Shown here: positions 1 through 34,148 of the stretch, in pieces
Numbering within the stretch: position 1 is the stretch's first letter
Layout of the letters: every line of letters begins with the position of its first letter
Origin: Cyclobacterium xiamenense
Lineage (GTDB): Bacteria; Bacteroidota; Bacteroidia; Cytophagales; Cyclobacteriaceae
Length of the DNA: 34,148 nt
Assembly: GCF_009467825.1 (NCBI RefSeq)
Contig: NZ_WIOK01000044.1
Coordinates: 1 to 34,148, forward strand
Direction of reading: 5' to 3'
Notes under the pieces: model-generated
What the model saw: the letters and a program-made list of their open reading frames with translations, nothing else
Databases searched by the model: none
What the model was told of the DNA's origin: nothing
Made by a program: the position numbers and the translations under genes

Positions 1-36
1 TTTCTCTTTTAGGTTTTCTTTTTCTTCTGTACTCAT
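1..36 (-). CDS. Start of an unidentified gene running off the left edge
   Basis: An ATG at 36 on the minus strand opens a frame reading MSTEEKENLKEK up to the window edge. It lies downstream of the hipBA remnant on the same strand. Only 12 codons are visible, so no family can be named; the charged, Lys/Glu-rich start is typical of a cytoplasmic protein. It could also be chance. Confidence 0.35.
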   Translation of the reverse strand, partial: MSTEEKENLKEK

Positions 37-73
37 GTCTACTACTTATAAAATTTAAAACTAAATTCCAAGC

Positions 74-145
74 TTAGACAGAGTTGAGATTACAGTCTCC
101 ACCGGCCAGTTCTCCCCATATTTTTACCTCGGCTACATCTACCAT
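74..145 (-). pseudogene. HipA toxin kinase, N-terminal remnant only
   Basis: An ATG at 145 overlaps the stop codon of the HipB-like gene by 7 bases, the usual coupling in hipBA pairs. It reads MVDVAEVKIWGELAG, which resembles the first strand of HipA-family Ser/Thr kinases (a V-x-I/V-W-G-x-L-V/A-G pattern). Similarity stops there and a TAA follows at 76-74 after nine more residues. The rest of the roughly 400-residue toxin, including all kinase motifs, is absent. I infer that the toxin was deleted and the antitoxin left as an orphan. Recognition rests on a very short stretch, so the call is moderate. Confidence 0.5.
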
Positions 146-489
146 CCTAGATCTTCTTTCTTTTCATTCTTTGTCTCCTTAGTTCTTACACGCTCTTTCT
201 CCTTTTTCTTCAACTTGGCATACTCAAGCGGACTTATCTCATCGTTGACTTCAAACTCTTTTAGTACATACAATGAATCAAGTGCTCTTAGTATCTGAAT
301 CAGGCTTGAAAGCGTAATGGATTCTCCTGTTTCTATCTGGCTAAGGGTATACCGATTTAAGCCTGCCATTTCCGCTAGGTTCGCCTGCGTAATGTTTTTT
401 TGCGACCTGGTATGCTTAATGAACTGCCCTATTTCGGACACTATAGCTGAATCTGATATTTCCGCTGATATTCTGTTGGTTTTTGCCAT
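139..489 (-). CDS. HipB-like XRE-family repressor/antitoxin (orphan)
   Basis: A 116-residue DNA-binding protein. Residues ~20-75 form an XRE/Cro helix-turn-helix: IGQFIKHTRSQKNITQANLAEMAG, followed by the recognition helix LNRYTLSQIETG. The tail after residue ~85 is a highly charged Lys/Glu helix. I chose ATG at 489 over the in-frame GTG at 492. HipB proteins bind operators over their own promoter and neutralise HipA; here four copies of a GTTGG-N6-CCAAC inverted repeat cover the promoter and start codon, fitting tight autoregulation. The HipA gene that should follow is only a stub overlapping this stop codon, so the protein probably survives as an orphan regulator. It might instead control the surrounding defence genes, but no further copies of the operator were noticed near them. 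Confidence 0.85.
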   Translation of the reverse strand: MAKTNRISAEISDSAIVSEIGQFIKHTRSQKNITQANLAEMAGLNRYTLSQIETGESITLSSLIQILRALDSLYVLKEFEVNDEISPLEYAKLKKKEKERVRTKETKNEKKEDLGW

Positions 490-618
490 CACTAAATATT
501 TTTTAACCTATTAAGGTTGGTTTTTGCCAACACAAATATAAGAAATAAATCTGAATAGTATGTTCGTTTTTGCCAACGCTAAATAAAATAAACATGCTTA
601 ACGTTGGTTTTTGCCAAC
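475..618. promoter_or_regulatory. Four operator-like inverted repeats in front of the hipB-like gene
   Basis: Sites with the pattern GTTGG-TTTTTG-CCAAC lie at 475-490 (last arm CCATC), 516-531, 562-577 (first arm GTTCG) and 603-618. Centre spacing is 41, 46 and 41 bp, close to four helical turns, so all four face roughly the same side of the DNA. The first overlaps the start codon, so the ATG and first codons of the repressor are part of an operator. The second lies just downstream of the -7 element. This resembles the four-operator layout of the E. coli hipBA promoter, although the sequence differs. Confidence 0.75.
533..540 (-). promoter_or_regulatory. Bacteroidota-type -7 element for the hipB-like gene
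   Basis: On the minus strand the sequence TATATTTG matches the TAnnTTTG -7 consensus of Bacteroidota sigma-A exactly, 43 bp before the ATG. It sits between two of the operators, so a bound repressor would cover it. No good -33 TTTG element is seen at the usual spacing. Confidence 0.55.
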
Positions 619-649
619 ACGAAGATGAGCTTTACAAGATCATCAAAGT

Positions 650-1465
650 CTATATTTTAGCCACCGCTCCTTCGAATTTAGCATAATTGGCATCTACACC
701 ATCATCCAAGTCAAACTCAATTTGTTGGTTGGCTAGTTCCTTTAATACCTCATTATAGTCTCGGCATTCCAACTCATGATTACGCAATTCTTCAAGGCGT
801 TTGAGTTCTTGGCGGCTCAGATTTTCTTCGTTGTCCGAAAGCTTTTCTATTTCTCGCTTGATGTACTCTTGGTGTGGATGCAGGTAGCTGCGTTGTATTT
901 TCTGCACGGTGTATTTATCCATGCGGTGCATGTACACCAATACCTTGAAGGCTGCATTATTGGGTTTTTTCACATTGCTGCTAAACAACCAATAAATGGG
1001 TTTCTTTTTGTACATGCTGGTATGATAGCCCCAAAATTTCTCAGTAAGCCACTTGTGCAGATCCATACCCAAGGCATCATGGATAAAATTGATGTTTTCC
1101 GTTAGGCTACCTTCTCCCCAAACGGCATGCACCAAATCTTTGGTACGTACCAAGCCATCATCGGGGAAGGCACAATCTTCGCCCATTAAGGGTACTATGC
1201 CGTCTTCATCTATTTCTATGTTATGCCCGTTATATTTGTACCTAGCTGTTTCTTCTTCTGTTGGATTAGGATGAGCAATGTTTAAGCCCGGTTTATCCAA
1301 GCGATAACGTCCTAAAAACACCCCAATACCATAAGATAGAAACTGACTGATTATCTCAGCTTTGTTAATAGGTAAACTAACAGCTTCTTTGCCTTGCTCT
1401 CGAAATACAGGCTCTAAGGCTTCTAAGTCATTTTTGTTTAACTCTTCAATATCACCTTTAATATC
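650..1465 (-). pseudogene. pglX: PglX (BREX adenine methyltransferase), C-terminal fragment
   Basis: The frame is open from just after a TGA at 1468-1466 down to the stop at 650, about 271 codons with no convincing start. It matches the C-terminal third of PglX, the ~1200-residue adenine methyltransferase of BREX phage-exclusion systems. Landmarks in order are the GVFLGRYRLDKPGL segment, the DEDGIVPL acidic turn, the KKPIYWLFSS block, FKVLVYMHRMD, SYLHPHQ, and the coiled-coil end finishing with IEFDLDDGVDANYAKF. The catalytic N-terminal part (DPPY motif) is missing, and none of the usual partners (BrxC, PglZ, BrxL) is visible. I infer a deleted BREX locus whose end is retained. The GTG at 1321 gives a 223-residue open frame but is not a credible start for this family. 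Confidence 0.8.
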
Positions 1466-1537
1466 TCAGGACTCCTTATCTCAAACGAAATCATGTGGTT
1501 CAAAATCTTAATTTTAACTAATCACAAGAAAAATTAG

Positions 1538-1764
1538 TCATATCGGAGGTATTTGAAAAAGGCCATTATCTTCCCGATTAAAACTTTCTACCTCTGTTAT
1601 TCCCTCTTCAAATTCCGTAAGATCAATCAAATCTGCCTGACCCTGAAGAACAAGTATGGCATCCGATTTAACAGTTTTAAGTTCTTCAATTTTATGCTAT
1701 ACCTCTGGGGTGTAGATAGTTTTTGAGTTTATTTTTTTGAAATAAGTTCCTTTTTGAGCCAAGG
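1538..1764 (-). pseudogene. Decayed coding stretch, C-terminal end of an unidentified protein
   Basis: Reading the minus strand from about 1764 gives LAQKGTYFKKINSKTIYTPEV, an in-frame TAG, then HKIEELKTVKSDAILVLQGQ and about 30 further protein-like residues ending ...LFQIPPI at a TGA (1540-1538). Composition and codon use look like real protein, interrupted by one internal stop and another just upstream. It lies directly upstream of the PglX fragment on the same strand, where a BREX locus would carry the end of another BREX gene, but I cannot match it to one. Between 1765 and 1969 only further broken frames are seen. Confidence 0.4.
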
Positions 1765-1969
1765 CCTATAGTTCCCAGCTTTAGTTTAGTCCGTCTAATC
1801 ATTTACCTCCCTGACTACTCCCACCACACTAATACGTCATTTGGCACTACCTTCATCACAAGCGGCCCGTACCTCACGCTTGGCGGTAGGCAAGGTCAAT
1901 AAAAAGGCAGACGGATAGTAGAGCAACAAAAGCCACCTTAGATAAAAAGATTAAGACAGTTATTACTAA

Positions 1970-4945
1970 TTATTTAATGGATATTATATCATTTATACTG
2001 GCCACCACCTCATATTTCAGATCTTGCTCCAAGGACTCAAAATGCTTCTTCCCACATTTGATTTTGAAGTATTCCATGGGTCTTAGCTTCAGTTTATACT
2101 TGGAACCCTTACTTTCCAAAACGAAGTACAGCTTGGTATCTCCACCCTGTTCCCAAAGCAAAGCCCAGTCGGGATTGTAATCGCCAAGTGGTGTCTGTAC
2201 CTTGAATTTTGGAGGAAGCTTAGCATAAACTTTCACATTATTGCTGTTTTCAAAGGATCTGGCAAGATCGGATTCCACGGTAGAATCATATCGGACATAA
2301 TCAAATGGAGACTTGGTACTTTCCAATAGGTTACTTTCCATGTATCCTTTGATGGGTGTGTCTTCCGCCTCGAACAATTCCTGGACGTAGTACTCTTGGT
2401 TATCCAGTTTTCGGTATTGGATACCATCCACCAAAAACTCCAGTTTCACTTCATTGATGATCTGAAGCACCTCCTCCATGAAGAGCTGGGGATTGATTCT
2501 CAGCGATTCAAGGTCAACTTGCAGCAAAATATCGATAAGCGTATTACGCGTCAACTGTGTTTCATTTTGCAAGAAACTCAACACGTCTGGAAGGTAGGTT
2601 GCTTTTTCTTCTACAGCGATAACATCAATGTACGTTTCTTTACTTTCCAAGCCTGAAAGCTTTTGTGCTACTGCGGCTTTTTTGTAAATGATTTTTGAAC
2701 CTTCTCTCTTGATCTGTGCTTTGACCCGTTCTACGATTTTTGCTTTCAAGGCTTCGGAATCAAACTTCACATCATAGGTAGTCTTGTACTTGATCTTATT
2801 CCAAAGCTCCAAGAAGTCTTGATTGAGATACACCTGCTTATTCAGCTTGAGCGTACGTTCCTTGGACTTGTCTTTGATGTTGGTCTTTTTCGGAATGATG
2901 GCTTTTACTTTTTCGACAATAACCGCTTCAAAAGGCTGTAAGTCTAATGGCAAACCCAAGGGCTTATTATTTTTAACTCTTAAAATCAATTCATCGGTAA
3001 CTTTTCCAATGGTAACTTTCTTTTTGACACCTGAAATCTTCGCCTTTGATTCAGTGATCAAATTGAGATCCTTCAGCGCTTTGAAAACTGCTTCAGACTT
3101 TTTCTCGCCCAACATCACAGGCTTTCCGTTTTCATCGGCATCAACGATTGCATTGGAGAAATAATCCGCCTGGAAAGAACCAAATGGCACCCCGGTTTCC
3201 AGCTCGATATCCTTCTGAAGGTTTTCCACAAACTCTTCATAAGTTTCATTAGCTATTACAGTCAAGGTATTGATCGAACGGTCATATACCCGATTACCCG
3301 TCTCATCCACACAAATACGCAAGCCTCGACCGATAGACTGCTTGCGCTTAATTTCAGATTGGGATTCGTTAAGCGTGCAGATTTGGAAGACATTCGGGTT
3401 GTCCCAACCCACGCCCAAAGCAGAGTGGGAAAAGATAAACCGGAGCGGATTGTCATAATTCAACAGCTTCTCCTTTTCTTCCATGATTAGCTTGTAGGTA
3501 GAATCATCTTTACCAGTCTGGCCTGTCGTATCTACCATACGGCCTTTATCCTGAGAAAAATATCCGTCCCTTACTTTTTCTAAAGGAGTCTCTTTATGCG
3601 AAGGCAATTCAAACAAGATTTGGTACTTCGAAAACTGTCTCAATCTTTGATAGGCTTCATCAAACCATCGGGCATACTTTCCGTCAATCTTGTTTCCATC
3701 CTCATCGTAGCTTCTGAAATTGGCTACTCGGTCTATGAAAAAAAGGCTCAATACCTTGATCTTCTTCTCCCGACCTGCAAAAAACAATTCTTTATCCAGG
3801 TGCTCTTCAATGGTTTTGTAAATCTGAACCTGTTGGTAAGCTTCTACACTCAAGCCTCCCAAGGTCTCCCCAAGAAATAATCGATTGGCTACCGTTGTGA
3901 AACTTAGCTGCCACCGTTTGTTGACCACGGAAATCTCCCCAATGGTATAATCCCGATAAATTTCTCTTCCGGTCAGGTCTTCCAAAGAATCTCCTACGTC
4001 ACACTTGACCACTTTTCGTTCCACTTCCCCATTAGACTTTTGCACATCCAGTTCCAGCCGGATATCCTGTTTCTTAGGATCATAGTCATAGAATCGGATA
4101 AAAGCTTCATTGGAATCATTGGCAGCCTGCATGCCCGCCACTTCTATTTGCTTGACAAAGCCCTGCTCGTAGGCATCGTAAGCCGAAAAGCGATAAATCA
4201 AATTTACCTTATTGATGTGCGTGGCAGAATAGCGCAAAACTACCAGGGGATTCAGGTCTTTGATACTGCTTTGCGCCTTATCACTCTCCATTTCCTGAGG
4301 CTCATCCAGAATTACGATGGGATTGACATTCTGAATGACTTTCAGGGGAATGCCACCCGTTTCGTAGTGCGGTTTATTGATCACTTTATCTTGGCTATTA
4401 AAAGCATCGATATTGATGATCATGATTTCGATGGAGGCATTGACTGCAAAGCTTCGGATCTGAGAAACTTCCCTGCTGCTGTATACAAAATCCCGAAAGA
4501 CCACATTGTCATAAAGCCCCCCAAAATGCTCCCGAGTCTGACGGATGGTGGCTTTCACCCCTTCACGGATAGCTACGGAAGGCACTACGATGATAAACTT
4601 GGTAAAGCCATGGACTTTATTCAACTCGAAAATGGTCCGCAGGTACACATAGGTTTTGCCGGTACCGGTCTCCATCTCTATGGAATACTGCAAGTCACTT
4701 TTGCGTAAGCTATCACTGAGCCCAACGGCATTTCTTGCCTGAACTTCCTGCAGGTTTTCAAGCAGGCGGGTTTCAGAAATGACCAGATCATTACCGTACC
4801 CTTTTTCTATTTTTCCAAACAAGTCCTCATTAACCTTGGCTACCGAAAAAACAGAATCGTAGCGGTTACCTCCCTGAAAAAGATCTACTACCGACTGAAT
4901 GGCCTCCAGCTGATAAGCGAGGCTCTGATTAAAATGGATCTGCAT
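1970..4945 (-). CDS. res: Type III restriction endonuclease subunit Res
   Basis: A 991-residue superfamily 2 helicase/nuclease that partners Mod to translocate along and cleave unmethylated DNA. Visible motifs: Walker A ETGTGKT (residues 92-98), the Res-type motif II DEPQ (214-217), motif III YSAT (~239-242), the ALGVGWDNP segment and motif VI QSIGRGLR (about 515-550). Near the C-terminus is an intact PD-(D/E)xK nuclease core: YNPDW around 925, then FVLESKG around 945. Length fits the family. The ATG at 4945 is 3 bases after the mod stop, so translation is probably coupled. All motifs needed for activity appear intact. It ends the five-gene unit that starts at 14148. Confidence 0.95.
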   Translation of the reverse strand: MQIHFNQSLAYQLEAIQSVVDLFQGGNRYDSVFSVAKVNEDLFGKIEKGYGNDLVISETRLLENLQEVQARNAVGLSDSLRKSDLQYSIEMETGTGKTYVYLRTIFELNKVHGFTKFIIVVPSVAIREGVKATIRQTREHFGGLYDNVVFRDFVYSSREVSQIRSFAVNASIEIMIINIDAFNSQDKVINKPHYETGGIPLKVIQNVNPIVILDEPQEMESDKAQSSIKDLNPLVVLRYSATHINKVNLIYRFSAYDAYEQGFVKQIEVAGMQAANDSNEAFIRFYDYDPKKQDIRLELDVQKSNGEVERKVVKCDVGDSLEDLTGREIYRDYTIGEISVVNKRWQLSFTTVANRLFLGETLGGLSVEAYQQVQIYKTIEEHLDKELFFAGREKKIKVLSLFFIDRVANFRSYDEDGNKIDGKYARWFDEAYQRLRQFSKYQILFELPSHKETPLEKVRDGYFSQDKGRMVDTTGQTGKDDSTYKLIMEEKEKLLNYDNPLRFIFSHSALGVGWDNPNVFQICTLNESQSEIKRKQSIGRGLRICVDETGNRVYDRSINTLTVIANETYEEFVENLQKDIELETGVPFGSFQADYFSNAIVDADENGKPVMLGEKKSEAVFKALKDLNLITESKAKISGVKKKVTIGKVTDELILRVKNNKPLGLPLDLQPFEAVIVEKVKAIIPKKTNIKDKSKERTLKLNKQVYLNQDFLELWNKIKYKTTYDVKFDSEALKAKIVERVKAQIKREGSKIIYKKAAVAQKLSGLESKETYIDVIAVEEKATYLPDVLSFLQNETQLTRNTLIDILLQVDLESLRINPQLFMEEVLQIINEVKLEFLVDGIQYRKLDNQEYYVQELFEAEDTPIKGYMESNLLESTKSPFDYVRYDSTVESDLARSFENSNNVKVYAKLPPKFKVQTPLGDYNPDWALLWEQGGDTKLYFVLESKGSKYKLKLRPMEYFKIKCGKKHFESLEQDLKYEVVASINDIISIK

Positions 4946-4948
4946 GGT

Positions 4949-6982
4949 TTAGAGGGTATTTACTTTGGCAAATCCAAATTCATTCTTCAATCTCAACTCT
5001 GCATTGGTTTTGAAAGCATCGTCTTTGCCAAAAGCCTCATCCTTAAGCACCAAAACAGGTTTCAAGTCCACTATTGCTTCTGCTATACTTTCCTTACCCC
5101 AATTACCTATTCCCTCTATTACTTCCATGGTAATCGGTGCATTCATGCAGATAAACAATTCCCCATGGCTGATGCTGTAAACCCTGGCTCCGGCAATGCT
5201 GCGCTCTTCTATCTGAGAAGTCAGTAACAACCCCTGCTTCAGCAGCAATTCATAGAGCAAGTCTTCTTCCGTTCTGCCCTTCTTCAGGTGGTTTCTGCTT
5301 TCTTCCAGTCTGGTCTGGATTCCCTGGACCGTCTCAGGCATTTCGGTATCCCAAGCTTCAATGTTAGAGCTATCCAGCTTGAATACTTTGAAGCCTATAT
5401 CCAGTTTGGCAATAATCTCTTCCAACTCCTGAATTTTAGCTTTTTCTTCATCGGTTTGGATTAGACTGGCTTTAGCTTTTAATTGATCTAGTTCTTCTTT
5501 TTTCTCCGCAAAAATAGTATCACCAGCTCTTCGTATTCTTTCTTTTCCAATTTCTGTTATTGTTTTATACCCCGACTTAAACGCTTCGCTTTTTTCGTCA
5601 GTTATTTCAGGTAATTGTACTTGAATATGTTTTCTATTTAATTCATCTTCTGAATTTAATTGCATAACAGAGTGAGCAGTTGTCCCAGAACCAGAGAAAA
5701 AGTCAAGTATTATTTCATTATTTTTAAAATTTACATACTTAATTAGTAATTTAATTAAGTCAACAGGTTTAGTATACTGAAAAACTCTTTCATCGAAGAG
5801 TTTTTTCATATCAGAGGAAGAACTCGCATTAAGAATTGAAGTTATAAGATTCTTGTGAGGAGCCGACCTGACTATTTGATTATTTTCATTATCAACGTTC
5901 AAATAATTTTTATAGTAAACTGACCATCCACTATTTTTATTATCTGATTTTTTAAACTCTATGAAATTATTTTCTCTTGCCCATTGAACTTTAGATTTAC
6001 TCCATTTCCATATCCAACCATCGTTCTGAAATTCTTTTCTTCCATTTGGAAATGATAAAGTACCATCTGGGCATTCAATTCCAAAATTTAATGAATCACT
6101 ATATTGAAGTCCACCTCTGTCTAGATTATCTGTATAATAAGGTCCTCTAAGTTCGAAATGTTCATCTTTATTGCGATACCTAGTTAGATCGAAAGACTCA
6201 AAATTTCTAGAAAAAGTATTTTCTATAAAATTAATGTCTTTACAATACACGATGATACTTTCAGTTATTGTTGAAATCGTGGATGAATCTGAAGCTCCCG
6301 TTTTTTTTTGCCATATTAAATTTGAAATGAAATTTGTTTCACCAAATATTTCGTCACAAAGTTTTTTCAAATTATCAACTTCATTATCATCGATACTAAT
6401 TAAAATTACCCCGTCATCTTTCAATAAGTTTCTCGATAACCTCAATCTGGGATACATCATATTCAACCAGTTGGAATGATACCGTCCATCTTCTTTGGTA
6501 TTGGTGGATTGCTTAACTCCTTCGCTGTCTACTTGATCGGTTTGTTCGAGATAGTTTTTCAGGTTGTCTTTGTAGTTGTCTTTATAGACAAAGTCTTTGC
6601 CCGTATTGTAAGGAGGATCGATGTAGATCATTTTGATCTTCCCATTGTAACTTTTTTGGAGGAGCTTGAGTACTTCCAGGTTGTCTCCTTCGATGTATAT
6701 ATTTTCAGTTTTTTCCCAGTTCTTGCTACTTTCCTTGTCGGGGCGTAGGGTCCCGAGTGATCGTTTCATGGATTCTTTGATGGCCTCGTTTTTCCCCCAC
6801 CAGTTAAGTCCGTACAATTCATCATTAGGTGTGATAAGATCACCAAGTAGTAGTTGTAGTTTTTCAAAATCCACACGGCCTTCACTGAATACCTCAGGAA
6901 AAATTTCTTTGAGTTTCTGAATATTTTCGGCCAGTATATCTTGGCTTCCGCTCAGGGAATGGTCTTTGGTGATTTTTTCCAT
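4949..6982 (-). CDS. mod: Type III DNA adenine methyltransferase Mod
   Basis: A 677-residue beta-class N6-adenine methyltransferase that supplies both protection and DNA specificity to the type III complex. Catalytic motif IV DPPYNTG is at residues 122-128 and the AdoMet-binding motif I ILDFFSGSGTT near 425-434, in the order expected for Mod. The variable target-recognition region lies between them (about 200-420). DNA encoding that region (~5560-6480) is clearly more AT-rich than the two flanks, as if exchanged by recombination. It also contains a run of nine A residues on the coding strand (6301-6309, near codon 225) that could slip. The start is 4 bases after the DUF4391 stop, and res follows 3 bases after this stop. 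Confidence 0.95.
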   Translation of the reverse strand: MEKITKDHSLSGSQDILAENIQKLKEIFPEVFSEGRVDFEKLQLLLGDLITPNDELYGLNWWGKNEAIKESMKRSLGTLRPDKESSKNWEKTENIYIEGDNLEVLKLLQKSYNGKIKMIYIDPPYNTGKDFVYKDNYKDNLKNYLEQTDQVDSEGVKQSTNTKEDGRYHSNWLNMMYPRLRLSRNLLKDDGVILISIDDNEVDNLKKLCDEIFGETNFISNLIWQKKTGASDSSTISTITESIIVYCKDINFIENTFSRNFESFDLTRYRNKDEHFELRGPYYTDNLDRGGLQYSDSLNFGIECPDGTLSFPNGRKEFQNDGWIWKWSKSKVQWARENNFIEFKKSDNKNSGWSVYYKNYLNVDNENNQIVRSAPHKNLITSILNASSSSDMKKLFDERVFQYTKPVDLIKLLIKYVNFKNNEIILDFFSGSGTTAHSVMQLNSEDELNRKHIQVQLPEITDEKSEAFKSGYKTITEIGKERIRRAGDTIFAEKKEELDQLKAKASLIQTDEEKAKIQELEEIIAKLDIGFKVFKLDSSNIEAWDTEMPETVQGIQTRLEESRNHLKKGRTEEDLLYELLLKQGLLLTSQIEERSIAGARVYSISHGELFICMNAPITMEVIEGIGNWGKESIAEAIVDLKPVLVLKDEAFGKDDAFKTNAELRLKNEFGFAKVNTL

Positions 6983-6986
6983 ATTG

Positions 6987-7682
6987 TTAGTTGTCTTTTA
7001 ATCGTGATTTTAAGGCTTTGATTTGTTCGGCTAGAGCACGGGCCTGATGATGCAGCTCTGCCTTTTTGGCTGCATTTCTTTCCCTAGCGTATTCGTTTTT
7101 TATCGTTATGGCTTTTTTCTCCAGCGCCAGGAGTGCAAGCTGATCTTGTCTGTTTTCATCATGGATATGATGCATCAGCTTATCAAAGTACTCCTTGAGG
7201 TGGGTACCGCCTACTTTGTCCAAAAATAGATTAGTTAGATAGGTCTTTTGTTGCTCGCTGAGCTTTTCAGCATCCATCCACTCCGAAAAGTAGAACTTAT
7301 CCTGATTCAATTTCCGCTTGTCCTTTTGCTGCTGATGGATCGTTTTCTCCGCTAGCTGAAAGCAGAATTCCTCTTTATAAATAAACCCAAGTACCAAGGG
7401 ATAAGGAATCGCTTTTTGCAACAGTCTAGCTACCCGATCGGCAGCTGCTTTCTCTCTAAGCTCCACCTCGACGCTAACTACCTCATCATAGCAGAACTCC
7501 TCATTGATGAAAGCAGGAATTTGAAGATGCTGAGGCTTAAGGGATCCTGTCCAAATCATCTTCTCTATTTTGTCCAAAAGATCTTGATTTACATCTGGCT
7601 GAACTTCCTTGAGGACTTTTTTGGTCATCTTGATAGAAAACACGGAGGCGGCAGGCCACTTCAAATGATCTATTAATCTCAT
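6987..7682 (-). CDS. DUF4391 family protein
   Basis: A 231-residue cytoplasmic protein recognised as DUF4391 from its overall pattern: a short N-terminal LKWPAASVFSIKMTKK segment, a hydrophobic core with alternating short strands (LQIPAFINEEFCYDEVVSVEVEL), the IPYPLVLGFIYKEEFCFQLA strand pair, then YFSEWMDAEKLS. Residues from ~170 to the end form a Lys/Glu/Ala-rich coiled coil. The biochemical function is unknown, and I see no catalytic motif. Its ATG overlaps the SNF2 stop by 4 bases, and mod starts 4 bases after its own stop. To my knowledge DUF4391 genes often sit between a SNF2-type helicase and a methyltransferase in defence loci. An adaptor role between helicase and Mod/Res is inference. 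Confidence 0.8.
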   Translation of the reverse strand: MRLIDHLKWPAASVFSIKMTKKVLKEVQPDVNQDLLDKIEKMIWTGSLKPQHLQIPAFINEEFCYDEVVSVEVELREKAAADRVARLLQKAIPYPLVLGFIYKEEFCFQLAEKTIHQQQKDKRKLNQDKFYFSEWMDAEKLSEQQKTYLTNLFLDKVGGTHLKEYFDKLMHHIHDENRQDQLALLALEKKAITIKNEYARERNAAKKAELHHQARALAEQIKALKSRLKDN

Positions 7683-10600
7683 CTTCTGAGGATAAAGAAA
7701 CTGACCAATTCATAATTCTCAGGCGTGGCGGACAATCCGGCCGCAGGAACGGTTCCTCCCAGTTGATAGAGCGTGCGTTCCCCCTCCTCTGTACTCTTTC
7801 CGATCACACCTTCTATGGCTTTTTGGAAAAGCTCCCGATAGGTACGCATATCTGAATACTGCTTGGTTTCCTTTGCCAATTGCTTTGCAAGACTATCATC
7901 TACCTTGGAATTGTTCACACAAAGCTTTTTACAGATATCCAGGATTTTCTTTCTTCGGTTGTAATTCATTACCACCTTGCCTTGCTTATTCAAATACGTG
8001 AGGAAAAAGGTGTTTTTATCCCGCTGTTTGATGCAGAATACCACTCCTTCCTCGATGGATTCTTCGGAAGCAGGGATTTGAAGAATGGTATGGATACCCT
8101 CAGGCGTTTTGATAGCTGCATCCTGATTTTCCTTCAAAAAGCGATGAAGGTCAGATTTGAAGTCATTGTAGGTAAAATCAGAAATAGACAAACCACCTCC
8201 CAAGTCATCGATCTCGACGCCCTTATTATCCTTCAGTTCCTGAAGCTGTTTGACCCGGTAATTGTCGGTTTCTTCTCGCGCATCCTTTTCATGCTCCATT
8301 TCAGAGATGACATTATCACCTCCTGTACCTGACACATCTACCATCACAGCACGCCCTTCTACTCTGCCACGAAGCTTGATATAGGTATCCAGATCATCCA
8401 TAGGCCAGAAATTAACCATTTGGATGCGTTGATTAATCGAGCCCATTCGGTCTATTCGACCAAATCGCTGAACAATGCGTACCGGATTCCAATGAATGTC
8501 ATAATTGACCAAGTAATCGCAATCCTGTAAGTTCTGGCCTTCTGATACGCAATCCGTAGCCATGAGAATATCGATTTGTTCTTGGCAATTGGGATACGTG
8601 GTTTCTCTACGCTTGGAGACAGGAGAGAAGTTAGTCAATAAATAGTTGAAATCAGTTTTGTAGTACGTACCTCTTTCATTTTTTACCCGGGGTAGATTGG
8701 TTTTATCAGCAGTGGTTCCGCCAGTCACTAAGGCTGTGTAGAGTCCAAATTTAGTTTGAGCCCAATCTGCTATTTGGTCATACAGATAGGAAGCCGTATC
8801 CGCAAAAGCCGTAAAAATCAAGACTTTTTTATTTCCTTGATTGATTGGCTGGTTGATTTTTTGAGTGATTTTTTGCTTTAGAAGATTCAGTTTAGGATCA
8901 GTTGCAGGGCCTTCTGCCTGGACTTTTCTAAGGATGGATTCAAGGATGGCCTTATCATTTTCCAGGTCATTTTTCCATTTGATTAAATCCATATCTTGGA
9001 TTTCAATTCGAACTTTTTTACCGACACTCAGTTCTTCCCTTAAATCTTCCAGTTCAGCGGGGATTTCATTGAAATCCTCGAGATAACCTTGGGTGCGTTC
9101 AATTCTATGTAGGATATCGTCAATTTTATCTAAAATTGATTTGATGGTCAGGCCAAATGAACTGGATGCACTTTCCAAGCGCTTGAGAAGATTAACCTTC
9201 ATTAAGTAAATCAAGCTTTCCTCCCTGTCCGACTGTTTGAAAATAACCCCTCTCGACACTTCACTATCGTATCGCTGAGCGTATTTTTCCGGAATACCAT
9301 TATCATCACGGAGATAGGTAATGGGTGCATACAGACCTAGATTCAGCTGATTCATTTCTTCTACTAAGGCTTCGATATCGCTAAGAGCACCGCCATTGTT
9401 ACCAGCTACAGGAGTGTTGTCTGGCTGTAATCGTTCAGGGAAATGAATAGTTTCTCCATAAAAACTCCGGATATGCCTTCTACATCGGGCAATACTCACT
9501 TTGTCCAACAGGTCAAAGTATTTAGGATGTTTGGTGCTGAGTGTTTCAAGTAACTTATCAGGGTTTCTATCTCCTTCAATCCATTTGTTGAATTCCCGCT
9601 GAACCCCCGTCATCAATTTGGCAATAGAAGGAATTCCCTCTGAATGAAAAGCATCGTCTCTATTCTCAGTCATCACATAAATCTGATGTTTGAGGTCATT
9701 CATTTTATTGTTGACAGGAGTAGCAGAAAGCAATAAGACCTTGGTCTTGAGTCCTTTGGAGACAACTTCTTCCATCAGCTTTTTGTAACGTGTATTGTCA
9801 TTTCGGAAGTTATGGCTTTCATCAATGACTACTAAGTCATAATTGCCCCAGTTTACCCTCCCCAAAATAAGTCCATCCACTTCTCTATCTGGGTTTTGAT
9901 TAGATAGATCTGTATGACTTAATAAGTCGTACCTCAAATTATCATTTTGGAAGAAGTTTTCAGATTCATTTACCTTGAAAATTCTCCAGTTTTCTCTAAG
10001 CTTTTTAGGACAAAGCACCAAAACCCGGGCGTTACCATCTCGGCACAAAAAATACTTAATTACAGCCAATGCTTCATAGGTTTTGCCCAAACCTACACTA
10101 TCTGCCAAAATACAGCCGTTGTATTTTTTTATTTTGTGGATGGCACCAAGGACACCATCTTGCTGAAAGGGTTTGAGTTCATTCCAGATTTTGGAATCAG
10201 TAAGCCCGATTTGGCTGATTTCATTTTGATCCGCACTTACTTCATCTACCCCTTCAAAGATCCGACTCAGGGTAAACTGATACAAAAACTCAGGGCTGTA
10301 GTCCTTGTAAGCACGCTCCAGTTCTTTTAATAGGTCGGCTTTTATATCTTTTGCTGCTTGACTCCACTGAATATCAAAGAGCATCTGATACTGATCTATA
10401 ATAGGCTGTTCTTCTTTTTTGGATTTTACCTCAGTGATTGTTTTTTGATTCGTTGCCACTAATCCAAGGTTCTCACTGGTAAATCCATTGGAAATAAAGG
10501 AAGCACTAAATTTGGTTGTCCCTGTACCAAGTAGCATATTCAAACTGGGAACGCTTTGTTTGATTTGTGTCTTCGCACTGAAGAAATCAGCACAAGTTTC

Positions 10601-10858
10601 AGCTGCAAAACGGAGAAGAAACTGGTTTTTGAATTCCATCTCATCAGCCGTCCCAAAAATCTGACGCACCTTTTCTTCCTGTTGATTCGTCCAGAGAATT
10701 CTTAAAGAATTGATGTCTTCGAACTTGTCACTCAAAAACATAAAAGCATAAATACTAAACTGATCCACGATTAGACTCAAGTCTGAACCCGGTTGGATCA
10801 ATTCTTTTAATTCTGTAGCCAGTTTATTCCCAGCTTCGTTGGTAATAATTTTTGCCAT
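7679..10858 (-). CDS. SNF2-family helicase with PLD-like N-terminal domain (DrmD/HepA-like)
   Basis: A 1059-residue double-stranded-DNA translocase. Residues ~25-140 resemble the phospholipase-D-like domain often found in front of these helicases (SLIVDQFSIYAF strand; FISNGFTSENLGL, like the usual GSSNFT..GL), but the H-x-K catalytic pair expected before it is not visible. Helicase motifs are intact: Walker A DSVGLGKT (253-260), DESH (346-349), SATP (378-381), the IFTAFADTA strand, and motifs V-VI around 760-800 including SEGQNLQ and QRFGRIDRMGS. The ATG shares one base with the stop of the upstream helicase (TAATG), and its stop overlaps the DUF4391 start by 4 bases. A DISARM DrmD-like role is inferred from architecture and neighbours. 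Confidence 0.85.
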   Translation of the reverse strand: MAKIITNEAGNKLATELKELIQPGSDLSLIVDQFSIYAFMFLSDKFEDINSLRILWTNQQEEKVRQIFGTADEMEFKNQFLLRFAAETCADFFSAKTQIKQSVPSLNMLLGTGTTKFSASFISNGFTSENLGLVATNQKTITEVKSKKEEQPIIDQYQMLFDIQWSQAAKDIKADLLKELERAYKDYSPEFLYQFTLSRIFEGVDEVSADQNEISQIGLTDSKIWNELKPFQQDGVLGAIHKIKKYNGCILADSVGLGKTYEALAVIKYFLCRDGNARVLVLCPKKLRENWRIFKVNESENFFQNDNLRYDLLSHTDLSNQNPDREVDGLILGRVNWGNYDLVVIDESHNFRNDNTRYKKLMEEVVSKGLKTKVLLLSATPVNNKMNDLKHQIYVMTENRDDAFHSEGIPSIAKLMTGVQREFNKWIEGDRNPDKLLETLSTKHPKYFDLLDKVSIARCRRHIRSFYGETIHFPERLQPDNTPVAGNNGGALSDIEALVEEMNQLNLGLYAPITYLRDDNGIPEKYAQRYDSEVSRGVIFKQSDREESLIYLMKVNLLKRLESASSSFGLTIKSILDKIDDILHRIERTQGYLEDFNEIPAELEDLREELSVGKKVRIEIQDMDLIKWKNDLENDKAILESILRKVQAEGPATDPKLNLLKQKITQKINQPINQGNKKVLIFTAFADTASYLYDQIADWAQTKFGLYTALVTGGTTADKTNLPRVKNERGTYYKTDFNYLLTNFSPVSKRRETTYPNCQEQIDILMATDCVSEGQNLQDCDYLVNYDIHWNPVRIVQRFGRIDRMGSINQRIQMVNFWPMDDLDTYIKLRGRVEGRAVMVDVSGTGGDNVISEMEHEKDAREETDNYRVKQLQELKDNKGVEIDDLGGGLSISDFTYNDFKSDLHRFLKENQDAAIKTPEGIHTILQIPASEESIEEGVVFCIKQRDKNTFFLTYLNKQGKVVMNYNRRKKILDICKKLCVNNSKVDDSLAKQLAKETKQYSDMRTYRELFQKAIEGVIGKSTEEGERTLYQLGGTVPAAGLSATPENYELVSFFILRR

Positions 10859-13800
10859 TATAAAATTCGACTTCTTACTAAGTCATATTGAGTTAAGGTA
10901 TGATTTTCTGTGACCTGAAGAGATGACTGAGGTATTCCTTCTAAAGTTTCATCAGAGTTTTCAATCTTTAAATCATATAAAATGGTGGATACGCCGTTTA
11001 CAATTTGTGGATACACCCAGTCGATGATGTAATCTTGATCATCATTGATGATTTTGATTTTTTGATTCAGTGAAAGTATAGGGACTACCTGCTGATTCAT
11101 GGCATTACGTTCATTCTGATTATTTCTCTGAATTTCTGTTTCAGGGGCTAAAACTTCAGTCCTTAAATTGATGAAAAAGTCGATGATTTCCTGATCAATA
11201 AATACTTGTTCTCCATCCTTGGTGTAAACATATTCGGCGGTGTCTAACCAATCTAGGGCAGAGTTTATGCTTGCCAAAAGTACCTCTTGGAACATCAGCC
11301 TAGAGGTCAGCCTCAAGCTACCATAGGTTTTATCATAAATGCAGAGGTATCTTTCTCCCGTATCGAAGATATCACCATTATTTAGAGCGGTAAATGATCC
11401 TATACAAAAATTCAAATCTTGAGGTTCAAAAGGAATATTTGTCAAAAACACATTGAAAAAAATATTAGCAATTGCCTCAACTTTTTCAGCTGAACTTATT
11501 TGTGATAGAGGGCCTCTGCCAATCAAAACTCCCGTAGTGACTATCCTGCGTGAATACGTTCTTCTAGAAAAATAATTATTTGGATAGGAGACCGAGATTT
11601 CATCAGCTCCTCCTCTTCTTTCATAATATCCAAAAATATTTTCATAGACATCAAGATTACATTCTATTACAGAGGTATTTGTGAATCGCTTTCCTTGTAT
11701 CAAACCATCCCCAAGATTTGGATATGGCATGATTTGCAATATAGGTCTAGTTGAGTAATGCGCTTCATTTCTCAAGCAAATTTTATATTGCTCAATCGAG
11801 GTGACTCGATAGGGTCTTTTCATGTGGTAATACACTGCACCTGGATAAGCCTCCCTCATTTGCTGGCTCTTGGTCATTTCCCCTAAACCTAAAATGTCTC
11901 TTCCTTCGAGTAATTCAATCTTAAACTGTTTCTCAATATCCCTTAATGGGAATGTTTGCTGCGGGATTTCATTATTATTTGGGTTGAGATTTTTTAAGTG
12001 CTGAGGCTCAATTGAGTTTTTTACTTTTTCACATAGATTTAGGAATCCATCTGGAAATTTGACTTCACTGTCCTCCAACTGATCAATATTAATTGCCTGG
12101 GCTTCAGGGGCGCCATTTAACCCAACCAAACAGAGAGCATGGATATATTGGATGAATTCATTATCCAGATAAAGTGCAGTATCGGCAGGAGGGATGTTAA
12201 AGATATTTTGAGGATTTTGAAAAACTCTTTCTGACCTAATGCTTTTGTCATTAATAATTAAAACAAATCCAGCTTGATGTCTGCCAATCCTACCAATTCT
12301 TTGCATGAAGCTGGTTTGAGAAGATGGTACACCAAATAAAATTCCAACATTTAAATGTCCAATATCAATTCCCATTTCTAATGCACTGGTGGAAATAACT
12401 CCTCTTAATGTTCCATCCGATAACTTATCCTGAATTTTTTTTCGATCTTCAGATTCATAGCCGGATCTATAAGGGGAAATCCGATTGTCTAAACGATCTG
12501 TGATTGTAGCAATTTGTTCAACTGCTTTTCTATTATCAACAAACGTTATACTTCTATTATTTTGGTCCTCTGAGATTCGATTAATAAAATCAGCAATTCG
12601 GCTAAAAGGCTCTGAATCATCTAGAGGATCAAGAAGGAAAACCTCAATAGGATGTTTTGGAGAAGTTTCATGGTCATGGTCAATAATAGTAAATTCCAAA
12701 CCTGTCAATTGATGAAGAAATTGTTCGGGGTTACTAATGGTTGCGGAAGCGCATAGGACCTGTATAGGATTTGATGTTTGTAGTTTCAACTTTTGACATG
12801 CCAAATGAATCCTTCGGTAAAGAAAAGCTGCATTTGAACCGAAAACACCGCGATAAACATGGACTTCATCGATTACTAATAAGTCTAAATTTCTGAAAAA
12901 GCTCCGAATAAAATTTTTGTCAAGGTTGACTAAAAACCAAGAATGAATGACATCTGGCGTTACTACAACAACATTTGAATCTTCTATTATTTTTCGTCGT
13001 TCATTTGTAGATACCGTGCCATCAATTCTTCCTACTTTTAATGCCTTGCCTGAAAGGGAAAAGGCTTGCTTCCATTTTTCCTCCTGTTGGTAACCCAGAG
13101 CTTTTAAAGGATAAATCGCTAAAATTTTGGCTGATGGATTTTTTTCTATTATTTCAAGCGCTTGAGCATAAAAAACCAAACTTTTACCAGAGCTGGTAGA
13201 AGTAGCCAAGCAGACATTGTTTGGTTGTCCATCATTTTCTCTCAATAACTCCAGCGCTCGATATTGGTGCAGAAAAATCTGACCTCCAACGGCTTGGTTT
13301 AGATAGTTTCTTGTACCGCCTGATAGATTTAAATTATCTGTTGAAAGGGTTCCAGCAGGTCTTTCAGGCAATATATCTCTATGAACAATTCTATATCCGG
13401 AATCTTGCACAATGTCCTCGATTGAGCGCTCCATCGCAAGATACTCTGGAGTTACCACCTCCTCGTTTACTTGATTTTCTAATTCCTGATCCTCAGTTAT
13501 TTCCTCTTCTTCAGGGTAATTCGGGGTTTGAAATTCTTCAGGAACGGGAACTTCACTATCAAACCCCAGATTAAACAATTGTTGAAAACCTCTTATTTCA
13601 TGGTTGGACAAACTAATCCCAGTACTGGTAATTTGATTTACTTTTTGGATGGAATGTGCTAGATCGGTGATATGGAACCAGCTGGCAATTCTATCAGTGA
13701 TAGAATACAGATCAAATTCAATATTCTTAGAGAATAAAACTATCCCCGAAATATGTCCAAGATTGGTGTCCTGAAAATTTCCAAAAAGGTTTAGTGTGTT

Positions 13801-14148
13801 TAGTAGGGCAAATTTATTTCTCCTTACCTGCTGATAGGGATTTTCATTGGCCCCTCCCCTGACTGATAACGTGTTTGCGTTTCCATCTTGAATGACAGTT
13901 ATGGGCCAGTCTCCATTTTCATGGAATGTGAGGGCTCCTCCGTAATTTTTAAATTCTATGACAGAAATCGCATCCTTCTTTATGAGTAAAGCATCAAGCT
14001 CTCTTCCTTCAACATGAAGATTGCCAATGCACAAATAAAGGTCTGGGGACTGGTGGAAATTACTGTAAAGCTTATTACAAAATTCATCGAATAACTGCCT
14101 TTCATGAGTGTGATCAAAGTTTCGGGAAAGGAGGATTTTTACGGGCAT
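10858..14148 (-). CDS. NERD-domain Lhr/DrmA-like DEAD/DEAH helicase
   Basis: A 1096-residue protein, first gene of the five-gene unit. Residues ~10-110 form a NERD nuclease-related domain with its key residues in place (GRELDALLI with D52, then IEFKNYGG with E65 and K67). An acidic linker (~205-235) leads to a superfamily 2 helicase: Walker A ATSTSSGKS (315-323), DEVH (427-430), SAT (468-470), SALEMGIDIG (~588-597) and QRIGRIGR (616-623). These fit the Lhr/YprA/Hrq1-like group that includes DISARM DrmA. The C-terminal ~400 residues are family-specific and I could not resolve them. No upstream gene lies on this strand, so the operon promoter should lie in 14149-14400; no clear TAnnTTTG box was found there. 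Confidence 0.88.
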   Translation of the reverse strand: MPVKILLSRNFDHTHERQLFDEFCNKLYSNFHQSPDLYLCIGNLHVEGRELDALLIKKDAISVIEFKNYGGALTFHENGDWPITVIQDGNANTLSVRGGANENPYQQVRRNKFALLNTLNLFGNFQDTNLGHISGIVLFSKNIEFDLYSITDRIASWFHITDLAHSIQKVNQITSTGISLSNHEIRGFQQLFNLGFDSEVPVPEEFQTPNYPEEEEITEDQELENQVNEEVVTPEYLAMERSIEDIVQDSGYRIVHRDILPERPAGTLSTDNLNLSGGTRNYLNQAVGGQIFLHQYRALELLRENDGQPNNVCLATSTSSGKSLVFYAQALEIIEKNPSAKILAIYPLKALGYQQEEKWKQAFSLSGKALKVGRIDGTVSTNERRKIIEDSNVVVVTPDVIHSWFLVNLDKNFIRSFFRNLDLLVIDEVHVYRGVFGSNAAFLYRRIHLACQKLKLQTSNPIQVLCASATISNPEQFLHQLTGLEFTIIDHDHETSPKHPIEVFLLDPLDDSEPFSRIADFINRISEDQNNRSITFVDNRKAVEQIATITDRLDNRISPYRSGYESEDRKKIQDKLSDGTLRGVISTSALEMGIDIGHLNVGILFGVPSSQTSFMQRIGRIGRHQAGFVLIINDKSIRSERVFQNPQNIFNIPPADTALYLDNEFIQYIHALCLVGLNGAPEAQAINIDQLEDSEVKFPDGFLNLCEKVKNSIEPQHLKNLNPNNNEIPQQTFPLRDIEKQFKIELLEGRDILGLGEMTKSQQMREAYPGAVYYHMKRPYRVTSIEQYKICLRNEAHYSTRPILQIMPYPNLGDGLIQGKRFTNTSVIECNLDVYENIFGYYERRGGADEISVSYPNNYFSRRTYSRRIVTTGVLIGRGPLSQISSAEKVEAIANIFFNVFLTNIPFEPQDLNFCIGSFTALNNGDIFDTGERYLCIYDKTYGSLRLTSRLMFQEVLLASINSALDWLDTAEYVYTKDGEQVFIDQEIIDFFINLRTEVLAPETEIQRNNQNERNAMNQQVVPILSLNQKIKIINDDQDYIIDWVYPQIVNGVSTILYDLKIENSDETLEGIPQSSLQVTENHTLTQYDLVRSRIL

Positions 14149-15344
14149 ATTTTTTTAAAACATTAGTTGGATCTTTCAATTAAAAGACATCTTCGGACTT
14201 TTGCAACTCTTAATATTCTAATTCCTGAAGAATTAAGCAACTAAAAGTAGCTGACACCCGGTCTATTTGAAATGTTTAATTGACATCGTTTTACTTCCAT
14301 GCTGGTTTTCTAATTGATAATCAATTGGATAGGAGACTACGAATGGATTCTTGATTTTTGAATGCTTCATTGGATAGGTAACAAAAAGTAAATGAATAGA
14401 AGTAAGGAGCGCTTTGATTGTAGGTTTTTTCTATGGAACCACACTTTTTGACCAGGTATGCCGCTACTTCCAGCCGGTACCGCTCCACGTATTGAGGCCA
14501 TCCATTCCTTCCGATTGCCGGGTTTTTCCAGTTGGTCGGGCAGCAGGCTCGGGGTCGAGGTGTTGGTAGCTGACTTGCCGATCCCGATCGGCCACTATTC
14601 CGAAAGTAAAATTACCTGCCCCTGATTGATTTCCTGTTTTCATTGGTTATCCGTTCTATTTTTTATCATTCTACCCACCACTGCTGACTCGTTTTTTTGA
14701 TTTGCTAATCCTGAACAGATAAAGATAATAAACTAAACGGTAGTTCCCCCGTTTTTGCAAGCTTGCAAATTCCAGGGCACCAACCGGAAGGAAGGAGTTG
14801 CTGGTAAATGTCGCCCGCCTGGGCCAAGCCCGTGGGGATTTCGCCAATTGGCCCATTCCCGTGCAGGGGGGGTGGCAGCTGAATGAGGCTACCGGTTCCC
14901 GCGGCAGGTAACCGAAGGGCATACCCGAGATGCCTCCGGTCCAAATCAAGACCCGGCGATCCCATCCAAATCCCAAAAAACCTGATTCCAAGGCCAAACG
15001 CTGCTGCTACTGCGATGACTACCGGGGAGGAGCAGGTCGACTAGTGAGGAAAAAGATGCGCCAAAGGGACCGGATTTACCCGGGATTTACCCGACTTAGA
15101 CCCCATGAAATTGCGCCTGCCTGCTAAACGAAGAGGCAGGAAGCAAGCGGCACATCGTGTATCGATTAGAAGCCCTGCAAGATTCAGCCTGCCAGTGATA
15201 AGAACCGCAGCGGGCAGGAAAAATCTTTGGGAATTTGGCAAATGTTGTTCCCAAAATAAAAACCCATACGGTTTCACGGCGAAATCCCTCCGGGCGCCGG
15301 GGTACGTAGCAGAGCTACTTCCCTGAACTTCGAAATGGGATATA
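14149..15344. other. Gene-poor junction between defence island and accessory region
   Basis: No convincing intact gene. On the minus strand two short protein-like frames lie in 14321-14645: one begins at an ATG near 14642 (MKTGNQSGAGNFTFGIVADR), and another ends at a TGA (14323-14321) with natural-looking sequence (WPQYVERYRLEVAAYLVKKC). Together they look like one small gene broken by a frameshift, with no family recognised. From ~14640 the G+C rises sharply. The stretch 14750-15344 holds one GCAAGCTTGC palindrome, short inverted repeats and only out-of-phase frames without domain signals. Confidence 0.45.
14754..14769. repeat. GCAAGCTTGC palindrome, copy 1
   Basis: The perfect palindrome extends to 16 bp, TTTGCAAGCTTGCAAA. 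On the minus strand side it is followed by AAA then CGGGGG, the CG-rich flank seen beside most copies. Confidence 0.8.
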
Positions 15345-15680
15345 CCTGAGCTCCCTTCGGTCGAACCAGGTCTCCCGGACGGAGCGGCGCCTCACCTTGA
15401 AATTAACCAAGCGAGGATCGGGTATTTGCAAGCTTGCAGGTTTTACCGGGGAAGGCAAAATATCCCCAACATTGCAAAAAGATTCGCACTACCATGAATG
15501 CAATGCCTCTTGAATTCGCTGCGGTTGATGACCCTTGGTCTGACGCTCCTTTCTGCCATGCAGGTGGTGCCGATCACGGCGACCGATCATGCAGCATCCA
15601 AAAATAAGTTTAATTAACTACGTGGAGACCAGCACCCACACAAAAAAACGGGGCGTATTCCGAAAAGCCACACGAGTAGG
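15345..15680 (+). repeat. 336-bp leader repeat, copy A
   Basis: Matches 17828-18163 without any indel (constant offset 2483) and with about 14 mismatches by eye, roughly 96% identity. Most mismatches lie in the last 60 bases. It ends 21 bases before the ATG of the TRL-like lipoprotein gene. It contains a GCAAGCTTGC palindrome, the GATC-rich stretch GCCGATCACGGCGACCGATC, and a conserved ACTACGTGGAGACCAGCACC block near the downstream end. No terminal inverted repeats or target duplications are evident, so it does not look like a MITE. Its place before a start codon in both copies suggests a promoter/leader function. Confidence 0.9.
15427..15438. repeat. GCAAGCTTGC palindrome, copy 2
   Basis: A 12-bp palindrome TGCAAGCTTGCA inside the first copy of the 336-bp leader repeat. 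The plus-strand side continues GGTTTTACCGGGG, the clearest example of the AT-rich spacer plus CGGGG flank. Confidence 0.8.
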
Positions 15681-15701
15681 AATAATTCAAATTTAACACT
15701 T

Positions 15702-15983
15702 ATGAGAAAAGTAAAAACAATTTTCGCATCACTTGCGATTGTTGCGATGATGTCAAGCTGTTCATTGACATTACCCGTTACCGCTACAAGCAACCCGATT
15801 GGAGAGAAAGTCGGAACGGCTAAAGCAACAGGTTATTTAGGAGCGCTATTTTTTGATGCAGATGCAAGTATTCGAACCGCAGCTAAAAATGGAGGGATTT
15901 CCGAAATTTCAACTGTCGATATTAAGAAAGGAAATCTGCTTAATTTAATTGTTACCTACGAGACAATTGTAACAGGTAAATAA
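15702..15983 (+). CDS. TRL-like family lipoprotein
   Basis: A 93-residue exported protein. Residues 1-20 are a lipoprotein signal peptide (MRKVKTIFASLAIVAMMSSC) with the lipid-attachment Cys at 20. The mature part matches the short TRL-like family: PVTATSNPIGEKVGTAKATG, then a LGALFFDADASIRTAAKNGG segment and a C-terminal ISTVDIKKGNLLNLIVTYET pattern. The function of the family is unknown; members are small envelope lipoproteins. It stands alone between leader repeat A and a strong terminator just after its stop, so it is probably transcribed as a single gene from the repeat. Confidence 0.85.
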   Translation: MRKVKTIFASLAIVAMMSSCSLTLPVTATSNPIGEKVGTAKATGYLGALFFDADASIRTAAKNGGISEISTVDIKKGNLLNLIVTYETIVTGK

Positions 15984-15992
15984 TTAAACCTT

Positions 15993-16024
15993 AAGTCAAG
16001 GGGATAAGCCCCTTGACTTTTTTT
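15993..16024 (+). terminator. Intrinsic terminator after the TRL-like gene
   Basis: Perfect 11-bp stem AAGTCAAGGGG / CCCCTTGACTT (15993-16003 and 16009-16019), 5-base loop, followed by a T run to 16024. It lies 10 bases after the stop codon. Confidence 0.9.
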
Positions 16025-16035
16025 AACCGCAACTT

Positions 16036-16521
16036 ATGAAAAATTTGATTCTTTATGTATCAATTAGCATGATACTGCTGTTTTGTACTTCTAAACCGAC
16101 CCAACATATATTTTTATTCAATGACGTTTCATTTAAATTAAATGAAGATGAAGAAGTCGCCGACATTGATCCAAAGAATAAAGAGATTTTTAATTTGTTT
16201 TACGATAAAAAGCCTGTACAAATACCCTTATTTAGGTGCATACAGTCGGATGACTATTTAATTTTTATTGGAATCCCGTTCAACACATCAATAAAAGAAT
16301 TGGCTAATCATGGTTTTACATCAACTTTCAATCAAACGGTTTCCAAAAGTGATTCTACCAGTTACATTTACAAAAAATATAGTATTGAACAAGAACAAAT
16401 CACATCATACACAAAGAGCTTTGACACTAACTTGGTGTATATCTTAACGGTTTCAAATTCAGCTGACTTATCTGATTCTTTATTCAGTATAAACGCACTC
16501 TCAAATCGATTCAAAAAATAA
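16036..16521 (+). CDS. Putative lipoprotein, unknown family
   Basis: A 161-residue protein starting with a hydrophobic signal segment (MKNLILYVSISMILLFC) that ends in a plausible lipobox Cys at 17. The mature part is polar, AT-rich in codon use and has no recognised domain; the stretch QHIFLFNDVSFKLNEDEEVA suggests a beta-rich start. It begins 12 bases after the T run of the TRL terminator, so it needs read-through or its own promoter, and none is obvious. The next lipoprotein gene starts 3 bases after its stop, so these two are probably co-transcribed. Confidence 0.65.
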   Translation: MKNLILYVSISMILLFCTSKPTQHIFLFNDVSFKLNEDEEVADIDPKNKEIFNLFYDKKPVQIPLFRCIQSDDYLIFIGIPFNTSIKELANHGFTSTFNQTVSKSDSTSYIYKKYSIEQEQITSYTKSFDTNLVYILTVSNSADLSDSLFSINALSNRFKK

Positions 16522-16524
16522 TCT

Positions 16525-17091
16525 ATGAAAAATATCTTGATTGGCTATTGGAATGACTCATCCGTTACATTGGCTGTATTCATTGTGTTATCCGTAATGT
16601 GTAATGGCTGTTCATCTATTGTGCCACCAACCACTAATTCAGGAAAAAAATACTTTGAGACATTTTATATTGGTAAAGAGGGAACTCAAAATTTTATCAA
16701 ACCTATTTTATTCAAAGATGAAAGATCAAACGAAGAATTAATTTTAGATATGACTTTTCGATACAGAAATGCAATTAAGGATTCTGCAATAGTAAATTTT
16801 AGTATTAAAAGCGCTACTCTATACAAAACCATTGACAGCTTGAAAATTGCAAACGAAGTCATTCAGGCAAAAAGCAGTGAGCTTGAATTACTATTCAACG
16901 AAAAAAATAAAAAAGGATTCACATCCCGTTATTCAACAAAAGCTAGTTTACAAGAAATAAAAGAAATATATAGTAATAATACGTGGGAGATAACGATTTA
17001 TTTTAAAAACCAAATTACGAGATACAAACCTCAAAGAAAAACAATGAGGGCGATCGACGCTGTTAGGGACAACGTCTTTATCGTAATGTGA
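16525..17091 (+). CDS. Putative lipoprotein, unknown family
   Basis: A 188-residue protein. The N-terminus has a membrane segment around residues 14-28 (SVTLAVFIVLSVMCNGCSS) with Cys residues suited to lipid attachment. The first ~12 residues are longer than usual for a signal peptide, so the true start could be later. The mature part is charged and Lys/Ser-rich (NFSIKSATLYKTIDSLKIAN) with no recognised family. It begins 3 bases after the preceding lipoprotein gene and shares its AT-rich composition, suggesting the pair arrived together. The ~250 bases after it hold no clear gene. Confidence 0.6.
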   Translation: MKNILIGYWNDSSVTLAVFIVLSVMCNGCSSIVPPTTNSGKKYFETFYIGKEGTQNFIKPILFKDERSNEELILDMTFRYRNAIKDSAIVNFSIKSATLYKTIDSLKIANEVIQAKSSELELLFNEKNKKGFTSRYSTKASLQEIKEIYSNNTWEITIYFKNQITRYKPQRKTMRAIDAVRDNVFIVM

Positions 17092-17348
17092 ACACACACG
17101 CGGTCAGTGATTGTGCATTTAAAATCAGCCCATAGTCTTATAGACGGACCCAGCAGATAGGGGTATCAAGTAACGTATTTTTGTTTGGCGTGCTGGTTTC
17201 AAAATTGAATTTTTTCATCTTCTCGTTTAAAATCAGTTTCACCCGAATCTACAAACTAACTATTTTCCAAATGGAGCAATTTGGTAATAAATTCCTCCGT
17301 AACCATCTTTATTGCCCAAAGCTATTCATCGTAACGGTAGAATTAAAA

Positions 17349-17801
17349 CTAAATCTTCATTATTATTCGTTCAAAACGATCTAGAAGTTCGCTCTCAATC
17401 ATAGATAATTTTCGCTCGTTGGCTTTCGTTATTAGCTGAATCAATTTCTTTCGTTCTACTCTATGAAATAGATACAGTACTGAAAGGCCCTTTATTATCG
17501 ATTCTTTTATAGCCTGACACTCACCATGGTATGCGCTAATTAAATCATCAAATAATTTATCCTTTGAACTACCGTATGCAGCTATACATACATCTGGGAA
17601 GTTTTCGAATTCACTCCATCTGGAAGTGCATTCAAAAATTATTTTCTGCTGATCATAAATAGATCCTTGTGAAAAGATATTTGGCATATTACTTCGTTTT
17701 ATCGTGTTGTCCACTTCAGGGCCGATAAAGGTAAAGTACTGTCCTCTAGCTCCGTCTTTTATGCAAGCTTGCAAATTGCACAAGATATGCACCGGAAGCA
17801 C
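17349..17801 (-). CDS. Hypothetical protein, probably cut at its 5' end
   Basis: The frame codes for up to 150 residues but starts at a GTG (17801) lying beyond a GCAAGCTTGC palindrome; the palindrome itself is read as LQAC at residues ~10-13. Downstream the sequence is protein-like (FSQGSIYDQQKIIFECTSRW; LFDDLISAYHGECQ) and ends with a charged helix ERKLSMIESELLDRFERI. The first in-frame ATG is at 17687, inside what looks like continuous protein. I infer that the original N-terminus was lost at the palindrome. No domain is recognised. It is convergent with the preceding lipoprotein genes. Confidence 0.5.
   Translation of the reverse strand: MLPVHILCNLQACIKDGARGQYFTFIGPEVDNTIKRSNMPNIFSQGSIYDQQKIIFECTSRWSEFENFPDVCIAAYGSSKDKLFDDLISAYHGECQAIKESIIKGLSVLYLFHRVERKKLIQLITKANERKLSMIESELLDRFERIIMKI
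17763..17772. repeat. GCAAGCTTGC palindrome, copy 3
   Basis: At the 5' edge of the truncated-looking minus-strand gene. The minus-strand side continues ATAAAAGACGGAG, a variant of the CG-rich flank. Confidence 0.75.
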
Positions 17802-17827
17802 CCGGCTTTAGCCACCAGGAAATCGCG

Positions 17828-18163
17828 CCTGAGCTGCCTTCGGTCGAACCAGGTCTCCCGGACGGTGCGGCGCCTCACCTTGAAATTAACCAAGCGAGGA
17901 TCCGGTATTTGCAAGCTTGCAGGTTTTACCGGGGAAGGCAAAATATCCCCAACATTGCAAAAAGATTCGCACTACCATGAATGCAATGCCTCTTGAATTC
18001 GCTGCGGTTGATGGCCCTTGGTCTGACCCTCCTTCCTGCCATGCAGGTGGTGCCGATCACGGCGACCGATCATGCAGCATCCACAAATGATTTTAATTAA
18101 CTACGTGGAGACCAGCACCCACACAAAAAAACGGGGCGTACGCCAAAAAGCCAGATGAGTAGG
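17828..18163 (+). repeat. 336-bp leader repeat, copy B
   Basis: Second copy of the leader at 15345-15680, same length and order. It ends 18 bases before the CsgG-like start codon. The last 25 bases differ most from copy A, so each copy has its own ribosome-binding region while the body is conserved. Sequence to the left of the copy is unrelated between A and B. Confidence 0.9.
17911..17920. repeat. GCAAGCTTGC palindrome, copy 4
   Basis: Inside leader repeat B, at the position equivalent to copy 2, with the same GGTTTTACCGGGG flank. Confidence 0.8.
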
Positions 18164-18181
18164 CAAAAAATAACGTTAACC

Positions 18182-19063
18182 ATGAAAAAAAGTTTATTCG
18201 TATCCGTGCTGTTAATTGGTTTACTATTCGATGCAAAAGCGCAGGAAAAACCCATTGTTGGGATCGTCCCCTTCACGTACGTACAGGGAGCCGCCTCTGT
18301 GGACGATGTCAACTCCATTCAGGAAACCGTGACCAATGCCTTTGTCAAAACCAGGCGCTTTAATATCGTCGACCGGTCGAAAATGGAGAGCTTAAAAAAG
18401 GAAAAAGAACTCCAAAAGTCGGAAGATTTCATCGATGGAAGCATTGCCCAGCAAGGCGTCTCGCTGGGGGCAAACTATTTGATCGCAGGCCATGTCTTAT
18501 CGGCGCAGGCGGACCAGATGGAAACTGCTCCGGACGAAACCACGGGGCAGACGACCATCACCTTCAAGTCGAAATTGTCGATCAATTTAAAAGTAATCGA
18601 GGTAGCGACGGGTGAAGTAATCCGGTCCGAGACCATTGAGCCGAAAGGGGGCAGTTTACTTGCCGGGATGGTAGGCCTGGGTGCATCCAGTCCCGAGGCC
18701 GCTATTGCAAAAGCCATCAAGGACATCGAAGAAAAAATTGATGCCTTCGTCGACGAAAATTTCCCGGTATCCTTCCCGATCGTTGAAATTGTGGAGAAAG
18801 ATAAAAAAGGAAATGCCATCAACGTGATGATCGCTGGTGGGTCTGGTTACAATCTGAAAAAAGGTGACAAGCTACGCGTTGTTGAACTTTCTGTAATGGA
18901 AGTGAATGGCAAGCAACTGCAACGGAAAAAGGAAATCGGCGAGCTACGAATCACCACGGTAGAGGATGAAAATTTCTCTATATGCTCGGTGCGATCCGGA
19001 GGACTCGCGATCAACTCGAAATTTGAAGGAAATGCCACTATTTTGGTATTCACCAGCAAGTAA
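18182..19063 (+). CDS. CsgG/HfaB-family outer-membrane assembly protein
   Basis: I chose ATG at 18182, giving 293 residues, because it begins a clean signal peptide (MKKSLFVSVLLIGLLFDAKA, cleavage before QEK); the in-frame ATG at 18155 adds nine residues inside the leader. The mature part follows the CsgG fold: VGIVPFTYV strand, ETVTNAFVKTRRFNIVDRSK, the VSLGANYLIAGHV core, a transmembrane-hairpin-like SKLSINLKVIEVATGEVIRS, and GGSLLAGMVGLGASS. CsgG forms the curli secretion pore. Unlike E. coli CsgG there is no lipobox Cys. The C-terminal ~90 residues add a beta-rich domain (NLKKGDKLRVVE). A downstream lipoprotein gene starts 5 bases after the stop, so an envelope complex is likely. Confidence 0.8.
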   Translation: MKKSLFVSVLLIGLLFDAKAQEKPIVGIVPFTYVQGAASVDDVNSIQETVTNAFVKTRRFNIVDRSKMESLKKEKELQKSEDFIDGSIAQQGVSLGANYLIAGHVLSAQADQMETAPDETTGQTTITFKSKLSINLKVIEVATGEVIRSETIEPKGGSLLAGMVGLGASSPEAAIAKAIKDIEEKIDAFVDENFPVSFPIVEIVEKDKKGNAINVMIAGGSGYNLKKGDKLRVVELSVMEVNGKQLQRKKEIGELRITTVEDENFSICSVRSGGLAINSKFEGNATILVFTSK

Positions 19064-19068
19064 ATCCA

Positions 19069-19524
19069 ATGAAGTACTACGTGTACCTCGTCGTAGCCAT
19101 TTTAGGACTGCATGGCTGCAGTCCTAAAATGCATACCGAATCAGGAGAAGTCAACTTCCTAAGCAAGGAGTCTCAGGCGGTGTTTCTGGTTAAAAGCATG
19201 GGATACGGAAAAAACCGGGTCGAAGCGGTGGCAAACGCAGAAAAAAATGCATTTCGGGTGCTGCTATTTCGCGGGTTGCCGGGCTCGGATGTACCCCTGC
19301 CCCTGGTGGAAAATGAAGCGCATACAAGGTCTGTCCACGCAACCTACCTGCGGCACTTCTTCGCGGGCAATCGATACCGGTCATTCCTGATGTCATCGAA
19401 AGAAAGCTCAAAACTAACCAAAATCCCCGGCGGAAAACGAATCGCCGTAGACCTGAAAATAAATCACCATTCCCTGCGAAGGGACCTGGAAGAAAATCAG
19501 GTAATTCGAAAATTTGGCTACTGA
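19069..19524 (+). CDS. LPP20-like small lipoprotein
   Basis: A 151-residue lipoprotein: signal MKYYVYLVVAILGLHGC with Cys at 17. The segment SMGYGKNRVEAVANAEKNAF has the conserved Gly and the Ala-spaced helix seen in LPP20-type proteins, followed by LLFRGLPGSDVPLPL and a C-terminal strand KRIAVDLKINHHSLRRDLEE. The family assignment is by pattern only. It sits in the second position of the CsgG cluster, 5 bases after csgG-like, so it is probably an accessory factor of that envelope complex. Confidence 0.65.
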   Translation: MKYYVYLVVAILGLHGCSPKMHTESGEVNFLSKESQAVFLVKSMGYGKNRVEAVANAEKNAFRVLLFRGLPGSDVPLPLVENEAHTRSVHATYLRHFFAGNRYRSFLMSSKESSKLTKIPGGKRIAVDLKINHHSLRRDLEENQVIRKFGY

Positions 19525-19644
19525 AAACAGGAAAGCTGATTATTTTAATCGTCAACGCCGACAGGCAGGCAGATGGCCTTCGGAAAATAACTTGCAATCA
19601 CATCGGGACAGGCTATGTGGCCGCTAAAAACAAATTATAAACAG

Positions 19645-20550
19645 ATGAAATCGAGCATTTACTCAAGTATCTATTTTCTATGGATTGTTAGCTGGAGCCT
19701 TACTGCAGGGGCCCAGGGTACCTCAGGCGTGGAGGCGGCTGAAGTACAAACGGTACAGCCCAAAATAATGGTCATTCCTTTTACAAAAGAAGGAGAGGAT
19801 CTCCGCTTCGTATTGGAAGAGGACATCAATCGACGGATCGCAATCACAAAAATTAAGGAGGCATTTGATTCCCGGAGTTTTACTACCGTGGATTTTATTG
19901 CACGATTAAAGGTGGCAAAGGACAACAACCTTTTCATGACGGACAATCAAACCGACATCAAATCACAGATCATTCAAATGTCGGGGGCCGATATTTACGT
20001 ACAGGCAGAAATCGATGACCAAAACGGACAATCCGGCAGGTCGGTAACCGTGCTGCTAACGGGCTACGAGGCCTCTACCGGTAATTCCCTCTCGAATAAA
20101 GTAGGCAACAGCGGAACATTTTTCACCGATGACATCGGTAAATTAACCAGCAAAGCGGTGGAGCGTATCGCCGAGGATTTCTTAAATGTCCTGCAAGTAA
20201 AATTCACGGAAATCGTCAACAACGGCAAATCGGTTATGGTAGACGTAGGCTTCGACCTGGGGTCCCCCTATTCCATGGCTTCTGAAGTAGGTGATGAGGG
20301 ATTACCATTGTCGGACCAACTGGAAATCTGGATGGAAGAAAACGCTTTCAAAAACAATTACCACATTCAGGGCACCACGGATTCGAAAATGATCTTTGAT
20401 GATGTCCGCATTCCCCTAAAAGACCCGGTAACTGGCAATAATTACAACCCCAATAAATTTGCGTTGGAAATCTTTATGTTTCTACGGAAAATCGGCTTGA
20501 AACCCAGCAAGGATATAAAGGGCAATACCATTTTTATAACCATTAACTGA
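19645..20550 (+). CDS. DUF6175-like exported protein
   Basis: A 301-residue protein from ATG 19645; the ATG at 19615 would put ten polar residues before the signal peptide. Signal: KSSIYSSIYFLWIVSWSLTA, cleaved near AGAQ. The mature start IMVIPFTKEGEDLRFVLEED, then NRRIAITKIKEAFDSRSFTT and DIKSQIIQMSGADIYVQAE, resembles what I know as DUF6175 of Bacteroidota. It shares the CsgG-like idea of an initial V-I-P-F strand and an ADIYV core, hinting at a related anticodon-binding-type fold. Third gene of the cluster; the next starts 5 bases after its stop. Function unknown; an assembly role beside the CsgG-like protein is inference. Confidence 0.7.
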   Translation: MKSSIYSSIYFLWIVSWSLTAGAQGTSGVEAAEVQTVQPKIMVIPFTKEGEDLRFVLEEDINRRIAITKIKEAFDSRSFTTVDFIARLKVAKDNNLFMTDNQTDIKSQIIQMSGADIYVQAEIDDQNGQSGRSVTVLLTGYEASTGNSLSNKVGNSGTFFTDDIGKLTSKAVERIAEDFLNVLQVKFTEIVNNGKSVMVDVGFDLGSPYSMASEVGDEGLPLSDQLEIWMEENAFKNNYHIQGTTDSKMIFDDVRIPLKDPVTGNNYNPNKFALEIFMFLRKIGLKPSKDIKGNTIFITIN

Positions 20551-20555
20551 CTCGC

Positions 20556-21500
20556 ATGAACAAGTACCTACCGCTGCTAATCGCCCTACTGGGCGGATTT
20601 TGGGATGCATTCGCGCAAACACCTTCCGACATTGGAAAAATTTACTTATCCATCGTCATGCCCGAAACGGACGAAGGGCTGGATCCATCACAACTATCCA
20701 GACTGGAAGCGAAAATCGCTCAGCTTGTGACCAACACAGGCCTGGCAGGCAGTGGCTATACCAGCAATTTTGTCATCTATCCGAAATTTGTCGTCTACGA
20801 AACCAACACCGTGGAAGGAGGCATGGCAAACGTAACCATTGTGTCCTGTGAGTTGGGTCTTTTTATCAAACAGGTTGACGGAAATATACTGTTTTCAACC
20901 ATCAGTAAACCGCTCCGAGGCAGTGGCCGCAATAAAACCGCGGCAATTACGCATGCGCTATCTAAAATTCCTTCCGCTGACGAGGAGCTGGATGAATTTA
21001 TCGAAACTGGCAAAAAAAGAATCATCGCCTACTACGAATTGATCTGCGCTGATCTGATAAACCGATCCGAAAGCCTGGTGGCGATGCAAGATTACACACA
21101 GGCGCTTGGGCTATTGATGTCTGTTCCCAACGAGGTGAGCTGTTACCAAACGATTCAGCAAAAATCGATTGAAGCCTATCAGGCATTTCAAAACCAAAAA
21201 TGTGTCGAACAACTACAGGAGGCAAAAACCTATCTCGCCTCAAACCAATACCAGCACGCGCTGCGCACCCTTCGTCGGGTCGATCCCTCCACGCCTTGTT
21301 TTGAAGAAGCAGAGAACCTGGTGAATCGAGCAGCGGACGAAGTGGATGCCGAAGAAAATAAACTGTGGGACCAACGAATGCGGGTTTACGAGGATCAGAT
21401 CGCATTGACCAAAGAACGCATCCATGCCATAAAAGAGATCGCTGCTTCCTACTACCGGAGCAAACCTACCTCTGTGAATTACACGTATCTCCTGCGGTAA
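20556..21500 (+). CDS. Exported helical-repeat protein of the CsgG cluster
   Basis: A 314-residue protein with a signal peptide (MNKYLPLLIALLGGFWDAFA, then QTP). Residues ~27-160 form a beta/alpha domain (KIYLSIVMPE; NFVIYPKFVVYETNTVEGGM; IVSCELGLFIKQVDGNILFS) reminiscent of the N-terminal part of the neighbouring exported proteins. Residues ~165-275 are TPR-like helical pairs, two of which repeat the pattern MQDYTQALGLLMSVPNEVSC and SNQYQHALRTLRRVDPSTPC. A charged helix ends the protein. No exact family is known to me. It is the last gene of the four-gene cluster; no terminator hairpin was seen in the 134-base gap after it. Confidence 0.7.
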   Translation: MNKYLPLLIALLGGFWDAFAQTPSDIGKIYLSIVMPETDEGLDPSQLSRLEAKIAQLVTNTGLAGSGYTSNFVIYPKFVVYETNTVEGGMANVTIVSCELGLFIKQVDGNILFSTISKPLRGSGRNKTAAITHALSKIPSADEELDEFIETGKKRIIAYYELICADLINRSESLVAMQDYTQALGLLMSVPNEVSCYQTIQQKSIEAYQAFQNQKCVEQLQEAKTYLASNQYQHALRTLRRVDPSTPCFEEAENLVNRAADEVDAEENKLWDQRMRVYEDQIALTKERIHAIKEIAASYYRSKPTSVNYTYLLR

Positions 21501-21634
21501 GCACCACCTGTCCCAAGGGAAAAGATCTTGCGACTCTTATTTGGCTCCCATGTTTTCGGTTTTTTTGATTCACGTTTAGGTAGGAATGCTTTAGGAAGCA
21601 ACAAACTCAATTTCTATCGTATGTAGTAAAAAAT

Positions 21635-22312
21635 CTAGTCTTGAATTAGGTTTCCGTTTTCATCGATTTTTATCAGGTTTTGTGTCTTAGGTTTGGAGGG
21701 TTGATATACGATACCTGTAAGTTTTCCCCCGTAGCCACAGCTTGTATTGAGGTTGATTCCGGCACCTTCCCGGTAGACTTCTTTTACCGGTAGATGTCCG
21801 TGAATAAATTGTTTCCCCCTCCATAGCGGCTTATGCTGATAGTTCCAGATTAATTCTGATAGTGGTTTTTGGCCAATTCGTTGACCCGTATCCCGAAGCA
21901 CGGCGTGGCAGAATATAAAGTCTTCATTCTCGTGATAGGGGACGGTTTGGTCCAGGAAATCATGGACCTCCTTTTTCTGAGTTAATTCCAGATTTTTCCA
22001 TTCATTAAAGGATTTGACAGTCTGCCAATATTCAAACGTTCCGTCTGAAGTAGTACCAATATCTAGTGGAGTTGCTTTCTCCAAAATCAAATCAAGAAGC
22101 ATTTGATCATGATTGCCTCTGATGAAGATCCAATCCGGGTTTTTCTTTTTGGCATCAATGAGTACCTGAATGGTTTTCATCGCTGAAGGACCACGATCAA
22201 CATAGTCTCCCAGAAAAATCGCTTGCGCATGTATCTCTTGACTTACTCGAATGGCTGTGGAGGCAGCGAGATGGCAGCCATGTATGTCGCCAAATGCGGC
22301 TATTTTTTTCAT
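21635..22312 (-). CDS. Metallophosphoesterase of the PP1/ApaH (calcineurin-like) type
   Basis: A dimetal phosphatase with every signature in order: GDIHGC near the N-terminus, FLGDYVDRGPS, FIRGNHDQMLLD, then FCHAVLRDTG and FIHGHLPV supplying the later metal-binding histidines. I prefer ATG 22312 (MKKIAAFGDIHGC, 225 residues), the common start of relatives; ATG 22345 would add 11 residues. Substrate cannot be told from sequence: protein Ser/Thr phosphatase or dinucleoside polyphosphate hydrolase are both possible. It is cytoplasmic, has no signal peptide and is convergent with the CsgG cluster. Confidence 0.92.
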   Translation of the reverse strand: MKKIAAFGDIHGCHLAASTAIRVSQEIHAQAIFLGDYVDRGPSAMKTIQVLIDAKKKNPDWIFIRGNHDQMLLDLILEKATPLDIGTTSDGTFEYWQTVKSFNEWKNLELTQKKEVHDFLDQTVPYHENEDFIFCHAVLRDTGQRIGQKPLSELIWNYQHKPLWRGKQFIHGHLPVKEVYREGAGINLNTSCGYGGKLTGIVYQPSKPKTQNLIKIDENGNLIQD

Positions 22313-22472
22313 TTCGAAGCGGTAAGGCGGTTTCCTTATTTCCATACCTTAGAGTTAGGTTGCATTACTCTAATTCAAATCATACACTATATGCTGACTG
22401 CAGTCGTACTGCAACAGAGATTGGATTTACGTTGTCCATTAAAATTGATCGATTACCCACGATACCTTCGCT

Positions 22473-22490
22473 AGTTGCAAGCTTGCAACT
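22473..22490. repeat. GCAAGCTTGC palindrome, copy 5 (longest)
   Basis: A perfect 18-bp palindrome AGTTGCAAGCTTGCAACT. It is the one copy without an obvious CGGGG-type flank on either side. Confidence 0.8.
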
Positions 22491-22681
22491 TACTCTGAAA
22501 GACTGAACTCTACCAAAACACGAATCTCAGGTGATGTCAGTGTTTAGACCCTACGTCACCGAAAATAAAGCGGCTAAAGAACCTGTCGAAGGCTGAAGCA
22601 CGACATGCATGTACTCACTGTCCAGAGGTAGATTCGTCCCTCAAGCAGCCCCTGGTACCATCCACGTCAATAGTACGCTGG

Positions 22682-22718
22682 AACGCGGAGATCTTGGCAG
22701 GCAACATCTCCGCGTTTT
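22682..22718. terminator. Hairpin terminator downstream of the small minus-strand gene
   Basis: Perfect 11-bp stem AACGCGGAGAT / ATCTCCGCGTT (22682-22692 and 22706-22716) with a 13-base loop, followed on the plus strand by TTTTCTT. It lies ~20 bases past the stop of the minus-strand gene at 22738. The T run favours the plus strand, so its use for the minus-strand gene is less certain. Confidence 0.65.
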
Positions 22719-22737
22719 CTTACCAAAACGAGGCCAA

Positions 22738-22989
22738 TCAGTCCAAATCACTATCATCAAATTCATCGTAGCGTTCATCCCAGGCTACCGCTTCAAACAT
22801 CACCGAATTGAATCCGATGTAGGGGAATTCGACCAGGAAATAGTCCGTATAATCGGAACTCTGCTCGGTATGCAACACCGTATAGATTTCTCCTTCCGTA
22901 AGGTACCTATTGGCCTCTTCCCGCTCTTCATTCAATCCGTGTTCGTTGAGATACATTACCAGGCTCAGTGGAGGAATAAGTGTGGACAT
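22738..22989 (-). CDS. Small acidic hypothetical protein
   Basis: An 83-residue acidic protein. The core NEEREEANRYLTEGEIYTVL followed by YFLVEFPYIGFNSVMFE looks like a compact beta-barrel of the kind found in small phage and mobile-element proteins, with a very acidic tail (DERYDEFDDSDLD). No named family recognised. The frame is supported by its composition and by the hairpin just after the stop. M12 (MYLNEHG) is an alternative start. It stands alone on the minus strand. Confidence 0.6.
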   Translation of the reverse strand: MSTLIPPLSLVMYLNEHGLNEEREEANRYLTEGEIYTVLHTEQSSDYTDYFLVEFPYIGFNSVMFEAVAWDERYDEFDDSDLD

Positions 22990-23067
22990 GTTGCAATAAT
23001 CTATTGGCAGGTTTTTTTACACGTGGCTACCTCTAGCCGGCTACCCGGATAGCTTTCAGGCATTTTT

Positions 23068-23101
23068 GAGCGGCCTCCGACGGACGCCCCTAAGGCCGCT
23101 C
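23068..23101. repeat. Inverted repeat (hairpin) after the protease gene
   Basis: GAGCGGCC (23068-23075) pairs with GGCCGCTC (23094-23101) around an 18-base loop. It lies 36 bases past the stop of the minus-strand protease gene but has no T run in that direction, so a terminator role is doubtful. Confidence 0.5.
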
Positions 23102-23136
23102 CCTCCTTGAAAAGCTACATTTACAACCTATAAAAA

Positions 23137-23811
23137 TTACCTTGCATATTCGAGCACGTTATTTTTAAGGTCAAGAACAACCTTGAAATTATCAAAAAAG
23201 TCAAAACCGATAAAACCGTCTGTTCCGCCTAAAAGCAATGTCATTTGTAATAGTGTCGGTAAGTTTCCATATTTCACACTAAATTCCTTGCCTCCGAAAA
23301 CTGTCGGTATTTCAAAGCATTCCGTCTGAAATCTACCTACGCCTGGATAAAAGTCTTCATCGGTTCCAACGCTTTCATAAGTATTTGTCAAGCTGTCCGA
23401 TACATAAGACAGTTTCGCTCCTGTGTCTAAAAAGAATTTTAGCTCTTGATTGTCAACTGTCAATTTAATTATCGGTATTCCCATAAAATTTGAAATGTCC
23501 GCTTGCGTTCCGTCAATGTCAATTTGCTGTTTGCTGAACCCAACCAGTTGATCTTGATAGGCTAAAAGGATTTTGTAAGTTGAAACTATATCGGCTCCCA
23601 GCAACGTTGTTATTTCTGTTCCAAGCATATCAGAAATTTCTGAAACGGTCAAACCCATATAGTTTGTTGAACATTCGAAACTTTCTGAGAGAAAATTTAA
23701 CCTATCGGAAGCGTGAATGGTGGAAGGTGCCCCGGTGTCAAGTAATATTTTATTCTCACCCTCATAGATAATCGGGTGTCCGTTGAATAGCTGTAGTTGA
23801 AATTGTTTCAT
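23137..23811 (-). CDS. Two-domain retropepsin-like aspartic protease
   Basis: A 224-residue protein with two copies of the retropepsin active-site loop: ILLDTGAPST at ~22-31 and FFLDTGAKLS near 126-135. Each is followed ~50-70 residues later by the matching hydrophobic glycine motif (TTLLGADIVSTYKILL; GTDGFIGFDFFDNFKVVLDL). Retropepsins normally dimerise to pair two Asp residues; here a single chain can supply both, as in pepsin. There is no signal peptide or membrane segment, so it is probably cytoplasmic, unlike many bacterial relatives. The start codon overlaps the stop of the upstream broken methyltransferase by 4 bases (ATGA), so the two were once translationally coupled. Confidence 0.85.
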   Translation of the reverse strand: MKQFQLQLFNGHPIIYEGENKILLDTGAPSTIHASDRLNFLSESFECSTNYMGLTVSEISDMLGTEITTLLGADIVSTYKILLAYQDQLVGFSKQQIDIDGTQADISNFMGIPIIKLTVDNQELKFFLDTGAKLSYVSDSLTNTYESVGTDEDFYPGVGRFQTECFEIPTVFGGKEFSVKYGNLPTLLQMTLLLGGTDGFIGFDFFDNFKVVLDLKNNVLEYAR

Positions 23812-24088
23812 TGCCTTTTGTATAGTTTATATGTTGAACCTGTTGAATTGAATTGCGGAAACGATTTCAACGTGTCTTTGAACCCATTTTCAACCAATAG
23901 CTTGTCGAGAGTGTCAATTTCCCAATACCTTATTTTAAATGCATCTTCGTAGCTAAATTCTTTTCCCTTGAAAATCCCACTGCATTGTTCCTTATAGGTA
24001 TAAATGCCATTTTCGTTGTTGCTTGTTAATTCAACAATTCGTAAACAAAGTCGTAATATGCTCCCCAATTGTCGTGTGGTTGGTTCAT
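23808..24088 (-). pseudogene. Class I SAM methyltransferase with internal deletion and frameshift
   Basis: An ATG at 24088 opens MNQPHDNWGAYYDFVYELLN and stops at 24026; the N-x-x-x-x-Y-D-x-V-Y start is typical of small SAM-dependent methyltransferases. In another frame the same DNA runs on to 23808 and ends WEIDTLDKLLVENGFKDTLK...YKLYKRQ, which looks like the C-terminal part of such enzymes. The AdoMet-binding core is missing between them. I infer an internal deletion that also shifted the frame. A TTG at 24068 could give an 86-residue product, but it would start in the wrong frame for the N-terminal piece. Assignment is by pattern. Confidence 0.5.
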
Positions 24089-24114
24089 GATTGTCTGTTT
24101 TTTCGGCTGCGGCA

Positions 24115-24507
24115 TCATTGGGTTATGAACAGCTTATAGACGTCGGATTGATTCCGGGCAATCCCCTCGTAGTGAAATCGATTGGGCGAGGAGATTTTCT
24201 CTACCAGGTCAAAAACCAGGCAGTCTTTTGGCAAGCCCTCAAAAATCAAAGTAAACAAATGGTGCTCGCCGCGAACGTATGTCCATTCGGGAGACTTGGT
24301 GATTCCCTCTACATGCAGCAATTTCGCCTCCACCCCACCCCCCTGTGGGACCAGGCTGGTTACCGGCCAAATGCGTACCCCAACGGGAGGGTAGGGAACG
24401 CTGAGGTAGCAATGAACAATCACCTGGTTTTCTTCCCGGGTGCGGGTTTTGGCTCCCTCAAGAAGGGCCTGGTCCAGCTCTACACTGGGTTCAATCAGTG
24501 GTTCCAT
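24115..24507 (-). CDS. Hypothetical beta-rich protein
   Basis: A 130-residue protein from ATG 24507. The second half has a natural alternating strand pattern: VEAKLLHVEGITKSPEWTYV, then EHHLFTLIFEGLPKDCLVFD and RFHYEGIARNQSDVYKL. This recalls small beta-sandwich proteins of Bacteroidota that end in an F-D-L/F-I-E segment, but I cannot name a family. No signal peptide. The opposite strand has a longer open frame (24091-24597) with poor protein character, which I reject. It lies 27 bases upstream of the broken methyltransferase on the same strand. The 285 bases upstream of it hold no convincing gene. Confidence 0.55.
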   Translation of the reverse strand: MEPLIEPSVELDQALLEGAKTRTREENQVIVHCYLSVPYPPVGVRIWPVTSLVPQGGGVEAKLLHVEGITKSPEWTYVRGEHHLFTLIFEGLPKDCLVFDLVEKISSPNRFHYEGIARNQSDVYKLFITQ

Positions 24508-24792
24508 TCAGTGGTATTTTTAGATAGTACAATAGAAAGAAAAGCTACGCCATGGAAATCAGGCCTGGCAAATTCAATGACAGGTGCGCGACGGTGAACG
24601 ATGCTTTGACCCGCCACTGTGCCTCAACCCAAGGGAGTGTAGCCGTGAAAACGCCCGGCTCTCCGGACCAGGAAGTGAGCAGCAAGCGGTGCTGACGTCC
24701 ACTTCTCGATACCTTATTGGGTATCCATACCCACGGTATTACAGGCGAACCCTTCGTGTGAAAGGCTCGCCTGTGAATGGCCGAACAAGCCC

Positions 24793-24978
24793 TCACAGAA
24801 GGGATGTTAATATGTTTCCCGAACCCACTTTCCTTCCTGTATGGTCATAGGTACTGTTGGAGATTGGTCTGTACTCCCCTAATTTACGTCCCGTGTGGTC
24901 GTAAATCGTAAGCTTGTTGCCGTTGTCCCTGATTTCGCCAATTTTCTGCCCGGTGTGGTCCGTTAATACTTGTGCCAT
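24793..24978 (-). CDS. Tiny beta-flower-like repeat protein
   Basis: A 61-residue protein built almost wholly of three repeats: DHTGQKIGEIRDNGNKLT, YDHTGRKLGEYRPISNST, YDHTGRKVGSGNIL. The YDxxGRKxG unit resembles the blades of small four- and five-fold beta-flower proteins of Bacteroidota; by count this one has three units plus a short tail. The repeats are also nearly identical at DNA level (GACCACAC.GGGC), pointing to recent duplication or gene conversion. ATG 24978 follows an AT-rich leader. No export signal. Function unknown. Confidence 0.7.
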   Translation of the reverse strand: MAQVLTDHTGQKIGEIRDNGNKLTIYDHTGRKLGEYRPISNSTYDHTGRKVGSGNILTSLL

Positions 24979-25180
24979 TTTTATAGATAGTTAAGTTAAT
25001 TTTCTCCCCGAGCCTTTTTGGTTCCGTTTTTTTTTCTTTTCAGGCTAGCTGGTACTACTCTGTTCATGGTTTTAAGCCCGTATCGACCGCTAAACATTTC
25101 TTTAGTCAATCCTACCTTTCGCCTTGCTACCACTAACAGACTGCAAAAATGGTTAAGAAATCAGCCCGGATCGTGAACTT

Positions 25181-25190
25181 GCAAGCTTGC
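25181..25190. repeat. GCAAGCTTGC palindrome, copy 6
   Basis: The plus-strand side continues ATTTTCCACCGGCC, an AT-rich spacer followed by the CGG flank. Confidence 0.75.
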
Positions 25191-25644
25191 ATTTTCCACC
25201 GGCCATTACTTTGGCGTACCTGTCTGTATCGTATGTTGCCGGTACACCTGTACTAGTTGAATGCTTCTTACGGACAAAACCTCGCTGTCGTACCTGTTCT
25301 GAGGCCGAAGTATCCGCCATTCTTCTCGGCTGGGGTACCTACCTACCGATGAACGGGGGTAAAGCAGTGCGCTAGCAGGGTCTGGATTCCCGGGTCATGC
25401 GACGAAAATCCGAATAGCGGTGGGTAATACCGGACCGAAAACAAAAGCGAAGCGCTTTACCTACATGCGACACGGTAGCTACTTGATGGACGTGTTCAAA
25501 GGGTACAAGGACTCGGAGGAGGGGCTGGATTTGGTTAATGCCAGCTGTCCAGGGGAACTGATTCGAAAAATCTCCGGTCCGATTGGCCGGATTCCTCTTC
25601 CAGCAGGTCGAAAAGTGCCAGACCGGGTTTCCCCCGAAAGAATT

Positions 25645-25654
25645 GCAAGCTTGC
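25645..25654. repeat. GCAAGCTTGC palindrome, copy 7
   Basis: About 30 bases upstream of the -7 element of the AAA+/M41 gene. The minus-strand side continues AATTCTTTCGGGGG, again an AT-rich spacer and CGGGG flank. Confidence 0.75.
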
Positions 25655-25683
25655 AGGCTCTCCGTCAACGGGGTGATCCGCAT

Positions 25684-25691
25684 TACTTTTG
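25684..25691 (+). promoter_or_regulatory. -7 promoter element of the AAA+/M41 gene
   Basis: TACTTTTG fits TAnnTTTG, 24 bases before the ATG at 25715. No clear -33 element; the preceding palindrome overlaps the region where an activator or sigma contact would lie. Confidence 0.5.
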
Positions 25692-25714
25692 TGTTCCAAA
25701 AAAAATAGCGTATT

Positions 25715-27697
25715 ATGAAAGATTTAGCAAGCATTACCCAACGACTCGAGAACATCAAACGTCAACTTAAAACCGAGTTTATTGGGCTGGATCACATCAT
25801 CGATCAGCTGATCCAGGCAGTAAACCCCTGGTGCAGCATGGGCGAAAACCAGCGTCGCCCGCTGATTGTCAACCTTTGGGGGATGACTGGTGTGGGTAAG
25901 ACCTCTCTGGTAAAACGCTTTCTGGATTTGTGGGATACCGATGAAAATGTCATACAATTTAATGTGGCGAGCAAGAGTCTGATGGAGCAAATTTTGCACG
26001 GTGTAGAGAAACTATACAGTCTAAACGGTAAAAAATCGGTGCTTATTTTCGATGAATTCCAACATGCGAGAACGCTCGATGAATCCGGCAGAGAACTACA
26101 AAAGCCAATCGACCGCATGATCTGGCAATTAATGGATGAGGGGCGATTTAATTTTTCGGGCTGGCGAGGGCATCATGCAAACCTCCAGGAATTGGCCACC
26201 GGAATTGAGTTATGCTTACAGAGAGGCGTTAAAGTCGAAAAAGGACATGTCGTAGCGGGTTGGGACACCTATTTCGATATCATGGAGCGGGGCGAAATCC
26301 CCAAAAAATTCCGAAGCAGCAACCCAAACACCTTCTTTCTTAGTGGCAGCGAAATACACGAGTTGCACGAGTTTACGCAGCATGAGTTCCCGGTTCGCTC
26401 CCAATTCAAGGACTTTTTGCTTCAGATGGACGGACCCGAACTGTTTGCCTTTTGTAAAAAAGTAGCGCAAAAATCGTTGACATCAGCACACCTGGATTTT
26501 TCCAGGTCCCTGATTTTCGTCATCGGCAATCTGGATGAGGGCTTTGCAATGAGTGCAGGCGTATCAACCGATCAGGATGCCGATCTATTGCACCTGGAAA
26601 GCAAAAAAATCAGTTTTGATCGGATCAAACAGGCCCTTCGAAACCGGTTTCGGATGGAAGAAATCGCCCGGCTGGGAAACATTCACCTGATCTATCCTTC
26701 CTTAAGCAGCGATGTTTACCGCACGTTTATCAATCGGGAATTGGTGGAGATTGGCCAACGCTTTGAAGAGATTTTTCCCTGCAACATTCAGTTCTCAGAC
26801 CGGGTAAAGGCAACCCTTTTTGAAGAAGGAGTGGTACCCAATCAGGGCTTTCGTCCCTTACGTTCCACCATCCGCTATTTGATAGAGGGCAATTTATTGG
26901 AATTGTTGCAGCGTATCCATTCCCGATTACCGGATAATCTTTTGATCGATAATCCGGGAGATGACCTGGTGGTCTGCTATGAAGGACATGTTTTAAGCCG
27001 AAAAAAACTTCATCTCCCGATCCGTGAGACCAAACGGAAGCAACACGATGCCGAACAACTCGCGATCACTGCGGTACATGAAGCCGGTCATGCGCTGGTG
27101 TACCTGATTCTCCACCGCTGTTGGCCCAAGACGGTTAGCATTAGTTCCGCTGACCTAGACAAGGCGGGATTCATGCAAGTAAACCCTTCTTCCGGATATG
27201 CCAACAAAGACGTTTTGATGCGGCGGATCGCCACATTACTGGCCGGAAAAAAGGCCGAAGAGCTGGTGTTCGGGTCAGAAAACCTAACGACGGGAAGCGA
27301 GCAGGACGTAAAGACAGCTACAACCGACCTTTTGTTTGCGTTCCGGGACGGCTCGCTGAATCGAAAACCGGCGGGTTACGAATCCAGGATACGTGGCTCT
27401 GGGAAACTTCTGGAGGATCCTAAAGAAGCCGAGCTATGGGTAGAGCAGCAGCTCACATCCGGGTACCAACTGGCCGAACAGGTGCTTGTGACCCACAAAA
27501 CCGCATTTCAGGCGATTGTTTCCTTGCTCATGGAACACAAACGACTGGATACAGAAGGCCTGGCAGCGGGGCTGCAAAGAAAAGGCGTGGATGGCCAACA
27601 ATTGCTGAATGCCTACCCTCCTTTATTTCACTATAGTCAGCGAGTTCAGGATTTTTTGAAAGAAGGAGTAACGAGGAAAGTCGGTCAGCCAGCCTGA
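25715..27697 (+). CDS. Soluble Clp-type AAA+ ATPase fused to an M41 (FtsH-type) peptidase
   Basis: A 660-residue predicted ATP-dependent protease. Residues ~20-410 are an AAA+ module of Clp/Hsp100 type rather than FtsH type: Walker A GMTGVGKT (56-63), Walker B VLIFDEF (109-115), arginine finger in RNRFRMEEIARLG (~310), and ClpB-like sensor 2 NQGFRPLRSTIRYLI (~376-390). Residues ~445-640 are an M41 zinc peptidase: HEAGH (455-459) with the third zinc ligand Asp near 530 in TTGSEQDVKTAT, preceded by AGKKAEELVFG. FtsH has an N-terminal membrane anchor; none is visible here, so the enzyme should be cytoplasmic. An insert of ~100 residues (about 145-255) separates Walker B from the later AAA+ motifs. 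Transcribed alone from its own -7 box. Confidence 0.88.
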   Translation: MKDLASITQRLENIKRQLKTEFIGLDHIIDQLIQAVNPWCSMGENQRRPLIVNLWGMTGVGKTSLVKRFLDLWDTDENVIQFNVASKSLMEQILHGVEKLYSLNGKKSVLIFDEFQHARTLDESGRELQKPIDRMIWQLMDEGRFNFSGWRGHHANLQELATGIELCLQRGVKVEKGHVVAGWDTYFDIMERGEIPKKFRSSNPNTFFLSGSEIHELHEFTQHEFPVRSQFKDFLLQMDGPELFAFCKKVAQKSLTSAHLDFSRSLIFVIGNLDEGFAMSAGVSTDQDADLLHLESKKISFDRIKQALRNRFRMEEIARLGNIHLIYPSLSSDVYRTFINRELVEIGQRFEEIFPCNIQFSDRVKATLFEEGVVPNQGFRPLRSTIRYLIEGNLLELLQRIHSRLPDNLLIDNPGDDLVVCYEGHVLSRKKLHLPIRETKRKQHDAEQLAITAVHEAGHALVYLILHRCWPKTVSISSADLDKAGFMQVNPSSGYANKDVLMRRIATLLAGKKAEELVFGSENLTTGSEQDVKTATTDLLFAFRDGSLNRKPAGYESRIRGSGKLLEDPKEAELWVEQQLTSGYQLAEQVLVTHKTAFQAIVSLLMEHKRLDTEGLAAGLQRKGVDGQQLLNAYPPLFHYSQRVQDFLKEGVTRKVGQPA

Positions 27698-27996
27698 TCC
27701 TCACGGATCCCGGGAAGGATCTCTCCAAACGTACTACTTTCCCCGGGTGGGGGGCCGAAAGCGATGCTTGCAACGGAGTTGAGGCAGCTAGCTTTCTGCC
27801 CCCAATCTCCAGACTGCAGACCTAGCCATACCCGCTGACAACTCCACAAAGCGGCAAAAGGGGTTGACGAGTTTAATTTGGAACGGAGTTTTGCAAAATT
27901 GGCCGTGCACAAATTTTCTGACAAAAAGTTTGGCAAGTGAGTCATTCACCCGTTGATGCTTCCCTGACGAGGTTTTAAGCGAATGAATTGGTTATT
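27698..27996. other. Convergent intergenic gap, nothing recognised
   Basis: About 300 bases between convergent genes. No frame with protein character, no clear terminator hairpin with a T run, no GCAAGCTTGC copy. Confidence 0.5.
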
Positions 27997-28818
27997 TCAC
28001 TCCGTTTTCTTTTGCTGCAGGTACTTTCTAAAATAGCTCAATCTTCCGTAGAGAAAACTGCCAAACCCCCGATCCAGGGTCTCGGGATCGGTTTGCATCG
28101 ATTGGAAGGTAAAGGACAGGTAGGCGTTTTTAATTGTCTCACAGGAGATATACCCCTTTACCCACAAGATAGGAAGGCTGATGCTCGTCTTCTCCAAATA
28201 GTGAAAAAGATATACGGTTGCCCTTTTCTCCAACCCTGTCATTTCGTTTACCTCTTTTTGGAATCGCTTCGCCACTGACTGCTCCACGAATGGTACATCC
28301 TCGTTGCGCATTCCCTCCAAATCACAGGCATTGTTTGCCGGCAAGTCTTTCCAGTCGGAACCCAACCAACGAATGGCCTCCGAACAAGCCCCACATTGCT
28401 CGCTTTTTGCATGCGGATCGGAACTCATCCGAAAGAGTAGATCCCATTGCAAAACTTCCTCCACCTGTAGCTCAAACACCTGGTCCCCTTCCCTTTCCTC
28501 ACTAGAAAGCATCGCTTCCATACTTATGCAACAACTCATCATCTGCTGCTGTTTCCGGATATTCTCAAATTGGACGTTTTTACTTACTTCCTCCGGCTTC
28601 ATGGACTTGTCGGGATCTCCTTCATCCAGGTAAGCGTCATAGCCAAGGATTTCATTACTATCGGCAAGGATTATCTCAGCCAAGGCTTTGGGATAATGCG
28701 GAAACATATCCCCACCCGGCTTCGACATGGGCAAGGACTTGTCGTTGATGATACAAAATCTTCCCGATCCCTCCGGGACTTCTTTTAATCGATAGCTGGG
28801 CAATGCATTATCTTTCAT
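27997..28818 (-). CDS. ATP12-like protein (tentative)
   Basis: A 273-residue cytoplasmic protein. Blocks follow the order of ATP12 F1-ATPase assembly chaperones: an N-terminal LPMSKPGGDMFPHYPKALAE (ATP12: G-R-P-v-k-T-P...lAeaI), then LQWDLLFRMSSDPHAKSEQC...SEAIRWLG (ATP12: T-D-L-L-C-Y-R-A...W-D-P-L-L-D-W), a TSISLPILWVKGYISCETIK block (ATP12: G-S-l-v-L-A-L-A...S-x-E-E-A-W), and a final helix rich in Arg/Tyr/Phe. Identity is low and the DNA-level match cannot be tested here, so this is a remote-homology guess. The middle has several Cys (SCCIS, CGAC), unusual for ATP12. It stands alone, away from any atp genes. Confidence 0.5.
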   Translation of the reverse strand: MKDNALPSYRLKEVPEGSGRFCIINDKSLPMSKPGGDMFPHYPKALAEIILADSNEILGYDAYLDEGDPDKSMKPEEVSKNVQFENIRKQQQMMSCCISMEAMLSSEEREGDQVFELQVEEVLQWDLLFRMSSDPHAKSEQCGACSEAIRWLGSDWKDLPANNACDLEGMRNEDVPFVEQSVAKRFQKEVNEMTGLEKRATVYLFHYLEKTSISLPILWVKGYISCETIKNAYLSFTFQSMQTDPETLDRGFGSFLYGRLSYFRKYLQQKKTE

Positions 28819-28854
28819 GGTTCCGCCAGTCTTTTTCCCTTCAAAGATGGTGAA

Positions 28855-29052
28855 TTAGGCATCGTCACCCGGTAAGATGCAAGCTTGCAAACCCAGATAT
28901 ACGTTGCCTTGCCCCATTTGTGACGTGCAACCAAGATCCACACAATTACCTTTGGTTATGACCTTTCCATGTGCAGCTCCTGGACTGGTTGAAAAAAAAT
29001 TAACGGAAATTACTCCTGTTTTTGGAGAAGTTAATTTCCTATAGGATTTCAT
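28855..29052 (-). CDS. Doubtful small ORF downstream of the glycosidase
   Basis: A 65-codon frame starting 10 bases after the glycosidase stop. It begins MKSYRKLTSPKTGVISVNFF and ends reading through a GCAAGCTTGC palindrome (LQACILPGDDA). No signal peptide or domain. Position right after a gene on the same strand favours translation; passage through an otherwise intergenic repeat argues against it, or suggests the 3' end was replaced at the repeat. Confidence 0.3.
   Translation of the reverse strand: MKSYRKLTSPKTGVISVNFFSTSPGAAHGKVITKGNCVDLGCTSQMGQGNVYLGLQACILPGDDA
28879..28888. repeat. GCAAGCTTGC palindrome, copy 8
   Basis: The last copy before the conserved backbone. The minus-strand side continues ATCTTACCGGG, the same AT-rich spacer and CCGGG flank as copies 2 and 4. 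Confidence 0.75.
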
Positions 29053-29061
29053 CGAAAATTC

Positions 29062-30477
29062 TTACTTCTCCCCACTACCCATTTTCATAAAGACTGCCAG
29101 CGGACTGGCAACCGAGGTTAGGTAGACTGGATTCTGGGTATATCCGTCGGGAGCAAAGCATTCGTAGGGAGCACCAAAATCCGACCCTTTCCGGAAATCA
29201 TTTTCTCGCAACTCGGCAATGTACTCGCGTACCAGCTTGCGGGCGGCTTCCGGGTTGACCCGATAAATGGCATGGGCCACCCAACCCACAGGCGTGCCCC
29301 AATAGGCCCCGTTTTGGTAGCGGTTTTTGGGTGCCATCGATCGTTCCCAGACCCTGTCGGAATCAAAATCATGGCTGGTGAGAACGTGCCGGATATTCCC
29401 CCGATAACTCAAGGTGCCCATTTCGTACGCCACCGCCAATGCTCGGCAGGCAATCTCCCGGGCTTCTCCTTGCAACACGCCTTCGTACACAGCCAGGGCT
29501 GTTCCCCACACGTCGGGCTGATTGCTAGTCCCGGTGGAAGCTTTTAACAACCCGCTAGCATCAGCGAATACCTCCGGCACCGCCTCGCGAATCTGTTCCG
29601 CTATCCGGTAGTATTGCTTGCCCGTTGCTTCGTCGCCCAATAGGCTGAACAGTTCTGCCAGTTGATTGGCTGCCCGGAATTTTAAAATGGACGGGTACAG
29701 TAAGTCTCCGGTCAGCTGAATGGCATCCCGGAACCCAAAATCGACGCCCCGAAATTGCTCCGTACAAAAGACCAGGTGATTTTCCTGTCGGGCAGGGGAC
29801 ACGTGAAAAGCCATTCGCAGCCGATCGATCAGCCGTTTGCCCTCGATCGTTTCCTCAAGCACGGCCACCGCTGCCCCGGAAGCAAGGAGTTGCCGGGCCA
29901 TGTGAATGAAGAAAAACGCATCACCAAAAGGAGGCAGGCTGCCCCATTCCCTGGTACCTTGCAAGTCGTAGCTATAGGTGCCTGGAAAATAAATGGGCAA
30001 ACCGTCATCGATTCGGATATGGTCCGGGATGGAGCCCATGGGGATAAGACTGCCACCAGACGTTATCCAGGTCTGCTCTGCCTGAGCAGCTGCTGTAAGG
30101 AAAAGCATGTGCCGTTGTTCGTCAGAAGTAATCATTCCCGTTTCCAGAGCCATGGCATAATCCCGGATCCAAAAAGAGGGATACGCATTTCTTCCTCCGG
30201 GTCGCACGAGGGTACCACCGGTTCTGTTTGGACCAAAATCCTCCGATGCTACCTGGTTTGGGTAAATTTTCGCTTGCTCCAATACATCCCTTGTCATTTC
30301 TATTAAAAAATCCAGATCGGCCGCGGAAACGACCGAACGATTGGGAACGGGCTGAGCAACCGCCAAATCTGACATAGAAAGCAGTACCAAAGCGCTAAGA
30401 GAAAGCAACCGGTTGAAAACAGCTAGAAAATCACTTTTGATTTCTGCGCAAAAGGGGGAACACGTCGCTTCTGTCAC
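29062..30477 (-). CDS. Exported six-hairpin glycosidase-like protein
   Basis: A protein of ~471 residues with an (alpha/alpha)6-barrel pattern like GH15/GH37/GDE-C/GH125 relatives: FWIRDYAMALETG (the W-x-R-D motif at the start of the catalytic barrel), GTYSYDLQGTREWGSLPPFG, GVDFGFRDAIQLTGDLLYPS, and late GAYWGTPVGWVAHAIYR. The exact family and substrate are not clear. I prefer the GTG at 30477, whose GTGA overlaps the stop of the preceding gene and which gives a signal peptide ending ...SMSDLAVAQ. An ATG at 30621 is in frame but would run back through the upstream coding region. ATG 30231 has no support. Probable location is the periplasm. Confidence 0.7.
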   Translation of the reverse strand: MTEATCSPFCAEIKSDFLAVFNRLLSLSALVLLSMSDLAVAQPVPNRSVVSAADLDFLIEMTRDVLEQAKIYPNQVASEDFGPNRTGGTLVRPGGRNAYPSFWIRDYAMALETGMITSDEQRHMLFLTAAAQAEQTWITSGGSLIPMGSIPDHIRIDDGLPIYFPGTYSYDLQGTREWGSLPPFGDAFFFIHMARQLLASGAAVAVLEETIEGKRLIDRLRMAFHVSPARQENHLVFCTEQFRGVDFGFRDAIQLTGDLLYPSILKFRAANQLAELFSLLGDEATGKQYYRIAEQIREAVPEVFADASGLLKASTGTSNQPDVWGTALAVYEGVLQGEAREIACRALAVAYEMGTLSYRGNIRHVLTSHDFDSDRVWERSMAPKNRYQNGAYWGTPVGWVAHAIYRVNPEAARKLVREYIAELRENDFRKGSDFGAPYECFAPDGYTQNPVYLTSVASPLAVFMKMGSGEK

Positions 30478-30926
30478 GACTTTGGCTTTTCGGTAAGCAA
30501 TCCAAATTTCCGGGTAAGCTTCCGAATAGTTTCTACCTTCCGAAACCGCAGAGCGGACCAGTCCTGATCGATGGCTACCTGCCTGACAGGTTCCATGCCC
30601 CATTCTCCGAGAAGTTCCCATCCGCTATCCCGGTCGTAATCAGCCCGGTAGTTTTTTGAACTCTTTTTGGGATAGGCAATCCAGAAAACCGCATCGTTTT
30701 CCAGGTGAGGAAGAACGGCCCGGGCATGGGTCTCCATATCCGCCTTGGTTTTTCCAAAAATCAGGGCAAATTCAATTTTCTGCCCTTCCTCCGGCTGTTC
30801 GTAAACCCGCGTATGTGCTTCCATTGACTCCATCGGCGCTCTAAACGATTCCGGCGCAGCCACGACCAGCACGTTCTCTTGGGATTTAAAGTTTAGCTTT
30901 TTAAATACGGCGTCCATACCATGCAT
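30474..30926 (-). CDS. DUF3052-like protein
   Basis: A 150-residue cytoplasmic protein matching the DUF3052 pattern: an N-terminal ENVLVVAAPESF strand, a central FALIFGKTKADMETHARAVL segment, then FWIAYPKKSSKNYRAD, DRDSGWELLGEWGMEPV and VAIDQDWSALRFRKVE, the most conserved end. Function of the family is unknown. ATG 30926 is used; M4 is nearly as good. The stop overlaps the glycosidase GTG start by 4 bases, so the two are likely co-translated. It is divergent from the proline dehydrogenase gene. Confidence 0.75.
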   Translation of the reverse strand: MHGMDAVFKKLNFKSQENVLVVAAPESFRAPMESMEAHTRVYEQPEEGQKIEFALIFGKTKADMETHARAVLPHLENDAVFWIAYPKKSSKNYRADYDRDSGWELLGEWGMEPVRQVAIDQDWSALRFRKVETIRKLTRKFGLLTEKPKS

Positions 30927-31035
30927 TACCAGATATTGGATAAATTTACAAAATTTCAGGAAAAATAAAAGGAGACAGCTCCCTGTATTCGGTTAATTTG
31001 AAAAGGCTAATCGCTGTTCCTAGCTGTTTTTTTGG

Positions 31036-31043
31036 TATCTTTG
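31036..31043 (+). promoter_or_regulatory. -7 promoter element of the proline dehydrogenase-lysS unit
   Basis: TATCTTTG matches TAnnTTTG exactly and lies 11 bases before the ATG, which implies a very short leader. A TTTG at 30997-31000 is too far for a standard -33 element. Confidence 0.55.
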
Positions 31044-31053
31044 CCCCCTGAAA

Positions 31054-32256
31054 ATGAAAAAAAAACCTGACTTTTCTTTCGATAATCTGGAGACCGCCTT
31101 TGCGCACCTTTCGGACGAGGACTTACAAAAAACCAAGACCTTGTTTCGTTTGATGCATTACCCGGTCTTGGTAAAATCAGGAATTTGGTTGAGCAAAATG
31201 GCCTTTGCGGTGGGATTGCCGGTAGAGGGTTTCGTGAAAAAAAATGTCTTTCGTCAGTTTTGCGGAGGCGAGACCATTACCGCCTGCAGACCGGTGATCG
31301 AAATGCTGGATAGGTTTGGGGTGAAGTCCATTCTGGATTACTCCGTTGAAGGCAAAAAGGAGGAAGCGGGTTTTGTCGCTGCAGCCGAAGAGATCGAACG
31401 AACCCTTCAGGAAGCGGAAAAGAACCCACACCTGGCATTTGGCGTTTTCAAGGTCTCCGGAATTGCCGATACGGAACTGTTGCAAAAAGTTCAAGCCCAA
31501 CAGCAGCTATCCACCGCTGAAAAGGAATCCTTTACGAGGGCTCAGGAGCGGTTTATGGCATTGTGCAGAAGCGCCGCTGAGCGAAACGTACGGCTACTGG
31601 TAGATGGAGAGGAAAGTTGGTTTCAGGAAGTCGTGGACCAATGGGTACGGGAGGCCATGCGTCGGTACAACAGCGAAAAAGCCATTGTATTTAACACCTT
31701 CCAGATGTACCGCAAAGACATGTTGCGTCGACTCAAAGATGCCCGTCACGATGCCGTAGCCCAGGGCTATTTTCTGGGTGCCAAGTTGGTGCGCGGCGCC
31801 TACCTGGAAAAAGAACGGGCACACGCCCAGGCAACAGGGGCTGCTGATCCGATCCATGCCAGCAAAGAGGCCACGGATGAAGCGTATAATGAGGCGCTGC
31901 TTTTTTGCATCAACAACAAGCAGCGGGTTTCGCTGGTCAGTGGTTCGCATAACGAATGGAGCAATGACCTGTTGGCCGAACTGCTGGACCTTCACGGACT
32001 CTCCCGTTCGGACGAGCGTGTGTACTTTTCGCAGCTGTACGGCATGAGTGATCCGGTTTCCTTTAATCTGGCCAAAGCGGGTTACAACGTGGTCAAATAC
32101 CTGCCGTATGGCCCTGTAAAAGAGGTACTGCCCTATCTGGGCCGGCGAGTGGATGAAAACACTGGCGTTTCCGGACAGGCGAATAGGGAATTACAACGAA
32201 TCAATCAAGAACTACGCAGGAGAAAAAGCCTGCCTAAATTTCCAACAATAGCATAA
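31054..32256 (+). CDS. Proline dehydrogenase
   Basis: A 400-residue FAD enzyme that oxidises L-proline to pyrroline-5-carboxylate, the first step of proline catabolism. It follows the monofunctional ProDH pattern: [20 protein letters not shown] near 70, [33 protein letters not shown], then the FAD/substrate-binding [16 protein letters not shown], the VSGSHNEWS strand and the C-terminal [20 protein letters not shown] with [22 protein letters not shown]. Length fits eukaryote-like single-domain ProDH common in Bacteroidota; there is no P5C dehydrogenase domain. lysS follows 14 bases later on the same strand. Confidence 0.93.
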
Positions 32257-32270
32257 CCACCGGTATACAC

Positions 32271-33995
32271 ATGCAATTACTGAACGAACAGGAGATAGAA
32301 CGAAGAAAAGACAGAGAGGCCTTACTACAGCTAGGTATTGACCCATACCCTGCCCTTTCTTACCCCATCAATGCCACCTCTGCAGATATCCATAAAAACT
32401 ACGAAAACCGAAAAAACGACTACAAGAACATCAGCATCGCCGGAAGACTCATGACCCGACGCATCATGGGTTCGGCCAGTTTTGCGGAGATTCAGGATAG
32501 CTACGGTCGGCTTCAAATCTATGTGCGGCGAGACGATATCTGCCCGGACGAAGATAAAACCCTCTACAATACCGTCTTTAAGAAATTGTTGGGTATCGGC
32601 GATTTTATCGGTCTCAAAGGATTTATTTTCACCACCCAAACCGGGGAAATTTCCCTGCACGTTCAGGAATTCACCTTGTTGTCCAAATCCATAAAACCGT
32701 TGCCCATCGTAAAAAGAGACGATGAGGGCAATGTATACGATGGCTTCACCGATCCCGAACTCCGGTACCGGCAGCGGTACGTGGACCTGATCGTCAATCC
32801 GGAGGTGAAATCAACCTTTGTCACCCGCTCCAAAGTTATCTCTTCCATGCGTAGGTATTTCGATGACCATGGCTGGCTGGAAGTCGAAACACCCATTCTG
32901 CAGCAGGTTCACGGAGGTGCGGCGGCCAAACCCTTTGATACCCACCACAACGCGCTGGATATCCCCTTATTTCTACGAATTGCCAACGAGCTCTACCTCA
33001 AACGACTGATCGTCGGGGGGTTCGAAGGGGTGTACGAAATCGGGAAAATGTTCCGGAATGAGGGCATGGACCGAACGCACAATCCGGAGTTTACTTCCAT
33101 GGAAATCTACGTGGCATACAAGGATTACGTGTGGATGATGGAGATGGTGGAAGAACTACTTGGGCAGATTGCCAGTAGCGTGCTGGGCTCCACACAAGCA
33201 AAAGTCGGGGAACACATCATCGAGTTTGCAGGCCCTTACAAACGCCTTTCCATGTTTGAGGCGATTCAGGAATACACGGGAATAGATGTCAGTACCCTGG
33301 ATGAGGCCGGTTTGCGAAAGGTCTGTGCAGCGTTGGGAATCGACGTGGACGACAGCATGGGAAAAGGGAAACTGATCGATGAAATCTTCGGTGAAAAAGT
33401 AGAAGACCACCTGATCCAGCCCACCTACATCACGGACTACCCGATCGAAATGACGCCTCTGGCTAAAAAGCACCGGGATAAGCCAGGTTTGGTGGAGCGC
33501 TTTGAGCTTTTTGTCAATGGAAAGGAAATCGCCAATGCCTACACCGAGCTGAACGATCCCATTGATCAGCGGGAGCGATTCGAAGAACAACTCAAACTGG
33601 CCGCAAGAGGTGACGACGAAGCCATGGCCATGGATGAAGATTTTCTCCGGGCCCTGGAGTACGGCATGCCGCCGACTTCCGGTCTGGGGATTGGAATCGA
33701 TCGGCTTTGCATGCTCCTAACCGATAAAAGTACCATTCAGGAGGTGTTGTTTTTCCCGCAAATGAAACCCGAAAAACGAGTGAAGGTGGCGACCGATGAG
33801 GACTTCATGGAGGCTGGTATCCCGGCGGCGCTGATTCCGGTTATCCGCGAATTGAACATTCATACGCTGGACCAGCTGCATACACAAAATCCCAGCAAGT
33901 TGTTTAACGATGTGTGCGGAAAACGAAAAAAATTAAAACTAAACGTTGCCAATCCCAGCAAGGAAGACGTGGAAAACTGGATCAATGGAAATTGA
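32271..33995 (+). CDS. lysS: Lysyl-tRNA synthetase, class II
   Basis: A 574-residue class IIb synthetase that charges tRNA-Lys. The N-terminal OB-fold anticodon-binding domain spans ~55-150 ([20 protein letters not shown]). The catalytic domain carries motif 1 around the [17 protein letters not shown] region, motif 2 [20 protein letters not shown] and motif 3 [12 protein letters not shown]. After FFPQMKPE there is a C-terminal tail of ~70 residues with a helix-hairpin-helix-like block ([20 protein letters not shown] ... [13 protein letters not shown]), typical of Bacteroidota LysS. A housekeeping gene, and a sign that this end is chromosomal backbone. A strong terminator follows. Confidence 0.97.
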
Positions 33996-34005
33996 TTGAT
34001 TATAG

Positions 34006-34037
34006 GCCCGGAGCAAAAAACGCTCCGGGCTTTTCTT
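34006..34037 (+). terminator. Intrinsic terminator after lysS
   Basis: Perfect 9-bp stem GCCCGGAGC / GCTCCGGGC (34006-34014 and 34022-34030), A-rich 7-base loop, then TTTTCTT. It lies 11 bases after the lysS stop. Confidence 0.93.
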
Positions 34038-34078
34038 CTATTCTACCACGGGCTTCTTGGAAAATCCAATAAAATTTG

Positions 34079-34116
34079 ACCACGTAGGATGAAACTATAT
34101 CCTTCGTGGTTTTTTT
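34079..34116 (+). terminator. Second hairpin with T run near the right edge
   Basis: Stem ACCACGTAGGAT / ATCCTTCGTGGT (34079-34090 and 34099-34110) with one internal mismatch, then a run of seven T. It may back up the lysS terminator or serve a convergent gene beyond the edge. Confidence 0.75.
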
Positions 34117-34148
34117 ATGATTATTTGCTCTGATCGACAGTACAATTC

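Follow-up and report, generated by a model that had tools for sequence, protein, structure and literature searches.

Classical type III restriction-modification systems need only two proteins, the methyltransferase Mod and the restriction subunit Res, and in methylases of the beta class a DPPY motif precedes the FxGxG motif. Larger assemblies built around helicases have been grouped under the ARMADA/DISARM theme, in which, according to the accessible sections of PMC12458937, an SNF2-family helicase, a YprA-family helicase and an adenine methylase are combined. Sections 5 and 8 of that paper, as far as accessible, describe TALON as the combination of NERD endonuclease, TPR-CSD and TBP genes with an ARMADA-like YprA whose C-terminal RNase H domain is inactive. 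Additionally, excerpts of PMC10853773 and PMC12839542 report NERD domains fused to the N-terminus of DndF and PglW, where they are read as a co-effector or backup nuclease, and the accessible part of PMC7251935 lists families only.

The locus described here lies in a 34,148-nucleotide stretch of Cyclobacterium xiamenense (the window), whose minus strand carries five ORFs that follow one another, in order of translation, as NERD-YprA, SNF2, DUF4391, Mod and Res. Direct reading of the junctions showed that NERD-YprA and SNF2 share one base in the sequence TAATG and that SNF2 and DUF4391 share the four bases ATGA, while gaps of 4 and 3 bases separate DUF4391 from Mod and Mod from Res. This is the arrangement of overlaps of 1-4 bases and gaps of 3-4 bases that the original prediction had described, and Pfam and PADLOC bore out its five family assignments. 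Gene spacing is the only basis on which the five genes may be taken as one transcript, because promoter-like sites (29 versus 35.1 in shuffles, with a sigma-70 type consensus only) and terminator-like sites (14 versus 14.0) were no more frequent than in shuffles. The contig ends at base 1, which places neighbors beyond the Res side outside view, and megablast returned no close DNA relatives of the window from E. coli genomes or plasmids.

The 677-aa Mod (positions 4949..6982, minus strand, as for all features below) is a predicted type III N6-adenine methyltransferase that matched Pfam N6_N4_Mtase (2.3e-30) and PADLOC MTase_III (658 bits), and its DPPYNTG at residues 122-128 precedes FFSGSG at 428-433, placing motif IV before motif I. 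Res (1970..4945, 991 aa) combines an SF2 motor with a C-terminal endonuclease and was matched by ResIII and RE_endonuc (PF19778, 4e-34) in Pfam and by REase_III (912 bits) in PADLOC. Its endonuclease domain covers residues 878-982 (2000..2314) and carries a PDW...ExK motif. Residues K97, D214, D926, E944 and K946 of Res were kept in all 47 rows of the conservation analysis, in which the catalytic motifs of Mod, Res and SNF2 were intact. The methylase motif order, together with the SF2 motor and PD-(D/E)xK endonuclease residues, would assign the pair to type III. The locus thus shares the Mod and Res families, the motif order and the catalytic residues with EcoP1I and EcoP15I, but differs from these systems in having a conserved SNF2 and DUF4391 upstream, plus NERD-YprA.

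The SNF2 gene (7679..10858) encodes a 1059-aa SNF2/RapA-like helicase (Pfam SNF2, 6.8e-16) with RapA as the best PDB match, and its helicase motifs were retained in nearly all of the 47 rows. The best PADLOC model was C3a139, 'HKD+Snf2', and an alignment of 12 sequences revealed no conserved HKD motif in the N-terminal region. The protein had been proposed to be DrmD-like; the two NCBIfam DrmD models scored far below their cut-offs (152.5 versus 610 and 118.1 versus 950), and what remains of the proposal is a distant kinship, seen in PADLOC as a DrmD match of 128 bits after C3a139 at 341. DUF4391 (6987..7682, 231 aa) was recognized by Pfam (1.4e-28), and PADLOC and NCBIfam yielded no family for it at E up to 0.001. 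In its AlphaFold2 model (mean pLDDT 93.2) a long helical hairpin follows a small alpha/beta domain. A Foldseek search with this model found nothing in the PDB at E up to 0.001; matches to CorA and to coiled coils were discounted as reflecting a common arrangement. The VIA-align rows for this protein were mostly limited to the hairpin (residues 176-231). An adaptor role of DUF4391 between SNF2 and Mod/Res is suggested. The sole paper found with DUF4391 gives it, in the accessible part, as an enriched domain only, and MhgA, a methylase-SNF2 fusion according to the excerpt available, is a different protein.

SNF2, DUF4391, Mod and Res together form a real and widely conserved unit, and SNF2 is part of the type III module. 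Of the related loci, 78 extend 7 kb or more past SNF2; all four genes were present in 67 of these and were ordered on one strand in 66, which supported the predicted link of a complete Mod/Res pair to SNF2 through DUF4391. By source, all four were found in 43/52 loci from viral_contigs, 12/12 from plasmids, 3/4 from the same class (two of these three with the genes in order) and 9/10 from the same phylum. Each core gene was near full length in 55/78 loci, presence being counted also where a gene is broken (Res of L013 and L015, Mod of L021 and L023), and DUF4391 started within -60 to +20 nt of the SNF2 end in 88 of the 99 loci with both genes. The core occurs on bacterial plasmids, one archaeal plasmid, phage-like contigs and genomes from the same phylum, with hosts that include E. 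coli, Vibrio, Enterococcus, Lactococcus and the archaeon Methanomethylovorans. These loci are not independent, since the 54 in which each of the four genes has a suitable length reduce to 46 without near-copies, and the 12 plasmid loci comprise all six DUF4391 plasmid matches and six hand-chosen among the top SNF2 matches (239 records). The 11 incomplete loci of the 78 comprised loci with SNF2 alone (L086, L089, L098, L113), SNF2 with Res (L078), and loci without Res (L096, L099, L125, L187) or without Mod (L119, L051).

In the window the four genes are adjacent, ordered and on one strand, which fits the four-gene subtype as defined here, and they represent a lone divergent branch, with nearest-neighbor distances ranking 2, 3, 3 and 3 of 47 for SNF2, DUF4391, Mod and Res. 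The SNF2 tree gave the window the second longest end branch of 102, at an unsure placement. A faster change of SNF2 and DUF4391 than of Mod and Res, which would have tied them to the fifth gene, was rejected on mean-distance ranks of 2, 16, 8 and 2 of 47 for SNF2, DUF4391, Mod and Res. When one plasmid's core set was compared with 5426 E. coli genomes, 10 contained near copies, 9 of which covered 80% or more of the query, and RefSeq labels the E. coli genes one by one as 'helicase-related protein', 'DUF4391 domain-containing protein', 'site-specific DNA-methyltransferase' and 'type III restriction-modification system endonuclease'. Among the best-ranked matches in the open-access literature, neither the four-gene set nor the NERD-YprA fusion was described, although subscription journals may contain such an account; the set, which is found across many bacteria and also on one archaeal plasmid, apparently lacks a name of its own. 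Related loci also carry varied extra genes (a YhcG nuclease, an HsdR-like helicase, Schlafen-AlbA_2, AAA ATPases), and one (L052) has another large helicase fusion immediately after DUF4391.

The fifth gene, NERD-YprA (10858..14148), encodes 1096 aa in which an N-terminal NERD nuclease domain (residues 33-139; 13732..14052; Pfam 8.5e-9) is fused to an SF2 DExH helicase with DEAD (2.5e-24) and Helicase_C matches. NERD residues D52, E65, K67 and Q107 are identical in three full-length orthologues, a set that we take to include the PD-(D/E)xK residues of the superfamily. The helicase core (residues 289-674; 12127..13284) shows by eye the motifs TSTSSGKS, DEVH, SAT and QRIGRIGR, and its best match among the 40 PDB sequences listed by phmmer was B. 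subtilis YprA (6znp, 173.7 bits, 5.4e-50). The protein had been predicted to be Lhr/DrmA-like; the DrmA models reached only 25.0 against a cut-off of 999 and 22.6 against 950, and by sequence comparison its motor is nearest YprA/MrfA and not DrmA, TIGR03817 also matching below its cut-off (228 bits versus 874). Compared with YprA/MrfA, it shares the helicase core and adds the N-terminal NERD, whereas DUF1998, from the OB-CON-DUF1998 module of that family, was not detected by Pfam. Residues 640-1096, the C-terminal part in which an ARMADA YprA would carry a Vsr nuclease, gave no Pfam match at E up to 10, and the structure model of the whole protein had a pLDDT of 34.2. Section 7 of PMC12458937, in its accessible part, describes Dpd as having likewise lost the four-cysteine cluster. 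The PADLOC candidate PDC-M16A scored 178.9 bits against the N-terminal NERD region, its best stretch being residues 5-190, and this stretch spans only the N-terminal fifth of its 917-position model. The same type of NERD is also fused to SF1 (AAA_11/AAA_12) helicases in three loci (L048-L050). In the window, as in DndF and PglW, NERD is an N-terminal add-on of a defense protein, the partner here being a YprA-family helicase instead.

NERD-YprA is a rare gene that accompanies the core here and was found elsewhere beside other defense-type genes. The five-gene order that the original prediction had proposed to look for recurred in its four-gene part but was found in full nowhere else, NERD-YprA being absent from all 95 other loci in which 3.3 kb or more of sequence precedes SNF2 and from the 12 plasmid core loci. 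A small ORF directly precedes SNF2 in 8 of these 12, with an HTH domain in 5 of the 8, and NERD-YprA holds that place in the window. The rarity rests mainly on two 394-genome searches, which found the full-length protein, besides its own genome, in 1/394 genomes of the phylum and 0/394 of the class, and which scored two candidates per genome, so that some orthologues may be missed. In the family of the positive phylum genome it occurred in 1/9 genomes, that genome itself, and a genome_contigs scan limited to two short peptide patterns gave one orthologue. The NERD part alone was seen in 16/291 genomes of the order including its own, the other 15 matches being weak (best E 3.7e-9). In plasmids, tblastn of the NERD-helicase matched 754 records, none over 80% of the query length; the best of these, in Thermomicrobium roseum (33.8%), is a helicase that lacks NERD and has no core genes nearby. 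Of two viral_contigs scans, one found none and the other a single weak helicase-core match. The partners of the two other full-length orthologues are poorly sampled, one contig ending 0.7 kb past the gene: the Prevotella gene follows two DNA methylases, a McrB-like AAA_5 protein and a 779-aa protein without a family, and the gene in genome G764 precedes a fragment of a DruE-like (Druantia-like) helicase. Thus, the predicted pairing of the two helicases is not supported, as SNF2 goes with the type III module. Third-position GC is lowest in NERD-YprA (0.31, versus 0.41, 0.48, 0.35 and 0.50 in the other four genes and 0.54 to 0.60 in three chromosomal neighbors), which agrees with a later addition, although Mod is nearly as low.

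Several described systems were considered for the locus. With an SNF2-family helicase, a YprA-family helicase and an adenine methylase, it resembles ARMADA and DISARM, but it has a type III Mod/Res where theirs is a PglX-like methylase. DISARM membership was rejected since DrmA and DrmD lie under their cut-offs and neither DrmB (DUF1998) nor DrmC (PLD) was matched by Pfam in the 27 window ORFs of a contig that ends at base 1. ARMADA, whose YprA and BrxHII-like helicases neighbor a PglX-like methylase, was rejected as the only such methylase here is a C-terminal PglX piece at 650-1321, downstream of Res; no PglX over its cut-off was found in the genome. BREX was set aside because, of PglZ, BrxC and a full PglX, the window showed no more than this PglX piece, PglZ and BrxC having been sought in the window only. 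TALON likewise joins a NERD nuclease to a YprA-family helicase; the 27 scanned window ORFs gave no cold-shock, TBP or RNase H match within the view limited by the contig end, and the lack of the first two led to its rejection. A weak TPR-type match, under its cut-off, lies at 20556-21500 in the chromosomal part of the window.

We hold, with moderate confidence, that the locus is a conserved four-gene type III core with a rare added NERD-YprA effector, working as proposed below. The TAATG overlap speaks for joint use of NERD-YprA and SNF2 and against such an add-on, and, with the tight spacing throughout, it favors one dedicated five-part system in which Mod would mark self both for Res and for a two-helicase/NERD arm; the lone, divergent core could represent a subtype apart that has a fifth component of its own. 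We nevertheless regard this as unlikely, as the five-gene order was found nowhere else, NERD-YprA has other partners, and SNF2 and NERD-YprA do not travel together. Doubt is greater still for an ordinary two-gene type III system in which SNF2, DUF4391 and NERD-YprA would be uninvolved defense-island neighbors. The sufficiency of Mod and Res in classical systems (PMC4490356, in its accessible part) and the varied extra genes of related loci are in its favor, but SNF2 and DUF4391 stay ordered with Mod/Res in loci of bacteria and of an archaeal plasmid whose SNF2 proteins are about 38 to 43% identical to that of the window, and chance neighbors would not keep such order.

We consider it very improbable that the locus is a DISARM/ARMADA-like system with a type III Mod in place of the PglX-like methylase, the two helicases as its core and Res as an extra. 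The shared theme (PMC12458937, accessible sections), the nearby PglX piece and the helicase fusion after DUF4391 in L052 would suit it; the low DrmD and DrmA scores, the lack of DUF1998 or PLD matches in the window ORFs, B. subtilis YprA as the best solved relative, and the presence of SNF2 with Mod/Res in loci without NERD-YprA argue against it. More tentatively, the four-gene core with its added effector may be extended to a separate type III subtype of bacteria and archaea, not yet so named, in which an SNF2 translocase is tied on by DUF4391, both being obligate, and in which slots exist for exchangeable effectors. NERD-YprA would be built in here, and the Mod mark would govern a DISARM-like processive nuclease.

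In the working that we propose for the four-gene core and its effector, Mod would bind an asymmetric site and methylate self DNA, and unmodified invading DNA would license Mod-Res, whereupon Res would spend ATP and its PD-(D/E)xK domain would cut. The coiled-coil hairpin of DUF4391 may hold SNF2 to Mod/Res, and SNF2 would travel on double-stranded DNA, where it could clear bound proteins or help two complexes meet. NERD-YprA, presumably cooperating with the other four proteins, would load on single-stranded or cut DNA and move by its YprA motor while the NERD domain degrades the DNA, such that cut phage DNA would not be repaired; phage defense itself is likewise the putative function.

Should the four genes act as a single machine, some of the systems now classed as type III restriction would have two overlooked subunits, and DUF4391 would gain a place and a testable role. 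If the fifth gene works with the core, a restriction mark would be shareable with a helicase-nuclease of the DISARM-related kind, and such effectors would move as cassettes between modification systems.

Five minus-strand ORFs were located exactly where the original prediction had placed them, namely NERD-YprA (10858-14148, 1096 aa), SNF2 (7679-10858), DUF4391 (6987-7682), Mod (4949-6982) and Res (1970-4945), with TAATG at the NERD-YprA/SNF2 junction, ATGA at the SNF2/DUF4391 junction, and gaps of 4 and 3 bases preceding Mod and Res, respectively. The identities of the parts were backed by Pfam, PADLOC and NCBIfam, except for DUF4391, which had a Pfam match only. The operon stood as observed, but its interpretation as a single five-part system was replaced by one in which, judging from sequence, the locus is a four-gene type III subtype (SNF2-DUF4391-Mod-Res, the core) plus one rare putative effector, NERD-YprA. 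As far as sequence can show, it belongs to type III restriction-modification. Comparison with DISARM, ARMADA, TALON and BREX did not place the locus in any of these systems.

The recurrence of the core was assessed by searching plasmids with DUF4391 and SNF2 as queries, viral_contigs with SNF2 (89 relatives; the best 80 of 89 were kept, giving 78 distinct loci), and 395 genomes of the same class and 395 of the same phylum for the DUF4391 family. The genome regions fetched numbered 20 from the phylum matches and 5 from the class, with fragmentary and sub-threshold matches omitted, and genes were typed by profiles made from the window and plasmid proteins. All four core genes were present in 67 of the 78 loci in which SNF2 was followed by at least 7 kb (viral_contigs 43/52, plasmids 12/12, class 3/4, phylum 9/10). 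They lay in order on one strand in 66/78, and in 55/78 every gene was also near full length; the sole order exception among complete loci was L052 (Res-Mod-SNF2-DUF4391). The core was incomplete in 11/78 (L051, L078, L086, L089, L096, L098, L099, L113, L119, L125 and L187), four of which (L086, L089, L098 and L113) formed a separate SNF2 clade in the tree together with L091. Three loci (L053, L085 and L133) each carried two near-full-length Mod genes.

Where SNF2 was followed by at least 0.8 kb of sequence, DUF4391 was found in 93 of 99 loci (viral_contigs 59/65, plasmids 12/12, class 5/5, phylum 17/17), a count that is not independent for the genome loci and 6 of the 12 plasmid loci, since these were found via DUF4391; the viral_contigs loci were found via SNF2 and not via DUF4391. 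In the reverse check, the genome loci fetched via DUF4391 contained SNF2 in 23 of 25 cases. The DUF4391 gene was stop-interrupted in both loci without SNF2 (L178 and L179), and L179 was also cut soon after it. Among 5426 E. coli genomes, 10 carried near copies of an E. coli plasmid set, with 10 of 11 places plasmid-borne, and these are annotated gene by gene. On an Acinetobacter plasmid (L014), the core set adjoins TnsA-, Mu-type transposase-, TniB- and TniQ-like genes and is a candidate cargo of a Tn7-like element.

Motifs were compared across 47 sequences, consisting of the window and 46 loci in which all four core genes were of suitable length, after removal of near-copies. Res kept its Walker lysine, DExx and PD-(D/E)xK residues, Mod its DPPY motif and SNF2 almost all of its motif positions, the window included. 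An AlphaFold2 model of DUF4391 built from 54 sequences (pLDDT 93.2) comprised an alpha/beta domain and a long helical hairpin (residues 162-230), with no confident fold match. This hairpin, together with the usual place of the protein between SNF2 and Mod, suggests that DUF4391 is a putative adaptor.

The five-gene form was seen once. Where the sequence before SNF2 extended for at least 3.3 kb, NERD-YprA was absent from every locus (95 in all: 67 viral_contigs, 12 plasmid, 4 class and 12 phylum), and the sole match to its profile in these loci was weak (58 bits) and without NERD. This match lies in a 2712-aa protein of L052 (10373-18511) that combines a cold-shock domain with two helicases, one DpdF-like and the other a GajB-like UvrD helicase; its gene sits directly after SNF2-DUF4391, which Res and Mod precede. 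Two other full-length NERD-YprA orthologues were found. The one in Prevotella sp. tf2-5 (L056) lies in a cluster (890-18422) where it is preceded by a protein that matches PADLOC 'Orf5' (by eye, DUF262-like), two DNA methylases, an AAA_5 protein that scores 122 bits with PADLOC REase_II and looks McrB-like by eye, and a 779-aa protein with no family match. It overlaps a 780-aa gene, also without match, and the cluster, which includes proteins named by eye as 2H-ligase-like and TPR-like, is possibly an undescribed defence operon. In the other (L047, genome G764), NERD-YprA is followed by a DruE-like helicase fragment and the contig end. The same NERD type is joined to SF1 helicases in three further genomes (L048-L050), and an N-terminal NERD add-on is described for DndF and PglW (PMC10853773, PMC12839542). 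As NERD-YprA occurs with other neighbours and NERD is fused to other proteins, both the NERD part and the whole gene look like exchangeable pieces in this small sample of two orthologues.

The best solved relative of NERD-YprA was YprA (6znp; 173.7 bits, residues 289-674). Its helicase part matched the PADLOC models BrxHI/BrxHII best (115 bits), then SngC (100 bits), versus 60, 55 and 52 bits for the best DpdJ, DruE and DrmA models. D52, E65, K67 and Q107 of the NERD domain were identical in the three full-length orthologues and presumably include the PD-(D/E)xK catalytic residues, as assigned from the superfamily. Sections 5, 7, 8 and 9 of a preprint survey of YprA (PMC12458937) report nucleases C-terminally fused or in separate genes, and, for Dpd and DISARM, wHTH or EVE domains at the N-terminus; in these sections NERD appears only as a TALON part, with no mention of an N-terminal NERD fusion.

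Same-phylum cores were also interrupted or flanked by extra genes. Ten such proteins were scanned, two without match; the others included a YhcG nuclease (L177), a Schlafen-AlbA_2 protein (L186), an HsdR-like helicase with a YgjP-like peptidase (L190) and an AAA_15 ATPase (L195). A small ORF immediately preceded SNF2 in 8 of the 12 plasmid loci, with an HTH domain in 5 of these 8, and this place is taken in the window by NERD-YprA. No HTH gene was seen before NERD-YprA, where, among the ORFs, 14671-14997 was scanned with no match.

The operon had a GC content of 0.36-0.43 by gene versus 0.48 for the window's right-hand part, and third-position GC was 0.31 for NERD-YprA and 0.41, 0.48, 0.35 and 0.50 for the other four genes versus 0.54-0.60 for three chromosomal genes. 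Downstream of Res, a 223-aa ORF (650-1321, minus strand) is the C-terminal piece of a BREX-1 PglX whose front is missing, separated from Res by degraded coding sequence, as judged by eye (1322-1969); six other PglX matches in the rest of the genome all fell below the family cut-off. A foreign origin of the operon is plausible, as is the replacement of part of a BREX locus by its insertion, with the PglX piece possibly a relic left at its arrival. Judging tentatively from the relatives, the host probably belongs to the Bacteroidota. No tRNA was found within the window, which is one entire contig of its assembly, so that sequence before base 1 is not visible. An HTH gene (139-492, minus strand) matched Y4mF/HipB-type antitoxin models best, below their cut-offs, and its start is spanned by a putative operator-like array (468-629) of direct repeats around GTTGGTTTTTGCCAAC, three to four in number and spaced by 41-46 bases. 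Two DUF805 RNA motifs (Rfam) lie on the plus strand: one (15617-15686, 72.0 bits) immediately precedes the TRL-like ORF at 15702, and the other (18100-18169, 64.2 bits) runs from just upstream of the CsgG/LpoB-like ORF at 18155 slightly into its start.

Recurring widely, the four-gene subtype is undescribed as a system among the open-access literature matches listed.
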